In this document: positions 1 to 64,000 of the stretch, in pieces
Layout: the number at the start of each line of letters is the position of its first letter
How positions within the stretch are numbered: the first letter of the stretch is position 1
NCBI GenBank assembly: GCA_022842065.1
Contig: JALHQH010000030.1
Span: forward strand, 62,001 to 126,000
DNA from: Caldilineaceae bacterium
GTDB taxonomy: Bacteria > Chloroflexota > Anaerolineae > Caldilineales > Caldilineaceae
Length of the DNA: 64,000 nt
Direction: 5' to 3'
The notes under the pieces: model-generated
What the model was told of the DNA's origin: nothing
The model's input: only the letters and a program-made list of their open reading frames with translations
Database searches by the model: none
Translations under genes and position numbers: made by a program

Positions 1-513
1 TACATGGGTGTCCAACCAATGCTCAGTATTGAGACAGCGCGCGCGATAGCCGCAGCAGCAGGACAGACCTACTCAGCGGAAATGGCGCCTTTTCTGCAGG
101 CGCGTCAACTCCACGCCACCAAAAGCTGTTTGGAAGCAGGCGGCGTCGTCCGCATCGTGCCCGATTTACAGCAAGGGAATGAGTGCATTCCTGTCCCCCT
201 TTACCAACGCACGCGTCTGTTTCCTCCGGCCTTTGCGGAACTGGCGTTGCGCACCGGCGCGGTGATGCTGCCGGCTTCCGCCAGCGTTGACCTGCATGGC
301 CGCGTGGCAATTACCTTTCACGCACCGCTGCATACAGGAGATGCAAGCCAAAGCCGCAGCGAACGGATCGCGGCAATCGTCAAGCAATATGTGGCCTTTC
401 TACATACGGCCTGGCTCACGGCGCCGGGCAATCTTAAACTCGGACAGATGGCGAGTTTTGTGGCAAACGGTGCCCCAATGACAAAAGAAGGAAGCATGAA
501 TGATGTTGTCTGA
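1..513 (+). CDS. C-terminal part of an LpxL-like acyltransferase domain protein (5' partial)
   Basis: The reading frame is open to the left edge, so this is probably the end of a longer gene. The residues align by eye with the C-terminal third of the two large adenylation-carrier-acyltransferase proteins downstream. Shared marks are an RQL helix, GGVVRIVPDLQQG (there GGVIAIAPDVNRG), and FAELALRTGA (there FAELALLTGA). That pattern, an Asp-containing loop followed by an FAELA helix, resembles the lipid A acyltransferase (LpxL/HtrB) family. The conserved WAKNPWALPWWLMSEHLACP ending of the other copies is absent and replaced by an unrelated tail. The gene overlaps the start of the following carrier-protein gene by 14 bases, suggesting translational coupling. 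Whether adenylation and carrier domains precede it cannot be seen here. Confidence 0.6.
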   Translation, partial: YMGVQPMLSIETARAIAAAAGQTYSAEMAPFLQARQLHATKSCLEAGGVVRIVPDLQQGNECIPVPLYQRTRLFPPAFAELALRTGAVMLPASASVDLHGRVAITFHAPLHTGDASQSRSERIAAIVKQYVAFLHTAWLTAPGNLKLGQMASFVANGAPMTKEGSMNDVV

Positions 514-769
514 AACACAAATTATCCAATCGCTGATAAACTACCTCCAGACGGAGTTGAGTCAAGACCGCCTGTTGATCACCCCGGAAACGGCCTTGAT
601 CGAAGCCGGTTTGATCGATTCCTTAACCATTTTCAAATTAATCGTCTTTCTGGAAGAACACTTTACGATCAAAATTCAAGCAGAGGACATTGTAGTGGAG
701 AACTTTGCAACGGTGTGCGCCTTGCAAGCACTTGTGCAACGCAAATTACCGCTCTTGAATAAAGAGTAA
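500..769 (+). CDS. Free-standing acyl/peptidyl carrier protein
   Basis: This is an 89-residue protein with the pattern of a phosphopantetheine carrier. The motif GLIDSLTIFKL places the likely modified serine at Ser41, followed by the acidic recognition helix FLEEHF. It would carry an activated acyl or aminoacyl group as a thioester in the cytoplasm. It sits inside the cluster with two carrier-containing synthetases, so it may serve as an extra loading site or as the donor for the acyltransferase-like domain encoded just before it. A purine-rich ribosome site (gaaggaag) lies at about 487-494. The start could be 500 or the adjacent ATG at 503. It overlaps the previous gene by 14 bases. Confidence 0.85.
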   Translation: MMLSETQIIQSLINYLQTELSQDRLLITPETALIEAGLIDSLTIFKLIVFLEEHFTIKIQAEDIVVENFATVCALQALVQRKLPLLNKE

Positions 770-781
770 GGAGTAACGACC

Positions 782-2104
782 ATGAACATCCCACCAACGT
801 GTGATATTGTTGTGATTGGGGGCGGGCCGGCCGGTAGCCTGGCCGCGACCTACCTGAGTCAGAAGGGCTATGCAGTTGTGCTGCTGGAAAAGCAGCAACA
901 CCCACGCTATGCCGTCGGCGAAAGCCTCTTGCCCGACTTCTGGAAATATTGTGATGAAGCCGGCGTAAGCGCCAAAATCGAGGCCGAAGGCTTTATTCGC
1001 AAGGCCGGTGGCAGCGTTGATTGGGAGGGCACCATGCACCGCCTTTCCTTTAAGGACTTTGGCTATACCCGACCGGCGCTCCATGTTGAACGCGACCGCT
1101 TTGACCAGATCCTGCTGACCCATGCCGGCGCGTGTGGCGTCCAGATTTTTGAACAAGTAGCGGTGATTGATGCCGATTTTAGCGACCCCGCCGCCGTGGT
1201 CGTGAACTATCGCGCCGTGGGTGAGGCGGCGGCCCAAGCACGCCCGGAACGCATCACCTGTCGCTATGTGGTTGACGCCAGCGGCCAGAATGCGGTCATT
1301 GGGCGGCAATTGGGCCTGCGCATCATTGATGAGGCCTTTCGCTTTATGAGTGTCTGGGGCTATTTTACCGATTCAAGCTATCTGGCGGCCGATGGGCAGA
1401 TTTATCCAGCCAGTCAGGTACGCACCGTCCCGCCCACCACTTATGTCAGCGCCCTACCCCAAGGTGATGGCTGGGCCTGGCTCTGGCACATTATGCTGCG
1501 CGAGATGACAAGTATCGGCTTAGTCTTGCCGTTAGCCTGGGTCAAAAGCGTCAAAGCGCAAGAAGGGGGCTGGGAAAGCTGGTATTTGCGCCAATGTGAA
1601 GCGATCCCGCTCTTGCAACGTTTGCTCCAACCGGCCCGTTTTTGTCCTGGCTCGGTGCGGCTGGTGCGCGACTATGCCTATCGCAGCCGTCAAGTGGCGG
1701 GGCCGGGCTTTTTCCTGATTGGTGACGCGGCTGGTTTTATTGACCCGATCTTTTCGGTTGGGGTTGTATTAGGAATGTATGGGGCTTATATCGCCGCCTG
1801 GAGCATTGACCGATGTTTACAGACACCGGCACGGTGCGCCGAATATCAGGCAATCTTTAGCCGTCAATTGCAAAATCGTCTGGAACTGGGGCGCGCCTTG
1901 GCGCTGCCCTATTATCAAACAACCACGGAGGGGCAGCAACAAGCCAGACAAGCCATCGCCTTTGCCGGCGTCGAAGCGCAAGGGTTGATGTATGCCGCAG
2001 CGTTGTTGACGGCCCGTTCACCCAATTTCACCAGCCTGATCGATAGCCCGGCGATTCGTCAAGACGCGCAAGCGCGCCTCCAGCCGTTATCAGTGGCGGT
2101 ATGA
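782..2104 (+). CDS. FAD-dependent oxidoreductase, flavin halogenase-like
   Basis: This 440-residue flavoprotein has an N-terminal dinucleotide fold (IVVIGGGPAGS, residues about 9-19), the GESLLP segment near residue 45 and the second FAD motif FLIGDAAGFIDPIFS. These are typical of the flavin-dependent halogenase and geranylgeranyl-reductase group. The halogenase WxWxIP motif appears as WLWHIM, with the proline replaced by Met, so halogenase chemistry is not assured and oxidation or reduction is equally possible. It lies 12 bases after the carrier-protein gene and just before the first synthetase, which suggests it works on a carrier-bound intermediate. That role is inference from position. 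The start is well placed after aaagagtaaggag. Confidence 0.8.
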   Translation: MNIPPTCDIVVIGGGPAGSLAATYLSQKGYAVVLLEKQQHPRYAVGESLLPDFWKYCDEAGVSAKIEAEGFIRKAGGSVDWEGTMHRLSFKDFGYTRPALHVERDRFDQILLTHAGACGVQIFEQVAVIDADFSDPAAVVVNYRAVGEAAAQARPERITCRYVVDASGQNAVIGRQLGLRIIDEAFRFMSVWGYFTDSSYLAADGQIYPASQVRTVPPTTYVSALPQGDGWAWLWHIMLREMTSIGLVLPLAWVKSVKAQEGGWESWYLRQCEAIPLLQRLLQPARFCPGSVRLVRDYAYRSRQVAGPGFFLIGDAAGFIDPIFSVGVVLGMYGAYIAAWSIDRCLQTPARCAEYQAIFSRQLQNRLELGRALALPYYQTTTEGQQQARQAIAFAGVEAQGLMYAAALLTARSPNFTSLIDSPAIRQDAQARLQPLSVAV

Positions 2105-2177
2105 GAAGCTAGCGTGCGGTTGTTACATAAGCGGAAGGCGGAACAAATTACCCATCTTTGCAACCTTCTTCAAAAGA

Positions 2178-5057
2178 GTGAACAAAAAGTTGCAAGAAAA
2201 CAAATCGATGAAAGTTAGCTGGAACTTACGTATGGATACAACATTTCAAAAACAACTGGCGATTCAAGCGAAGTGTTTCCACCCCAGTGGAGAATGGGAA
2301 GCGTTTCCGCCTGCTGGCGTAAGTAGCTCCCTTGTCACCCGCTTTGAGGCGATGGCCGCACGCTATCCAGAACGACCGGCTATAAAAATGGCTGATCTTT
2401 GTTTGACCTATGCGGTGTTGAACCAACAGGCGAATCAGGTCGCGCACGCTGTGTTAGCACAAATGACAGATCACAATTCCCCAGTGCTCTTACTCTTCGG
2501 CCATACGCCAACGGCCGGCGCTGCGATCTTCGGTGTTTTGAAAGCAGGTCACTTCTACACGCCCTTCGATCCAACCCAACCGGCAGCGCGCCTGATCGAG
2601 AGAGTGGTGGATAGCGGCGCGCGTCTGCTTCTGACCGATCAGCAACATCTGGCGTTAGCAAGAGAAATCAACGCGACGAACGTCATCATTCTTGTAATCG
2701 ACGCGCTACCGGTAGTGGCCGCTCTGCACAATCCTGGTTTGTCCATCACTGCCGATGCACCGGCTTTGCTTTTGTATACCTCCGGCTCAACCGGACGTCC
2801 CAAAGGCATTCTGCTCAGTCATCGCGCTTTGCTCCATCGCATCAAGCGTCAAACCGAAATTATTCACCTGAGTTGTGAAGATCGCTGCGCTTGCGTCCAT
2901 ACCTATGACGCCATTGCCGGTCTGCGCGATCTCTTCTGTCCATTGCTCAACGGCGCTATGACCTGCTTATTTGATCTCAAGCGCCATCCGTTGGCTGAAC
3001 TGCCGGCTTGGCTACAAGCGGAAGGGATTACGATCCTGGGTTTTGTCACGCCGATCTTCCGCCACCTGCTGAACTTGCTCCCGCCGGATGCGGTTTTCCC
3101 GCGGGTGCGCATGATCTGCATCGGCGGCGACACACTCTATCGCCAAGATGTGGAACGCTATCGACAAGCCTTCCCACCCACCGCCATCCTTTACAATTCG
3201 CTGGGGGCAACCGAGACGGCCGGCGGTTTCTGTTACTATCTCTTTGACCATCATTCCCCGTTGCCGCCTGACCCGTTGCCAGTCGGCTATCCGATGATCG
3301 ATATGACAATTACGATTGTTGACCAGGCCGCGCAGCCGTTGGTCTCCAATGAACCGGGTGAAATTGTGTTATCAACACCCTACCTGGCCCAAGGGTATTG
3401 GCAACAGCCCGATCAAACCGCTGCCCGTTTCCGCACGACGGGAAGCAGCCCGAGCTACCTGACCGGCGACATCGGCTTTCTCCGCCCCGATGGTTGTCTG
3501 ATCCACCAGGGGCGCCACGATCATCAAGTCAAGATTCGTGGGTATCGGGTAGAGATTGGGGAGGTGGAACGCACCTTGCTGCGCCACCCGGCGGTGCAGG
3601 AAGTGGCCGTTGTTTTGCTTGCCCGTGACCAAGCAGATGCGCAACTGGTTGCCTACTGGGTTGCGCAACCGACCCTGGTGGCAACACAAGCCGAACTCGC
3701 GGCCTGGCTGAATACAACTTTGCCGACCTATATGATCCCCAGCGCCTTTGTTATGCTGGAAAGCTTGCCGCTTAGCCCAAATGGCAAGGTGGATCGCCGT
3801 ACACTCCCGATACCAGCTTTTAACTCCGGCCATGACCGCGCCGTTGCTGTCGCGCCGCGTACACCGACCGAGCAAGTGTTGGCCCAGCTCTGGTGTGAGT
3901 TATTGCAGGTGGCGCAGATTGGCATCCATGACAACTTCTTTCAAGCCGGCGGCCATTCTGTGCTAGTGGTGCGCATGTTGGCGCAGGTCGAACAACAATT
4001 CCGACGACCGCTTGTGTTGCGTGACTTTGTCTTCAATCCAACCATCGCCCATCTGGCAACCTTGCTCGACAACGCGCAAGCCGGGGCGTTAGCAGTAGCG
4101 CTAAGCGAAACACAACCCATTGGGTCAGAAAATGAACCTTTACGTTTGCTGTACGATGCCCTCGCCGATAAGGGTAAGTTCGCCCAGATGCAAAAAGCTT
4201 TGCAACCAAAACGTACAATTCCCCGCCTTTTGCAGGTACTTTTGCGCTTGCCCCAACCCATTGCCCTGCAACTTTTAGCGTGGGCCGTGCAGCAGCCGTG
4301 GGTGCAACGCCGTTATTTGCCAAGACAAACTGCTTTGGTACAACAATTTCTTGACGGAGTGGAAGGGTTGACACAACCGAAGCAGTCGCTGGCGCGATGT
4401 CTGTTTTTCGGTTTTTTGAACCACTTTGGGCTGCGGGGCGCACTTTTCCGACGTCTACGTACGGAAGGGCGCACCATCCCTGTTGCGGGATTGGCACTGT
4501 TGACGCACGCGCGCACACAGGGCCGACCAGTCATCTTGTTAAATAGTCATACCTATCAAGCCTCTTATTTCCGTTCCCTCGAGTTGGTGCAAGGCGGGGT
4601 TGGGAGTATGGAGGAGTTGATTCGAGAGACCAATCTTGCGCCAGTGACAGCCCGCCACATTTTGTATGCGCGCCAGCTAGAGCTTGCCTGCCAAACGCTC
4701 CAGCAAGGGGGAGCCATTTCGCTTGCACCGGATGTAAACCGGGGGTATGGCCCACACATTGCCGTTGGGTTTCATGGACGAATGCATACATTTCGTACGA
4801 GCTTTGCCGAATTGGCCTTGCTGACTGGTGCGCAGATATTTTTTGTCGCCAGTGATCTGAAAGCATACAACCGCTTCAGCTTTCGCCTAGTTGGCCCGTT
4901 CGACCAGGGAAGCGCAACCATGAGCCATACAGAGCAGGTGCAACATCTCATGAATCAATATATTAAGCAGCTTCGGCAGCAATGGGCAAAGAACCCGTGG
5001 GCGTTGCCCTGGTGGTTAATGAGCGAACATCTGGCCTGCCCCCCAGTTTTTGCTTGA
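2178..5057 (+). CDS. NRPS-like synthetase 1: adenylation, carrier, LpxL-like acyltransferase
   Basis: The 959-residue protein carries an adenylation domain (about residues 50-545), a carrier domain (about 555-640) and a C-terminal acyltransferase-like domain (about 690-955). Adenylation motifs are clear: LLLYTSGSTGRPKG (A3), YNSLGATETAG (A5), TGDIGF (A7), KIRGYRVEIGEVE (A8) and PLSPNGKVDRR (A10). The substrate-gripping Asp of A4 is present in VHTYDAIAG. The carrier serine is Ser594 in AGGHSVLVV. The last domain has a candidate active His at 791 in LLNSHTYQA and PDVNRGYGP, similar in pattern to LpxL, but the acidic residue of the LpxL HX4D/E motif is Ser here. There is no condensation or thioesterase domain. 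The start is uncertain: GTG 2178, ATG 2208 or ATG 2232. Confidence 0.85.
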   Translation: MNKKLQENKSMKVSWNLRMDTTFQKQLAIQAKCFHPSGEWEAFPPAGVSSSLVTRFEAMAARYPERPAIKMADLCLTYAVLNQQANQVAHAVLAQMTDHNSPVLLLFGHTPTAGAAIFGVLKAGHFYTPFDPTQPAARLIERVVDSGARLLLTDQQHLALAREINATNVIILVIDALPVVAALHNPGLSITADAPALLLYTSGSTGRPKGILLSHRALLHRIKRQTEIIHLSCEDRCACVHTYDAIAGLRDLFCPLLNGAMTCLFDLKRHPLAELPAWLQAEGITILGFVTPIFRHLLNLLPPDAVFPRVRMICIGGDTLYRQDVERYRQAFPPTAILYNSLGATETAGGFCYYLFDHHSPLPPDPLPVGYPMIDMTITIVDQAAQPLVSNEPGEIVLSTPYLAQGYWQQPDQTAARFRTTGSSPSYLTGDIGFLRPDGCLIHQGRHDHQVKIRGYRVEIGEVERTLLRHPAVQEVAVVLLARDQADAQLVAYWVAQPTLVATQAELAAWLNTTLPTYMIPSAFVMLESLPLSPNGKVDRRTLPIPAFNSGHDRAVAVAPRTPTEQVLAQLWCELLQVAQIGIHDNFFQAGGHSVLVVRMLAQVEQQFRRPLVLRDFVFNPTIAHLATLLDNAQAGALAVALSETQPIGSENEPLRLLYDALADKGKFAQMQKALQPKRTIPRLLQVLLRLPQPIALQLLAWAVQQPWVQRRYLPRQTALVQQFLDGVEGLTQPKQSLARCLFFGFLNHFGLRGALFRRLRTEGRTIPVAGLALLTHARTQGRPVILLNSHTYQASYFRSLELVQGGVGSMEELIRETNLAPVTARHILYARQLELACQTLQQGGAISLAPDVNRGYGPHIAVGFHGRMHTFRTSFAELALLTGAQIFFVASDLKAYNRFSFRLVGPFDQGSATMSHTEQVQHLMNQYIKQLRQQWAKNPWALPWWLMSEHLACPPVFA

Positions 5058-5066
5058 GGTAAAACG

Positions 5067-7928
5067 ATGCCAAATTTTGAAACTTCCGACTTCAATACAA
5101 CAGTAACCGAACGCTTTGAACGGATGGCGGCCCTTCATGCCTTGCAATGCGTCCTACAAACGGCGCAGGCAACCTGGTCCTACACTGAACTCAATCAGGC
5201 CGCCAACCAGATTGCCCACCGGCTGCTGCAACAAGAGGGCGCGGCGGGCGGCCAAGTCATCGTCTTTTGTGCAGCATTGAGCTGGCAGATAGCGGCGCTG
5301 CTGGCGGTGATTAAGGCCGGGAAGACGGTAATCGTTGCGGATACCAGCCTGCCCGATGCACGGTTGGGCTTTATTTTTGCCGATAGTCAGGCGACGACCG
5401 TCCTGGTTGACGCCCCCTTGGCCGCACGGGCAACGGCGATCCTGGCGACGGTGGACGAGCCGTCCTGTCTGATCACACCGCTGACCGTTGACACCCCTGC
5501 CGCTGCTACCGCTGTTGCCAACCCGGCCCTGGTGATCGATCCCGACACGCCCTTGGCCATGATTTACACATCGGGGTCAACCGGCAACCCCAAGGGCGTG
5601 GTGCGCAGCCATCGCACCCAAATGCAAAATATCTGGCATTTTCACCAACGGAGCAACTTGCCGACCCCCTGTCGTGGCGGGGTGAGCAGTTCGTTGGCCT
5701 ATGCCGCCACCTTTGGCCTGACCTTACGGCTGCTGCTACAGGGCAGTACGATCTATGCCTATGATCTCACGGCTGGTAGCCTGCCGGGCTTTACCCAATG
5801 GTTGACTCAGGAGCGCATTCACTTCATCATCCCGCCAATTGCTCTGGTGCGGCAATGGTGCAATTCACTCACTGCGCCGGTTGAACTACCCGATTTACAG
5901 TTGGTTGAATTTGTCGGCGCGCAGGTCAACAAACAGGACTTGCAGCAACTGCGTGCCAAAGTGCTGGGTGATTACACCATCGCGCTGGTCTATGGCGCGA
6001 CGGAAACGCTTAATGTTACCAACTATCTGGTGGGCGATCTAGCCCAACTGCCAGAAGGCGCGCTGCCTGGCGGCTATTTTAGCGCTGACAAAGCCGTTCT
6101 GGTGCTGGATGAGCAGGGCGAAGCTGTAGCGCAGGGGCAAGTCGGGGAAATTGTGGTGGCCAGCCGCTATATTGGGACTGGCTACTGGCGGCGGGTAGCG
6201 CTCACCGCCGCCAAATTTAGAAGCGATCCACAGGAACCAACACGCCGTCTATTTTTTACCGGCGACCTGGGCTACCTGGCAGATGACGGCGGTCTATACA
6301 TTACCGGTCGTAAAGATTTTATGGTGAAGGTGCGCGGCTATCTTGTCGAATTGACCGAGGTGGAGCAAGTGCTGGCGGCGGTCAATGGCGTCGCCCAGGC
6401 AGTGGTGGTTGCCCAGGAGGCGGCAACCGCCGAGCCGAACAGCGGTGCGGAAAAAGAATTAACGGCCTATTGGGTGCGTGAGCCACAAGCCAACCTGACC
6501 CAGCCGCAATTGCGCGCGCAACTGGCCGAACGGTTGCCAGCCTATATGTTGCCGACCCATTTTGTCGAGCTGGCCGCGCTGCCGTTGACCCCGAATGGCA
6601 AAATTGATCGGCGCGCCCTGCCCGTACCCACGATCGACCAGGGCGCCGCGGCTGGTGCCGTTGCGGCACCAAGCACGCCAACCGAACAAGCGCTGTTACA
6701 GATCTGGCGGCAATTGTTGCAACGCGAGGCAATTGGCTTCCACGACAATTTTTTCGCGCTGGGTGGTCATTCACTGCTGGCATTGCGTCTACTGGTAGCG
6801 GTGGAACAACATTTCCAGTGTGCGCTTGAACTGCGTTCATTTGTCTTTACCCCCACCATCGCCCACATGGCCGCCCTCCTTGATCGTCGGCAAGCGGCGA
6901 TGGTGACTGGACAACCGGCGGCTGTGGCGGCAACAACGCCGTTGCCAAACCAGGAAGCGCTTGACATGCTCTATGCGGCGTTAACAGATCCGCCCAAAAT
7001 GCAACAACTGCACCACGCCGCCCACCCGACGAAAGCCCGCCCCCGCTGGCTACAACTGCTGTTGCGCCTACCCCAACCGCTGGCCATGACAAGTCTGGCC
7101 TGGCTAGTGCAACAACGTTGGGTGCAACAACGCTATTTGTCCAGACAAATAAAGTTGGTTCAACAATTCCTGGCCGCTCTGGAACAGCCGCGCTTGCCAA
7201 TGCACTCACCTGAAACCGTCCTTTCCCGCGCTTTGTTTTTTGGCTCTTTGCAGCACTTTCAACTGCGCCGTGCGATCTTTCAGCGTCTTCGTCAGCAGCC
7301 GCCCTTGCCCATAGCAGGGATGCCGTTGTTGGAAAAGGCGCGTGCGCAGCAACAAGGCGTAATTTTACTAATCAGCCATGATTATCAGGCGCCCTATTTT
7401 CGCACCCTGCGGCTAATGCAGCGCACCATTGCCAACATGGCGCCTCTTGTTCAGCCGCACGCCGTTGATCCGGTTATGGCGGAAACCATGTTATATGCCC
7501 ACCAGTTGGAACTAGCGCGACAAATATTGCAACAAGGGGGCGTGATCGCCATTGCCCCAGATGTGAATCGCGGGCATGGGCCTCAAACCGCCGTTCCTTT
7601 CCATGGCCGCTTGCACCAATTTCGTACCACTTTTGCCGAACTGGCGCTGCTCACCGATGCCCAGCTCATCTTTGTCGCCAGTGATCTACAAGCGTACAAC
7701 CGTTTCAGCTTTCAATTGGTCGGGCCGTTTGACAAGGGGACGCCGGCAATGAGCTACGCCGACCGGGTGCAACATCTGCTGAATCAATATGTGGCGCATC
7801 TGCGGCAGCAATGGGCTAAGAATCCGTGGGCGCTGCCCTGGTGGTTGATGAGTGAACATTTAGCCTGTCCCCCGGCGGAGACCGCGCCGGGCAGCATGCC
7901 CACTAATCAGATGTTAAAGGAAAGATAG
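5067..7928 (+). CDS. NRPS-like synthetase 2: adenylation, carrier, LpxL-like acyltransferase
   Basis: This 953-residue paralogue of the preceding gene has the same three-part layout. Adenylation motifs include AMIYTSGSTGNPKG (residues about 165-178), LVYGATETLN, FTGDLGYL, VKVRGYLVELTEVE and LTPNGKIDRR. The carrier serine is Ser569 in GGHSLLALR. The C-terminal domain has His771 in LLISHDYQA and ends with the same WWLMSEHLACP block as its twin. In the A4 region, where the first synthetase has Asp, this one has Tyr by alignment (SSLAYAATFG), so it may activate a substrate lacking an alpha-amino group, or be altered in activity. The ATG follows a gaggt ribosome site that overlaps the stop of the preceding gene, implying co-translation. 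The acceptor of the transferred group is unknown. Confidence 0.85.
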   Translation: MPNFETSDFNTTVTERFERMAALHALQCVLQTAQATWSYTELNQAANQIAHRLLQQEGAAGGQVIVFCAALSWQIAALLAVIKAGKTVIVADTSLPDARLGFIFADSQATTVLVDAPLAARATAILATVDEPSCLITPLTVDTPAAATAVANPALVIDPDTPLAMIYTSGSTGNPKGVVRSHRTQMQNIWHFHQRSNLPTPCRGGVSSSLAYAATFGLTLRLLLQGSTIYAYDLTAGSLPGFTQWLTQERIHFIIPPIALVRQWCNSLTAPVELPDLQLVEFVGAQVNKQDLQQLRAKVLGDYTIALVYGATETLNVTNYLVGDLAQLPEGALPGGYFSADKAVLVLDEQGEAVAQGQVGEIVVASRYIGTGYWRRVALTAAKFRSDPQEPTRRLFFTGDLGYLADDGGLYITGRKDFMVKVRGYLVELTEVEQVLAAVNGVAQAVVVAQEAATAEPNSGAEKELTAYWVREPQANLTQPQLRAQLAERLPAYMLPTHFVELAALPLTPNGKIDRRALPVPTIDQGAAAGAVAAPSTPTEQALLQIWRQLLQREAIGFHDNFFALGGHSLLALRLLVAVEQHFQCALELRSFVFTPTIAHMAALLDRRQAAMVTGQPAAVAATTPLPNQEALDMLYAALTDPPKMQQLHHAAHPTKARPRWLQLLLRLPQPLAMTSLAWLVQQRWVQQRYLSRQIKLVQQFLAALEQPRLPMHSPETVLSRALFFGSLQHFQLRRAIFQRLRQQPPLPIAGMPLLEKARAQQQGVILLISHDYQAPYFRTLRLMQRTIANMAPLVQPHAVDPVMAETMLYAHQLELARQILQQGGVIAIAPDVNRGHGPQTAVPFHGRLHQFRTTFAELALLTDAQLIFVASDLQAYNRFSFQLVGPFDKGTPAMSYADRVQHLLNQYVAHLRQQWAKNPWALPWWLMSEHLACPPAETAPGSMPTNQMLKER

Positions 7929-7931
7929 TCG

Positions 7932-9857
7932 ATGTTGATGAAGAACCTTGGCCGGCAACAGTGGCAGGCGCTCGCCAAAACACTCCGTTGGATTTGGCAA
8001 ATGGCCTGGGCCACCGACTCACGCTTGTTAGTTGGCTTTCTCGCCATGTCTGTGCTGGAAAGCCTGTTGCCCGCTGCGATCGCCTTGACCGGGCGCGGGT
8101 TGATCAACGCCATTGTCGCCGGGGTGCAACAAGGCGGCGATGCGGTGCCTAACCTGCTGCCTTGGTTAGCATTGGGAGCCATATTGGCGACCAGCAGTGC
8201 CGTCATCACCAATCTGGGGGATTATTGGCAACAGTGCTTGCAGGATAAACTCCAACAGCGCGTGGGGCTGGATGTCTTAACGCAAGCGTCCCGCCTTGAC
8301 CTCGCCCAGATGGAAAGCAAAGAAACGCAAGATCACATTGAGCGCGTCCGCCGTTACGGCGGCGGTGTGGTGGCCCAAGTGATCGTCAAAGTCGTGATGC
8401 TACTCAACCTTGTGCTGCGCTTTATCAGCCTGGTGGGTATCTTGCTCTGGATCGAACCGCTCGTGGTCGGCTGGCTGGGCGTGTTGGCCATGCCGATTTT
8501 GGTCCTGCGCTGGCGCTTGGCCAATCAAACCTATGCCATGCACCAACGCCGCGCCCTCAAGTATCGGTGGTCCGCCTATTACACCAATACGCTCACCAAC
8601 TTGCGCTCGCTGCCGGAGGTGAAAGTATTTAATCTAGCGCCACTCTTCATCGCGCGCTTTCGGCAGCTCAGTGACGAATTTCTGGTGGAGGATCGCCGGC
8701 TCTACCGCTTTACCATGTGGTTAAATATCAGCTTTGCCTTTGCCGGCGCGATTGGGCTCTATACACTCTTTGGCCGCATCGCCGGGCGGATCTTTGCCGG
8801 GGCGTTAACGGTGGGCGATGTAGCGATCTACACGGGCAGTGCGATGCAACTGCAAAGTACGGTCCAAAGCTTGGTGCAAACGGTGGCCGGGCTACGCGAA
8901 CAACTCTTGCATCTGGCGGATCTGCGTGCCTTTCTGGCGATTCAACCAGCGCCGCATGCGCTAGCCCGCCAGAGAAATACCCCCCAAGACGCACCCCAGT
9001 CGGTTCCCAATCCAGCCTTCATACCCACACCAATCATGGAGACGCGCAAATCACCTTGTCACCCTGTCACCCTGTCACCTTGTCCACCCCACAAGGGCAC
9101 CATCGAATTCGACAACGTCTCCTTCACCTATCCTGAAAGCGACGAATCGACGCTGGTCAATCTTTCCTTCTCCCTGGCCCCCAACGAAACGGTGGCCGTG
9201 GTCGGCGAGAATGGGGCCGGCAAGAGTACGCTGGCGATGCTGCTGGCGGGCTTGTACACGCCAACCACCGGCATGATTCGGGTGGACGGGGTTGATCTAC
9301 AGACGATTGATCCGGCGGTCTGGCAGGAACAGATCGGTTTTGTCTTCCAGCGCTTTATCCCTTATGAAGCAACCGTACAGGAGAATATTGCCTATGGCGA
9401 TTGGCAACGGCTCCTGGCACACCCGCACGAGGTCGCACAACTTGCCCGTCAGGCCCGAGCTGAGGAGTTGATCGCGCACCTGCCCGCAGGCTATGAGACG
9501 ATCCTGGGGCGCCAATTTGGGAAGCAGAATCTGTCCGGCGGCCAATGGCAGCGCCTAGCCCTTGCGCGCGGGATTGCCCGCACCAATGCGCGACTGCTCA
9601 TTCTGGATGAACCCAGTGCCAGCCTGGATGCCCGTGCCGAGTATGAACTTTTCAGCCGCTTTCAACAGGCGGCTACGGGGCGCACCACCATGTTGATCTC
9701 GCACCGCTTCTCGACCATCAGCATGGCGGATCGCATTCTGGTGTTGGAAAAAGGCCAACTGATAGAGTGTGGTACGCATGACGACCTACTGGCGCAGGGC
9801 GGTCACTATACCATGTTATATCGGCTGCATCGGCAGCAGATTGGGGCACAAGCATAA
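7932..9857 (+). CDS. ABC transporter, fused permease and ATPase
   Basis: The 641-residue half-transporter has an N-terminal membrane domain of about six helices (residues 30-330) and a C-terminal nucleotide-binding domain. Walker A (GENGAGKST), signature (NLSGGQWQRLALARG), Walker B (LLILDEPSASLD) and switch His (SHRF) are all present. By family it would work as a dimer in the inner membrane, most likely exporting the product of the synthetases directly upstream; the start lies 3 bases after their stop and follows aaaggaaag. The linker between the domains (about residues 350-390) holds an extra Pro/Ser/Thr segment encoded by octamer repeats at 9051-9085, unlike normal family members. The substrate is inferred only from context. 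Confidence 0.9.
   Translation: MLMKNLGRQQWQALAKTLRWIWQMAWATDSRLLVGFLAMSVLESLLPAAIALTGRGLINAIVAGVQQGGDAVPNLLPWLALGAILATSSAVITNLGDYWQQCLQDKLQQRVGLDVLTQASRLDLAQMESKETQDHIERVRRYGGGVVAQVIVKVVMLLNLVLRFISLVGILLWIEPLVVGWLGVLAMPILVLRWRLANQTYAMHQRRALKYRWSAYYTNTLTNLRSLPEVKVFNLAPLFIARFRQLSDEFLVEDRRLYRFTMWLNISFAFAGAIGLYTLFGRIAGRIFAGALTVGDVAIYTGSAMQLQSTVQSLVQTVAGLREQLLHLADLRAFLAIQPAPHALARQRNTPQDAPQSVPNPAFIPTPIMETRKSPCHPVTLSPCPPHKGTIEFDNVSFTYPESDESTLVNLSFSLAPNETVAVVGENGAGKSTLAMLLAGLYTPTTGMIRVDGVDLQTIDPAVWQEQIGFVFQRFIPYEATVQENIAYGDWQRLLAHPHEVAQLARQARAEELIAHLPAGYETILGRQFGKQNLSGGQWQRLALARGIARTNARLLILDEPSASLDARAEYELFSRFQQAATGRTTMLISHRFSTISMADRILVLEKGQLIECGTHDDLLAQGGHYTMLYRLHRQQIGAQA
9051..9085 (+). repeat. Octamer tandem repeat inside the ABC transporter gene
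   Basis: Four copies of the 8-base unit TCACCYTG run head to tail, read in frame as part of the linker between permease and ATPase. Eight is not a multiple of three, so the copies encode different residues. The same unit, in its TCATCTTG form, makes intergenic arrays near 44.15-44.2 kb and 48.15-48.23 kb. Confidence 0.8.
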
Positions 9858-10222
9858 CAACACTTAACTATATGTAACCTTTCGCCGTGGTCGATACCAC
9901 GCTATTAGCGGCATCGAAGCCGATTCGGCCATGACTGAACATATTTTATACAACCGCCAACTGGAATTGGCCCGCCAAACGCTGCAACAGGGGTAGGGTT
10001 CTCATTTCAACCGCAGTATAAATGTCCGTGTTGGGTAAACAATAGGCATAGAACAACGGCACATGAAAAGCGTAAGCAAAACGCAAGTTTTTATAACCAA
10101 TCATAACTTGACGCTCACCCAAAATCATACTATTCTAAAAGTCCCCTGGCAAATAGCCTAAGCCGACAACTTTTAAATTAACCATACAGCAATCGCAAAA
10201 TTTTTACCAGTGATAATTCGCA
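9858..10222. other. AT-rich gap after the exporter
   Basis: Apart from the domain relic, this 365-base gap holds no supported gene. A minus-strand frame at 9946-10128 is open but has no recognisable motif or ribosome site. The AT-rich bases just before 10223 may contain the promoter of the next two genes, but no clear -35/-10 pair is visible. Confidence 0.4.
9877..9996 (+). pseudogene. Relic of an LpxL-like acyltransferase domain
   Basis: Translation of this gap gives a fragment ending MTEHILYNRQLELARQTLQQ, followed by Gly and a stop at 9994. It matches the segment MAETMLYAHQLELARQILQQ of synthetase 2 and the corresponding part of synthetase 1. Only about 40 residues are recognisable; no start or following sequence survives. 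It is most simply the leftover of a further synthetase copy lost from the cluster. The rest of the gap to 10222 is AT-rich and shows no gene I can support. Confidence 0.7.
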
Positions 10223-11473
10223 ATGGCACAACATCCGCTACACGACCTCTTGTTGGCTTGTTTACGCGTCACACCCACGCCGACCCTGACCACCGATCTG
10301 GCGCAACTTTCGCCAAGTGATTGGCAACAGCTGTTGCAGTTGAGTCAACAGCAGCACATTTCTCCGTTGTTCTACCATCGTCTAAAAGAGCATCAGCTAA
10401 GCGAACTGGTTACACCGGCGGTACGCCAACAGTTGCAACAACTTCAACTGGCTAATAGTGTGCGTAACATGCGTATTAACCACGAACTGCGCAGATTGGC
10501 CGCTGCGTTTCAAGCCGTACAGATTCCGATCATTGTGCTCAAAGGGGCCTACCTGGCCGCAGCGGTCTATCCGAATCCGGCGTTGCGCTTTATGGCCGAC
10601 CTGGATCTGCTGGTGCCACAAGCTGCGCTGCCGGCCGTTGTGGCCTTATTGCAGCAACAAGGCTATGAACCAGTGATACCAATTGTGCTGGAGGCACATA
10701 CGCAAACAAGCCACCACCTGCCGCCCTTTCGGCACGCCGAGCGCGTTGTGGGTGTCGAGATTCACTGGACAATTACAACGCCTGACGATGCTGATACAGT
10801 TAATATTGGCCAGTTCTGGGCCCAGGCCCAACCAATCACAATTGCCGGCATGCTTGGGCAGACCTTCTGCCCTGAGGATTTGCTCTTACATATCTGTGTC
10901 CATGCCACCTATCATCATTATTTTGCCCAAGATATCCGTTATCTTTGTGATATTGATGCCATTGTCCGTCGCTACCCAACATTGGATTGGCAGCTGCTCA
11001 TTGCACGGGCCAAACAGCGCCGTTGGACAAGAGGCGTGCATACTGCGCTTTACCTAACCCGCCAGTTACTAGGTACGGCCATTCCCGATCAGGTCATAGC
11101 AGCCCTTGGCCCAACGCACTTATCTAACACGATTGTTGAAACAATTATGGCCGAAATGTTTGCCGATAAGGTCGAGAATCGTCGCATTTCGCTGAATTTT
11201 ATCGAGCTGTGGCAAGTGGGGCAAGCCTCAGCACGCAGCAAAATTATGTTGCAACGGCTCTTTGTCTCGCCAACCATGTTGGCGAGCATCTATTCGATCT
11301 CGCCACGGTCGCCCAAAGTGCTCTTTTACTATCTGGTTCGACTAAAAGATCTGGTGCTGCGCTATAGCGGTAAAAGCTGGCAACTCTGGCGTGGGCAGGC
11401 CGCCGCCGTGACCCAAGTCACACGTAACCACCAATTAACCCACTGGCTACATGCAACCACTGATCACGAATGA
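10223..11473 (+). CDS. NTP_transf_5-like nucleotidyltransferase family protein
   Basis: The 416-residue protein matches the pattern of uncharacterised nucleotidyltransferases (Pfam NTP_transf_5) often found in natural-product and exosortase-linked clusters. The core is IIVLKGAYLAAAVYPNP followed by RFMADLDLLV, where the two Asp of DLD would bind metal; an EIHWTI strand supplies a further acidic residue. The family is thought to move a nucleotide or phosphate group onto a small molecule or protein, but no reaction is established. It follows the exporter and may tailor or confer immunity to the cluster product. The ATG has only a poor ribosome site. Its stop overlaps the next start as ATGA, so the two are co-translated. 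Confidence 0.75.
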   Translation: MAQHPLHDLLLACLRVTPTPTLTTDLAQLSPSDWQQLLQLSQQQHISPLFYHRLKEHQLSELVTPAVRQQLQQLQLANSVRNMRINHELRRLAAAFQAVQIPIIVLKGAYLAAAVYPNPALRFMADLDLLVPQAALPAVVALLQQQGYEPVIPIVLEAHTQTSHHLPPFRHAERVVGVEIHWTITTPDDADTVNIGQFWAQAQPITIAGMLGQTFCPEDLLLHICVHATYHHYFAQDIRYLCDIDAIVRRYPTLDWQLLIARAKQRRWTRGVHTALYLTRQLLGTAIPDQVIAALGPTHLSNTIVETIMAEMFADKVENRRISLNFIELWQVGQASARSKIMLQRLFVSPTMLASIYSISPRSPKVLFYYLVRLKDLVLRYSGKSWQLWRGQAAAVTQVTRNHQLTHWLHATTDHE

Positions 11474-12495
11474 TGAAAAATCTAACCATCGCCGCCGCAG
11501 TAAGCCGACCCCAGCCGCACGTACAACAGACCCTCCTCTTGCGCGCGGCCCTGCTCTCGCGCCAAGCCGCGGTGACGGCCTGGTACCAGTGGCGGGCCAA
11601 CGCCGATCTCGATCAGTTACCCACCGGCGGTTTTCTCCTTTTACCGCTGCTCGCCTACAATCTCCAACGGCACGGGATCACTGATCCGCTACTGGACAAG
11701 TGCCAAGGCATCCACCGCCGCACCTGGACCCAGCAACAATTGCACTTACAGGGATTGACACCGCTGCTCCAGGCATTGCAGACTGCCGGCATCAGCCCGA
11801 TCTTGCAGGGCGATCTGGCGCTGGCCCTTTTTCATTACCCGGAACAAGGGCTGCGCATGGTTGATACCGTCCACTTGTTGACCGCCACAGCCCAAGCCCA
11901 TTTAGTGCCCGCGTTGTTAACCCAGACAGGCTGGCAGCCAAAGCCGGCCAAGCACCAGTGGCTACGGTCGCTGCTTGCCGGTACACCACCACCCCAACGC
12001 TTCACCCATGCGCAGCTGCGCGAAGTCAGTTTGCGCTGGCAATCGCTGCCCCCTACCCCGGTTGCCCCGCTGGTGGATCACCAAGATCCACAGGGACAAC
12101 CCTGGTTGGTGCGTGAGCTGGCTGTGCAGTGCGTCAACCCAACCGACCTCTTTTTTGATCTCTGTGTGCAGGGGATTGTCAACCTGCAATGGTATGGCAC
12201 CATCCAGTGGATCGCCGATGCGGCCATCTTACTCCAACCAAACGCGCCGGCCATCGATTGGGCGCGCGTAGTGGCCCGCAGCCGCCAACAGGCCATGACC
12301 CTGCGCATGGCTGCAGCGCTCGATTGTCTGGTCCAGAGCGTTGATGCACCCATCCCACCGACAATTTTAGAGACGTTGGCTACCCAGCCCAGCCGCCGGG
12401 TTGAACGCTGGGAAGCAAAACTTTTTGCACATCCACCCACCCCGGCGCGCAAACTCGCCGCGCTGTGGTTGGGTAGGCAGCGGTGGATACGGTAG
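11470..12495 (+). CDS. Degenerate NTP_transf_5-like paralogue
   Basis: The 341-residue product lines up with its upstream neighbour: ILQGDLALALFHYPEQGLRM corresponds to the neighbour's VLKGAYLAAAVYPNPALRFM, but the catalytic DLD is replaced by VDTVHLL, which keeps only the first Asp. It is therefore probably not an active nucleotidyltransferase and may act as a partner or regulatory subunit of the adjacent enzyme, as happens in other pseudoenzyme pairs. Codon use and frame look intact, arguing against a pseudogene. The start overlaps the previous stop (ATGA); an alternative ATG lies at 11473. No better family assignment is visible. Confidence 0.55.
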   Translation: MMKNLTIAAAVSRPQPHVQQTLLLRAALLSRQAAVTAWYQWRANADLDQLPTGGFLLLPLLAYNLQRHGITDPLLDKCQGIHRRTWTQQQLHLQGLTPLLQALQTAGISPILQGDLALALFHYPEQGLRMVDTVHLLTATAQAHLVPALLTQTGWQPKPAKHQWLRSLLAGTPPPQRFTHAQLREVSLRWQSLPPTPVAPLVDHQDPQGQPWLVRELAVQCVNPTDLFFDLCVQGIVNLQWYGTIQWIADAAILLQPNAPAIDWARVVARSRQQAMTLRMAAALDCLVQSVDAPIPPTILETLATQPSRRVERWEAKLFAHPPTPARKLAALWLGRQRWIR

Positions 12496-12880
12496 CTGGC
12501 GCGATAATTTTGTATAGTGTCAGCGAAATTGTGCTAGTTTAACAGGGTGGCCCGCCGTGCGGATTGAGTCACGGAGTGACGACAGACGGTAGCCGCAGGT
12601 TTCAACCTACGGGTTTTTATCGGCCTGTTATCCTCGGCAAGTTGACGTGTTGCATAGCGCCTTTCTCCAGCAGGTGCGGCCCAATTTTGGGGGTAACGTC
12701 CCCGGCACAGGCGAGGAAATGGTCCGCAGACGAACTAATTTTTCGCCTGTGCCGGGGACGTAGTACAACTCGCCCCATTCCGGGGATGCGCCTTTCTCCA
12801 GCGACGTGCTTGCGAAAAATTCATGCTTGGATTACCCTATACCGCAGTAACCCGCACCCAACCACCCAACGGAGGCCCCT
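12496..12880. other. Repeat-rich gap before the DGR target gene
   Basis: This 385-base gap carries a small hairpin near 12590-12620 (ccgcaggtttcaacctacgg), a long inverted repeat at 12696-12761 and GC-rich flanks. A frame at 12564-12884 is open only because of repeat composition and shows no protein motif. The ribosome site ggagg at 12871-12875 belongs to the next gene. Confidence 0.5.
12696..12761. repeat. Inverted repeat, CGTCCCCGGCACAGGC family, copy 1
   Basis: Two perfect 19-base arms (acgtccccggcacaggcga and its complement) enclose 28 bases. The same arm sequence recurs at 16291-16359, so the DGR target gene is bracketed by two copies. Confidence 0.85.
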
Positions 12881-15800
12881 GTGAATCTAAGCGAGTGGCA
12901 AATCAAGGTCCGTGAACAATTGCAAAGTTCCACTACCTGGCTACGCAAGGCGACGCCGGGCATGGCCTATGGCGCGCTGGCGACCTGTACGCTCTTGCCG
13001 CTGGTGGCGGCCCATCAACAATTTGATGGGGCAGCGACCCAAGCGATTGCGCAGATCTTTGGCGGGATTGGCCTGAATCTCTTTTCGCAACAATTGGCCA
13101 CCTGGTTTGGCAAAAACGATGAAGAATTGGCCACGTTGTTGGGCGAAAAGGCCGAGAAGGATCCCGCCTGGCGTGATGCTTTTGATGAACTGCTCAAGCG
13201 CGTCGAGACGCCTAAACTGGCACAAGCGGTACTCAGTGAAGCGGATTGGGATCGGCTGGTGCGGTTGTTGCAGCAGGATGTGGAGCGGTTGGGCAGCAAG
13301 ATCAAGTTGCAGATTGGCGGTGATGTCGCGGGTGATGTCGTGGTGGCCGATGGGATCGGTGCAGAGATGGCGGCCATCGGCACAGGGATCACACAGATCA
13401 AAACCGATCGCTATGTGGCAAAAGAAGAACATCACCACCATGCGCCAGCGAATAGCAGCACGCCCCGTTCCAACCACTACTTTCACCGCTTACGCACCCA
13501 CTGTCATGCCATCCCGCTGACGGCGATGGGGGGCGAGGCGACGGCAGGTGATGAGGTGACGCTGGACAAGGTCTACATTGCGCTGGATACGACCACGACC
13601 GTGCTATTGACAGACGCCGAGAAAGCAGCGCACAAAAAAGCACATCCACAGCGCAACATCAGTGACGAAGAAAAGCGGATCGTCACCGCGCTGGAAGCGA
13701 CGCAGCAGACACGACGGCTGGTACTCTTGGGCCACCCCGGCGGCGGCAAGAGTACCTTTGTGCGCCAACTGTTGGCCGAGGCGGCAAGCGTTTGGTTGGC
13801 AGCAGAGACAAAGACGGCACAAGAACAGCCCGGCCCCTTCCCACTGCTCACCGTTTTGCGCGATCTAACCCCACGTTTACAGGCATTGCCGTTGGCCGAT
13901 CTCACCCCCAGCCAACAGCAGAAAGCCCTGTGTGACGCGCTGATCGCCCAGTGGCATGTCGATTTGCATAATTTCGGCGGTGATGAGCACCAAGACACCT
14001 TAGCACAAGCACTGCTGACCGGCGAACTGCTAGTAGTCCTTGATGGGTTGGATGAGATGCCAGCTGCGGTACGCCCACTGGTACGCGCAGCACTGGTTGC
14101 TCTGGCAAGGGCATATCCGAAAATTGCGCAGCTGATTGTCACCTGCCGCATTCGTTCCTATCACGGCGAAGTGGTGCTGTCCGGCTTTCAAGTTTATACG
14201 CTGGCTAATTTTGACGAGGCGAAGATTCAAGCTTTTGTCAGCGGCTGGTACCAGGCCCAACTGCAACTGGGCCGCTTGCAACCCGAACAAGCCAAGACGC
14301 AGCGCGAGGATTTGCAGCGGGCAGCCCGCCAGCGCGATCTGCGCCGCATGGCCGTCAATCCCCTCTTGTTGACGACAATGGCGCTCATCCATCAAAAGCA
14401 GAAGCGGTTGCCCGATCAACGGGTCGAGCTTTATAACGAAGCCGTCGATGTGCTGCTGTATCGCTGGCAGCAGGAGCGCACAGGCCACAGTTCACCCCAA
14501 TTGACAGCCTTTCTGCAGAACAAACAAAAAGTGCGTTCCCTTTTGGAGCGGTTGGCCTATGCCGCACATCAGCCGCCCAAACAAGTCACACCGCGCCGGG
14601 GCACCCCAACGCCGCCCGCCGACGAATCGACTGACCTGACACGCAGCGAACTCTTGGCCCTGCTTGATGAAGCATTGCAAGGGCAACTGGGCTTGGCCGC
14701 CGAATTTTTAGATTACGTCGATCTGCGCGCTGGGCTGTTGGTAGGACGCGGCGGGGATGAGGACGGCAGTCGCCCCGCCCTCTATGCCTTTGCCCATCGC
14801 ACCTTTCAAGAGTATCTGGCCGGCTGTTGGTTGCTGGTCGGTCGCGAACGCAAACATAACTTCTGGGCGCACGCCGCTGAAGGTGATTATTGGCAGTTGG
14901 CCGCACAACTGGGTGCAGAAGAGTTGCTCTACAACCGCCGCGATGAACAAGGGCTGCTTGACCTGATGTATTACCTCTGTCCTGTGCGCGCCCCGCGTAA
15001 TAAACAAGACCGACGCGCTGCGCTTTGGTCCGGACAGATGGCCGCCTTACTGGAGCGCCCAACGATCGAAGCAGATAACTTTGCCGACGGCGGCACTGCC
15101 TACCTGGACCGGCTGCGCAAACGCTTAGTCGCAATCCTCACCGGCAACCAACTCCCCGCCCTGGAACGGGCCGAGGCCGGCCGCGTCCTCGCCAAGCTGG
15201 GCGACCCGCGCCCCGCAGTGACCACCATCGACCAGATGGAGTTCTGCTTTGTGCCTGCCGGCCCCTTCATCATGGGCAGCAAAAAAGGTGATGGCCCCGG
15301 TGAAGATCCGCTGGCTTATGAAGATGAAGAACCACAACATACCTTTGACATTGCCCATGACTACTGGCTGGCTCGCTACCCGCTGACCAATGCCCAGTAC
15401 GATCTGTTTGTGAAAGACGGCGGGTACGCCAACCCAACCTATTGGGTCGAAGCCGCGGCGCATGGTTACTGGCAGGATGGTGCCTTCAAAGGCCGCGCTG
15501 ACGATGAACCGCGCACCAAACCTAATCAATATGGCGAACCCTTTGATCTACCCAACCACCCGGTCGTCGGCATCTCCTGGTATGAAGCCCTCGCCTATAG
15601 CCGTTGGTTGACCGAACGGTTGCCCGCGGGCTGGCAAGCGCGGCTGCCCAGTGAGGCAGAGTGGGAAAAGGGCGCGCGCGGTGGTTTGCAGATCCCCGCA
15701 AAGCCGCTAATTGCCTCGTTGACCAAGGTGACAGTCACTTTGCAAAGTGACTGTCACCTCATCGACAATCCCAACCCGACGCGGCGTTATGCCTGGGGTG

Positions 15801-16162
15801 ATCAGATCGAGGCAGAAAAGCTTAACTACAACGAAACGAACATCGGCAGCACCAGCGCGGTGGGCGCGTTTCCCGGCGGCGTGAGTCCGTATGGAGCAGA
15901 GGAAATGAACGGCAGTGTGTGGGAGTGGTGTAGCACCATCGGCTATGCAGATTATGCAGAATATGCACAACAAGCCGACAATTCACTACACGAAAATTCG
16001 CGGCGGGTGGTGCGGGGCGGCTCGTTCGCTTACAACGTCCACGACGCGCGCGCTACCTCTCGTTACGGGTTCTATCCCGTCCACCGGTACTACGGCGTGG
16101 GGGTGCGGTTTCTGCTGTCCCCATCACTTCTGTCATCGGTCCCTCTGCCCTCTGGACTCTGA
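12881..16162 (+). CDS. DGR variable protein: NACHT NTPase with FGE/C-type-lectin-fold domain
   Basis: The 1093-residue protein starts at GTG after ggagg. Residues 1-270 are a helical N-terminal region of unknown role. A NACHT NTPase follows: Walker A GHPGGGKST near 284, Walker B LLVVLDGLDEMP near 382, and a helical region containing AVNPLLLTTMALIH. From about 786 to 1085 is an FGE-sulfatase domain (FVPAGPFIMGS, LPSEAEWEKGARGG, RRYAWGD, NGSVWEW, RVVRGGSF). The last part, residues about 1041-1081, is the variable repeat of the DGR. Cysteines needed by true formylglycine-generating enzymes are absent, so the domain should bind ligand rather than catalyse. By analogy with NLR proteins, binding at the diversified tip would trigger NTPase-driven assembly. 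A 34-bp palindrome inserts in frame at residues 949-960. Confidence 0.92.
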   Translation: MNLSEWQIKVREQLQSSTTWLRKATPGMAYGALATCTLLPLVAAHQQFDGAATQAIAQIFGGIGLNLFSQQLATWFGKNDEELATLLGEKAEKDPAWRDAFDELLKRVETPKLAQAVLSEADWDRLVRLLQQDVERLGSKIKLQIGGDVAGDVVVADGIGAEMAAIGTGITQIKTDRYVAKEEHHHHAPANSSTPRSNHYFHRLRTHCHAIPLTAMGGEATAGDEVTLDKVYIALDTTTTVLLTDAEKAAHKKAHPQRNISDEEKRIVTALEATQQTRRLVLLGHPGGGKSTFVRQLLAEAASVWLAAETKTAQEQPGPFPLLTVLRDLTPRLQALPLADLTPSQQQKALCDALIAQWHVDLHNFGGDEHQDTLAQALLTGELLVVLDGLDEMPAAVRPLVRAALVALARAYPKIAQLIVTCRIRSYHGEVVLSGFQVYTLANFDEAKIQAFVSGWYQAQLQLGRLQPEQAKTQREDLQRAARQRDLRRMAVNPLLLTTMALIHQKQKRLPDQRVELYNEAVDVLLYRWQQERTGHSSPQLTAFLQNKQKVRSLLERLAYAAHQPPKQVTPRRGTPTPPADESTDLTRSELLALLDEALQGQLGLAAEFLDYVDLRAGLLVGRGGDEDGSRPALYAFAHRTFQEYLAGCWLLVGRERKHNFWAHAAEGDYWQLAAQLGAEELLYNRRDEQGLLDLMYYLCPVRAPRNKQDRRAALWSGQMAALLERPTIEADNFADGGTAYLDRLRKRLVAILTGNQLPALERAEAGRVLAKLGDPRPAVTTIDQMEFCFVPAGPFIMGSKKGDGPGEDPLAYEDEEPQHTFDIAHDYWLARYPLTNAQYDLFVKDGGYANPTYWVEAAAHGYWQDGAFKGRADDEPRTKPNQYGEPFDLPNHPVVGISWYEALAYSRWLTERLPAGWQARLPSEAEWEKGARGGLQIPAKPLIASLTKVTVTLQSDCHLIDNPNPTRRYAWGDQIEAEKLNYNETNIGSTSAVGAFPGGVSPYGAEEMNGSVWEWCSTIGYADYAEYAQQADNSLHENSRRVVRGGSFAYNVHDARATSRYGFYPVHRYYGVGVRFLLSPSLLSSVPLPSGL
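15726..15759. repeat. Perfect 34-bp palindrome inside the DGR target gene
   Basis: The arms aggtgacagtcactttg and its exact complement meet with no spacer. It encodes the segment around KVTVTLQSDCHLI between the conserved GARGG and RRYAWGD motifs of the FGE domain, where relatives usually have only a few residues. It preserves the reading frame. Confidence 0.85.
16000..16124 (+). repeat. DGR variable repeat (VR)
   Basis: This segment at the 3' end of the NACHT-FGE gene aligns without gaps to the template repeat 852 bases downstream. In the 118-base core (16003-16120) 17 positions differ and every one is an adenine in the template; the other 90 template bases are unchanged. Two more adenine-only differences lie at the edges. 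Fourteen residues between 1051 and 1072 are altered. The 3' end, gtgggggtgcggtttctgct, is G/C-rich and unchanged, as expected for the site where mutagenic homing begins. Confidence 0.97.
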
Positions 16163-16180
16163 AATATCTGAACTCTGATT

Positions 16181-16199
16181 GTGGACGCAAAGCGTCCAC
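16181..16199 (+). other. Short hairpin downstream of the VR
   Basis: An 8-bp stem (gtggacgc / gcgtccac) with a 3-base loop lies 57 bases past the VR end and 19 bases past the stop. In well-studied DGRs a hairpin just beyond the VR promotes homing, so this is a candidate for that role. Confidence 0.5.
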
Positions 16200-16206
16200 G
16201 GGGGGT

Positions 16207-16242
16207 GTGGGGGGCGTGCCCCCCACGCGCGAAATTTTTTTT
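16207..16242 (+). terminator. Probable terminator of the DGR target gene
   Basis: The stem gtgggggg / ccccccac with loop cgtg is followed by gcgcgaaa and a run of eight T. It could end the target-gene transcript; it may also add to the hairpin structure used in homing. Confidence 0.6.
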
Positions 16243-16290
16243 AGGGCCATGGCTGCAAGCTACCGCCGGCACATTCGAATAGCGAGCGGC

Positions 16291-16359
16291 AACGTCCCCG
16301 GCACAGGCCAGGACTGGTGCGCGATTTCCCAGTAGTTTGTGGCCTGTGCCGGGGACGTT
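16291..16359. repeat. Inverted repeat, CGTCCCCGGCACAGGC family, copy 2
   Basis: Perfect 20-base arms (aacgtccccggcacaggcca and its complement) enclose 29 bases, matching the arms of copy 1 at 12696-12761. It separates the target gene from avd. Confidence 0.85.
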
Positions 16360-16449
16360 ATGGTGGGGAGCAGCTGCAACATGCCCCAACGCGTAAAGGT
16401 GCGTAATTCCGCCGATGCACTTTCCGCGCGCTTGCCCTATGCTAATGGT

Positions 16450-16824
16450 ATGAGCCAATCCACCGAAATGATCATCTTTATTCGTACCTTTGACTTGCTG
16501 ATCTGGCTAGTGCCGGTCACCAACCACTTTCCGCGCAGCCATCGCCACACCGTCACCCAACGGGTGCTGAACGCCGCGTTTGATCTGCGCGAGCATCTAG
16601 AAGTGGCGAATGTGCGCAAAGGAAAGGCGCGGCTGGAACAGTTGCAACTGGCGGATGAAGCGCTGGCCAAATTACGCATGTATCTGCGCCTCTTTCACCG
16701 TATGCACTGGTTCACCGATGGTCAATATCACCACAGCACCCAAATGGTGGTTGAGATCGGGCGGCTGCTCGGCGGTTGGCAGAAGCAGACGGATGGTGCA
16801 CAAAGTGGTAAATATCGGGCATAG
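16450..16824 (+). CDS. avd: DGR accessory variability protein Avd
   Basis: This 124-residue basic helical protein has the pattern of Avd, the four-helix-bundle partner of DGR reverse transcriptases: IFIRTFDLLIWLVPVTNHFP, then RSHRHTVTQRVLNAAFDLRE, a helix ending EALAKLRMYLRLFHRM, and EIGRLLGGW. Avd forms a pentamer that binds the reverse transcriptase and template RNA and is needed for cDNA synthesis and homing. The frame is open from 16339, but those codons lie in an inverted repeat, so the ATG at 16450 giving the usual length is preferred. It sits between target gene and template repeat, the classic order. Confidence 0.88.
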   Translation: MSQSTEMIIFIRTFDLLIWLVPVTNHFPRSHRHTVTQRVLNAAFDLREHLEVANVRKGKARLEQLQLADEALAKLRMYLRLFHRMHWFTDGQYHHSTQMVVEIGRLLGGWQKQTDGAQSGKYRA

Positions 16825-17204
16825 GCCCGCTTTGCGGGGGCAGACTCACAGGCAGCGGGTGGTGCGGGGCGGCTCGTTCGCTAACAACGACAACAACGCG
16901 CGCGCAACCTATCGTAACAGGAACAATCCCGACAACCGGAACAACAACGTGGGGGTGCGGTTTCTGCTGTCCACATTTTTCCAAAACATGTCCCACCAGG
17001 AATGCCGGTCGGCGGTGATACAGCTTACCGGACGCGGTGAAAAATGGCGGAGTCTGTTCCTGGCCGCGCCGCCTTGACCGTGGTCGGTTCGTGAGTAACT
17101 GATCATCGCCAAAGCGGCCGGGCGCATAACAACGGCCCCCCACCCTCGGCCCGCTGCCTGGCACATAGCTAGACAAGACCCTGGTGGGGGCCACTCTTTC
17201 CCCC
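16825..17204 (+). ncRNA. DGR template RNA region
   Basis: The 380-base gap between avd and the reverse transcriptase contains the template repeat and about 200 bases of spacer. In known DGRs this region is transcribed as a non-coding template, with the spacer bound by the reverse transcriptase and Avd. A frame open through the repeat and beyond it is incidental. Transcript ends cannot be read from the sequence. Confidence 0.75.
16852..16976 (+). repeat. DGR template repeat (TR)
   Basis: This 125-base template reads in the VR frame as QRVVRGGSFANNDNNARATY and onward, with many AAC codons. Mutating A in AAC yields many residues and never a stop, which is typical of DGR templates. The 118-base core holds 28 adenines, of which 17 differ in the VR. 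Confidence 0.97.
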
Positions 17205-18287
17205 ATGATCTATCCACAACTCTACGCTTGGGACAATTTGCTGCTGGCCTATCGGCGCGCCGCCAAAGGCAAGCGCGGCCATACCAATGTCGCGGCCTTT
17301 GAATACCGGCTTGAAGAAAATCTGCTACTCCTTCAGGAAGAATTAGCCGCGCAAAGCTATCAACCCGGCCCCTATACCAGCTTTTATATCCACGAACCAA
17401 AGCGCCGCCTCATCTCCGCCGCGCCCTTTCGCGATCGCATTGTCCACCATGCGCTCTGCAATCTGCTTGAACCGCCCTTTGAACGTGCCTTTGTTGCTGA
17501 TGCCTATGCCAACCGGGTCGGCAAAGGCACCCATCGGGCGCTGGACCGCGCGCAGCAGTTTGCCCGTCGACATCGCTACGTGCTGCAATGTGACCTCCGT
17601 CAATTTTTCCCCAGTATTGACCATGCGATCCTGCGTGCGATCCTAGCGCGCAAGGTGCATGACAAAGGGCTATTGGGGCTAATTGATCGCATCCTCGCCG
17701 GTGGCGGCGATCTCCTTGGCGAACAGTACACAATGGTCTACTTCCCCGATGACGATCTCTTTAGTATTAGCCGGCCACGCGGGTTACCCATCGGCAATTT
17801 GACCAGCCAATTCTGGGCCAACTGTTATCTCAACGGGGTTGATCACTTTGTCAAGCGGTCGTTAAGGTGTCCGGGCTATGTACGCTATGTCGATGATCTG
17901 CTACTTTTTGGTGATGACAAAGCGACTTTGTGGCAGTGGCAAAGCGCGCTGGTTGCGCAATTGGCAACATTGCGCCTCACCATCCATCCTGGTGCCCAGC
18001 CCCGGCCTGTGACGGAAGGCTTTCCCTTTCTCGGCTTTACCCTCTTCCCCAACCGGCGCCGCTTGAAACGGCGCAAAGGGCTCTACTTTCAACGGAAATT
18101 CGGTCGGCTGCTGGCACGGCGACGGACTGGGTTGGGGAGTTTTCAGCAGATCAATGCCTGTGTGTTGGGGTGGGTGAATCATGTCCGCTATGCGAATACA
18201 GTGGGGCTGCGTAAAGCGATCTTAACGGAAAAGCCAAACAGCCAGTTGGTAGGCGAGGGTTTTACAGCTCGTTCCTCTACGTCCTGA
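17205..18287 (+). CDS. DGR reverse transcriptase
   Basis: The 360-residue enzyme has reverse transcriptase motifs in order: KRRLISAAPFRDRIVHHAL, LQCDLRQFFPSID (catalytic Asp near 130), LPIGNLTSQFWANCYLN (196-202 is IGNLTSQ, the DGR signature replacing QG of other groups), YVDDLLLF (228-231) and FLGFTLFP. It would copy the template RNA with errors at adenine and deliver cDNA to the VR. The ATG at 17205 is favoured over GTG 17184. The C-terminus after GLRKAILTEK reads into repeat-like DNA (GEGFTARSSTS), which may be a replaced end. It is the last gene of the cassette. Confidence 0.95.
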   Translation: MIYPQLYAWDNLLLAYRRAAKGKRGHTNVAAFEYRLEENLLLLQEELAAQSYQPGPYTSFYIHEPKRRLISAAPFRDRIVHHALCNLLEPPFERAFVADAYANRVGKGTHRALDRAQQFARRHRYVLQCDLRQFFPSIDHAILRAILARKVHDKGLLGLIDRILAGGGDLLGEQYTMVYFPDDDLFSISRPRGLPIGNLTSQFWANCYLNGVDHFVKRSLRCPGYVRYVDDLLLFGDDKATLWQWQSALVAQLATLRLTIHPGAQPRPVTEGFPFLGFTLFPNRRRLKRRKGLYFQRKFGRLLARRRTGLGSFQQINACVLGWVNHVRYANTVGLRKAILTEKPNSQLVGEGFTARSSTS

Positions 18288-18464
18288 ACGCAGCTTGGCA
18301 TGACGCGAGGGCGCGTTGCGCCCAGGACGCAGAGCGTCTCGGCGGGATTCCCACGCTGAGCGTGGGAACCAGCAAATTTGGTCGTTGTGGGGGCACCCGC
18401 AAGGGGCCACCCCCACAACGACGAGACCAAATCCGTTCCCATCCCTAATCCGCTGTTTAGTCCG
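18288..18464. repeat. Hairpin-rich gap after the reverse transcriptase
   Basis: Several hairpins follow the stop: ttcccacgctgagcgtgggaa (18348-18368) and a larger one from 18376 to 18432 with arms built on atttggtcgttgtggggg. They could terminate both converging genes. No gene is supported here. Confidence 0.6.
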
Positions 18465-20093
18465 CTACTTCCCCCGATTCTTCGGCAGGAAATAGAGCGC
18501 CCATGGCGCGGGCATCTCGCCCACCGGCACGTCGATCAGCGTTGGGCGGTCGGCGTCGAAACCTTGCTGGATCGCACTCTTCAGTTCATCGGCATTGTGA
18601 GCACGCAGACCAAGAGCGCCGAAGGCGTCGGCGAGTTTGACGAAGTCGGGGTTTTCCAGGTCGGTGCCGATCACGCGGCCACCGTAATCTTTCTTCTGCA
18701 TGCGCTGGACGTTGCCAAAGGCGCCGTCGCTAAAGATCACATGGACGAGGTTGATCTTGTGTTTGACCGCGGTCGATAGCTCTTGCACGTTGAACATAAA
18801 ACCGCCATCGCCGGAGATCGAGATCACCGGTTTGTCGGGGTGCGCCACTTTGACGCCCAGGGCGGTGGCATAACTCCAGCCTAGGGTGCCTTGGTAGCCG
18901 GGCGAGATGTAGGTGCGCGGCTCGTAGACCTCGAACTCGGTGCGGCTGACATAGCCGACCTGCGTTAGGTCATCGACAAAGTAGCCATCATCGGGCAGGA
19001 CGCTGCGCATGGCCTTGAGGAAAGCCACCTGCGGCGCGACCGATTCGGCGCGCGTCTCAATTTCGGCTTTGATATCTTCCATCTCCTGCGTGCGCGAGGG
19101 GCGACTGACGCCGGCAGCCTTGAGCGCGCTGACCAACTGCGGCACGACCTCTTCACAGCGGGCGACAAAACCGACCGTCGGCTTCTGCACGCGGTAATGC
19201 TCTTCAGGGTTAATATCGACGCGGATCACCTTGAGCTTCTCATCGGTACCCCAACCCATCAGCGGGCGGGCGATGCGGCTGCCCAGGGTCACGACCACAT
19301 CCGCCTTTTCCCAGAGTTGATGGCCGGCGGTGGTACGGATCGACAAGGGATGGCGGCTGCTGACAATGCCGTGGCCGCTGCGCCCGGAGACGACCGGGGC
19401 CTGCAATAGTTCGGCCAATTCAAGCACCGCTTGGGCGCTGTCAATCGCGCCGGTGCCGACAAAGAGCAGCGGGTTTTCGGCCTTGCTGAGCAGTTCGACC
19501 GCTTCGGCCAACTTGTCACCGTCAACGGGCGGGTGGCGCTGGGCCAGTTCGACCCGACTCAGGTCTACTTCGGTCTTGGTCGAGAGCACATCGGGGGCGC
19601 ATTCCAGCCCCACGGGTTGTGGCCGGCCGGTGTGCAGTTGGCGGAAAGCTTCGGCGACCAGATAGGGGGCGTCGGCTGGGCTTTCGATGCGCTCGGCCCA
19701 TTTGGTCAAGGTCTTAAAGATGCCGATCTGGTCGGGGATCTCGTGGAGCAGCCCATAGCCTTTATTGATCGAGTCGGACTGGATCTGGCCGACCAGGGCT
19801 AACACGCGCGCATTCGTGCTATAAGCCGTGGCCAGCGCCGCTGTGGCATTGAGAAAGCCAGGACCGGGCACCACACTAAAGACCCCCACCTTGTCGCTGG
19901 AGAGGGCATAACCCAGGGCCATATAGGCCGCGCCCTGTTCATGGCGGGTGTGGATCACGCGCAGTTTGGCGCGGTTGTCATAAAAGGCGTTAAACAGGTG
20001 GTCGCTCTGCACACCAGGCAGCCCAAAGACCGTATCGACGCCATGTGCGATCAGGGACTGGACAATTGCCTCGCCCCCGGTTACCTTTGCCAT
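18465..20093 (-). CDS. Thiamine-diphosphate-dependent enzyme, acetolactate synthase-like
   Basis: The 542-residue protein has the three-domain layout of the TPP decarboxylase family: an N-terminal pyrimidine-binding domain with FGLPGVQSDHLF and the activating Glu in THTRHEQGAAYMALGYA-type context (RHEQGAAYMA), a central domain, and a C-terminal PP-binding domain with ISGDGGFMFNVQEL, the metal-binding GDG motif. Relatives include acetolactate synthase, benzoylformate decarboxylase and sulphopyruvate-type enzymes. No small regulatory subunit gene follows, so a biosynthetic acetolactate synthase is unlikely; a catabolic 2-oxo-acid decarboxylase or ligase is more probable. The ATG follows aaaggagc. 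It faces the DGR convergently. Confidence 0.85.
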   Translation of the reverse strand: MAKVTGGEAIVQSLIAHGVDTVFGLPGVQSDHLFNAFYDNRAKLRVIHTRHEQGAAYMALGYALSSDKVGVFSVVPGPGFLNATAALATAYSTNARVLALVGQIQSDSINKGYGLLHEIPDQIGIFKTLTKWAERIESPADAPYLVAEAFRQLHTGRPQPVGLECAPDVLSTKTEVDLSRVELAQRHPPVDGDKLAEAVELLSKAENPLLFVGTGAIDSAQAVLELAELLQAPVVSGRSGHGIVSSRHPLSIRTTAGHQLWEKADVVVTLGSRIARPLMGWGTDEKLKVIRVDINPEEHYRVQKPTVGFVARCEEVVPQLVSALKAAGVSRPSRTQEMEDIKAEIETRAESVAPQVAFLKAMRSVLPDDGYFVDDLTQVGYVSRTEFEVYEPRTYISPGYQGTLGWSYATALGVKVAHPDKPVISISGDGGFMFNVQELSTAVKHKINLVHVIFSDGAFGNVQRMQKKDYGGRVIGTDLENPDFVKLADAFGALGLRAHNADELKSAIQQGFDADRPTLIDVPVGEMPAPWALYFLPKNRGK

Positions 20094-20106
20094 AATTGCT
20101 CCTTTA

Positions 20107-20190
20107 ATGCGTGATGGGTAAAACGTGATGGGTAAAACGTGATGCGTAAAACGTGATGCGTGAGACGTAATGCGTAAAACGTGAGACGTG
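20107..20190. repeat. Heptamer tandem array 1
   Basis: Twelve seven-base units in perfect phase, alternating mainly aaacgtg and atgSgta, lie just upstream of the TPP-enzyme gene. The complement of aaacgtg is the unit of the array at 20389-20451, so the two arrays are inverted relative to each other. Confidence 0.85.
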
Positions 20191-20227
20191 AAAGACTTGT
20201 CTCATTATCGGACAACCTATGTCCATC

Positions 20228-20329
20228 ACGCAAATTAGCGAGTATATCCCACTTGGCGTGAGAAAAGAGGTGCGGGGGTCAAACATTCCGGGAATGTGAT
20301 CCACGCTAAGTGGGATATACGCAAATTAG
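20228..20329. repeat. Inverted repeat flanked by 11-base direct repeats
   Basis: Arms gtatatcccacttggcgtg and cacgctaagtgggatatac surround about 41 bases, including a small palindrome attccgggaat. The unit is bordered on both sides by acgcaaattag (20228-20238 and 20319-20329), which looks like a target-site duplication. Confidence 0.7.
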
Positions 20330-20388
20330 GACCAATTGACAAGCCCACCTTTCCCACCGATAATACCCCAAACAGACTCATCACCCAT

Positions 20389-20451
20389 CACGTTTCACGT
20401 TTCACGTTTCACGTTTCACGTTTCACGTTTCACGTTTCACGTTTCACGTTT
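20389..20451. repeat. Heptamer tandem array 2
   Basis: Nine perfect copies of cacgttt run head to tail, followed by ttttacgcatca, the complement of units seen in array 1. It ends 30 bases before the oxidoreductase start. Confidence 0.9.
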
Positions 20452-20481
20452 TACGCATCATAGAAAAGGACCAATCGACCA

Positions 20482-21489
20482 ATGAAAACTATCCGCTGGG
20501 GGATTATCGGCTGTGGCAATGTGACGGAAGTAAAGAGTGGGCCGGGGTTGCAGAAGGCGACGGGTTCGGTGTTGGTGGCGGTGATGCGCCGTGACGGGGC
20601 GTTGGCCAAGGATTATGCTGAACGGCATGGGGTGGCGCGCTGGTATGACGATGCTGACCGGTTGATCAACGATCCAGAAGTCGATGCGGTCTATATTGCG
20701 ACACCGCCCAATGCCCATGCCGATTATACGAAAGCGGTGGCTGCGGCAGGGAAACCGGTTTATGTGGAAAAGCCGATGGCGCTGAATCACGCTGAATGTT
20801 TAGCGATGGTAGAAAGTTGTCAAGTGGCGGGGGTGCCACTCTGGGTCGCTTATTATCGCCGGCGCTTGCCGCGCTTTTTGAAGGTGAAGGAGCTGATCGA
20901 CAGCGGCGCAATTGGCACCGTGCGCACGGCAACCGTCACCTTTTACCGCAATTGGACCCCACCAGCGGACGGCACCCTGCCTTGGCGTGTCGATCCGACA
21001 ATTGCGGGCGGTGGCTTTTTTGTCGATCTGGCCTCACACACCTTTGACTATCTCGACTACTTTTTAGGACCGATTGTGCAGGTTGAAGGGCACGCCGCCA
21101 ATGTGGCCGGTCACTATCGGGCGGAAGACACGGTGGTCTGTAGTTTTGCCTTTGCCGGCGGTGCGCATGGCATCGGGCTGTGGAACTTTGCCAGCTATGA
21201 TCACCTCGACCAGACCGAGATTATCGGCGACAGGGGGAAACTCACCTTCTCTTCGTTTGGCACCGAGCCGGTGCGCTTGACCACCCGTGCCGGCGTCACC
21301 GACTTCCCCGAACCAACCCCACCCCATGTGCAACAGCCCTTAATCCAGACGATTGTCGATGAGCTTAATGGGGTTGGCCAATGTCCCAGCACCGGCGTCA
21401 GCGCGGCCCGTACCACTTGGGTGATGGATCAACTGTTGCAAGGTTATTACACAGGCAAGCCACCCAGAGGGTCCCTGGATGCCTGCTGA
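20482..21489 (+). CDS. Gfo/Idh/MocA family NAD(P)-dependent oxidoreductase
   Basis: The 335-residue protein has the N-terminal Rossmann motif WGIIGCGNV (residues 6-14), the family Lys in VYVEKPMALN (EKP near 95) and a C-terminal alpha/beta domain with GGGFFVDLASHTFDYLDYF, where the His is the usual catalytic residue. Members oxidise or reduce sugars, inositols and related polyols. The substrate is not predictable from the sequence. The ATG follows aaagga. The stop codon lies inside the left arm of a 33-base inverted repeat, so the last residues (SLDAC) are encoded partly by repeat DNA. Confidence 0.88.
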   Translation: MKTIRWGIIGCGNVTEVKSGPGLQKATGSVLVAVMRRDGALAKDYAERHGVARWYDDADRLINDPEVDAVYIATPPNAHADYTKAVAAAGKPVYVEKPMALNHAECLAMVESCQVAGVPLWVAYYRRRLPRFLKVKELIDSGAIGTVRTATVTFYRNWTPPADGTLPWRVDPTIAGGGFFVDLASHTFDYLDYFLGPIVQVEGHAANVAGHYRAEDTVVCSFAFAGGAHGIGLWNFASYDHLDQTEIIGDRGKLTFSSFGTEPVRLTTRAGVTDFPEPTPPHVQQPLIQTIVDELNGVGQCPSTGVSAARTTWVMDQLLQGYYTGKPPRGSLDAC

Positions 21490-21554
21490 GATGCAAAACC
21501 CATTACAACGGGTTGTCAGATAACCCGTTGTAATGGGTTTTGCATCTCAGCAGG
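21482..21554. repeat. Long perfect inverted repeat at the 3' end of the oxidoreductase gene
   Basis: Perfect 33-base arms starting cctgctgagatgcaaaaccc enclose 7 bases. The arm contains the stop codon of the plus-strand gene. It probably ends transcription between two converging genes. Part of the arm (tgagatgcRaaaccc) recurs at 29858-29872. Confidence 0.9.
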
Positions 21555-21572
21555 TGAATTCATTCATCTGGC

Positions 21573-22478
21573 CTATGCCGGGTTAAAACGACGCCAGATG
21601 GCCCGGAATACGACAAAAAAGAATCCAACAATCAGCCCCAGAATGAGTAAAATCGGCAACAGATAAAGGCCAACCCAGATGAGGATATCACCCAGCCCTT
21701 GCAGGGTATTGACCAGTTGGCGGAGCGTGTCGCGCACAACCCCCGTGGGCTGCCAGCCGGTTTCGATCACGGGCAGGGTGACAACATTCGGCAGCAGCGT
21801 GAGATCCAACGTCGACAGGGCAACCAGGTTATCCAACAGATTCTGCTGCCCTTGCAGTTGTTCAATCTGGCCGCGAATCCCATTCAGATGATTATAGACG
21901 GCCAAAACATCTTCCGGTTTGGCATTGGGCCTGGCACGCACCTCGGCTAACATGTCGCGCAATTCGACTTCGACGGCTTCCAGATTGCGCAGTTGCGCGG
22001 CCCGATCGCTGTATTGGTCGGTGACATCTTCACGGTTAATCGTCTGATTGGTAACATCAACCGCCAACGCTGCCAACTGTGTCATCACCGGCTCCAGTTG
22101 CTCAGAGGGAATACGCAAGGAGAGCGTTCCTTGCAGCCGAGTCTCGGCACCATCGTCACTTTTATAAAGATTGGCGTTGGCGACATAACCACCTAGCGTT
22201 CCCAGTAGTTGTTGGATCTGCGTAACCACCGCTTCCGCATCATCGACGACCAGATTCATTGTGGCGCGAGCAATCACCTTACGGGCAAAGGTGCCCCCAT
22301 CCTGGGCGACCAGTGCATCGGCGACCTGCTCATCGGCCATAGCGGGGGCGGCCATTGACGCAGATTCATCTGCCGCGGCGGGGGCCTCGCTCGCAGCCGG
22401 TGCCGAACTGCAGCCACTCAGCCACAGGCTGATCACGATCCCAATTACCCAAATAACGTGCCATTGTTTGTGTTGCAT
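21573..22478 (-). CDS. DUF4349 lipoprotein with C-terminal membrane segment
   Basis: The 301-residue protein has a signal sequence with the lipobox LSGC near residues 20-23, so it is predicted to be a lipoprotein. An Ala/Ser-rich linker follows, then the DUF4349 pattern: ARKVIARATMNLVVDDAEAV, YVANANLYKSDDG, TLSLRIPSEQLEPVM, NREDVTDQYSDRAAQLRNLE and a long coiled-coil stretch. A final hydrophobic segment (about 265-290) would span the membrane. The function of the family is unknown; it is common in Chloroflexota and Firmicutes envelopes. The ATG follows a strong ggagggg site. It is separated from the upstream oxidoreductase by the inverted repeat. Confidence 0.85.
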   Translation of the reverse strand: MQHKQWHVIWVIGIVISLWLSGCSSAPAASEAPAAADESASMAAPAMADEQVADALVAQDGGTFARKVIARATMNLVVDDAEAVVTQIQQLLGTLGGYVANANLYKSDDGAETRLQGTLSLRIPSEQLEPVMTQLAALAVDVTNQTINREDVTDQYSDRAAQLRNLEAVEVELRDMLAEVRARPNAKPEDVLAVYNHLNGIRGQIEQLQGQQNLLDNLVALSTLDLTLLPNVVTLPVIETGWQPTGVVRDTLRQLVNTLQGLGDILIWVGLYLLPILLILGLIVGFFFVVFRAIWRRFNPA

Positions 22479-22743
22479 TTTCCCCTCCCAAAGCGGTTTT
22501 TAATTCGTTGCGTGCTCAGGATAAGGCAAAAATTGGTGCAAGACCAGAGCCAGATCTGTACCATTGGTCATTTTATCTGGTAACATTGGCTGTTACAACC
22601 AGCATTTTCATGTAACCCGTCTGGACTAGCGTTGATGATGTCGCTATTATGCACAAACCCATGGTTGAAACTCAGCTGTGATTGGGATGAATATGATGAA
22701 GTTCAACTCATCAATCCAGTATAGCATCAAGTGAAAGAAGCCA
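22479..22743. other. Divergent promoter gap
   Basis: The 265 bases between the lipoprotein and thioesterase genes, which are transcribed away from each other, must hold both promoters. I see no convincing -35/-10 pair or operator and no gene. Confidence 0.4.
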
Positions 22744-23196
22744 ATGAACAACCTGCTCAGCCGTTACCCTGTCATCCTGACCATTCCCGTCGCTTGGGGA
22801 GATATGGATGCCTTTCAACATGTCAATAACGTGGTCTATTTCCGCTATTTCGAGAGTGCGCGCATTGCCTACCTGGAGCGACTAGGCGTGGCCGATTTTA
22901 TGACTAGCAGTGGGATTGGGCCGATCTTACACTCGGTCAATTGCCGCTTTCGGATTCCCGTCACCTATCCGGATACGGTACACGTGGGCGTGCGGGTAAC
23001 GCGCATGGGCCGCGACCGCTTTGTAATGGATCAATGTTTGGTCAGCGCACAACACCAGCAAATCGCTGCGCAGGGCGATGCCATCACTGTCACCTATGAC
23101 TATGCCAACGCGACGAAAGCGCCATTACCCGCCCTGATCCGTGAGCGGATTAGCCAGTTGGAAGCCGCGCAGGAGAATATCATCGAGCCGATGTAA
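22744..23196 (+). CDS. Acyl-CoA thioesterase, YbgC/FadM type (4HBT)
   Basis: The 150-residue hot-dog-fold protein has the diagnostic WGDMDAFQHVNNVVYFRYFE, where Asp is the catalytic residue and HVNN lines the active site, and later SVNCRFRIPVTYPDTV. Members hydrolyse acyl-CoA or acyl-carrier thioesters in the cytoplasm. The length is normal for the family. The nearest neighbour is a convergent P450 gene. No specific substrate can be inferred. Confidence 0.9.
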   Translation: MNNLLSRYPVILTIPVAWGDMDAFQHVNNVVYFRYFESARIAYLERLGVADFMTSSGIGPILHSVNCRFRIPVTYPDTVHVGVRVTRMGRDRFVMDQCLVSAQHQQIAAQGDAITVTYDYANATKAPLPALIRERISQLEAAQENIIEPM

Positions 23197-23259
23197 ATCC
23201 GCGGGATCTTGTTGCAGACGCGTTTGCAGTGGGTTCGTTTGCAGCGCTAGCGTGGTACC

Positions 23260-24492
23260 CTACCAGCGCACGGGCAGATGGTGCAGACCGCGCAGAATGG
23301 GAATGGTGCGCCAACGCAGCTGCTCCACTGGCACGGCAAGTTGGATCTGGGGATAACGTTGCAGCAGTGTACTGATGGCAATCTGCCCTTCCAGCCGGGC
23401 GAGGGGCGCGCCCAGGCAATAGTGGATCCCCTGGCCAAAGCCAAGATGGCGGTTGGGTTCACGCGTAATGTCGAAGCGATCCGGCTGCGCGAATTGGGCT
23501 GGATCGCGATCCGCCGCGGCAAGGATCAGGCTGATCGCGTCACCGCGCTCGATCAGCAGATCGCCGACAACCGGGATTGCTTCCGCGGCAAAGCGCATGG
23601 TGGCCCGTTCCACAGGGCCGTCATAGCGCACCATCTCTTCGATCGCGGTGGGCAACAAGGATGGCTGGTTTTGCAGTAACGCCATCTGCTCCGGATGTTG
23701 CAAGAGGGCGAGGACACCATTGCCGACCAGGTTGACCGCGGTCTCATGGCCGGCCACGATCAGCAGGATCACCATGCTAAAGAGCTCTTCTTCGCGCAGC
23801 TTGTCTCCATCTTCTTCGGCCTGGAGCAGTAGCGAGATGAGATCCGCACGTGGTTCCAGCCGCCGTTCCGCAAAAACCCTGCGCATATAGCCGGTAAAAT
23901 CTTCCATTACCCGTCCCGCCTTGGCCATTTTTTTGACACTGCGCTGTAGATTGGCCGAGGGGGTGACAAAGGCATTTGACCAGTTACGAAAGCGCAACCG
24001 ATCACGTGGCGGAATGCCCAGCAATTCGGCGATCACAATCATGGGCAGGGGGAAGGCAAACTCTTCGATCAGATCCATCTCGCCTTTGGCATGGGCCTTG
24101 TTGAGCAGTTCGTCGGCGACCCGTTGCACCCGTTGTTGTAACCCGGCGACCACCTGGTTGGTAAAGACCTTGCTGACCAACCCACGCAGCCGCGTATGAT
24201 CAGGTGGATCGAGGTTGAGCATATGGTTGCCGAGCAGTTGGAGTAAAGGCGGGATGGCGGGGAGAGCGGCCCGCTCCTGGGCGGTCATGCTGTTGGCGAC
24301 ACTTTTGACCAGCCGTTTGTGATCGCGCAGCAGCGTGCTGACATCTTCATAGCGGGTGATAAACCAGATCGCGGTCTGCCCATCCATCGCCGTGCGCCGG
24401 TGAAAGGGCGAATCCTCACGCATGGCCGCATAGATGGGATAGGGGTTGGCTTTGAAGGTGGGACCGAAGAGATCGAAGGGGCGTGCGATCAT
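23260..24492 (-). CDS. Cytochrome P450
   Basis: The 410-residue soluble bacterial P450 shows the I-helix oxygen-binding motif VAGHETAVN, the K-helix EMVR (ExxR), and the haem loop FGQGIHYCLGAPLAR with the haem-ligating Cys at about residue 359. It would hydroxylate or epoxidise a small molecule using electrons from a ferredoxin not encoded nearby. Its start overlaps the stop of the upstream Uma2 gene by 4 bases on the same strand, so the two are probably one transcript. The class resembles CYP107-like enzymes but the substrate is unknown. Confidence 0.95.
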   Translation of the reverse strand: MIARPFDLFGPTFKANPYPIYAAMREDSPFHRRTAMDGQTAIWFITRYEDVSTLLRDHKRLVKSVANSMTAQERAALPAIPPLLQLLGNHMLNLDPPDHTRLRGLVSKVFTNQVVAGLQQRVQRVADELLNKAHAKGEMDLIEEFAFPLPMIVIAELLGIPPRDRLRFRNWSNAFVTPSANLQRSVKKMAKAGRVMEDFTGYMRRVFAERRLEPRADLISLLLQAEEDGDKLREEELFSMVILLIVAGHETAVNLVGNGVLALLQHPEQMALLQNQPSLLPTAIEEMVRYDGPVERATMRFAAEAIPVVGDLLIERGDAISLILAAADRDPAQFAQPDRFDITREPNRHLGFGQGIHYCLGAPLARLEGQIAISTLLQRYPQIQLAVPVEQLRWRTIPILRGLHHLPVRW

Positions 24493-25070
24493 TCAAAAAC
24501 GGTACTGGCGATAATGTTAATCCCTTCGAGTACGGCTGATTGCACGGTTTCGCCATTTGTGTACTCACCGAGCAGCGCATATTCGCCATGCGAAAGGGTA
24601 TGAACTTCAATGGTGTGTGTATGCGGGTTAACAATCCAATATTCAGGCACACCCGCTGCTTCATAGGCGGTAAACTTGACGACGCGGTCTATGCGCACAC
24701 TGCTCGGCGAAATAACTTCAATAATCAGATCTGGGGCTCCTTCAAAATAAGGCAGTCGCCCTTCCGGCCACCGTTCAGCGCTCACAAATAGTAGATCAGG
24801 TTGAACAGGTCTGCTGCGCACAGAAAGGTGAACCTCAAATGGTGCGACGAGCAAACGACCTCGTTTTTGCCCAACAATAAAATTGCCCAATTGTCTACTT
24901 AGCTCAGTAACAATGGTTTGATGATCAGAATTGGGCGCATTTGCCACGTAGAGCACTCCTTCAATGATTTCATAGCGCTTGCCGTCGTCGGGCAGAGCAA
25001 GATAATCCGCATAGGTCCACTGCCCTTGCACCGGCGTACTTTGTGATTGTTCGATGATGACATCAGTCAT
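24489..25070 (-). CDS. Uma2 family endonuclease (DUF820)
   Basis: The 193-residue protein follows the Uma2 pattern of PD-(D/E)XK nuclease-like proteins: YADYLALPDDGKRYEIIEGV, then PDLLFVS, DLIIEVISPSS and KFTAYEAAGVPEYWIV, which supply the Asp, Glu and Lys of the presumed active site. The family is greatly expanded in Chloroflexota and cyanobacteria and has no settled role. The length is complete, unlike the truncated relative at 27616. It is translationally coupled to the P450 gene. Confidence 0.9.
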   Translation of the reverse strand: MTDVIIEQSQSTPVQGQWTYADYLALPDDGKRYEIIEGVLYVANAPNSDHQTIVTELSRQLGNFIVGQKRGRLLVAPFEVHLSVRSRPVQPDLLFVSAERWPEGRLPYFEGAPDLIIEVISPSSVRIDRVVKFTAYEAAGVPEYWIVNPHTHTIEVHTLSHGEYALLGEYTNGETVQSAVLEGINIIASTVFE

Positions 25071-25151
25071 GTAAGTATCTCCTTAAACAAGCACGCCAAG
25101 CCGTGCTTCGCCCACAAGGAGCGTATCATATCTCTAAGTCCTAAGCAATTT

Positions 25152-26645
25152 TCAAGCCAGGAAGTTCATCTCTGGCCGTAGATCCCACCGGTGCTGATCG
25201 GGGGGATTCGTATTGCGTGCCCAGGCGCGTAAGACGGCATTATCTTTCCGTTTATCAGCCATCGTGACGGCGATCAGTTCTGGATTCCATTCGGCCAAGA
25301 CCAGATCTGTTAATTCATGACGAATTGCCTGACAGCTTGGATCCTGCGCCCGATCGACTACCTCACCCGGATCCTCGGCCAGGTTAAAAAGTTGGGGTTC
25401 CAGGCCGTGATAATAGATCAGCTTCCACGCGTCTTTGCGGACCATGCGCTGATAGGTTTTCCCCTCATCAATCTTGCGGGGGACATATTCATCGGCACAA
25501 TATTCGGAAAAGGCGAGATCGTCCCAATTTGGGGTGGCGCGCTCAGGCGAAATCAACCCCAGGAAACTGCGCCCTGGCGAATTAGGCAAGGCCGGCGCAC
25601 CGAGCGCATCGAGCATGGTCGCGTTGACATCAAGTGCGCTGATCACCCGGTTGCTGCGCTGGCCGGGCGCAATCACTCCTGGCCATGATACAATCAACGG
25701 CACCTTGACCGATTCCTCGTAAAAGACATGTTTCCACCAAAGGCCATGTTCCCCCTGCATATCGCCATGATCCGAAGTATAGACAATCAGGGTATTGTCG
25801 GCGAAACCATTGGCCGCCAGCGCGTCTAGGATTTGGCCGACCATAATGTCAACCCGATGGACCAACCCCCAATACGCAGCGCGTGAACGCAAAATCTCTT
25901 CATCGCTCACATCTACAATGCCGGTGTGTTCGCGCCAGGCGCGGAGAAAAGGATGGGTCACCTGCTCATGCGCTTGGGGCCGCTGCGGCATCGTCATCTG
26001 ATCGGCATAGACAGCATAATCTTCGCTGCGGGCCACATAGGGTGGATGCGGCAACATCAGCCCAACAGAGATGCTAAAAGGGTCGACCTGCCCGGCCGCG
26101 CGCTGTTTTACCCCCAACTGATTGAGATAGGCAACGGTCGTGGCGGTCACCTCTTCGTCATGCACCTGATAGGCCGACTGTCCAGCCCCGGATTTGGTCA
26201 GACTGATCCGGTCCGGTCCCGCGGTGCCGTCGAGCACGCCACGGTCGGGGCCACGCCCGCCGATGTAATTGCCGCTATGGTCGCCGACCAGCCGCTCGGC
26301 ATAACCGTGCAACTGATCCGGGCCGACAGAATGCATCCGCCCAACCAACACGGGCTGATAGCCCGCTGCGCCCATCGCGTGCGCCATGGTCGGGATACTT
26401 GAATCGAGACCGTGGCTATTGGTCCACACCTGGTTTTGATAGGGATGCCGCCCCGTCAACATCGCCATGCGGGAGGGCACACAGATCGGCGAGTTGCAAT
26501 AGGTGTTGGTAAAAAGTGCGCCACCCGCCGCCAAGCGGTCCAAATTGGGCGTCTGCACCAACCGATCACCATAACAGCCGGTGACATAGGGATTGTGTTG
26601 ATCAGTGTGGATATACAGCAGATTGGGACGGCGTTGCTCGTTCAT
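25152..26645 (-). CDS. Type I sulfatase (alkaline phosphatase superfamily)
   Basis: The 497-residue protein begins with the metal-binding YIHTDQHNPYVTGCYG and has the sulfatase signature ICVPSRMAMLTGR, whose Cys would be converted to formylglycine. Later metal ligands are YTSDHGDMQGEHGLWWKH. No signal peptide is seen, so it may be cytoplasmic. Members cleave sulfate or phosphonate esters, often from polysaccharides or choline sulfate. It would need a formylglycine-generating enzyme; the FGE-like domain of the DGR target lacks the catalytic cysteines and is not a candidate. Confidence 0.92.
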   Translation of the reverse strand: MNEQRRPNLLYIHTDQHNPYVTGCYGDRLVQTPNLDRLAAGGALFTNTYCNSPICVPSRMAMLTGRHPYQNQVWTNSHGLDSSIPTMAHAMGAAGYQPVLVGRMHSVGPDQLHGYAERLVGDHSGNYIGGRGPDRGVLDGTAGPDRISLTKSGAGQSAYQVHDEEVTATTVAYLNQLGVKQRAAGQVDPFSISVGLMLPHPPYVARSEDYAVYADQMTMPQRPQAHEQVTHPFLRAWREHTGIVDVSDEEILRSRAAYWGLVHRVDIMVGQILDALAANGFADNTLIVYTSDHGDMQGEHGLWWKHVFYEESVKVPLIVSWPGVIAPGQRSNRVISALDVNATMLDALGAPALPNSPGRSFLGLISPERATPNWDDLAFSEYCADEYVPRKIDEGKTYQRMVRKDAWKLIYYHGLEPQLFNLAEDPGEVVDRAQDPSCQAIRHELTDLVLAEWNPELIAVTMADKRKDNAVLRAWARNTNPPDQHRWDLRPEMNFLA

Positions 26646-26682
26646 GATTTGGCTCCAGCAGTGGTTGGTCGTCAGTCGTCGG

Positions 26683-27342
26683 TTATCGGTACTTTAGCCA
26701 GTAATAGGCCAGCTTGGTATACTCGTCAAAGATCATCTTTGGGTGGTTCTCATCCAGCCACCAGTCGTCGAGGTTAAAGCGATAGGGCTCGGGATAATAG
26801 CTTTGGGGCGTGGGGGCCATGCGAAAGGTAGGTGCTTTACCCTGCAAAATATGGCGCGCACTAAAGGCAACCCGGCGCGCATAACTGCTACTGGTGACGA
26901 TGATCATCGACTGTTGGCCGTTCGCCTGCGCGGCCCGCACCAGGCTGTCAACGCGCGCATAGGTGCTGTTGTCAAAGGCGTCGGAGAAAAGCAGCGCATC
27001 GGCTGGCACGCCAGCCTGCACCGCCATATGGCCCGCAATCTCATCCCAGGGCTTCTCCATCACCTCGAAGGGCTCTTTGCTGATCACCGCCAACTCAACC
27101 GGAAAGTGACCAAGGAAGAGCATTTTTTTGCCATAGCCCTGGTGATAGAGATCAAGCCCATAGTGGATCTCCGGCAGGGTGCCGGAGATGACCACAATCA
27201 GATCGACCGGCTGCAATTCATCCGCAACGGTGAGAAAGGCCCCGATCTGGTAGAGCAGGGGGCGACGCACGCTATAAAGCAGGAGTGCAATCAACAATAA
27301 AGTGCCAAGCAGGATCACCGCCCGGCGCTGACGGGTCAACAT
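26683..27342 (-). CDS. DUF218 (YdcF/SanA-like) membrane-anchored protein
   Basis: The protein has an N-terminal membrane helix (AVILLGTLLLIALLL) followed by a DUF218 domain: LIVVISGTLPEIHYGLDLYH, LFLGHF, DNSTYARVDSLV and MIIVTSSSYARRVAFSARH. Family members act at the cell envelope and are linked to undecaprenyl-phosphate or surface polysaccharide metabolism in some bacteria, but no reaction is firmly known. The frame is open upstream to a TTG at 27444; the ATG at 27342, just before the membrane helix, is preferred. The next stretch upstream holds a 13-base tandem repeat. Confidence 0.8.
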   Translation of the reverse strand: MLTRQRRAVILLGTLLLIALLLYSVRRPLLYQIGAFLTVADELQPVDLIVVISGTLPEIHYGLDLYHQGYGKKMLFLGHFPVELAVISKEPFEVMEKPWDEIAGHMAVQAGVPADALLFSDAFDNSTYARVDSLVRAAQANGQQSMIIVTSSSYARRVAFSARHILQGKAPTFRMAPTPQSYYPEPYRFNLDDWWLDENHPKMIFDEYTKLAYYWLKYR

Positions 27343-27468
27343 AGGCAAAAGGCTGATCTTCCAGTAATGATGATGGTCGGGAATTGGTAGAGCTACAAGC
27401 GCACGTAAGCGTGGCTTTGGATGAACCTTATCATAACGGGGCAAGCTTTGTCAACGGCGATTGTTGTT

Positions 27469-27533
27469 GCCCCCTGGTTGTGCCCCCTGGTTGTGCCCCC
27501 TGGTTGTGCCCCCTGGTTGTGCCCCCTGGTTGT
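27469..27533. repeat. 13-base tandem repeat
   Basis: Five perfect copies of gccccctggttgt lie in the gap between the DUF218 gene and the truncated Uma2 gene. The unit is not a multiple of three and no gene is supported across it. Confidence 0.95.
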
Positions 27534-27615
27534 GCTTAGTGCTTGAAGGCAGCCAAGAACTATTGTAGAATGTCCCTATAAATGTATGTGCAGTTATGCC
27601 CCGAAAGGTAAGCTG

Positions 27616-27891
27616 ATGCCAGAAACAATCACAGAAACGATCACAGAAACGATCATCGCGACGGAACAGCCAGCGGTTGCGCAACAACAAAGCAAGCTGG
27701 TCGCCAATCACGCGGCAACAAAAACAAATGGTGCAGTCACCCCGCAAGCTTGGTTCCCACCCCTCGAAAGTGGCGACCGACTGGCGCGCGCCGAATTTGA
27801 ACGCCGCTACAACGCGCGCCCTGACCTCAAAAAAGCTGAACTCATCGAAGGGCAGCAACACCAACCATTCAATCCGACCCTAATCCGCTGA
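27616..27891 (+). pseudogene. Truncated Uma2 family gene
   Basis: The 91-residue product reads like the start of a Uma2 protein: a low-complexity lead with repeated TETI, then [20 protein letters not shown] and KKAELIEG, which in relatives is followed by the nuclease core. Here it stops after about 12 further residues ([12 protein letters not shown]). The core motifs seen in the complete gene at 24489-25070 are missing. A ribosome site (aaaggtaag) and ATG remain, so a short peptide could be made, but nuclease function should be lost. Confidence 0.65.
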
Positions 27892-27896
27892 CCACG

Positions 27897-29684
27897 CTAC
27901 CCCACAAAGACCGGCTGCACTTGGCCCCAAGCCGGTGGCTTTACCTGCTCTTCCAACTCGCCTTGCACCTGGTTGAGCCGCCAGTAGAGGCCACGTTGGG
28001 CCATCAACTGGGGGTGGCTGCCACTTTCGGCGATCTGCTTATCATCGAGGACAACGATCTGATCGGCCTTGCGGATGGTGGAGAGGCGGTGTGCGATCAT
28101 AATCGTGGTGCGCCCCACCATCAGCCGTTCCAGTGCTTCCTGGATCAACTGTTCGGTTTCCGTGTCGACGGCGGAGGTGGCTTCGTCGAGGATCAGGATC
28201 GGCGCGTTTTTGAGCACAGCACGCGCAATCGAAAGGCGTTGTTTCTGGCCGCCAGAGAGCTTAACCCCGCGCTCACCGATCATCGTGTCGTAGCCCTTGG
28301 GCAGCGCCATGATAAAGTCGTGGGCATTGGCGACCTTGGCGGCTTCAATAATCTCCTCCGCCGTGGCATCTTCGCGACCAAAGAGAATATTTTCCCTGGC
28401 GGTGCCGTGGAAGAGAAAGACATCCTGTAAGACGATGCTGATCTGGCGGCGTAGACTTTCGAGCGTTAGGTCGCGCAGATCATGGCCGTCCAGGGTGATG
28501 CTGCCCTGGGTGACATCATAGAAGCGCGGGACCAGGCTGGCCAGGGTTGTCTTGCCCACACCGGTGGGGCCAACGAGGGCCACGGTCGAGTGCGGGGGGA
28601 CAGTCAGGCTAATGTCGCGCAAGACCGGCTCATGCTCCCCGTAACCAAAGCTGACATTGTTAAAGGCCAGCGCACCTTGCGCCAACCCCGGCAAAGTCAG
28701 CCCACCCATTTGCTGCTGGCCCTCCTGCTCTTCATCCAACAATTCGGTGACCCGCTCGGCACTGGCCGCGGCTTCCTGGATCTTCTCCCAGGCGTCACTC
28801 AGGTGGTGCAGCGGCTGGTAGAAGAGTTCAAGGTAGAGGAAGAAGGCGACCAGATCTTCAATCGCCAGGGTCTGGTTGAGGATGAGCCGGCCGCCAAAGT
28901 AGATGACTACAATTGTGCCCAGCGCCGAGGTGAATTGGATAAAGGGCTGGAAGATCGCCATCATCTTGAGCGCATAGAGCAGCGAATCGCGGTAACGGTC
29001 GATCCGCCGCCAGATCCGATCCAACTCGCTCTCTTCGCGCGTAAAGGTCTTGATCTCACGGATGCCAGAGAGGTTGTCGGCGAGAATCGCGTTGAGTTCG
29101 CCCAACTCATGTTGGCGCTCGACAAAGGCCGGGCGTACAAAGTGCGCATAAAGGCGCAGCGAAACATAGATCAACGGCATCGGCGCCATGCTCAGCAGGG
29201 TGAGCTGCCAGTTAAGCCCCAGCAATACCGCCATCACGCCAAAGAGGGTGAGCACGTTGACAATGATATCGGGCAGCGCGTGGGCGATCAGCAACTCGAA
29301 CTTGTCGGTGTCGTTGACCACGCGCGACATCAGTTGGCCGGTCTGTTTATCTTCGTAGAAACGCAGGGAAAGCTTTTGCAGATGTTCATAAACCAGCTTG
29401 CGCGCCTCTGCCACGACGCCCCAGCCGGCGACATGGGCCATATAGCTGCGCAGAAATTGGAGCGCGGCGCGGGCGGTGTAGACCCCAAGGGCGAGGAGTG
29501 CCAGGCGTGTCACCAATGCCTGGTTAAATTGGCCGTCGGCGCTGGTGACGGCCCCGACCATTGTCTTGATAATCCAGGGGATGAGCAACTGCACCGCCAC
29601 CAGCGCCAACATACTGATAATGGTGATGATCAGGGTGCCCGTATATTTTTTAGCATAAAGCCAGAGAAAGTTGAACGGTTTCAT
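27897..29684 (-). CDS. ABC transporter, fused permease and ATPase (multidrug/lipid exporter type)
   Basis: The 595-residue half-transporter has six predicted membrane helices in residues 1-310 and an ATPase domain with Walker A GPTGVGKTT, Q-loop, signature LSGGQKQR, Walker B ILILDEATSAVD and switch His in IAHRLSTI. It would act as a homodimer exporting lipids, drugs or peptides. It has standard length and no partner nearby. It is not closely similar to the synthetase-linked exporter at 7932. The start matches the conserved beginning of the family. Confidence 0.93.
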   Translation of the reverse strand: MKPFNFLWLYAKKYTGTLIITIISMLALVAVQLLIPWIIKTMVGAVTSADGQFNQALVTRLALLALGVYTARAALQFLRSYMAHVAGWGVVAEARKLVYEHLQKLSLRFYEDKQTGQLMSRVVNDTDKFELLIAHALPDIIVNVLTLFGVMAVLLGLNWQLTLLSMAPMPLIYVSLRLYAHFVRPAFVERQHELGELNAILADNLSGIREIKTFTREESELDRIWRRIDRYRDSLLYALKMMAIFQPFIQFTSALGTIVVIYFGGRLILNQTLAIEDLVAFFLYLELFYQPLHHLSDAWEKIQEAAASAERVTELLDEEQEGQQQMGGLTLPGLAQGALAFNNVSFGYGEHEPVLRDISLTVPPHSTVALVGPTGVGKTTLASLVPRFYDVTQGSITLDGHDLRDLTLESLRRQISIVLQDVFLFHGTARENILFGREDATAEEIIEAAKVANAHDFIMALPKGYDTMIGERGVKLSGGQKQRLSIARAVLKNAPILILDEATSAVDTETEQLIQEALERLMVGRTTIMIAHRLSTIRKADQIVVLDDKQIAESGSHPQLMAQRGLYWRLNQVQGELEEQVKPPAWGQVQPVFVG

Positions 29685-29836
29685 GAGTCTCGTTTGGAAT
29701 CGGTGATAAGAGTTGACAGTTAAACGGCAATCGTTCTATTGTAACGGTGCCTTGCTCGCCTGGCAAGTAGTATTACCCCATCGCCTTTTCGTAGTGGCTT
29801 GGGTTCAACCGGATCGCAGGGAATTGACAACTGGGA

Positions 29837-29916
29837 GCACCTGTTGAAACAGGTGCCTGAGATGCGAAACCCGTTTAAACGGGTTTCTGCATATCAGCCC
29901 CAGGTTTCAACCTGGG
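29837..29916. repeat. Cluster of three hairpins
   Basis: Successive palindromes: gcacctgttgaaacaggtgc (29837-29856), aaacccgtttaaacgggttt (29867-29886) and cccaggtttcaacctggg (29899-29916). The flanking tgagatgcgaaaccc matches the arm of the repeat at 21482-21554. Confidence 0.85.
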
Positions 29917-29966
29917 TGGGAATTCGCGGGCAATATTTTCGTAGTCATCCCTACTGATTGTGATTG

Positions 29967-29995
29967 TTGACGAAGTTACACTATTCGCGTATAAT
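29967..29995 (+). promoter_or_regulatory. Sigma-70 promoter of thioredoxin reductase
   Basis: TTGACG, a 17-base spacer and a perfect TATAAT give a near-consensus promoter. Transcription would begin near 30002, leaving a leader of about 145 bases before the start at 30148. Confidence 0.75.
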
Positions 29996-30016
29996 GCACT
30001 ATAGAAAATATAGTGA
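29991..30016 (+). promoter_or_regulatory. Candidate operator overlapping the -10 box
   Basis: The inverted repeat cactata-gaaaa-tatagtg follows the -10 box directly. The string ataatgcactata plus tatagtg recurs on the minus strand at 45021-45043, upstream of the GNAT gene, which suggests a shared binding site. Confidence 0.4.
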
Positions 30017-30147
30017 AAATCGAACTCATCGCTGACTTTAAAAACTGCTGGTACAATGGCTGGTAAAGAGCCGGCTATAGAGCCGGCTATAGAGACGCAA
30101 GTGGCCGGTGCAATTAGTTGATGAGTTGAAAAATGAGGAGCAAATCG

Positions 30148-31221
30148 ATGACAAACGGTCAAGTTTACACAAATGGCGCAGCGGCCCAGAATGGACATTC
30201 CGCGGATCGCCATGTGGAAAATGTAATTGTGATTGGCAGTGGTCCCGCCGGTTTCACCGCGGGCCTTTATACGGCGCGTGCCAACTTGTCGCCGCTGTTG
30301 ATTACCGGCAATGAGTACGGCGGTCAGGTCAGCATTACCTATGATGTGGAGAATTACCCTGGTTTTCCCGAAAGCGTGACCGGGCCAGGCTTAGTCGAGA
30401 AGATGAAAGAGCAAGCCGAAAAATTCGGCACGCGCATCGAATTTGACTACGTCACCGAGATTGTCACCGACCAACATCCCTTCTTGGTGCGCACGACCAA
30501 CGGTAAAGAGTATGCCACCAAGGCGATCATCCTGGCCACTGGCGCGCGGCCCCGCTTCCTGGGCGTGCCCGGCGAAAAGGATTATACCGGCAAGGGCGTC
30601 AGCTATTGTGGCACTTGTGATGGTTTCTTCTTCCGCGGCAAGGACATCGTCGTGGTCGGTGGTGGTGATAGCGCTGTTGAAGAAGGGCTCTTCCTGACCA
30701 AATTTGCGACCAAGGTACGGGTTCTCCACCGCCGCGATACCCTGCGCGCCAGCAAGATCTTGCAGGATCGTGCCTTTGCCAATGAGAAGATGGAATTCGT
30801 CTGGAACAAAGTGGTGACAGAAGTGCTCGGCGACGCCACCGGCAAGGTAACCGGCGTCAAGGTCGAGGATACGGTCACGGGTGAAGAAAGCACGTTGACG
30901 ACTGATGGCGTCTTCATCTTTGTCGGCCACATTCCGAATAACCAGATCTTACAGGGCAAGTTCCAACTCGACGAAGATGGCCATCTGATCACCGATCGCT
31001 ACAGCCGGACCAATATTCCTGGGATCTTTGCCGGCGGCGAGATCATGGACAAGGTCTTTAAGCAGGTGGCGACCAGCGTCGGCCAGGGTTGTGCCGCGGC
31101 GATGCAGACTACCCGTTGGCTCGAAGAGTTCGAGTCCGACCATCACATCGACTTGACCCAGGATCCACGCGATTTTGGCATTCAGGGCATCAAAGCCCAG
31201 GTACCACTGGGCACTTGGTAA
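30148..31221 (+). CDS. trxB: Thioredoxin reductase
   Basis: The flavoprotein has an FAD-binding [19 protein letters not shown], the redox-active [10 protein letters not shown] (CxxC), the NADPH-binding [17 protein letters not shown] and HRRDTLRAS, and the second FAD motif GIFAGGE. It reduces thioredoxin at the expense of NADPH in the cytoplasm. The active-site spacer residues are Gly-Thr rather than the common Ala-Thr. The ATG at 30148 follows gaggagc; an ATG at 30133 overlaps that ribosome site and is less likely. An N-terminal extension of about 20 residues precedes the FAD fold. No thioredoxin gene lies next to it. Confidence 0.93.
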
Positions 31222-31254
31222 TCGTAAAAAGCTGATAGACGTACCCAGTGCCTC

Positions 31255-31378
31255 TTCGTAGCGGCATGATATTTCGTAGCGGCATGATATTTCGTAGCGG
31301 CATGATATTTCGTAGCGGCATGATATTTCGTAGCGGCATGATATTTCGTAGCGGCACGATATATCGTGCCGCTACGAA
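31255..31378. repeat. 18-base tandem array capped by a perfect palindrome
   Basis: Five identical copies of gcggcatgatatttcgta are followed by a variant that forms a perfect 34-base palindrome (31345-31378). There are no unique spacers, so this is not a CRISPR array. It lies directly after the trxB stop. Confidence 0.95.
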
Positions 31379-31400
31379 GATGGGTGATAAGTCTTGTGAA

Positions 31401-31448
31401 TAACACAACAGCGGGGCGCAAAGTACTTTGCGCCCCGCTGTTGTGTTA
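31401..31448. repeat. Perfect 48-base palindrome
   Basis: Two 24-base arms (taacacaacagcggggcgca and onward) meet with no spacer at 31424/31425. It ends two bases before the MurJ start codon and would form a cruciform or a strong RNA hairpin. Confidence 0.95.
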
Positions 31449-31450
31449 AA

Positions 31451-33121
31451 ATGCATCCCATGCCGCACACTGAACCACCGACCACGCAACCAATTGCTAC
31501 TGCGCAACCTGGCGCGGAGCAAGTTCCCACCGATCCGCCAGCTACCCCCCCAAGCGCGCTTGCTGCGACCACCCCACCCAGCAGCTTGGGCCGCAGTGCC
31601 TTGCTCCTTTCTATCGGTAATATTGCCAGCCGCGTGCTCGGCCTGGCCCGCGAGATGGTGATCGCACGCACTTTTGACGATGCATTGGTGAGTGCTTTTA
31701 CGATTGCCAGCCAAGTGCCAACGTTACTCTATGATTTTTTGATCGGCGGCATGTTGAGCGCCGCGCTGGTGCCGGTCTTGAGTGACTATGCCCACCGTGA
31801 TCGCGACGAATTTGCACGGTTAGTTGGCTTGTTGCTCACCCTCTTCGGTACGTTACTCCTGATTTTGACCGGCCTGCTCTATCTAGCCGCGCCGCAGGTG
31901 GCCTGGCTGCTGGCCGGTGGCTTTACCCGCACTGACCCCACCCTCTTGCCTTTGACCACTGATCTAATCCGCGCGATTACGCCGGCGGTCTGGCTTTTTA
32001 GCATGGCTGGATTGCTCACAGCTGTGCTCTATGCCTTGCAACGCTTTACCTGGCCGGCGCTGGCAACGGCATTCTATAATCTGGGCATTGTCCTGGCCGC
32101 GCCCTTGCTGGCCGGGCGCATAGGGGTGCAAAGCTTGGTGGTGGGTATTCTAGCCGGTGCCGTGGCCCAATTTTTGCTCATGGCACTGGATCTCTACCAG
32201 GTAGGCTTCAAGTTGCGGCCGGGGTTCAACTGGCGGCATCCCGCCCTTGCCCGTGTGTTGCGCCTCTATCTGCCGATTGCGCTAGGATTGGTTGTTATGC
32301 TTTTTCAGGTGGGGTTAGATCGGCGGTTGGCCAGCGGGGCCGAGGCGGCCAGCCTGGCATGGATGCGCTATGCCACGACGCTACAGCAACTACCGTTGGG
32401 GCTGATCAGTGTGGCGATTTCGTTGGCGGCGTTACCGCGCCTTAGCCAATATTTTGCCACTGGGCAAGAACTTGCTTATCGCCAGACCTTGGGGCGCGGT
32501 TTACGCATGGTCATGCTCTTGATCATCCCAGCCACGGTTGGCCTCTGGTTTCTGGGCGAACCGTTGACCGAGTTACTCTTTGGCAGCGACCGCGTTAATG
32601 CCACCAACACGACCCAGATTGTACTGGCCTTGCAGATATATCTGGTTGGCATGGTTTTTGCTGCGATCGATTTCCCACTCAACTATGCCTTTTATGCGCG
32701 CAACAATACCCTCTTGCCGGCACTGGTCGGCCTCGTCAGCGTGCTAGTCTATGTGATCGTCGCCTTTACGCTTTTACCCCGTTTTGGCTATTTGGGATTA
32801 GTCTGGGCCGATAGTGCCAAACAGGCCAGCCATGCACTGGTAATGTTGCTGCTTGCCCATCGGCGGATCGGTGGGTTGCAGGCACAAGTGGTGCGTGGCG
32901 CGGTACAAATGGCCCTGGCGGCGATCCCAATGGCCGTGCTGATTGGCAGCGTTCACTACCTGCTACAGGGGCAATGGCCTACATACTGGCTATACAACGG
33001 GCTGAGTGTGACTGCGTTGGGTGCGCTTGGCCTAACCCTCTATTTGTTTATGCTACAGCGCCTGGGCTTGGCTGAAGTGGCACAATTGCAATTACTCATA
33101 CGCACACGCCTGGGTTTATAA
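31451..33121 (+). CDS. murJ: Lipid II flippase MurJ
   Basis: The 556-residue protein is strongly hydrophobic with about 14 predicted helices. The family start SALLLSIGNIASRVLGLARE and the segment FLIGGMLSAALVPVLSDYA are characteristic of MurJ/MviN. It moves lipid II across the inner membrane for peptidoglycan synthesis. An extra hydrophilic lead of about 45 residues (rich in Thr and Pro) precedes the first helix. The ATG lies immediately after a 48-base palindrome and has no visible ribosome site, so translation may be modulated by that structure or a later start may be used. Confidence 0.92.
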   Translation: MHPMPHTEPPTTQPIATAQPGAEQVPTDPPATPPSALAATTPPSSLGRSALLLSIGNIASRVLGLAREMVIARTFDDALVSAFTIASQVPTLLYDFLIGGMLSAALVPVLSDYAHRDRDEFARLVGLLLTLFGTLLLILTGLLYLAAPQVAWLLAGGFTRTDPTLLPLTTDLIRAITPAVWLFSMAGLLTAVLYALQRFTWPALATAFYNLGIVLAAPLLAGRIGVQSLVVGILAGAVAQFLLMALDLYQVGFKLRPGFNWRHPALARVLRLYLPIALGLVVMLFQVGLDRRLASGAEAASLAWMRYATTLQQLPLGLISVAISLAALPRLSQYFATGQELAYRQTLGRGLRMVMLLIIPATVGLWFLGEPLTELLFGSDRVNATNTTQIVLALQIYLVGMVFAAIDFPLNYAFYARNNTLLPALVGLVSVLVYVIVAFTLLPRFGYLGLVWADSAKQASHALVMLLLAHRRIGGLQAQVVRGAVQMALAAIPMAVLIGSVHYLLQGQWPTYWLYNGLSVTALGALGLTLYLFMLQRLGLAEVAQLQLLIRTRLGL

Positions 33122-33135
33122 ATGGGTTTAGACTA

Positions 33136-33193
33136 GCGCTTGTCATGATTTAGCAGTTTCCATACGAGTAAAAATGCTAAATCATGACAGCGC
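33136..33193. repeat. Inverted repeat after murJ
   Basis: Arms gcgcttgtcatgatttagca and tgctaaatcatgacagcgc (one base insertion) enclose 19 bases, starting 15 bases past the murJ stop. It probably acts as a transcription end. Confidence 0.8.
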
Positions 33194-33315
33194 CAACTAT
33201 CATTAGACTCATCGATCTGTGCAATCAGCTAGGATCAAACTGTGCCATTACGACAACTGTGCGTATAATAAAGAAAAATTAGTCGTCATCTTGATTGATA
33301 AGGAAGCAAAGACCA

Positions 33316-33648
<333 letters not shown>

Positions 33649-33682
33649 TCCATTACAAGGGATAAATGGTAAGTATCGCTTT

Positions 33683-34426
33683 TTATTTCAGGGCAAGTAC
33701 TGGTCGCTGCAGGCGCAGGCGCGTCGGATTTAATAAACTCCAGGCGAGCGTGTGTAAAAACCAGCAGAGCCAGAAGTTATGTGTATAGAAGAAGAGCACC
33801 GTCGTCAGTAAGAGCATCGCCGCTTTAAATAGCCTGAGCAGCGCGGTTGGTTGATGACGAAGAATAGATGGCAACGCAAGCAGTGCGGCCAGCCAGATTG
33901 CCCAATAACTTGCCGGTGTGCTGGCAAGGCCATAGGCGATCAAGGTTTCCCACAGGGCACCGCGCAGAAATGACCAATAAAATTCTTCGGCACCGATATG
34001 GAGGGCAGGCAATAAACTCCAGCCTGGCGTAACGAGTACCTTGGAGGACTCTTTGTGGGCAAAAAGCGGAGAGCTGGCCTGGAATGGCTGATCAGCGGTC
34101 GTCTTATCGCTGGTTGGTTCATCGTGGGTCAGGTTAATTAGGGTGCGGACAAAGATCAGCAAGAGTAAGAGGATGCCGATTAGTCCTAACCCGAGGCCAA
34201 AGCTGGCTAACCAGTTAATGCCGGTCAATCCAAGTAACCGTGGCGAGAGACCACCGGTAATGAGGCCCACGTAAGGGAGCAGCACCCAGTGTATTAACAA
34301 AAGTGGTTGACGAAAACGCGGTGCGAGTAAGGGATAGATAAGTAACAGCAATAGCCCCATACTCAAACTTATCGCCAGCCAGACGAGCCCAGCATTTAAT
34401 TCAACATTGTTCATAAAAGATAACAT
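33683..34426 (-). CDS. Polytopic membrane protein, possibly CPBP/Abi-like
   Basis: The 247-residue protein has about seven hydrophobic segments. The central GAEEFYWSFLRGALWE resembles the EExxxR motif of CPBP intramembrane proteases, with extra spacing before the Arg, and HTLAWSLLNP near the end resembles the HxxxN motif. The match is loose, so a diverged protease or a non-catalytic relative are both possible. It starts only 6 bases from the start of a divergent small membrane-protein gene, meaning each promoter must lie inside the other's coding region. Confidence 0.55.
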   Translation of the reverse strand: MLSFMNNVELNAGLVWLAISLSMGLLLLLIYPLLAPRFRQPLLLIHWVLLPYVGLITGGLSPRLLGLTGINWLASFGLGLGLIGILLLLLIFVRTLINLTHDEPTSDKTTADQPFQASSPLFAHKESSKVLVTPGWSLLPALHIGAEEFYWSFLRGALWETLIAYGLASTPASYWAIWLAALLALPSILRHQPTALLRLFKAAMLLLTTVLFFYTHNFWLCWFLHTLAWSLLNPTRLRLQRPVLALK

Positions 34427-34432
34427 GTACCC

Positions 34433-34651
34433 ATGACCATTCGACGATTAGTGATCTTTATCGTCATTATACTACTGCTCGCTATCTTTCGCCCATCCGG
34501 CTTTTGGAATGAACTTAAGCGCATGTGGGAACAACGCGAAACGATCACGCGGATCCTCTTCTTTTTCGTAATGGCCTATCTACTTTATGGGATCTATAGA
34601 CTCTATACTGAAGGGTGGTTGGATCAATGGTGGCCAATTGAGGCGCGGTGA
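34433..34651 (+). CDS. Small two-helix membrane protein
   Basis: The 72-residue product has a hydrophobic N-terminal segment (LVIFIVIILLLAIF), a short charged loop (ELKRMWEQRE) and a second segment (ILFFFVMAYLLYGIY). I do not recognise a family. It starts 6 bases from the divergent CPBP-like gene and could cooperate with it. The ATG lacks a strong ribosome site. Confidence 0.5.
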   Translation: MTIRRLVIFIVIILLLAIFRPSGFWNELKRMWEQRETITRILFFFVMAYLLYGIYRLYTEGWLDQWWPIEAR

Positions 34652-34778
34652 ACTGAATGGTGGTCTTAAAAACCAGCATTCAAACATTTCGTAGAATTTT
34701 CAAAACTGTAGAATTTTCAAAACTCCGGTTTTCAAAACAACTTTGTTTTTATAACCATTGCGGTAATACGTTTGGTGC

Positions 34779-35618
34779 TTAGCTGTAGACGCTTAGCGCA
34801 CGCGCATTTGGTACCGTCAGATGCTTGGGGGCAAAAGCGCTAGTATCACTCCCCTCTTTACTCTTTTCCAATACTGGCTGTGTACAAAATTGATAACCGA
34901 GTCCATGCACTGTCTTCAAATATTGAGGCTGTGCCGGATCTGCTTCCACTTTGCTGCGTAAGCGGCGCATGGTCACTCGCACAAAGCTAGTATCATCATG
35001 CGGATGATAATGCCACACCGAGCAGAGAAACTCCTTTTTGCTGACCGGTTTATCAGGATGATGCATGAGATAACTCAACATGCGAAATTCATTTGGGGTC
35101 AGGCTGATCGCTGCGCCACGCACCTTAACCTGCTGTAGCTCTTCATTGAGGGTAATCTCACCATAAGTGATGAAGTTGCTTGGCTTGCGGCCGGCCTGAT
35201 AGCGCACGCGCCGCAACGTTGCACGAATTCGCGCACGCAATTCATGCAAGACAAATGGCTTAGTCAAATAATGATCCGCCCCCAACTCAATGCCTGCGAT
35301 CACATCATCTGTCCGCGAATTTGCAGTGATAATGATGATCGGCACATCTGTCCGCTTGCGTAATTCGCTACAGACCTCCAGGCCATCCATCAATGGCATA
35401 TTAATGTCCAGCAGCACGAAATCAATAGCATTATTATCAAATGCCGTAAGGGCTTCTTGGCCATTGCGCGCAGTAATCACTTGATAGCCATCTAACTTCA
35501 ACGTTAGAATGAGCAGTTTACGCAAGGAATCATCGTCTTCTGCGACTAAAATGCGAATGATAACGGGGTCAGCGGCTGGCAGTGTGTCAGTTTCAACTGA
35601 GGTCGATAAACTACTCAT
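34779..35618 (-). CDS. OmpR/PhoB-family response regulator (orphan)
   Basis: The 279-residue regulator has a receiver domain with acidic pocket VAEDDDS, phosphoacceptor Asp in LLDINMP and Lys in YLTKPF, followed by a winged-helix DNA-binding domain (residues about 150-245; LTPNEFRMLSYLMHHPD and FVRVTMRRLRSKVE). It would be phosphorylated by a sensor kinase and bind promoter DNA. No histidine kinase is encoded nearby. A serine- and proline-containing tail of about 30 residues follows the winged helix. It resembles the regulator at 39501. Confidence 0.93.
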   Translation of the reverse strand: MSSLSTSVETDTLPAADPVIIRILVAEDDDSLRKLLILTLKLDGYQVITARNGQEALTAFDNNAIDFVLLDINMPLMDGLEVCSELRKRTDVPIIIITANSRTDDVIAGIELGADHYLTKPFVLHELRARIRATLRRVRYQAGRKPSNFITYGEITLNEELQQVKVRGAAISLTPNEFRMLSYLMHHPDKPVSKKEFLCSVWHYHPHDDTSFVRVTMRRLRSKVEADPAQPQYLKTVHGLGYQFCTQPVLEKSKEGSDTSAFAPKHLTVPNARALSVYS

Positions 35619-36109
35619 GATACGCGGTTTGCCTCCTCAACAAGTGTTGAGATGATTGAAGCTGTAGAGAATGGTTAATCCGGTGGCCAGTACAGACCAC
35701 ACCTAAAGTGCAGTTGTGTTGAAGCCGGTTGCATCGATGGCCTTTACCAGTGAAAAGAGCTAGCGCTTGCAAGCAGAGCTCACTTTAGCAGTGGATGTGC
35801 CTTATCCTACTGCGAATCAGCAATACCGTCAATTATGAAATATTGACGAATAGAGGAAAGTTCCATAGAAAATTGGAAGGAGAGTCGCACAGAATATTTG
35901 GGGAAATTGCATAGTCGTAAGCAATACGATACCAGGCAGTTAACTGACTGTCACTCTGATCCAGTTGTTATCTGGTGTAAAACGATTAAGCCGCAATTGG
36001 TGTAAAAACCCCGACGCGCTCCAGCCATTTGGCTATTTATCTGCTTAACGGCATAATGATTAACGCATTCAAAGATAAAGATTGCAGTATAAAATAGAAA
36101 GGTGAGAAA
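35619..36109. other. Divergent intergenic region
   Basis: This 491-base, relatively AT-rich gap separates the response regulator from the divergent dehydratase gene. A TATAAA at 36088-36093 is a possible -10 for the dehydratase but no matching -35 is visible. I see no RNA gene, repeat or coding region. Confidence 0.45.
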
Positions 36110-37087
36110 ATGGATTTCCCATCACTCGAAACAATTCGCGACGCCCATCGTGCATTGGCCGGCTTGGTTGTAGAGACACCCGTTTGGCGTTGGCAAAATC
36201 GTGATGTGAAAGATCAACTTGGCGAAGAAACCGCGCTCTTCTTAAAACTAGAGCTATTTCAGCATACGGGTTCTTTCAAACCGCGCGGTGCGCTGACTGT
36301 TATGCGCCAGCTTGATCAAACGGCGCTGGCCAAAGGCGTAACTGCGGTCAGCGCCGGCAATCATGCCATCGCCGTTGCCTTTGCGGCGCGCTTGCTCGGC
36401 ACCACCGCCAAAGTCGTAATGCCTAAAACGGCGAATCCCTTTCGTGTCCAAAGTTGCCGCGCCTATGGGGCCGAGGTCGAGTTGGTAGAAAATGTAGCGG
36501 CAGCTTTTGCCCGTGTGCAGGTCATCCAGGAAGAAGAATCACGCTTTTTCGTCCATCCCTACGAAGGTCTACACACGATTCTGGGCACGGCCACTGTCGG
36601 GTTGGAATTTGCCACGCAGGTGCCGGATTTAGACGCAGTGATCATCCCGATCGGGGGCGGGGGGCTTTGCGCGGGCATGGCCACTGCGATCAAGCAGCTA
36701 CAACCCCATTGTCAGATCTTTGGCGTCGAGCCGACTGGGGCAGATTCAATGCACCGCAGCTTTGCCGCCGGGACCCCCCAAGCGATTGAGAAGGTACAGA
36801 CGATTGCCGACAGCCTGGGTGCGCCCTATGCGCTGCCCTATAGCTTCAGCCTCTGTCAACACTTTGTGGATGAGTTGGTGCTGGTGGATGATGGCGAACT
36901 TACTCGAGCAATGGCACTTCTCTTTCGCTCGATGAAATTGGCGGTGGAGCCAGCAGGAGCCGCGGCCACCGCAGCCCTATGGGGTCCATTGTGCGAGCGA
37001 TTGCGCGGCCGCCGGGTGGGCGTCATTGTCTGTGGTGCCAATCTTGATATTGAGACCTTTGCCAATCAAGTCAGGGCCGGCGTATAA
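36110..37087 (+). CDS. PLP-dependent threonine/serine dehydratase-like enzyme
   Basis: The 325-residue protein belongs to fold-type II PLP enzymes. The PLP Lys lies in HTGSFKPRGAL, the substrate loop in VSAGNHAIAVAFAARLLG, and the phosphate-binding glycine loop in IPIGGGGLCAGMA. The length matches catabolic threonine dehydratase without a regulatory domain, serine racemase or hydroxyectoine-pathway EutB; these cannot be separated by eye. It would deaminate a hydroxy-amino acid to a keto acid. The ATG follows gaaaggtgag. It is followed convergently by the tRNA-Thr gene. Confidence 0.85.
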   Translation: MDFPSLETIRDAHRALAGLVVETPVWRWQNRDVKDQLGEETALFLKLELFQHTGSFKPRGALTVMRQLDQTALAKGVTAVSAGNHAIAVAFAARLLGTTAKVVMPKTANPFRVQSCRAYGAEVELVENVAAAFARVQVIQEEESRFFVHPYEGLHTILGTATVGLEFATQVPDLDAVIIPIGGGGLCAGMATAIKQLQPHCQIFGVEPTGADSMHRSFAAGTPQAIEKVQTIADSLGAPYALPYSFSLCQHFVDELVLVDDGELTRAMALLFRSMKLAVEPAGAAATAALWGPLCERLRGRRVGVIVCGANLDIETFANQVRAGV

Positions 37088-37088
37088 G

Positions 37089-37122
37089 CAAAAAAGCGCC
37101 TCCGCAGTTGCGGAGGCGCTTT
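37089..37122 (-). terminator. Rho-independent terminator of the tRNA-Thr gene
   Basis: The stem aaagcgcctccgca / tgcggaggcgcttt has a 2-base loop. Read on the minus strand it comes directly after the tRNA and runs into a T stretch (complement of gcaaaaaa). Confidence 0.85.
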
Positions 37123-37124
37123 GA

Positions 37125-37196
<72 letters not shown>

Positions 37197-37370
37197 ATGC
37201 CACAGGCGATTGACATGATAACGCGCTGAAAAATTGCCGCGTGTCAATCACTAGGATGGAGACAAAGTATACCTAATCAGGGTTAAAAAGGCAAGTTTAT
37301 CAGTAGTTGTTGCGTAAAGTGCTCGCTTTACACGCCCCCGACCGCGTCCCATCCCCCACCTAGCCGGCAC

Positions 37371-37934
37371 CTACTGCTTAACACGCGTAACATAGCTACC
37401 GTCGCGCGTATCGATCCGAATTAGATCACCATCATTGACAAACATGGGGACCTGTAACTTAAAGCCCGTCTCGACTTCCACCTGCTTGGTGGCGGCCCCT
37501 GCGGTATCCCCAGCAATGGCCGCCTCGGCCCACACGATCCGCAGATCAACAGTGGTTGGCAACGAAACATTGATCGGTTCGCCTTCGTAAGATTCGAGGA
37601 CGACGACCTGATTGTCAACCAGGAAATCGAGCACTCCCTCCAAACTTTCGGCACTTAGCGGCACTTGCTCAAAGGTTTCCACATTCATAAAGTAGTAGAG
37701 TTCGCCATCGGTGTATTGATATTGGACCTGATCCTTGTCCAAGCGGGCATCGTCAACGCGTGTCCCATTACTATAGGTCTTTTCCACCGTAGAGCCGGTG
37801 CGCACATTGCGCACACGCAAGCGGATCGTGGCACCACCGCGCGCCACTTTGATATGTTGGTAATCAAGGACACGCCACAGTTGTTTCTCTTCTTCGTAAA
37901 TCGCGCCCTTGCGTAACGTTTGTACTTCAGCCAT
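37371..37934 (-). CDS. efp: Elongation factor P
   Basis: The 187-residue protein has the three-barrel EF-P layout and usual length. The C-terminal signature appears as TGFKLQVPMFVNDGDLIRIDTRDGSYVTR. EF-P enters the ribosomal E site to rescue stalling at polyproline. The tip residue that is modified in other bacteria, Lys34 or Arg32, is Arg32 here (KVARGGATIR), as in species using the rhamnosyltransferase EarP. No EarP-like gene is nearby. The start at 37934 follows the standard MAEVQTLRKG opening. It lies downstream of ruvA on the same strand. Confidence 0.95.
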   Translation of the reverse strand: MAEVQTLRKGAIYEEEKQLWRVLDYQHIKVARGGATIRLRVRNVRTGSTVEKTYSNGTRVDDARLDKDQVQYQYTDGELYYFMNVETFEQVPLSAESLEGVLDFLVDNQVVVLESYEGEPINVSLPTTVDLRIVWAEAAIAGDTAGAATKQVEVETGFKLQVPMFVNDGDLIRIDTRDGSYVTRVKQ

Positions 37935-38096
37935 GCTCTGCTTCCTATACTTTTAAATGAATAAGAGTGACACCCTCTGTGTTTCGCGCGCCAGGCACTT
38001 ATCGTTTTCAAAGCGCGTGATGTTTACCGTTGGCACACAAACCTTTGGATTATATGCAGGGGTGCAGCTACTGTCAAAGATGAGACAGGGCTGAAG

Positions 38097-38687
38097 TTAA
38101 TTGCCGAATTGGCTAAGCGCAACCCGCAAGCGCTCTTCGATCCCTATCACATCTTTGGGGATCTGTTGCACGGCCCGTTGCGCCTCGACAACGCTATAGC
38201 CCAAACTCGTCAGCGCATCAATCACTTCGCTGTCGACATCATTAATCTGCACCATCCCGGCGAAGCTGGTTGAGGGCAATTTCAACTTGTCCTTCAGCTC
38301 GAGGACAATCTTTTGGGCAGTGCGTTTACCGATGCCCGGCACACGCCCGATCAGCCCTGGTTCATCATTGGCAATCGCCATTTGTAGGGCCGTGGGCGTG
38401 AGGGTGCTTAAGGTGGCCAAAGCCACCCGGGGTCCCACACCGTTAACGGTTAAGAGCATCTCAAACATACTCAGCTCTTCTTCGCTAGTAAAGCCGTAAA
38501 GCGACAAGGCATCTTCGCGCACCTGCAGATAAGTGTGGAGGGCAATCGGCTCCCCGGCGCGAAATTGATAAGCGGTCGGTTCTGGTGTAGAGATCTTCAG
38601 CCCAATCCCGCCGGCCAGCCCCCCAACTTCGACGACGAGATAATCTTTGCCTTGGGTCAGGATTATACCGCGCACTGCTCGAATCAT
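38097..38687 (-). CDS. ruvA: Holliday junction branch migration protein RuvA
   Basis: The 196-residue protein begins MIRAVRGIILTQGKDYLVVE (OB fold, domain I), has the helix-hairpin-helix segments VNGVGPRVALATLS and VPGIGKRTAQKIVLELKDKL (domain II), and the RuvB-binding C-terminal helices (ALTSLGYSVVEAQRAV). It tetramerises on Holliday junctions and directs RuvB. ruvC lies upstream on the same strand but separated by a regulator and a transposon relic; ruvB is not in the window. Confidence 0.96.
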   Translation of the reverse strand: MIRAVRGIILTQGKDYLVVEVGGLAGGIGLKISTPEPTAYQFRAGEPIALHTYLQVREDALSLYGFTSEEELSMFEMLLTVNGVGPRVALATLSTLTPTALQMAIANDEPGLIGRVPGIGKRTAQKIVLELKDKLKLPSTSFAGMVQINDVDSEVIDALTSLGYSVVEAQRAVQQIPKDVIGIEERLRVALSQFGN

Positions 38688-38709
38688 AGTGGAATCCCCT
38701 TTAGGGTCG

Positions 38710-38732
38710 GATACCCACAGGCTTTAGCCGTG
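38710..38732 (-). repeat. IS200/IS605-type end hairpin
   Basis: An imperfect stem, cccac-a-ggc-ttta-gcc-gtggg, lies about 30 bases beyond the stop of the IscB relic. This position and the ctttagccgtgggagg sequence resemble the right-end hairpins of IS200/IS605 elements. Confidence 0.6.
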
Positions 38733-38759
38733 GGAGGAAGACCCAATGCTTTAATGGCT

Positions 38760-39137
38760 TTAGCCCAAAACTAGCGCGCACGAATAGCCGTCCGACTTGT
38801 GCAAAGTGCGGCAATGCTTATAGTTGATGCCTTGCGCCTTGTCGACATTAAAACTGCCGCTGGCACGCACCGCCACGCGTCCGATGTGCGTACCTGCTTT
38901 GGCCCCACTTGGCACGACCGCCTTGACCATATCGCCGGTTTGAAAACCGTTTACCGTGCGGCTTTTCTTAGCGCCGGTGCGCGGGAAACCGTACTTGTCT
39001 AGGTGGCACATTTGGCGGGACTGACGCCCGACCGCTTTAATCTGTAGCGGCTGAGTCGCCGCGTCAAGCTTAACCGCTGCGCCACTTGCGCCGACACAAG
39101 CCGCATCAATCCAGTGGGCCTTGGGGTACATCAGCAT
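38760..39137 (-). pseudogene. C-terminal fragment of IscB (RNA-guided nuclease of IS200/IS605 elements)
   Basis: The 125 residues match the end of IscB proteins: KAHWIDAACVG, GRQSRQMCHLDKYGFPRT, GFQTGDMVKAVVP, KAGTHIGRVAVRASGSF and INYKHCRTLHKSDGYS. The arginine-rich bridge, RuvC and HNH parts of a full protein of about 400-500 residues are absent, and the DNA upstream of 39137 shows no continuation. With the end hairpin at 38710 it forms the right end of a decayed element. No nuclease activity is expected. The matching guide (omega) RNA, normally upstream of iscB, is lost. Confidence 0.8.
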
Positions 39138-39206
39138 GGGATGAAACGACTGTCGTTACCATACACTATTGGCGGCAGAAATGACAAACCAAACCCAGAT
39201 CAAATA

Positions 39207-39300
39207 GGACTTGCGCAGTGCTCTCTGGCTTCGACACGCCCTTCGCGCCCAGAAGGCCCCGCTCAGGACAAAGCTCAGCCGCCGAGCACTGCGCAAGTCC
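39207..39300. repeat. Inverted repeat, MITE-like
   Basis: Perfect 16-base arms (ggacttgcgcagtgct and its complement) enclose 62 bases with internal cttcgacacgcccttcg and gctcaggacaaagctcag. It lies near the IscB relic and may have been mobilised in trans. Confidence 0.75.
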
Positions 39301-39329
39301 GGTCAAAATCAGCTCGCGCCGGCGCGGTA

Positions 39330-39401
39330 AAAAAAGAGCACATACCTGCATCACTGTGCTGCCATAGAGGTTGACAGTGATGCAGGTATGTGCTCTTTTT
39401 T
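39330..39401. repeat. Inverted repeat with A/T ends
   Basis: Perfect 28-base arms starting aaaaaagagcacatacctgc enclose 16 bases. With T-runs on both strands it could act as a bidirectional terminator for the response regulator on the minus strand. Confidence 0.85.
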
Positions 39402-39500
39402 CAGGCGGTTGATTAGAACAATGCGCCTATCCTTACGGCACAAGCGCAAAGCTTGCACCGTAAAGCAACTACACAATATTGCAGAAGTACATTAGATAGC

Positions 39501-40316
39501 TTAGGACATCACCATTTCGCGCACGGGCTGTTGGGTGCTGAACTTGTAGCCGGCACCACGTACTGTGACCAGATAGACGGGCTCAGATGGATTGTGCTCA
39601 ATCTTCTCACGCAAGCGCCGGACGGCCACCTCGACGAGATTGGTCCCGCCAGCCAGATCATAGCCCCACACGGTCTGGAAAAGATCATTCTTGCTGACCG
39701 GGCGATCCGGCATACTCATCAGATGGCGTAGCAACTGATATTCGGTGGGGGTCAGGTGAACGACTTTGTCGCGCACCTTTACCTGGTGCAATTCGTCGTT
39801 CAACATAATTTCGTTATAGGACATCACGCGTGATTCGGTGCGTTCGCTGGCCCAGTTCACGCGGCGCAGAATTGCCTGTAAGCGCACTTCAATTTCGCGG
39901 AAGGTAAATGGTTTGCAAATGTAATCATCGGCCCCGACACTAAAGCCATAGACAATGTCATCGGGCCGGTTGAGCGCCGAAAGCATTACCACCGGCACAC
40001 TGCTTTGCTGGCGCAGTTCGGCGCACAGGGTAAAGCCGTCAATTTCTGGAATCATCACGTCGACGAGGACAAGGTCAATCGTGCTCGGATCAAAGATCTG
40101 GAGCGCTTCCCGCCCATTGCTCGCGGTAATCACTTTGTAACCGCTGCGTTGTAGCGACGCCTGTAATAGATCGCGTAAGGGTGCTTCATCTTCGACTACC
40201 ATAATTCGAATCTCACGTTGATTCGCCGTCTTCGTCCGATTGGTTGGGAAGATCGGCGGTATCATACCCATACGGGTCTGGTAGCTGTACTGGTTGAGGT
40301 GTGTGTATTCGCGCAT
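39501..40316 (-). CDS. OmpR/PhoB-family response regulator (orphan)
   Basis: The regulator has a receiver domain (VVEDEAPLRDLL, phosphoacceptor Asp in LVDVMIP, Lys in YICKPF) and a winged-helix domain (LTPTEYQLLRHLMSMPD, NLVEVAVRRLREKIE). An N-terminal extension of about 35 residues precedes the receiver. ATG 40316 is preferred over the TTG at 40325. No sensor kinase is nearby. It interrupts the usual ruvC-ruvA neighbourhood. Three near-copies of aacgttag upstream (40341-40418) may be binding sites. Confidence 0.92.
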   Translation of the reverse strand: MREYTHLNQYSYQTRMGMIPPIFPTNRTKTANQREIRIMVVEDEAPLRDLLQASLQRSGYKVITASNGREALQIFDPSTIDLVLVDVMIPEIDGFTLCAELRQQSSVPVVMLSALNRPDDIVYGFSVGADDYICKPFTFREIEVRLQAILRRVNWASERTESRVMSYNEIMLNDELHQVKVRDKVVHLTPTEYQLLRHLMSMPDRPVSKNDLFQTVWGYDLAGGTNLVEVAVRRLREKIEHNPSEPVYLVTVRGAGYKFSTQQPVREMVMS

Positions 40317-40691
40317 TGGTCTCAATTCCCCGCTAGGTAGAACGTTAGGTACAAACGTTAGATAGTCAGTTTAAATAACAAGCAATGTAAACTGTAGTTA
40401 CGAAAGCTGGTAGAAACGTCAGGATGATTGACTAACTCTCTCTTGGTGATTTCTACTATATTAATCGAAATTTCTCGGCAGATCCTTCGCGCCAATTTGA
40501 GGAAAATCAACGAATTTTTGAATTTCGTTGAAAAAAGTGCTGAATTATGCTGATCTTTGTGGTGATTTATGTAGACAAAAGTGGAAATTGCGCTTTACGT
40601 CGTCGGCTAGAGGATGACTACGTCAAAAGTAGCGCTTTGGACGCAGGGTATCGGCGGAATGTTGTAGCAGGAAAACGCGTACTCTGTTGGG
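40317..40691. other. AT-rich gap upstream of the response regulator
   Basis: The gap contains direct repeats aacgttag at 40341-40348 and 40354-40361 (13-base spacing), a looser copy near 40410, and a weak palindrome tcaacgaa/ttcgttga near 40507-40532. A plus-strand frame at 40547-40846 overlaps ruvC and is not convincing. Confidence 0.4.
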
Positions 40692-41246
40692 TTAACTTAG
40701 AAATTGATAGCGAGTGCGTTGTAGATGACAGATGGCAATCGCCACCCCGTCGGCGGCATCATCAGGCTGCGGCGGGTGCGGCAAATCAAGCACACGTTGG
40801 ACCATCTCTTGGATCTGCCGTTTTTCCGCGTTGCCATAGCCGGTGATGGCCTGCTTGACTTCGGCGGGCGTGTATTCAGCCACCCCCAGCCCCCGTTCGG
40901 CGGCAGCCAGCAGAATCGCGCCGCGCGCTTGCCCAACGGTGATCGCCGTGGTCACATTGCGTCCAAAGAAGAGTTTCTCAATCGCCATCTCATCGGGGCG
41001 GAATTCGGTGATGAGGGCCAATATATCGTGGAAAATTTCGTGCAACCGCAGGTGCATCTCGCGCTCAGCACTGGTGCGGATCACACCACAAGCCAACAAC
41101 TCAAAGCTGCCGGTGGTATTCTGCCCAACAACCCCATAGCCGGTGATCGCAGTGCCTGGATCAACGCCAAGGATAATGCGTTCTAGTGGTAGAAGTGGGG
41201 AAGACACAGTTTGCTCGCGCTGGTAGTGACAACAACGCCGGGTCAC
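40692..41246 (-). CDS. ruvC: Holliday junction resolvase RuvC
   Basis: The protein carries the RuvC catalytic residues: Asp in ILGVDPGTAITGYG, Glu in MAIEKLFFGRN, and the acidic pair in PDDAADGVAIAICH. It cleaves Holliday junctions with RuvAB. Length is normal. The frame begins at GTG 41246, giving about 22 residues before the first strand, more than usual; GTG at 41207 is a plausible shorter start. It lies downstream of yebC on the same strand, a common bacterial order. Confidence 0.95.
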   Translation of the reverse strand: MTRRCCHYQREQTVSSPLLPLERIILGVDPGTAITGYGVVGQNTTGSFELLACGVIRTSAEREMHLRLHEIFHDILALITEFRPDEMAIEKLFFGRNVTTAITVGQARGAILLAAAERGLGVAEYTPAEVKQAITGYGNAEKRQIQEMVQRVLDLPHPPQPDDAADGVAIAICHLQRTRYQFLS

Positions 41247-41295
41247 AAACCCGGCGTTGCGTACCTTATCGACGGTAAACAGGAGAAACGACTAA

Positions 41296-41435
41296 CCCCA
41301 CCCTCACCCTCACTGCCATTTAAGTTCAGCGAGTAGTGCGCATCCCCAGATGCGCAGCCCGTCAAGATGTACTCAGCGTCTGGGGACGCTGAGTACACTT
41401 TCCGCCCCTTTTAATGGCAGTGAGGGTTAGGGTGG
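41296..41435. repeat. Nested inverted repeats between yebC and ruvC
   Basis: Outer arms (cccaccctcaccctcactgc and its near complement, 41297-41322 and 41410-41435) enclose an inner perfect hairpin gtactcagcgtc / gacgctgagtac at 41369-41396. Confidence 0.75.
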
Positions 41436-41438
41436 GAT

Positions 41439-42206
41439 CTAGGCAAATTGGGCAACGAGATCGTCGGTTAGCTCCAGGTTGTGATAGACCTTATTAACGT
41501 CATCCAACTCTTCCAGCGCGTCGATCATGCTCATGACCGCCCCGGCCTCTTCGGCACCGAGTGCCATTGGCGTATTCGGCTTCATCATCAACTCGGATTC
41601 ATCGGGCTTATAGCCGTTGTCCTGCAATACCTGCGTCACCTGCGCCAGATCGGTGCGATCGGTGTAGACTTCGACCGCATCGTCGCTGACTTCTACATCC
41701 TGCGCCCCACCTTCGAGCGCGATCATAAAGAGGGTTTCAGGATCGAGTTCCTTGCTGTCGCCATCTTCATCATTGCGCGCAAAGTAGATATAGCCTTGCT
41801 CGGTAAATTGCCAGGCAACCGAACCAGGCTCGCCTAAGCTGCCATTGGCACGGGTAAAGACGCGACGCAATTCCGAAATCGTCCGATTGCGATTGTCGGT
41901 CAGGCAGTCAACCAGGACGGCAATGCCATGTGGGCCATACCCTTCATAGACAATCTGTTCAATTTCGGCGGCATCTTTTTCCAAGCCGGCGCCACGCCGG
42001 ATCGCGCGATCGATGTTATCCTTGGGCATGTTTTCGGCGCGAGCTTTATCTACGGCCAGCCGCAAGGAGAAGTTGGTGGCCTGATCGGCCCCGCCCCGCG
42101 CGGCGATTTGAATTTCGCGCGCTAATTTGGTAAAGACCTTGCCACGCGCGGCGTCAATCGCGCCCTTTTTGCGTTTGATGGTTGACCACTTAGAATGTCC
42201 GGACAT
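41439..42206 (-). CDS. yebC: YebC/PmpR family transcription/translation factor
   Basis: The 255-residue protein opens with the diagnostic MSGHSKWSTIKRKKGAIDAARG and contains IQIAARGGADQATNFSLR and GYGPHGIAVLVDCLTDNRNRT. YebC-family proteins were long annotated as DNA-binding regulators and some are now linked to relief of ribosome stalling at proline runs, which would fit with EF-P nearby. The ATG at 42206 gives the standard start; an in-frame ATG lies 15 bases upstream. It heads the group leading to ruvC. Confidence 0.95.
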   Translation of the reverse strand: MSGHSKWSTIKRKKGAIDAARGKVFTKLAREIQIAARGGADQATNFSLRLAVDKARAENMPKDNIDRAIRRGAGLEKDAAEIEQIVYEGYGPHGIAVLVDCLTDNRNRTISELRRVFTRANGSLGEPGSVAWQFTEQGYIYFARNDEDGDSKELDPETLFMIALEGGAQDVEVSDDAVEVYTDRTDLAQVTQVLQDNGYKPDESELMMKPNTPMALGAEEAGAVMSMIDALEELDDVNKVYHNLELTDDLVAQFA

Positions 42207-42363
42207 ACTTGATTGCTCCACTTGCTACAAACATTGGGCCTCGGCTGCATGGCGATTTCTGCGTAGCGATTTCTACCTAACGACAACAACGCAGCCACCT
42301 GCCCTACCGGCAGCTGTTGCCCAATGCCTCTGATCCTAAATATCATGCTTGTTCTATTATATT

Positions 42364-44103
42364 TCACCCGGCGTGTGTCGCCAATTCTTCAAGCAAGGTG
42401 ACGGCTGTCTCGCGCACCACGGTTTGGTTGGGCTTTGGCGCGGGCGCGGCGGGATAATTGGTGACGGCCGCGGTACTATTGCCCAGCCGTTTGGCCTCGG
42501 CTGCTTGCATAAAGGCCAGAAAGAGCGGATGGGGGCGATTCGGGCGGCTCTTGAATTCGGGATGAAACTGGCTGCCCAACATGAAGGGATGATCGCGCAG
42601 TTCGGAAATTTCGACCAGCCGTTCGTCGGGCGAGAGGCCACTAAAGATGACGCCATGCTCTTCTAACAGCGTGCGATAGGCGTTGTTAAATTCAAAACGA
42701 TGGCGATGGCGCTCTTGCACCACGCTGTCGTGTCCCTGGCTCCGATAGGCCTGTTCGGCTTTGGTGCCGGCCTGCAGTTGACAGGGATAGATGCCCAGGC
42801 GCATGGTGCCACCCATATCTGCAATGTCACGCTGTTCGGACATCAGATCGATTATCGGATACTCGGTGCTGATATCAAACTCGGTGCTGTTTGGTTCGTC
42901 AGAGCCAAAGATCTGGCGTGCCTTTTCAATGCACATGACCTGCATGCCCAGGCAGAGGCCCAGATAGGGCACGTTATGTTCACGGGCAAAACGGGCCGCG
43001 ACGATCTTGCCCTCGATCCCGCGGTAGCCAAAGCCCCCTGGTACGACAATCCCATCAACCGCAGCCAGTTTCTCCAGATCACGGCCGCGTTCCAACTCTT
43101 CCGAACTGATCCAGTGGATCTCGATGCCGCGACTGAGGGCCAACCCGGCGTGAATCAGCGATTCTTTGACACTTAGATAGGCATCTTCCAGCTCGACATA
43201 TTTGCCCACAATCCCAATCCGAATCGATGCTTTCTCCTGCCGCGCCTTGCGCACAAGTTCTGTCCACTCGGCCAAGCCCTCCTGGGCATCGCAGGTTGCC
43301 GTCAGATTGAGCTGGCCGACCAACCAATCACCCAGCCCGGCCTCCTCCAATTCAATCGGCACCGCGTAGATGGTGTCCGCCGTGACAATTGACATGACAG
43401 CTTCCTGTTCAACATCACAGAAGAGGGCCGTTTTGGCCAACACATCTTCCTCTACCGGGTGATCACTGCGCAAGACAATCACATCGGGGTGCAGGCCAAT
43501 ACCGCGCAACTCGCGTACACTGTGCTGGGTTGGTTTGGTTTTCAGTTCCTTACTGGCATTGAGATAAGGCAACCAGGTGACATGCACATAAATGGTGTTG
43601 CGCCGCCCCACATCTTTGCGCATCTGGCGGATGGCCTCTAGAAAGGGTAAACCCTCAATGTCACCGACCGTGCCGCCCACTTCGACGATCATCACGTCGG
43701 CCTGGGTATCGCGTGCGGCCAGCCCAATCCGCCGCTTGATCTCATTCGTCACATGAGGGATCACCTGGATCGTGCCGCCCAGATAGTCGCCGCGCCGTTC
43801 CTGGCTGATCACATAGTTATAGATCTGGCCGCTGGTAATGTTACAGAGTTTGTTGAGATTTTCATCGACAAAACGCTCGTAGTGTCCCAGATCAAGATCG
43901 GTCTCCGCCCCATCCTCGGTGACAAAGACTTCGCCATGTTGGTAGGGGGACATGGTGCCCGGATCGACATTCAAATAAGGATCAAGCTTCATGGTGGCAA
44001 CCCGTAAGCCGCGCGCCTTCAAAATCCGCCCAATCGACGCCGTGGTGACCCCTTTACCCAGTCCGGAAAGGACGCCCCCCGTGACAAAAATATATTTGCT
44101 CAT
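42364..44103 (-). CDS. pyrG: CTP synthase
   Basis: The protein has the synthetase domain (SKYIFVTGGVLSGLGKGVTT, P-loop; LDPYLNVDPGTMSPYQHGEV) and a C-terminal glutamine amidotransferase domain with nucleophile Cys in LGLCLGMQ and a later His-Pro-Glu (FHPEF). It makes CTP from UTP, ATP and glutamine. The ATG at 44103 follows ggagg; an in-frame ATG 27 bases upstream lacks such a site. The C-terminus is about 30 residues longer than E. coli PyrG, with an Ala/Pro-rich stretch. Confidence 0.97.
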   Translation of the reverse strand: MSKYIFVTGGVLSGLGKGVTTASIGRILKARGLRVATMKLDPYLNVDPGTMSPYQHGEVFVTEDGAETDLDLGHYERFVDENLNKLCNITSGQIYNYVISQERRGDYLGGTIQVIPHVTNEIKRRIGLAARDTQADVMIVEVGGTVGDIEGLPFLEAIRQMRKDVGRRNTIYVHVTWLPYLNASKELKTKPTQHSVRELRGIGLHPDVIVLRSDHPVEEDVLAKTALFCDVEQEAVMSIVTADTIYAVPIELEEAGLGDWLVGQLNLTATCDAQEGLAEWTELVRKARQEKASIRIGIVGKYVELEDAYLSVKESLIHAGLALSRGIEIHWISSEELERGRDLEKLAAVDGIVVPGGFGYRGIEGKIVAARFAREHNVPYLGLCLGMQVMCIEKARQIFGSDEPNSTEFDISTEYPIIDLMSEQRDIADMGGTMRLGIYPCQLQAGTKAEQAYRSQGHDSVVQERHRHRFEFNNAYRTLLEEHGVIFSGLSPDERLVEISELRDHPFMLGSQFHPEFKSRPNRPHPLFLAFMQAAEAKRLGNSTAAVTNYPAAPAPKPNQTVVRETAVTLLEELATHAG

Positions 44104-44150
44104 GCTCGCCTCCGTGAGAATAGAGTTCATCTCGATTTGAATTGTGCAAT

Positions 44151-44237
44151 GACCGGATGACAGGGTGAGTGCATCTTGTCATCTTGTCTTCTTGTCATCC
44201 GGCTATACCAATGGAACTAAATCGGAATAAACTTCAA
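44151..44237. repeat. Inverted octamer array with conserved flank, copy 1
   Basis: Left octamers gaccggat-gacagggt and right octamers ending tcatcttg-tcttcttg-tcatccgg form a hairpin, followed by aaatcggaataaacttcaa (44219-44237). The same arrangement occurs at 48155-48259. Each copy lies about 115-120 bases upstream of a minus-strand start codon. Confidence 0.75.
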
Positions 44238-44272
44238 CTTGTACGCTGTCACCTTTGATCACCTAGCCCCAT

Positions 44273-44312
44273 AAAAAAGGGGGCGGACATGCGCAGGCAT
44301 GTCCGCCCCCTT
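44273..44312 (-). terminator. Rho-independent terminator after the GNAT gene
   Basis: A perfect 16-base stem (aagggggcggacatgc / gcatgtccgccccctt) with a 4-base loop is followed on the minus strand by a T-run (complement of ataaaaaa). It ends transcription before the pyrG leader. Confidence 0.85.
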
Positions 44313-44476
44313 ACCAATCAGGCTTTGGTTTAGGCCCCACCTGGGCCATTTCGGTCTACAGCTTTTTCGCCAATACACCTTTCAGCTCCATCCTATGATG
44401 GTTAAACGCTATCCCGATAGTATAACACAGGCAGAGATCATTGGCGAACGCGCCGCACAAAAATATAAACTAATTT

Positions 44477-44962
44477 TTAAAGAAATAGCCGGTAGCGGCA
44501 CTTCTGCCGATCGCCTTGTTTGTACATCTCACTGTCGGACGGCACATCGACAATCTCGACAAATTCTAGCCCGGCCAGTTCACAGCTACGGCGTGAGGCA
44601 TAGTTGTCGGGGTTGCAGGTGATCCAGAGTGTCCCCAATCCGTGATGGCGCGCTAGATCAAAGAGCAGGCGAACCCCACGCGCGGCATAGTGGTGGCCGC
44701 GATAGGCGCTATGCACGCGATACCCAATATGACCAGCATAGAGGCGCAGATGATCCGTATTGCCAATGCGCAATTCAATACGCCCCAGTTCTTGTTTATC
44801 ACCAGGGTGGGTCATCTGAAAACGATAGGAAGGGGCCCAATTCAGCTTGGCGTTGCCCGCATAGGCTTCTTCCAGCGTCAACACAAGGTCGCCATCGCGC
44901 AGGGGGCCGGGATCGATGAAAGCGACGGGGGCAAAAGCTCGGTGTTCAATGGTCTGGTTCAT
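44477..44962 (-). CDS. GNAT family N-acetyltransferase
   Basis: The 161-residue protein has a GNAT fold pattern: ELGRIELRIGN, then HIGYRVHSAYRGHHYAARGV, which contains the acetyl-CoA pyrophosphate-binding loop (R-x-x-G-x-x-A type), and WITCNPDNYASRRSCELAGLEF. It resembles RimJ/RimL-like acetyltransferases that modify amino groups of proteins or small molecules. The substrate is not predictable. A terminator follows it. Its upstream region shares the palindromic string with the trxB promoter. Confidence 0.85.
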   Translation of the reverse strand: MNQTIEHRAFAPVAFIDPGPLRDGDLVLTLEEAYAGNAKLNWAPSYRFQMTHPGDKQELGRIELRIGNTDHLRLYAGHIGYRVHSAYRGHHYAARGVRLLFDLARHHGLGTLWITCNPDNYASRRSCELAGLEFVEIVDVPSDSEMYKQGDRQKCRYRLFL

Positions 44963-45020
44963 GATTGCTTCGCTGCTTTGAACATAGCTGGTTGGTAACG
45001 AGGCACCGTGGCTTATTGAT

Positions 45021-45043
45021 CACTATAATATATAGTGCATTAT
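45021..45043 (-). promoter_or_regulatory. Candidate operator shared with the trxB promoter
   Basis: On the minus strand this reads ataatgcactata-tat-tatagtg, nearly identical to 29991-30016. It lies about 60 bases upstream of the GNAT start. Confidence 0.4.
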
Positions 45044-45114
45044 CAACGCTTACTATAACAGCCCTCTTGCGTCCGTAATGTTGGGCGCACAACAATGTGG
45101 GTTCGAGGAATTCA

Positions 45115-45156
45115 TTAACAATTGTCAATTGATAATTATTAATTGACAATTGTTAA
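45115..45156. repeat. AT-rich inverted repeat
   Basis: Perfect 16-base arms (ttaacaattgtcaatt and its complement) surround a 10-base AT loop, just past the end of the enolase-superfamily gene. Confidence 0.85.
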
Positions 45157-45170
45157 CGGGCGTTACCCCT

Positions 45171-46349
45171 CTACTGCTTGGCCGATGGCCGATTCGACGG
45201 CGTGCGATCCAGCACCCCCGCCAGATCAACCCCAAAGGTCCACTCGGCGCTGGCGGTCATTTCCGCTAGTTTTGGTTCATCAATCGTGACGCCCATGCCC
45301 GGCCCTTCGGGCACTAACAAGTGACTGCGTTCGTAGACTAAGGGGGCTTTTACCACATCGTTGGTATACAGGTGCGGTCCCGTATTATCGCCGGGGTAAT
45401 CGAGAATGCGCGCCGCCGCGGCCAGATGGGCCACCGCCGCAGTGCCGAGATTCAGCTCCTGGGTGGTGCCGATCAGCACGCTTGCCCGCGCCGCTTCGGC
45501 TAACGCAATCAACCGCAAACTGGCACGTAAACCACCGAGCAGATAGGGCGAGACATTGAGAATATCGACACAGCCATTGGAAAGCAGTTGCCAGCCGTGG
45601 TGGATGTGCAACACATGCTCAGAAACCGGGCGATGAGAGCGGCGACGGAATTCGGCCAGCCCATCAATGTCATTGCGCGGGGCCGGGCTTTCGACCAGCA
45701 TAAAGTCGACTAACTCCTTGTAGCGCTCAATCGCCATGATCGCGCGCCGCCAGTCGAGCAGGTTGGAGAAGTCGAGTGATTTGATCTCAACTTTGCCACC
45801 AAAGCGGTCAGCAAACTTGCCCAAAAATTGGGTGTCCGCGTCCAGATTGGTCCCCACATAGACGCGAATCAGGTCAAAGCCATCTTCAAGCTTCTCGGCC
45901 ACCCGCTGTAAATTAGGCTCGACTTCCTCAACCGAGCGCATACGAAAGATCGGGTAACAGACGCGCATGCGGTCGCGCAATTTGCCGCCCAACAGGTCAT
46001 AAACCGGCACCCCTTCGGCGCGCGCCACCAGGTCGTGCAAGGCCAGATCAATGCCTTGGCGCACCAACCCGGAACGACTATACATATGGCCCTCATCGGG
46101 GAAGAAGCGGATCAGGTCATCTTCAATTTTGGCAATGTTGCGCGCGTCCTTGCCGCGCAGCAGTTCGTTGAGCATCCGTTCCAATTCGCCCAGATCGAAT
46201 TGGTACATGGGCACATGGGAGAGATCGCTCATCTCGCCCCAACCGACATGGCTCTCGTCTGCCTCTAGCTTGACGATGACATGTTGATTGGCGATGCCGG
46301 TCTGGCGGGGTGTCGCAATTGGAAAGAGTTGCACACGTTTGATTTGCAT
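45171..46349 (-). CDS. Enolase-superfamily enzyme, mandelate racemase/muconate lactonizing type
   Basis: The 392-residue protein has an N-terminal capping domain and a barrel with metal ligands in the order expected: Asp in SLDFSNLLDW, Glu in LVESPAPRND and Glu in VSEHVLHIHHG. Relatives dehydrate sugar acids or racemise acids. The KxK motif that normally holds the catalytic lysine reads LIRVYVG here, with Arg and Tyr at the two Lys positions, so the chemistry is probably unusual. It lies on the same strand as the DapA-like and RraA-like genes, suggesting a sugar-acid pathway. Confidence 0.82.
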   Translation of the reverse strand: MQIKRVQLFPIATPRQTGIANQHVIVKLEADESHVGWGEMSDLSHVPMYQFDLGELERMLNELLRGKDARNIAKIEDDLIRFFPDEGHMYSRSGLVRQGIDLALHDLVARAEGVPVYDLLGGKLRDRMRVCYPIFRMRSVEEVEPNLQRVAEKLEDGFDLIRVYVGTNLDADTQFLGKFADRFGGKVEIKSLDFSNLLDWRRAIMAIERYKELVDFMLVESPAPRNDIDGLAEFRRRSHRPVSEHVLHIHHGWQLLSNGCVDILNVSPYLLGGLRASLRLIALAEAARASVLIGTTQELNLGTAAVAHLAAAARILDYPGDNTGPHLYTNDVVKAPLVYERSHLLVPEGPGMGVTIDEPKLAEMTASAEWTFGVDLAGVLDRTPSNRPSAKQ

Positions 46350-46457
46350 GGTAGTTCCTTATGCTTTGGTTGCTTTGGTCATTCCAATCTTGGGTTTCAA
46401 TCCGTCCATTTTACCATAAGTTCGTTCGCTAACCACTTCAGTTGTGGCCTTTGCCCA

Positions 46458-46486
46458 TTGCTGTGACCGCTCAATTATGGTATAGT
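46458..46486 (+). promoter_or_regulatory. Promoter of the toxin-antitoxin remnant
   Basis: TTGCTG, a 17-base spacer and TATAGT lie 54 bases upstream of the antitoxin start. Confidence 0.5.
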
Positions 46487-46540
46487 GTTGCGACGAGTTT
46501 GCAAAAGGTAAGCACTTACTCGAAAGGCGTAGTCTACAGA

Positions 46541-46867
46541 ATGACTTACGATATTCTCGTTACAAAACATCTCGGCAATGGTTATTCCGCACGACCATTG
46601 TTATGGCCCGAACTCGTCTTATCTGGTACGAATGAAGCTGAGGTTGTCGCGCGTACGCGTGCTGCGTTGGCAGACTTTCTTGCGCATAGCTATATTGTAA
46701 GCGTTGAAGTTGAGCCGACGGACAACCAAAGCGATCCCTGGTTGCAGTATGCCGGCATTTGGCAAGATCTGCCTGAAGATGAGTGGAACGAATATCTGAC
46801 GGCAATCAATGATTTTCGGGCCGTCATGGATCAACAAACGCAAGACTCAACTCTACCCGATGCGTAA
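46541..46867 (+). CDS. Antitoxin-like protein of a VapC-associated pair
   Basis: The 108-residue protein starts MTYDILVTKHLGNGYSARPL, resembling HicB-like partial RNase H folds, and continues with WPELVLSGTNEAEVVARTRA and an acidic C-terminal half. Similar small genes precede PIN-domain toxins in Chloroflexota and cyanobacteria, though this is from general pattern and not a search. It is followed within a few bases by a truncated VapC. The ATG at 46541 is chosen because the predicted promoter would exclude earlier codons. Confidence 0.55.
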   Translation: MTYDILVTKHLGNGYSARPLLWPELVLSGTNEAEVVARTRAALADFLAHSYIVSVEVEPTDNQSDPWLQYAGIWQDLPEDEWNEYLTAINDFRAVMDQQTQDSTLPDA

Positions 46868-46868
46868 C

Positions 46869-47111
46869 GGCAATGTTATACATCCTCAACACTTTACCTT
46901 TTACCAATCTCTCCAGGTTTTACGCTACGAACCTGATGCCATCCTCAGGTTTGAGCAACTCCGGCAAGCCAAAATTCGCATCGGTTCACAAGATCTACGG
47001 ATTGCAGCCATTGCGCTAGGCAAAAACGCTACGGTTGTCACTCGCAATTTGCGTGATTTCCGACAAATTCCCGCTCTTCGGCTTGCCGACTGGTCAATTC
47101 CGTCTGAATAA
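46869..47111 (+). pseudogene. VapC (PIN-domain) toxin, N-terminal part missing
   Basis: From about 46890 the frame reads like the C-terminal half of VapC: FYQSLQVLRYEPDAILRFEQ, KIRIGSQDLRIAAIALGKNA, VVTRNLRDFRQIP. The Asp of the QDLRIAA motif and the Asp in RNLRDF are typical PIN residues. The first 60-75 residues, with the DTN motif, are absent; the sequence instead follows the antitoxin stop directly. RNase activity is unlikely. Confidence 0.7.
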
Positions 47112-47190
47112 ACCAACAGTGGACAGTAAGACAGTATGTCAGTGGGTCAGTTACTGTCTTACGTTTGCCGCTGTATACTGGTCGTTACCC

Positions 47191-48120
47191 TCACCGCGCA
47201 ATACTTGGCATCAACCCCAGTTGGGCGAGAATTTGCGTAACTTCACCTTGTTCACTTTCGGGTAGCTCGGAGATGGGCGGGCGCACAGTGCGTTCGCAGA
47301 GACCGAGTTGGGCCATTGCTTCTTTGACGGCAGAGACATTGTTGGCATTGTTGCGGCGGGCGCGCAGATCTTCAAAGGGCTTAATCTGTTGCCAGATGCG
47401 CATGGCGTTGTTGTAGTCGCCCCTGGTCAGTGAACTCTGCATCTCCAACGACAGGTCGGTCGTCACATTGACCAGGCCGGATGTAAAACCGACCGCACCG
47501 GCCACAAAGAAGAAGGGTGCCCACGATTCGGCAATCCCACAGATCCAGGCCAGCCTGTCCTTGCCCACGCTCTGGACAATATGGGCAAAGAGCGGCGGGT
47601 TGCCGACTGCATATTTAATCCCGACAAAGTTCGGACAGCGGGCGGCCAACAGATTGATCGCACTTGCCCCAATCGTCGCATCGCGCACATAGGGGACGAT
47701 GCCAAGTTCGGGCACTGCCTCGGCGATGGTTTGATGATAGGCCACCCAGCCTTCATCCGAGCGGTAGGGGTGGACGGGCTGGTGGACCATGACGGCCTGT
47801 GCCCCTTGCGCACGGGCAAATTGCGCCATTTCCGCCGCCGTGACCGCGTCAAAGCCCACGCCGGCCAGGATCAGGGCGCGTCCTGCTGCCCCCGCCACCG
47901 TCGCCTCCAGCGCTTGGCGCATCTCCAGCGCGGTCAACGAGTAGAACTCGCCGGTATTACCATTGGGCGTTACCACCGTAATGCCACCGCTCACCATCCG
48001 GTCAACCAGATAGGCATAGGCTTGAAAATCGGCGTAGAGATTGTTGCCGCGCCCCACAAACGGAGTGACGGGGATGGCGACAACGGTGCTCAACGCCGCT
48101 TGCATTGTTTGAAAATCCAT
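47191..48120 (-). CDS. Dihydrodipicolinate synthase/N-acetylneuraminate lyase family protein
   Basis: The 309-residue TIM-barrel protein has the family motifs: NGNTGEFYSLTALE (substrate carboxylate binding), IVPYVRD (Tyr of the relay) and the Schiff-base Lys in FVGIKYAVGN. Members split or join pyruvate and aldehydes. The family also includes 5-dehydro-4-deoxyglucarate dehydratase and KDG aldolase; neighbouring enolase-superfamily and RraA-like genes favour a sugar-acid role over lysine synthesis. The start is preceded by ggagc. Confidence 0.9.
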   Translation of the reverse strand: MDFQTMQAALSTVVAIPVTPFVGRGNNLYADFQAYAYLVDRMVSGGITVVTPNGNTGEFYSLTALEMRQALEATVAGAAGRALILAGVGFDAVTAAEMAQFARAQGAQAVMVHQPVHPYRSDEGWVAYHQTIAEAVPELGIVPYVRDATIGASAINLLAARCPNFVGIKYAVGNPPLFAHIVQSVGKDRLAWICGIAESWAPFFFVAGAVGFTSGLVNVTTDLSLEMQSSLTRGDYNNAMRIWQQIKPFEDLRARRNNANNVSAVKEAMAQLGLCERTVRPPISELPESEQGEVTQILAQLGLMPSIAR

Positions 48121-48154
48121 GAAGAAAGCTCCCTACAATTTAATATTGCGCCGG

Positions 48155-48259
48155 GACAAGATGACAAGATGACAAGGTGACAAGGTGACCTCGCCAATTT
48201 CATCCTGTCATCTTGTCATCCGGTCATACAGGCAAAAAATAAATCGGCATAAACTTCAA
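48155..48259. repeat. Inverted octamer array with conserved flank, copy 2
   Basis: Four octamers GACAAGRT (48155-48186) face inverted octamers tcatcctg-tcatcttg-tcatccgg (48200-48223), then aaatcggcataaacttcaa at 48241-48259. It matches the element at 44151-44237 in layout and flank. Confidence 0.8.
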
Positions 48260-48271
48260 TTCTCATATCGA

Positions 48272-49006
48272 TCATCTTCCCCGCTGTGCCCGCCATTCCT
48301 CATACATCGCCGGTGACGGCGGATAGTACTTGCCGGGGGCGACCCCTTCGGCCAGGATCTTTTGTTTGACATACGCCTCGACTGCTTCGTGATCCTCGAC
48401 CATTTGCACACACTCCTCGGCAAACCACGAGGGCACGACGACTACGCCATCATCATCACCGACGAGCACATCGCCGGGGCGGACCAATGCGCCGCCACAC
48501 TGGATATCGACATTCTCTTCGCTGGGATCGGCCCACGGCCCGGAGGCATAAGGGGTACGGTCCTTGGCATAGACAATCAGCCCATACTTTTCAGCTTCCA
48601 ACACACCCAAGTCGCGAATCGCGCCATCGGTGACCAACCCATCGGCTTTTTGGATCACCAGATGGAGCGCCTTGACATCACCAAAGATGCAAGAGCGGGG
48701 GTTGCCCATGATATCGGCGACCAGCACATCACCGGGACCGCAGCGGGCCATGGCGCGATATTCGGGCGAATTTTCGCCTTGGCGGGTTTCGGCGATTAGG
48801 TCCGGCCGCAAGGGTAAAAAGCGCAGGGTGCGTGCCCGCGCCGCCAAGCGTTGGCCGGGGGTAAAGGTGCGTACCCCTTCCATAAAGGGCAGTGGTACGC
48901 CCGCATCCTTTACCACATGGTGCCAGATGGTGGCCACCGGCAATTTTTTAAAGCGGTCCAAGATCGCTTGGGAGACATGGACAGGGGCATAGGATCGTTC
49001 GGTCAT
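48272..49006 (-). CDS. RraA-like 4-hydroxy-4-methyl-2-oxoglutarate aldolase family protein
   Basis: The protein has the RraA fold pattern: [39 protein letters not shown] (active-site Arg-Asp) and [21 protein letters not shown]. Members are divalent-metal aldolases or decarboxylases acting on oxo-acids. The ATG at 49006 follows gaggagcg; an in-frame ATG 132 bases upstream adds residues with no family match. It lies upstream of the DapA-like gene on the same strand and may share its pathway. Confidence 0.88.
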
Positions 49007-49272
49007 TGCGCGCTCCTCGGTTGTGGGTGGTTGGGATGGTACAACTTGGCACTGATGATAAGCGGGAGTGGCAATGCTGTCAACTGTGTTTTTTACCGTC
49101 TTTGCATTAGCGCCCCCCACCACGCTAAGGTTGAGCATGCTATCGGTGTGAATCGAAAAGGTCTTGATAAATCGATGACGACATGTAATAATTGATCGTA
49201 CTTATTTAGGGTATCGAGAGCAGTCGATGTTTACCAGTATGGTACGAGGCGGTGCAGGGAGGAAATGGCGAG

Positions 49273-50031
49273 ATGGTGCTGAGGGAAAATATGTATAGTC
49301 CAATCCGCGATGGCATAGAAAAAACAGTACAATCAGTCCAATATGTAGAGGCAAAGCCGCCGAGTGATTTGTTTGGATTGGTACACTGTTTTTGGGAACT
49401 CAAAACAGATACTGTACTGCCAGCGGATTTTCATCTGCATGCGTTGCCCGATGCTTGCGTCAATATTTTATTCAACCAGGCCGACACGCAAATCGCGGGG
49501 ATTACAGCACTGCGCACCACGTACGAGGTGTTGAATCTGGGCAAGACGTTTCACTACGCGGGGATTCAGCTCTTGCCCGGCGTGTGGCAAGGCAATCGGG
49601 ACGAGATCGCTGATCGGTTTGTCGGTACACCATACCGCGGTGATTTGCCGCTGCTTCAAACAAACCACCAACTTACCCACCTCGACTTCGACGCCAAACA
49701 GGCCGTTATGGCGGAGCTGGTACGGCGGTTGATGGGCGAGAAGGTCGTGGTGGCGAACGAAGTAACAGCAAAAATATTATTGCATATCGATGAGATCCAT
49801 ACCGTAACGGATATGGCAACCATGACTGATATGTCGCCGCGCCAACTACAGCGAACGCTCAAACGCACAACCGGCTTCTCTCCCCACGACTTGCTCAAAG
49901 TGCTGCGCCTGCAACATTCATTTAAGCAGGATTATCTGGTATCCTACACCGACCAGTCCCACTATATCCACTCGTTCCGCAAAATCACCGGGTACACGCC
50001 GGCACGCTATGCGGAAAAATTTGATGTCTGA
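49273..50031 (+). CDS. AraC family transcriptional regulator
   Basis: The protein has an N-terminal sensing domain (FGLVHCFWELKTDTVLPADF, PDACVNILFN, HYAGIQLLPG) of the type seen in AraC regulators of unknown ligand, and a C-terminal double helix-turn-helix: MATMTDMSPRQLQRTLKRTT, GFSPHDLLKVLRLQHSF, and FRKITGYTPARYAEKF. The ATG at 49273 follows ggaggaa by 10 bases; GTG 49252 and ATG 49291 are alternatives. It precedes a VOC protein gene that it may control. Confidence 0.9.
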   Translation: MVLRENMYSPIRDGIEKTVQSVQYVEAKPPSDLFGLVHCFWELKTDTVLPADFHLHALPDACVNILFNQADTQIAGITALRTTYEVLNLGKTFHYAGIQLLPGVWQGNRDEIADRFVGTPYRGDLPLLQTNHQLTHLDFDAKQAVMAELVRRLMGEKVVVANEVTAKILLHIDEIHTVTDMATMTDMSPRQLQRTLKRTTGFSPHDLLKVLRLQHSFKQDYLVSYTDQSHYIHSFRKITGYTPARYAEKFDV

Positions 50032-50119
50032 TTTATACAATACATCGTGCCTATTGCCGGCTATACTGGTGAAGAGACCCGTTAGTAAGTGAGAATTTAT
50101 ATAAAAAGGGAGCATTCAC

Positions 50120-50512
50120 ATGTCAAAGCCAGCAAACAAGGTCGCCTATTTTGAACTGCCAGCCGATGACGTTGCACGCGCAAGCGCGTTTTATAACACA
50201 GTCTTTGGCTGGCATACGCCACCGATGGGTAACGGTGGCGTATTTGCGCTCACAACCGCAGCCAATGCGCGCGGAAACCCCACCGAGGCCGGTGGGATCA
50301 ATGGCGACATTTCACCACGCAGCAAAGGGCTTGACCGTCCGCTGATCATGATTTTGGTTGACAGCGTAGACGCGCAATTACAGGCCGTAAAAGACGCTGG
50401 TGGCAAAGTGATACACCCCCCGCAAACGGAAACCGAGTTCGGTCTTGTTTGGGCTGTCTTTAGCGACACCGAAAGCAACCATATCGGTCTCTATTCATTC
50501 GGCGCTAAGTAG
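50120..50512 (+). CDS. VOC (glyoxalase/bleomycin resistance) family protein
   Basis: The 130-residue protein reads VAYFELPADDVARASAFYNT then VFGWHTPP, with the second half AGGKVIHPPQTETEFGLVWA and FSDTESNHIGLYSF, the usual paired beta-alpha-beta modules. Members bind a metal and act on small molecules, or bind antibiotics. Specificity is unknown. The ATG follows aaagggagc. The next gene starts 2 bases after its stop, so the two are co-expressed, most likely with the AraC-type regulator upstream. Confidence 0.9.
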   Translation: MSKPANKVAYFELPADDVARASAFYNTVFGWHTPPMGNGGVFALTTAANARGNPTEAGGINGDISPRSKGLDRPLIMILVDSVDAQLQAVKDAGGKVIHPPQTETEFGLVWAVFSDTESNHIGLYSFGAK

Positions 50513-50514
50513 TT

Positions 50515-50952
50515 GTGGCGATCCGAATCGTTCGGCTCGGCACCGCCCGGCTCCCGTCGGAAGGGCTCCGCATTGGTATCGTCCGGCGGGTGCCGCGCGG
50601 GGTGCCGAAAGCCCAATACGCCCAGCGCAACTTTTTCGATGTATGGCTCCCGGAGCTGGCACCGAGCGGACCACTTGTGTCATGGGCCTTGGCAGAGCCA
50701 TTCACGCCCAAACGGTGGGCCGCGTATGCACGAAAATATCGCCGCGAGATGCGGTCGCCTGCCGCACAGCGACTGATGGGCTTGCTGGCTGCGTTGTCGG
50801 CAACCACAGATTTCTCGGTGGGGTGCTACTGTCAGGATGCGGCGCGCTGTCACCGTGCGCTCTTGCGCGACCTCCTCATCGAGCATGGCGCCTTCTTCGC
50901 AGACCTGCCGTTTGGTGCAGGCGACGCTGGCACCGAGAGACGACCGAACTAA
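50515..50952 (+). CDS. DUF488 family protein
   Basis: The 145-residue protein shows the DUF488 pattern: RNFFDVWLPELAPS, FTPKRWAAYARKYRREM and FSVGCYCQDAARCHRALL with clustered Cys and His. The family's biochemical role is not established. It starts at GTG, 2 bases after the VOC gene. The DUF488 core is complete. Confidence 0.85.
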   Translation: MAIRIVRLGTARLPSEGLRIGIVRRVPRGVPKAQYAQRNFFDVWLPELAPSGPLVSWALAEPFTPKRWAAYARKYRREMRSPAAQRLMGLLAALSATTDFSVGCYCQDAARCHRALLRDLLIEHGAFFADLPFGAGDAGTERRPN

Positions 50953-51185
50953 CGCGTGCACCGAAGCCAGCACACTGGCATCTTGGCAACAGCGTGCGGT
51001 TCGGTGGTGCGGGTCTGGCGTGCTGGTTATTCAGCCTGCGTAGACAACCTGAAAGGAAGGCTTGGTTGGATGGTTAGACAATCTCCCCCGGGTAAGCGTT
51101 GATACAGCTTGCTTGTCCCCATGTGGTATACTGAAACAGCCATTGTGACATAGCTATGCAGTCGCCACGTCCGTAGGAGAGCTCT

Positions 51186-52922
51186 ATGACCATTACTTCC
51201 CAAGCGTTACACCCCAGCGATTCAGCCAAAAAGTATGATGTCGCGATTATCGGGTCGGGGATTGGTGGCTCCACCCTGGCCGCCGTGCTGGCGCGGCAGG
51301 GGCTCTCGGTGATTGTCTTTGAGGGCGGCACCCATCCACGCTTTACGATTGGTGAGTCGATGATTCTGGAAACGTCGGAAGCAATGCGCGCCCTGGCCGA
51401 ATTTTATGATGTGCCAGAGTTGGCCTACTTCAGCTCAGAGAACTTTTACAGCTACATCGGCACCGGCCACGGCGTCAAACGCCACTTTAGTTTTGTCCAC
51501 CACACCGCCGGGCAAGCGGTCGATACCAACAAGTGCCTGCAAGCGGTGATTCCCAAATTGCCCTATGGCCACGAGATTCACATCCATCGCCAGGATTCGG
51601 ACTATCTGCTCACTTCGGTCGCCATCTCCTATGGGGCGACGGTTTTGCAGGGTACCCTCATTCAGGATATCGAGTTAAACGCGGACGGCGTCGTGATCGT
51701 CACCAACAAGGGGGCGCGCCACCATGCTGATTATGTGGTCGATGCTGGGGGAATGCGTTCGCTGCTGGCCAACAAGTTTGCGTGGCGCCACCGCGATCTG
51801 TTGGCCCACTCGCGCACCATTTACACCCACATGATCGATGTTCCCTGCTTTAATCAGGTGGGGCCGACCCAAGCGGACCTCGGCTTTCCCTATCCCTTCT
51901 CACAGGGGACGTTGCACCATATCTTTAAGGGTGGCTGGCTCTGGGTGATCCCTTTTAACAACCATCCCGATGCAACCAACCCCTTGTGCAGCGTCGGCCT
52001 ACAACTTGACCCGCGCCTCTATCCGCAGCGCAATGAGCTGACCCCGGAGGCTGAATTTTACGAATTTATCGCCCAGTTCCCAGCGTTGGCTGCCCAATTA
52101 AAACATGCCCACCCGGTGCGCGATTGGCAGCGAGTGGATCGCCTGCAATATAGCGCCAACCACATGGTCGGTGACCGCTGTGCCCTGCTCGCCCACGCCG
52201 CCGGCTTTATCGACCCGCTTTACTCCAAAGGGCTTTATCTCACCCACATGAGCATCTTTTGGTTGGCCGATCTGCTCTTGAAGGCCAAACAGAGCGGTGA
52301 TTACTCCGCGGCGGCCTTTGCACCCCTGGAGACGATGACCCTTGGTTACATCGGCATGCATGACCGCTTGGTCGCCAGCTCTTACAAAGCTTGGAGTCAT
52401 CACAAGCTGTGGCAGGTTTATGCAGTGGTCTGGCTGCTGGGTGCCTATCTAGAATATGTGCGGCTGGTGATCAACCGGCTGCGCGCCAAGGATCGCGCCC
52501 AATATCTCGCATTGATGCGCCCTCATCGCCTGGCCGGTGGCGGCTTCGATCAATTTTTTGCGATCCAGGAGCAGATCGACGTGCTGATCGACGCAGTCAA
52601 CCCAGATGATGAGGCCGATGTGGCGCGCACCGCCGCCCAGATCAAAGCGCTGTTGCGCTCTTTCCCCTGGTTATCGACCGCCTTTCAGGATCTGCTCAAT
52701 GGCAAAACTCATCTGCCCAACAACAAGCTGCGCCTGAACCTGCTCAACCGCAACCGCGGTTTTATGGGCAACGGCGCTTACCGTGAACATTTTTTTGGCA
52801 ACAGCTCCCTGCTCGCCCTGTTAACCAAAGCGGCCGCCGATCAAGTCCGCTATTCAAAACTAGGCGTTCAACGCCAGCGCCACACCCGTGCCCGCCTGGC
52901 TGATCAAGCTGCCCCTGCGTAG
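51186..52922 (+). CDS. FAD-dependent halogenase-like oxidoreductase
   Basis: The 578-residue flavoprotein has [35 protein letters not shown] and the halogenase-type motif GGWLWVIPF, a canonical WxWxIP, plus [19 protein letters not shown] in place of the usual GDAAGF. Halogenases use FADH2, oxygen and chloride to chlorinate activated rings; the motif is compatible but also appears in some related monooxygenases. A long C-terminal region of about 200 residues is of unknown role. No flavin reductase lies nearby. Its stop codon sits inside the left arm of a 30-base inverted repeat. Confidence 0.82.
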
Positions 52923-53002
52923 AATGCGTTCCGGGGACGGTCCAGAGAGATTTTGGTTTAACCTACTTGTTGTGGACCGTCCCCGGAACGCATTCTACGC
53001 AG
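52915..53002. repeat. Long inverted repeat overlapping the stop of the halogenase-like gene
   Basis: Perfect 30-base arms (ctgcgtagaatgcgttccgg and onward) enclose 28 bases. The tag stop (52920-52922) lies in the left arm. The cggggacg core is shared with the DGR-flanking repeats. Confidence 0.88.
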
Positions 53003-53035
53003 CAACTAACCTTCAACTAGAAACTGAGAAATGTT

Positions 53036-54106
53036 ATGACTACCGCGCGTATTGCCATCATTGGGGCTGGTTGGTGGGCGACGACAGCCCACATGCCTGC
53101 CATCCAAGAAAACCCTGACGCCACCCTGGTTGCCATCTGTGATCGCGATGAGGAAAAGCTGGCCGCCGCCGCGACCGCCTATGAGGTGGCAAAAACGTAC
53201 ACCGATCTGGATACCATGCTCTCTACTGAAACCCTGGACGGCGCGATTGTTGTCACCAACCATGCCAGCCATTATGCGGTCGCGCGCCGTTGTCTCGAAC
53301 AAGGGTTGCATGTGCTGGTGGAAAAACCCTTCACCCTCTATGCCGCCGATGCCCGTGCCTTGGTTGAATTAGCCGCGCAAAAAGGCCGCGAACTGCTGGT
53401 TGGTTATCCCTACAATTATACCCCGTATGCGCGGCGCAGCCGGGCAGTATTGCAAAGTGGTGAGTTGGGGCAGGTGCAATATGTGAGTGCGGTCTTTAGC
53501 AGCCATATCTTTGATCTGCTGCGTGGGGAGCATAATGTCACCGGCGCGGTACATGGCCCCGGCAAGGTCTACAGCGATCCGGCCCTTTCCGGCGGCGGCA
53601 TGGGCCACCTGCAGATGACTCACCCGCTGGGTTTACTCTTTTTTATTACCGGGCTGCCGATCCGCCGTGTGCATGGGTTGATGGCCAGCCACGGCCTGGC
53701 GGTCGATCTGGTCAATGCCTTTGCCGTGGAATTTGCCAATGGCGCCCTCGGTTCGATCGGTGGCGTGGGCAACCTGGGTGGTGGCAATGGGCGCAAACAG
53801 GATCTCCAGATCTACTGTGAAAATGGCTCAATCGACATTGATGTGACCACCGGCGCCTGCACGATCTACCGCCGCGATCAAGCCCCGGAAGTGGTTGAGC
53901 CGGTTGTCGGTGAAAATGGGTACCTGCGTTCAGCCCCTGCCGATAACCTGGTCGAGATTAGCTTGGGACGGGGCAAGAATGAGGTGCCGGCCAGCCTGGG
54001 GCTGTTAGCCGTTGAATTGCTCGACGCCGCCTACCGCTCGGCGCAACAGGATGGGCTGGTAGTAACACGTGAGGAGCTTTATACAGGGGGAAAGCAGCAT
54101 GTATAA
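53036..54106 (+). CDS. Gfo/Idh/MocA family oxidoreductase
   Basis: The 356-residue protein has the Rossmann motif IAIIGAGWWATTAHMPAI, the VLVEKPFTL (EKP) motif near residue 97, and a C-terminal domain with GGGMGHLQMTHPLGLLFFIT carrying the catalytic-type His. It would act on a sugar or polyol with NAD(P). It overlaps the next gene, an FkbM methyltransferase, by 8 bases. A second member of the same family is at 20482, but they are not close copies. Confidence 0.9.
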   Translation: MTTARIAIIGAGWWATTAHMPAIQENPDATLVAICDRDEEKLAAAATAYEVAKTYTDLDTMLSTETLDGAIVVTNHASHYAVARRCLEQGLHVLVEKPFTLYAADARALVELAAQKGRELLVGYPYNYTPYARRSRAVLQSGELGQVQYVSAVFSSHIFDLLRGEHNVTGAVHGPGKVYSDPALSGGGMGHLQMTHPLGLLFFITGLPIRRVHGLMASHGLAVDLVNAFAVEFANGALGSIGGVGNLGGGNGRKQDLQIYCENGSIDIDVTTGACTIYRRDQAPEVVEPVVGENGYLRSAPADNLVEISLGRGKNEVPASLGLLAVELLDAAYRSAQQDGLVVTREELYTGGKQHV

Positions 54107-54791
54107 CGTAAAACGGCTCCTCTTAAAGCCTTATCGCATCATCAATCAGCGGCTAAAACTGCGCCAGATGCAGCAACTGGGTATCCAGTTCCTGCCACCG
54201 AATTATATATACTTCGGTAATTTCAATGAGTCGAGTGTTATTATTGACGTTGGGTGCGGCCACGAGGCTGAGTTTTCCAAATTTATGGTTAAAAAGTACC
54301 AGCTGACCGCGTTTGGGGTTGATCCGACCAGGAAACATCAGCCATTTTTGCAGTTGTTTGCCGCCAGCAGCGCTGGTAAGTTTCACCATTTGGCGGTCGC
54401 CGTGGCCGACAAAGATGGCTTGATCACCTTTAACGAGAGTAACAAAAATGAAAGTGGCTCAATTCTTTTAGATCATACCAACGTGCGTAATGATGAAATC
54501 ACGACCTATGAGGTCGAAACGGTTAGTTTGCGTGGATTAGTCCACAGAACGGGAACAACAGCGGTTGATTTTCTGAAATTAGATCTCGAAGGCGCTGAAT
54601 ATGATTTGTTAGCGAAAATTACGGACGAAGACATGCTGCCATTTAAACAAATATTCATCGAATTTCACCATCATTGCACGAACCATTCAATGCAAGAAAC
54701 AAAAATGATGGTCCAACAGATGCGCCGCAAAGGGTTTAATGTGTTTACGCTTGATCAGCATAATTATCTGTTTTATAGAAAAAGCCTATAA
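54099..54791 (+). CDS. FkbM family SAM-dependent methyltransferase
   Basis: The 230-residue protein has the SAM-binding VIIDVGCGHEAEFSKFM, the FGVDPTRKHQPF strand, and the FkbM-type DFLKLDLEGAEYDLLAKI. Family members methylate sugar or polyketide hydroxyls, often in glycan synthesis. The ATG at 54099 overlaps the end of the oxidoreductase gene, so both are translated together. The base composition is more AT-rich than that of neighbours, which may indicate transfer. Confidence 0.88.
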   Translation: MYNVKRLLLKPYRIINQRLKLRQMQQLGIQFLPPNYIYFGNFNESSVIIDVGCGHEAEFSKFMVKKYQLTAFGVDPTRKHQPFLQLFAASSAGKFHHLAVAVADKDGLITFNESNKNESGSILLDHTNVRNDEITTYEVETVSLRGLVHRTGTTAVDFLKLDLEGAEYDLLAKITDEDMLPFKQIFIEFHHHCTNHSMQETKMMVQQMRRKGFNVFTLDQHNYLFYRKSL

Positions 54792-54847
54792 ACCCCATCG
54801 TCAAGCGTCCCGACGCAACAAGTTGGTCGACTTTTGGAAGCTCTTTC

Positions 54848-56239
54848 CTAGCGCAGCGTCAATTGCGCTTGATGCTGCCAGATCTGCAACGCATCCCCGC
54901 GAAAGGGCCGATCCGCCGCGCCGCGTTGACCGTGGCGAATGGCCCACTGCGTCGGCCACACTAGCCGTTCCAAGCCCCAAGCCGATGCCCCGGTGAGTGA
55001 AGTCCACGGTTGCCCTTCATCCCAGCGCCAGAGCAAACCACCCGGTCCCATGCCAAAGTGAAAGGCGAGCTGGATCGCAAAGGGGCAGTTGGATGGCAAG
55101 GCAGGGCCAGTCCAGAGGTGAGGGCTACGCCCTGGCTGCGGAGCAAGCAGCACGGCCAAATGTTGATCAACCCCCTGTAAGCCGACCCAGATGGGCGCCA
55201 GTGCGTCGTCGGTGTTCCAACCACTTAGGAGGGTTTGTGGGCTGCCGTTGCTGGCCGCGGCGATGTGTCCAGCAAATTGCCAGACAATGAGCGGTGTTGA
55301 TAAAGTCTGCACTGGACTGCTGAGCAGCAACTTCAGCGGCGCTTGGTCTGCCGTAAGCGGTTGCCACTGTTCCACGGTTGGCAATGGGAGCGGCCACTGC
55401 AACCACTCGCGTACCTGGCCTTCTACATCCAACACTTGATACCGTAGCCCATCCTCATCCAATGCAGCTTGGACTGCGTGCAAATACTCAATCCCTTCGG
55501 GCATACGGTGCGCCGTGCCGGCCCCCGCGGTTAAAATTTGTAAGACACCCGCATGCACCTGCACATCAAATGCCAAAATGTGGCTACACCAATAAGCAAG
55601 CACGCCATGTTCGACCAGTAATTGCCAGAAAGCCTGGCCCGAAACAGCTTCGATTTCGCGTTGATAGGCGGCGGCAAAGCCGTTGACGGGGAAGACGGGG
55701 TGATGACCAAAGACCAGCTTGTAACGGGCGTCGGCATGTTGCGCGAGGATTGCGGCCAGCCACTCGGTCTCGACATAGCCTTCGCCGCCCAGTTCAAGTG
55801 GTAGGGTATGGACAAAGATCAGCAGCAAGTCACCGCAGCGCACCCAGTAACTCAGCCCCTCCTGGCCGGGCGCACCGTTGCGCGGTAAGTGCGGCAGCAT
55901 TTCGCGAAAGATCGCGGTGCTGGCTTCATCATAGGTGGTATGGTTGCCGGTCGTGTGGTAGATCGCGATGTTGGCCCGATCCAGCCAGGCCATCTCCACA
56001 TCGAGCCAGTAGCGCCACTGGCGGCGTAATTCATTGTCGCCGGCGTTGAGGCCGATAATCTCATCGCCGGGGAAGCAGATGAATGCGGGTGGCGGATCGA
56101 GGCGCGCTACCACCTGGTTAACCGCGGCAAAAGTTTGGGCATGCAGAGCACCCGCCACGCCGGAACAAGCATCGGCATAACAGACGAATTGATGGCCCGG
56201 CCCACGCGGCGTTAATGCTGGTAGTAATGCTGACGTCAT
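54848..56239 (-). CDS. Calcineurin-like metallophosphoesterase
   Basis: The 463-residue protein keeps the later metal motifs of the family: FPGDEI (GD), TTGNHTTYDE (GNH) and LVFGHHPVFPV (GHHP). The first motif, usually DxH, reads YADACSG, so one metal site may be altered. The second half (about residues 250-460) is a beta-rich region of unknown role. It would hydrolyse phosphate esters. It lies 5 bases downstream of the VanW gene's stop, so both are probably co-transcribed. Confidence 0.82.
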   Translation of the reverse strand: MTSALLPALTPRGPGHQFVCYADACSGVAGALHAQTFAAVNQVVARLDPPPAFICFPGDEIIGLNAGDNELRRQWRYWLDVEMAWLDRANIAIYHTTGNHTTYDEASTAIFREMLPHLPRNGAPGQEGLSYWVRCGDLLLIFVHTLPLELGGEGYVETEWLAAILAQHADARYKLVFGHHPVFPVNGFAAAYQREIEAVSGQAFWQLLVEHGVLAYWCSHILAFDVQVHAGVLQILTAGAGTAHRMPEGIEYLHAVQAALDEDGLRYQVLDVEGQVREWLQWPLPLPTVEQWQPLTADQAPLKLLLSSPVQTLSTPLIVWQFAGHIAAASNGSPQTLLSGWNTDDALAPIWVGLQGVDQHLAVLLAPQPGRSPHLWTGPALPSNCPFAIQLAFHFGMGPGGLLWRWDEGQPWTSLTGASAWGLERLVWPTQWAIRHGQRGAADRPFRGDALQIWQHQAQLTLR

Positions 56240-56244
56240 GCTCG

Positions 56245-58131
56245 TTACGGACCGGTTTCCGGCGAACTTGGCGTCGGTGTGACCGCGAGGTTGGGATCTA
56301 GGAGCCCGGCGGCCGGCACCGGTGTAGCCGTCGCTGGAATCTCGGTGAGGCTGGCTACTTCATAGATCGCCTGCCACGGTTCGTAGACACTGGTGAGGGT
56401 ATCGGTGCGCGTGGTGCCATTTTCGACAATCGTGCGCTCGACACTGACGGTCATGCCCTTCTGTTCCCATTCGACCTGCTTGCGTTCGCCAGGGGCCAAT
56501 GCCTCGTTGAGCACGTAGGTGGGCGGTTCCGGCTCAATCACATTGGTGCGCTGAGGCAGGCCAACGGTCACCACTCGATCCGGCTTGGTGCCATAAAAGT
56601 TAAAGACGATCACGCCGCGGGCGCTATCCACGACTGGCTCAATGAGCAGGTAGGCCGAGGTGTCATTGCGGAAACGAAAGTCAACAGTCGGCGTGTAAAT
56701 AGTCGCATCCAGCCCTGGCTCGCCATACCAGCTCACCACATACCCGTGGTTGTAGCGCTCGATAATCGGAAAGCCACCTTCGTAGGCCGCCCGAAAAACG
56801 GTCGTACTCACCTGGCAGACCCCACCACCAACCCCCACCGCGGTCTGATCGCCCCAGATGATCAGCGAATCCTCAAAGCCATTGGCCGAGGAGACATCTT
56901 CGACGCCGGCGTTAAAGCTAAAGATCTCACCGGGAGGGATGACTAACCCATCAAATTTTTCGGCGGCGACTTCAATGTTACGAATACGAGCTGCGCTGCT
57001 GCCGGCAAAGTAGCTGACCCCGCTGGAGACCAGTTCGCGAATCCCCATTTCGGCCACGCGATTCATGTCAACCGCCGGGGGCGCTTCGACCATGACCAAC
57101 TCGGCGCGACTGCTGTCGGTGCGCAGCGCACTGCGCACCGATGTTACGGTCGCCTCAATGTCAAGCTGCCGCCCGACCTGGCTCTCCTGCAAAATCGTGA
57201 CGCCGCCGGTGGCTGCGTTAAAGCGTAAGCGGGCATCGCGGGGGGGAATGTTAAATTGGGTCGCCCACTCTTCCAGATAGCCGCGCAACGCGGCCTCATT
57301 GAGTTGACCGCTGGCCGGCTGATATAGTTCCTGGCTGGCAATCGGATCAAACGCCAAGGCCAGCCCATAGCGACTGTCAACAAGGCGCAAAGGGGCGGGC
57401 AAATTGGCCAGTGCGGTCGGTGTGGTTGCATCACTGCTAGTTGTCGCTGCGGTTGGTGGTGCAATTTCCATAACGGCTAGCGATGCACGCAGGGCGGTCC
57501 CTGGTCTGCTCGCCGCCAGTTGCTGCAGCAAGGTCTGAAAGGTCGTCTCGACATCCACCGCAACCCCGGGCTTGGCCGGTAGGGTAAGATCACCCAACTG
57601 GCGCGCGGCTTCGCCTGGGTGCTGCACTTGGGCGGCGATGGTTTGCAATGCCTGGCGCAAGGCACCCTGATCGTAGGTGGTTTGCGGGGTAATATCAGTA
57701 CGGCCCAGGGTCGCAGCGAACTGTGCCCCTAAGCGTTCGCGCAGTGAACCTTGGCGTCCAACCAAATAGGCCGCATTGATCGCACCGAGTAGATCGGGCT
57801 GGACCAGGAGCGAAGCGGTTGGTAATGGCCAGTCCTGGGTACCATCACTCAGGCGGATGGCAGGGACGCCAACTTGTTGCCATTGGGCCGTCAGCAAATT
57901 GAGCGCTTCGGCCCGTGTCTGTCCGCCAATGGGCACGCCCCCCACCGTAATCCCCGTGTAAATACGGCTCACATGCCAAAAGTGCCAGACGGTCATCAAC
58001 ACGACCAACGCAAGTACCAGCAAAACGCCAAAGATCGCGGCAAAATCAAATGGCCCCCGCCGCAGTTCATTATCCCCATCGGGTAAACCAGCGGGGTAAT
58101 AACGACGGTTAACAGGTATGGTTGATTGCAT
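56245..58131 (-). CDS. VanW family protein with peptidoglycan-binding-4 and G5 domains
   Basis: The 628-residue membrane-anchored protein has one N-terminal helix (IFGVLLVLALVVLMTVW), two PG_binding_4-like regions, and a VanW domain with RIRNIEVAAEKFDGLVIPPG, FSFNAGVEDVSSANGF, GGGVCQVSTTVFRAAYEGGF and FRNDTSAYLLI. A G5-like module (ERKQVEWEQKGMTVSVERTI) follows. It is expected outside the membrane in contact with cell wall or envelope glycans. Its role in resistance suggested by the name is not established. It is followed by the phosphoesterase gene. Confidence 0.92.
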   Translation of the reverse strand: MQSTIPVNRRYYPAGLPDGDNELRRGPFDFAAIFGVLLVLALVVLMTVWHFWHVSRIYTGITVGGVPIGGQTRAEALNLLTAQWQQVGVPAIRLSDGTQDWPLPTASLLVQPDLLGAINAAYLVGRQGSLRERLGAQFAATLGRTDITPQTTYDQGALRQALQTIAAQVQHPGEAARQLGDLTLPAKPGVAVDVETTFQTLLQQLAASRPGTALRASLAVMEIAPPTAATTSSDATTPTALANLPAPLRLVDSRYGLALAFDPIASQELYQPASGQLNEAALRGYLEEWATQFNIPPRDARLRFNAATGGVTILQESQVGRQLDIEATVTSVRSALRTDSSRAELVMVEAPPAVDMNRVAEMGIRELVSSGVSYFAGSSAARIRNIEVAAEKFDGLVIPPGEIFSFNAGVEDVSSANGFEDSLIIWGDQTAVGVGGGVCQVSTTVFRAAYEGGFPIIERYNHGYVVSWYGEPGLDATIYTPTVDFRFRNDTSAYLLIEPVVDSARGVIVFNFYGTKPDRVVTVGLPQRTNVIEPEPPTYVLNEALAPGERKQVEWEQKGMTVSVERTIVENGTTRTDTLTSVYEPWQAIYEVASLTEIPATATPVPAAGLLDPNLAVTPTPSSPETGP

Positions 58132-58179
58132 GATCGATCTGCTCTTTCTGGAACATACGACGACGGTGGTCGCTCACCG

Positions 58180-59799
58180 CTACGGCCCCAACTGCGGCAC
58201 AATATAGAGCTGGGGGATCAACCAGCCCAGCAGGGCTAACAGCGCAAAGGGCAAGGCCCAGGCGCAGAAGCGCAGGATACGTAAAGTGCTAGCCAGCCAG
58301 TTGCTCGCTAAGATCCGCCGTAACCATTGCGGTGCCCAGCGCAGTGTATCGCCATTGGCACCGAGTAACAGTAAGGGCTGTAACAATAGCAACATGGCGA
58401 TTAAACCAATCGTGAAGATCGTCCACTTGTTCAGCCCGCCCCCCACATAATCACTCACCAGCAGGGAAAGGGCGAGAATGGCGGCCAGCAACCCGGTGAT
58501 CGCGCCCTGTAAGGGGCGCATCACCTCGCGCCAACCCAGCGCCACAAAGGTGCTGATGGGGAGCAACCCCCAAAAGAAGTAGCGCCCCTGGTGTTGCACA
58601 AATTTGGTATTATACCAGATGTAGCTCGCCGTGACCGCGGCAATGAGAATCGCAAAAAAGATCAGCACCCAGCGCTCATAATTATCGAGATCCGTATCGG
58701 GTTTGCCGGAGATCAGGCGCATCAGCGTCCAGAGTAACCCAAGGAAGAGCACCCCGCTAAAGATCAGCATGGCGGTATAAACCCGGTTATCCATAAAGAT
58801 GCCCATCCAGCCAAAGACCCCCCAGAAGCTCTGAAAGGTGAAGCTGAAGGCACGCTCACTGTAGCTGACAAAGCCATGTTCGGCGATCCAGGCCCCCGTT
58901 TGCGGCTGGCCCACGACCACCTGATCGTGGCGGGCTAAACCCAGCAGATCAAAGCCACCATAGATCCAGAGATTGCGTAGCCACAGTGGTAGCCCCAACA
59001 ACAGCGCAGGCAAGAGCACATAAAAGGCATTGGCTACCCCACGCCCGAGGCTCCGCCAAGTGCGGCCTCGCAGCCAGATCACCCCAATCACCGCCAAGAG
59101 CGCCAGGGGCAGGAAAGCATAGGCATAGATCTTGGTTAACAAGCCAAGGCCAATCAAAACGCCAACGAGCAGTAAAGTGCGTGAGGCCGCCCCACCCCCA
59201 TTGCTGCGCCCAAATTGTTCCCCCATCCAGCGCAGGAGCAGGGCGATCGCGCCAAAGAGTAGCAACTCGGCCAAGGTGTCATTTGTCACCGCCGCGGTGA
59301 CGGCGACATGCATGGGCAGAAAGGCGGTAAAGGCCGTTGCGCCCAGGGTCACCAGGGGCTTGTCAGGAAAGACTAACGCAACCCCATAGTAGATCAGCAG
59401 AATGACGCCAATCCCAAGGAGAACCCCAAATAGCCGCAGCGCTAGCAGGCTGCCACCGGTCGGGCCATAGAGGAGCGCGCCAAGCAGATAATATAGTGGC
59501 GGTTGGTAAAATTCGTAGCGCAGCGAGTCAAGGCTGGCATCCGGTGGAAAATTGTTCGCCAGGAGGAAATCACGAAATTCCTGATCATAATCGCCCACCT
59601 GTAAGATCGGCAGTTGACCATGCGTAGCAATGTAAGCGATGTAGTTGTAGTGCGCGGGTTCATCCGGGGCCTGCCAAGCGGGGGTGTTGATCGCAAAGTT
59701 GACGGCCAATAGCGTGTAGATGACCACGATCAGCGCCAGCCACCACCGGGGCCGGCGCACATAGTAGAAATCGAGGGCAGGTGCGGCAATTGATGTCAT
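58180..59799 (-). CDS. DUF2142/GT-C-like polytopic membrane protein
   Basis: The 539-residue protein has about 12 predicted helices. A first periplasmic loop holds TPAWQAPDEPAHYNYIAYIA with the acidic DEP motif, and FYQPPLYYLLGALLY follows, a pattern of GT-C glycosyltransferases and DUF2142 proteins that transfer sugars from polyprenyl phosphates. The ATG at 59799 is preferred; the frame extends upstream into an inverted repeat. It lies between the VanW gene and metG on the same strand. Confidence 0.85.
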   Translation of the reverse strand: MTSIAAPALDFYYVRRPRWWLALIVVIYTLLAVNFAINTPAWQAPDEPAHYNYIAYIATHGQLPILQVGDYDQEFRDFLLANNFPPDASLDSLRYEFYQPPLYYLLGALLYGPTGGSLLALRLFGVLLGIGVILLIYYGVALVFPDKPLVTLGATAFTAFLPMHVAVTAAVTNDTLAELLLFGAIALLLRWMGEQFGRSNGGGAASRTLLLVGVLIGLGLLTKIYAYAFLPLALLAVIGVIWLRGRTWRSLGRGVANAFYVLLPALLLGLPLWLRNLWIYGGFDLLGLARHDQVVVGQPQTGAWIAEHGFVSYSERAFSFTFQSFWGVFGWMGIFMDNRVYTAMLIFSGVLFLGLLWTLMRLISGKPDTDLDNYERWVLIFFAILIAAVTASYIWYNTKFVQHQGRYFFWGLLPISTFVALGWREVMRPLQGAITGLLAAILALSLLVSDYVGGGLNKWTIFTIGLIAMLLLLQPLLLLGANGDTLRWAPQWLRRILASNWLASTLRILRFCAWALPFALLALLGWLIPQLYIVPQLGP

Positions 59800-59848
59800 G
59801 CGAATAGGAAGATCCAAACGCTGGCTGAATTGATTATTGATGTACCAT

Positions 59849-59894
59849 AGTAAGTGCTCGCCCCCGATCTGACGATCGGGGGCGAGCACTTACT
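59849..59894. repeat. Inverted repeat after metG
   Basis: Perfect 21-base arms (agtaagtgctcgcccccgat plus one) enclose 4 bases, 12 bases past the metG stop. There is no T-run, so termination would not be classical. Confidence 0.88.
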
Positions 59895-59905
59895 GCGTCA
59901 TGACG

Positions 59906-61684
<1,779 letters not shown>

Positions 61685-61819
61685 ATACCAACTCTTTCAA
61701 TCAGAACCCCACCCGCGCCTAGAAGGCAACCACTCCCCAGTTTGGGGAGGGGATCTTGCTGGGATGGCCAGGTTCCCTCCCTTAGCAGGGGAGGGTTAGG
61801 GTGGGGTGGGTTTACTTGA

Positions 61820-62065
61820 TCATTCTTCGCCGGCCAACCGGCCGATCAGCAGCATAATGCCATAGAGCAATAAGAAAAAGAGCAGGCCGCCGGTGATACA
61901 ACTGATCCCCAGCAAGGCTGCACCCTGCCCATAAAAGAACCAGATCAGCCCACCGCCCACGCCATACAGCAGCAGAAAAAAGGCAACGACCAACTGTCCC
62001 TCTGTGCTGCGGGCAAAGCGGCGTGGGTCAAACGCTGATCGACGGCGTACTCTCTGACGGCGCAT
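61820..62065 (-). CDS. Small two-helix membrane protein
   Basis: The 81-residue product starts with a basic segment (MRRQRVRRRSAFDPRRF) followed by two hydrophobic helices (FFLLLYGVGGGLIWFFYG; ITGGLLFFLLLYGIMLLI) and a short charged tail. It would lie in the inner membrane with both ends inside. I do not recognise the family. The ATG at 62065 is preferred over an in-frame codon 78 bases upstream. Confidence 0.6.
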   Translation of the reverse strand: MRRQRVRRRSAFDPRRFARSTEGQLVVAFFLLLYGVGGGLIWFFYGQGAALLGISCITGGLLFFLLLYGIMLLIGRLAGEE

Positions 62066-62147
62066 AACCCAAATTATAGTCGGTTTAGTGTGGAATAGCA
62101 AGGATTTTGGGGAAGCGGGGGAGAAGTCAGGAAAAATTGTCAATTGT

Positions 62148-62232
62148 CAGTAGACCGCAACTGCTCTACCAGGATCGTCAGATCCTGGCGGGGATTTGCC
62201 AATCCCCTTAGCGCAATGGTTGCGGTCTACTG
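62148..62232. repeat. Nested inverted repeats upstream of the small membrane protein
   Basis: Outer arms cagtagaccgcaac / gttgcggtctactg enclose ccaggatcgtcagatcctgg and a gggga/tcccc hairpin. Confidence 0.75.
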
Positions 62233-62281
62233 ATTGTGAATGGTCAATTGCCACTTGTTAATGCATGGTGGCTAGGCGGAT

Positions 62282-64000
62282 TTACTCGTCGCGCAACGCT
62301 TCAAGCACCGCAGGCGTAAAGGGATCTTCGCCGGCTTCGAGGGCCGCGATCCACGCTTCGCGCTTTTCCACTAGGTCGCGATCTGCTTCGCTATCACTGA
62401 ACTCATCAACATAAACTTGGAAGTCGTCAATGGCGGCGGCGGTGTTGCCGAGCAGGGCGTTGGCCAACCCGCGGCTGTCATAGTAGTAAGGCAGTGGATC
62501 AAGGGCAATGGCGCTGTCACAGTAGGGTAGTGCTTCCTGGGGCTGGTTTAGCAAGGCATAGCTCCAACAGGCGCTGTTAAAGGGATCGGCATATTCAGGA
62601 TCAAGCTCGGTCGCCCGCACGAAACTTTCGAGTGCGGCTTCCAGATCACCTTCTGCATAGTCGATCTGGCCGATGCCATATTGGGCGTAGACATCATCTG
62701 GGCTTAGTTCAAGCACCCGTTCATAGTCGCGGCGCGCCTTATCCAAATTACCCAGGTCGTGGTGTGAGGCACCGCGGTAGTAGACCGTATCCACATCTTC
62801 CGGACCAAGGGCAATCGCCTGGGTGTAGTCTTCGACAGCGGCTTCATAATCGCCAAGTGCCCGTTGGACACCGGCGCGGTTGCGGTAGTAGATTGCTTCT
62901 TCGGGATCGAGCAGAATGGCTTCGCTGTAGTCGGCCAAGGCCTCTTCATAGCGATCAAGCTCATCATAGACGATGCCACGTTCATTGTAGATGCTGCTGT
63001 CGCTGTTATCCAGCGCGAGGGCTTGGTCGTAATCGGCCAGTGCTTTCTCATACTGTTCCAGGCGGCGATAGAGATCGGCGCGGTTGGTATAGGCGAGCAC
63101 GTAGCTGTCATCGCGGCGAATGGCAGCCGTATAGTTGGCGATGGCATATTCATACTCTTCCAGATACTCGTAGGCAACCCCGCGGTCATTGTAGCCGGCC
63201 AGATTGTCAGGATCCAGGTTGAGCGCGGCGTCATAATCAGCGATGGCTGCTTCATAGTCATCTGTAATCAAGTAGACATAGCCGCGGCTGATGTAGGCAT
63301 CAACATATTCGTCATCCAGTTCAAGGGTAGTGTCATAGGCGGTTAAAGCAGCGTCATAGTCCGCTTGTTCGACATAGAGCAGCCCTTGTTGATAGTACGC
63401 TGGGGCGAAGGTTTCATCGACATTGGTCGCTTCTTCAAAATCGAGCAGGGCCAGATCACTTTTGCCCAGCGCCCAATAGGCCATGCCACGCTGGTAATAA
63501 GCCCCAGCATAATCAGGTGCGCGCACAATCGCCTGGTTAAACTCATCAATCGCCGCTTCGTAATCGCCGTTATCATAGGCGGCCACGCCAGCGTCATAGC
63601 GCGCCGTCGCCTCCGCCGAAAGATCAGCGGGCAAAGGAATCACCTTGCCGCCGAAGGTGGCCTCGCTGCCCTCACCTTCATCCACGCCAGCGGTCTGGTC
63701 ATCGGTCGCTTGGTCGTCGGTCGTCGTCTCGTCAGTCGCCTCATCCGGGTTCATAATTGCCGTGCGGTCGAAATCTTCCCCCAGCGTTTCGAGGGGCAGA
63801 ATTTCGGCATCTTGGGGCGCTATCACCGCAATCGGCTCATCAAAGGCACTATTTGCGGTTTCCGTGGCAAAGTCGATGTAGATCTCATCAGCCAGATCCT
63901 GGCTCTCCATCGCGTCAAATTGGGCCAGAATCTGAATCAAACTGGTCAGATCCCAGTGGACCAGCGCACTGCTTGCCACCTGGTAATTGCTCGCCAGATC
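62282..64000 (-). CDS. Tetratricopeptide repeat protein (5' partial)
   Basis: The frame is open to the right edge; a GTG at 63979 is internal. After an acidic, Thr/Asp/Gln-rich region come about twelve TPR units, each resembling YNERGIVYDELDRYEEALAD, spanning residues about 130-540. The repeats are very acidic and Tyr-rich. TPR arrays bind protein partners; nothing shows which. A signal or catalytic domain may lie in the missing N-terminus. It ends with ALEAGEDPFTPAVLEALRDE. Confidence 0.88.
   Translation of the reverse strand, partial: DLASNYQVASSALVHWDLTSLIQILAQFDAMESQDLADEIYIDFATETANSAFDEPIAVIAPQDAEILPLETLGEDFDRTAIMNPDEATDETTTDDQATDDQTAGVDEGEGSEATFGGKVIPLPADLSAEATARYDAGVAAYDNGDYEAAIDEFNQAIVRAPDYAGAYYQRGMAYWALGKSDLALLDFEEATNVDETFAPAYYQQGLLYVEQADYDAALTAYDTTLELDDEYVDAYISRGYVYLITDDYEAAIADYDAALNLDPDNLAGYNDRGVAYEYLEEYEYAIANYTAAIRRDDSYVLAYTNRADLYRRLEQYEKALADYDQALALDNSDSSIYNERGIVYDELDRYEEALADYSEAILLDPEEAIYYRNRAGVQRALGDYEAAVEDYTQAIALGPEDVDTVYYRGASHHDLGNLDKARRDYERVLELSPDDVYAQYGIGQIDYAEGDLEAALESFVRATELDPEYADPFNSACWSYALLNQPQEALPYCDSAIALDPLPYYYDSRGLANALLGNTAAAIDDFQVYVDEFSDSEADRDLVEKREAWIAALEAGEDPFTPAVLEALRDE

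Follow-up and report, generated by a model that had tools for sequence, protein, structure and literature searches.

The locus and its genes

The window, that is the whole stretch of 64,000 nucleotides from a Caldilineaceae contig that was analysed, carries on its forward strand a diversity-generating retroelement (DGR) composed of the following parts.

12881 to 16162, + strand: target gene of 1093 amino acids, assigned from Pfam matches to FGE and NACHT, an AlphaFold2 model and fold matches
16000 to 16124, + strand: variable repeat (VR), encoding target residues about 1041-1081
16450 to 16824, + strand: avd (PF22296, 3.7e-18; NCBI model NF033474, 87.6 bits with a cut-off of 80), in a frame open from 16339
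16852 to 16976, + strand: template repeat (TR), from repeat search and alignment
17205 to 18287, + strand: DGR reverse transcriptase (RT) of 360 amino acids, from its YVDD and IGNLTSQ motifs and a tree

The first-pass annotation had described a complete DGR arranged as in known elements, and this description holds. The order VR-avd-TR-RT is identical in the Bordetella phage BPP-1, and the locus unites a VR/TR pair, adenine specificity, Avd, a DGR-type RT, a target of the FGE type and a hairpin after VR that differs from those of phage DGRs in distance and loop. The ATG codons at 16450 and 17205 are the more likely starts of Avd and of the RT, respectively.

The genes upstream encode a halogenase-like protein, two AMP-binding/carrier proteins, an ABC transporter and two nucleotidyltransferase-like proteins, while a TPP enzyme, a GFO/IDH oxidoreductase, a DUF4349 protein and a P450 are encoded downstream; none of these ten scanned neighbours resembles a phage structural gene. 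Palindromes flank the target gene and were considered as cassette ends; the palindrome arm has no exact copy in 102 loci.

Adenine-specific differences between VR and TR

In 12000-19500, a repeat search blind to adenines found no direct repeat longer than the VR/TR pair (125 nt, 85% identity, gapless). The two copies differ at 19 positions, all of which fall on the 31 adenines of the 125 TR positions (hypergeometric P = 1.0e-14), and the 94 other TR positions hold no drift mismatch. From TR to VR, the substitutions are A to T (10), A to G (five) and A to C (four). No mismatch lies at a VR adenine, and the direction is therefore from TR to VR. The alignment thus reproduced exactly the earlier count of 17 core and two edge differences in a gapless pair, all at TR adenines. 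The 118-nt core (16003-16120) contains 28 adenines, where all 17 mismatches lie, and 90 other positions, at none of which a recount found a difference. The 17 changes had also been taken to mean that the element has been active; they speak for past activity only.

The target frame (16001-16120) has 18 codons with TR adenines, 29 in all, of which 28 occupy the first or second codon position; the codons concerned are mostly AAC or AAT, and at none can mutation yield a stop. The theoretical repertoire is about 10^16 proteins. The 3' end of VR contains one further element:

16097 to 16120, + strand: IMH-like VR 3' end of 24 nt, identical to TR, with its role assigned by analogy with BPP-1

At 16121, an IMH/IMH* difference rather than mutagenesis may account for the edge mismatch, because this position would lie 3' of the cDNA start if that is placed as in BPP-1.

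Avd and the reverse transcriptase

The RT matches RVT_1 of Pfam and, as annotated in the first pass, bears both YVDD and the DGR-type IGNLTSQ. Its scores fall far below the cut-offs of the group II model (127 vs 300 bits) and the retron model (42 vs 235 bits). The closest solved sequence is 8ub7, presumably the BPP-1 RT, with 328 residues, the length of BPP-1 Brt. A maximum likelihood tree was built from 38 rows, namely 34 of DGR type and four of outgroup (two group II, one CRISPR-type, one retron-like). The DGR-type rows comprised 22 RTs from the window and its relatives, drawn from the 62 that reach 300 amino acids, and 12 of 13 phage RTs, L080 (123 amino acids) being excluded; the RT sequences of Dore 2024 were not among the rows. 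The 34 DGR-type rows split from the outgroup with a support of 94/96, the only part of the tree relied on given the long outgroup branches, and the window RT clusters with the DGR RTs, apart from the group II, CRISPR and retron-like rows. A grouping with retrons or group II introns, which the first-pass annotation had named as contrary to its reading, is therefore not what the tree shows. The Chloroflexota-type RTs form one clade (99/99) with the window RT inside.

The target protein

The AlphaFold2 model of the target (pLDDT 87.2) and the domain searches divide it into four parts.

Residues 1-137: helical N-terminal domain, confidently predicted (AlphaFold2)
Residues 146-195: linker of low confidence (AlphaFold2)
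Middle part: NACHT NTPase (Pfam, 35.2 bits with a cut-off of 26.7) and helical modules
Residues 787-1077: FGE/C-type-lectin domain (PF03781, 2.6e-44)

The NACHT NTPase and its NLR-like helical modules are found by domain search and in the predicted fold, which resembles NLRC4, NOD2 and NLRP3 in a fold search. Likewise, the predicted C-terminus resembles a known DGR variable protein, and VR forms the tip of this FGE domain in the predicted structure. The domain folded from its single sequence reached a pLDDT of 29.5. The segment that carries the two active-site cysteines of the formylglycine-generating enzyme would correspond to VR; residues 1041-1080 of the target are free of cysteine, and C336 and C341 are named as mutants in the titles of fold matches of the target. 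Pfam recognised no effector domain in residues 1-265, the PADLOC models gave no match to the target at E up to 0.01, and no fold match was confined to residues 1-192, a region barely probed by that search. On the predicted model, the target is likely an NLR-like protein whose ligand-binding tip, predicted to be VR, is rewritten by the DGR; by analogy, it may detect invaders.

Relatives and the variability of VR

A genome scan found 68 loci encoding relatives of the RT, 61 of which belong to Chloroflexota groups by record title, in a few cases by genus name. The other seven (L003, L004, L022, L025, L048, L064, L068) carry other taxon labels and represent transfer or misbinned contigs. At least one VR/TR pair is present in 43 of the 68 loci; the 25 loci lacking one count against the best explanation. 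Two cassette layouts occur among the relatives, with TR before the RT gene, as in the window, or after it. Out of 54 VR-bearing frames, 36 were aligned, and the 18 excluded had their start cut by a contig end (14) or were under 170 amino acids (four). All 36, window included, contain FGE and 26 contain NACHT; other domains are TIR (four), EAD1 (two), trypsin-like (one) and NNH2 (one).

Across the VR/TR pairs of the relatives, 918 of 949 mismatches (53 pairs) lie at a TR adenine, which is no proof of specificity because the pair finder favoured adenine mismatches. The closest homologues of the target share 88% and 86% identity. Between the window and the nearest of them, P0001, 15 of 17 adenine-codon residues differ, as against 2 of 23 in the remainder of VR and 107 of 1022 in the body; this protein-level comparison is the check made on the first-pass annotation's second contrary sign, non-adenine differences in other strains. 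Mean column entropy is 3.10 bits at adenine codons, 1.17 in the rest of VR and 1.81 in the rest of the FGE domain (83 aligned sequences, the window and 82 of the 143 homologues found). P0001 and P0002, in turn, have identical VR residues and differ at 92 of 1022 body residues. This argues that diversification has not been constant there, or else points to a recent gene conversion.

Two predicted helices that bracket TR

The RNA of TR and of the spacer before the RT gene contains the following elements.

16837 to 16847, + strand: helix H1, 5' strand, just upstream of TR (covariation)
16974 to 16981, + strand: helix H0, 5' strand, at the TR 3' end (covariation)
17039 to 17046, + strand: helix H0, 3' strand, in the spacer (covariation)
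17050 to 17060, + strand: helix H1, 3' strand, in the spacer (covariation)
17061 to 17124, + strand: predicted local hairpin H2 of the spacer RNA (minimum-energy fold)
17134 to 17192, + strand: predicted hairpin H3, just before the RT gene (minimum-energy fold)

The two helices are long-range pairings. Helix H1 pairs the TR 5' flank with the spacer in relatives. Its 3' strand was placed by a motif blind to pairing; 42 TR loci, the window among them, were examined and 28 have the motif. H1 is complete, with 11 paired positions, in 20 of the 28 as against 22 of 756 swapped pairs, and none of 10,000 permutations reaches the observed sum of 289 (permuted maximum 258). The 14 TR loci devoid of the 3' anchor, and the six of 28 anchored loci in which at most nine of the 11 positions are paired, weigh against the best explanation.

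Helix H0 pairs the TR 3' end with an 8-mer three nucleotides before the H1 spacer strand, and its TR-end strand directly follows YCA in 20 of 20 loci. When H0 was sought freely, 549 of 10,000 permutations scored as high, which is not significant. At a fixed place, set post hoc on the same loci after this unsuccessful search, at least seven of eight pairs form in 19 of 20 loci vs 126 of 380 swapped, with 0 of 10,000 permutations as high; this test covered 20 of 22 loci, two with an undelimited TR end being omitted. Over 20 rows, picked for H1 and placed by pairing, 96.1% of the H1 and H0 cells pair, double changes occur at 15 of 19 pairs, and the covariation score is 0.709 vs 0.268 in shuffles (0/500) and at most 0.193 in a slid control. 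The anchored H1 test on 28 loci is less selected. Shuffles and swaps ignore kinship, for which the sliding control corrects. A held-out check drew on 27 loci outside the 41 TR loci of the relatives, of which 19 had no anchor, one was too short in sequence and seven were usable. H1 is complete in two of the seven vs one of 42 swapped, a result equalled by 395 of 10,000 permutations, and the figures for H0 are three of seven vs five of 42 (581 of 10,000); the direction is right but the signal weak, and some anchors are perhaps spurious.

H0 is nested inside H1, which would close TR into a loop, and both cassette layouts share this arrangement. The minimum-free-energy fold of the window RNA (16825-17216) is no better than shuffles (z -0.71), and the structure therefore rests on covariation. 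Among 14 loci folded by minimum energy, H2 keeps the same shape in eight as judged by eye, and H3 follows an A-rich stretch in most. A free best-helix search (mean score 27.3 for own vs 23.0 for swapped strands) was superseded by the anchored, pairing-blind test. In the window itself the top pairing is a complementarity of 11 bp that links the TR 5' edge to the H3 loop; it was dropped, as the relatives support H1 instead. No DGR RNA of Rfam, RF03022 and RF03018 included, matched 12500-18500 of the window at E up to 1. Titles and abstract beginnings of the literature on DGR RNA structure and covariation contained no TR-bracketing helices, and a prior description is possible. The covariation evidence for the two helices may be new; equivalent pairings are visible in the sequence of BPP-1, for which an RNA structure has been solved.

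Hairpins downstream of VR

Two hairpins follow VR in the window.

16181 to 16199, + strand: further hairpin with an 8-bp stem, lying on the VR side of the G-rich hairpin
16207 to 16226, + strand: G-rich hairpin, 8-bp stem and 4-nt loop, 83 nt after VR, followed by a T-run

An uncontrolled survey of 53 VRs found a perfect hairpin of at least seven pairs after 30 of them. The criterion for a G-rich hairpin, a perfect stem of at least 7 bp with GGGGG in the 5' arm, was set after this survey. It returned 27 hairpins in 681,628 bp (69 sources), and one lies at most 120 nt downstream of 19 of 50 plus-strand VRs (0.07 expected) vs 0 of 41 TRs. From its sequence, the hairpin at 16207-16226 is predicted to be a target-site hairpin or cruciform. 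Alternatively, it may serve as a transcription terminator; TTTT lies within 25 nt after nine of the 19 post-VR hairpins, that of the window included, which is terminator-like. The titles, abstracts and passages of DGR literature consulted mention no G-rich post-VR hairpin in the Chloroflexota group.

Proposed mechanism and rival explanations

Very probably, a complete chromosomal DGR here copies TR RNA erroneously at adenines into the 3' end of a NACHT-FGE gene and so varies the predicted ligand-binding tip of an NLR-like protein. In this mechanism the TR-spacer RNA would fold such that H1 and H0, whose strands covary, close TR into a loop. RT and Avd would begin the cDNA at the TR 3' end beside H0 and halt near H1, with priming sites that we assume to be those of BPP-1. 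The adenine-mutated cDNA would then replace VR, presumably helped by IMH and the G-rich hairpin, the outcome being the 19 adenine-only differences. VR would form the tip of the FGE-fold domain behind the NACHT NTPase. On the model of Avs, of bacterial NACHT proteins and of the NLRs of animals, a bound invader ligand might trigger oligomerisation and an N-terminal effector response. A broader joint reading, held tentatively and at somewhat less than even chances as a whole, is that a two-helix clamp is common to DGR RNAs. The helix of TR 5' flank and spacer would set the stop of reverse transcription and that of TR 3' end and spacer its start; the Chloroflexota would possess an unnamed RNA family with TR before or after the RT gene; and the clamp, with the G-rich hairpin as a mark after many targets, would cause NLR-type immune sensors of filamentous bacteria to diversify in a somatic-like manner.

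The element could be genuine and by now a relic, with old variation and a VR under ordinary selection. The identical VRs of P0001 and P0002, despite their diverged bodies, fit this idea. It is nevertheless improbable, as the parts look intact (an open RT with YVDD, Avd above its cut-off, a TR with no reachable stop), the differences are adenine-only with no drift elsewhere in TR, and the window and P0001 differ chiefly at adenine codons. An origin in a prophage or virus, with the target as a receptor-binding protein, is highly improbable. Many DGRs are phage-borne, and 158 phage records match the RT, all at less than 60% identity. Against this, the ten neighbours lack phage structural genes, a scan of viral contigs for RT relatives, which reaches close relatives only, confirmed none, and the target belongs to the NACHT proteins rather than to the tail fibres.

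Instead of phage defence, the diversified protein could serve to recognise kin or self, in the manner of fungal heterokaryon incompatibility, or to sense environmental ligands; kin recognition is raised in a passage of Dore 2024 (PMC10907252), and the lack of a PADLOC match to the target agrees with either. Such a role is rather unlikely. The predicted NLR-like fold of the target argues for defence, as do a weak match to the antiphage model EruA and the TIR, EAD1 and trypsin-like domains of the 36 VR-bearing ORFs, which are typical of conflict systems.

Under the preferred reading of a DGR-diversified sensor, the locus would be a compact bacterial NLR-like protein with a built-in hypermutation device, and thereby a candidate case of anticipatory immunity in organisms other than animals. 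With the covarying helices, the question of where cDNA starts and stops on DGR RNA can be put as specific base-pair tests. Moreover, the RNA and hairpin signatures could aid in finding TRs or targets where a genome assembly has one of both.

Comparison with known systems

The BPP-1 DGR shares with the window the gene order, adenine-only differences and a hairpin after VR, and the two RTs are 34% identical. The BPP-1 target is, in contrast, a phage tail protein, and the BPP-1 hairpin, with its GRNA loop, lies near VR. An 8-bp pairing of BPP-1 occupies the place of H1, and ATCACC at the TR end can pair with GGTGGT of the spacer, equivalent to H0. The priming adenine of BPP-1 is, we assume, spacer A56, right after GGTGGT. 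In an uncontrolled comparison of 13 phage loci, BPP-1, L073, L075 and the near-identical L077 and L078 have their top-ranked pairing where it would be expected. The BPP-1 spacer folds and an internal adenine primes the cDNA, according to a passage of PMC12875486. A passage of Guo 2011 (PMC3240598) places the hairpins of phage DGRs 4-34 bp after VR and states that efficient BPP-1 homing needs the hairpin; that of the window lies at 83 nt, and its loop is not GRNA.

The Rfam families Phage_DGR (RF03022) and RT-15 (RF03018) are likewise structured RNAs beside RT genes. RF03022 matches BPP-1 at 2750-2882, outside the annotated TR (2887-3020), so that the TR-flank strand of H1 and the TR-end strand of H0 both fall beyond the match. 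TvpA of Treponema denticola (2y3c), a DGR variable protein among the closest known systems, has no NACHT part.

Passages of Dore 2024 (PMC10907252) describe DGR-diversified NACHT/STAND-CLec targets as putative antigen sensors of multicellular bacteria, name filamentous Chloroflexi as one of the groups in which the RT lineage resides, and assign DGR 3 and DGR 6 of Thiohalocapsa PB-PSB1 to clade 5D, the NACHT/nSTAND-FGE DGRs. As far as these passages describe clade 5D, its DGRs commonly have two targets, unlike the single target found in the 64-kb window; this target has no EAD, and there is no protease among the ten neighbours scanned. Like them, the window has a cellular DGR whose target joins a STAND NTPase to a VR-bearing CLec/FGE domain at the C-terminus, behind an N-terminal extension of a kind often uncharacterised there. 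The NACHT-FGE type of DGR is, from the same passages, already known, and the locus of the window fits that type.

Possible recombination in target homologues, and the surroundings of the target gene

The predicted proteins of two homologues of the NACHT-FGE target, P0001 (the nearest) and P0002, are identical across the variable repeat (0/40 residues differing) despite differing bodies (92/1022 residues outside it), which suggests that the 3' end of these genes underwent recombination or gene conversion. The target gene itself lies among the following features.

782-12495: genes for a halogenase-like protein, two AMP-binding/PP-binding proteins, an ABC transporter and two NTP_transf_5 proteins
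12567-12612, - strand: Acido-Lenti-1 RNA (Rfam RF01687), 37.2 bits
12696-12761 and 16292-16358: palindromes sharing the arms ACGTCCCCGGCACAGGC, one on each side of the target gene
15726-15759: within the FGE-coding region of the target gene, a perfect palindrome of 34 nt whose arms are AGGTGACAGTCACTTTG and its complement

The flanking palindromes are REP- or MITE-like and are perhaps former cassette borders; the ACGTCCCCGGCACAGGC arm has no further copy in the window with up to 3 mismatches allowed, and no exact copy among the 102 fetched loci. Several homologues have an alignment gap at the stretch holding the internal palindrome. The RNA match, barely above the gathering score of 37, sits between a nucleotidyltransferase gene and the target gene, and the upstream gene group is a possible natural-product cluster.

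Relatives of the retroelement

Close relatives of the reverse transcriptase occur on seven contigs labeled Halieaceae, Rhodobacteraceae, KSB1, Desulfobacteraceae or Proteobacteria (L003, L004, L022, L025, L048, L064, L068), reflecting either transfer or misbinned contigs. A further locus belongs to a phage.

L081:3693-3986: Rfam RT-15 RNA, Pseudomonas phage Cruim01

The end of this RNA is the start of a sequence with A-biased near-repeats elsewhere in the locus, and Rfam RT-15 may be a DGR RNA.
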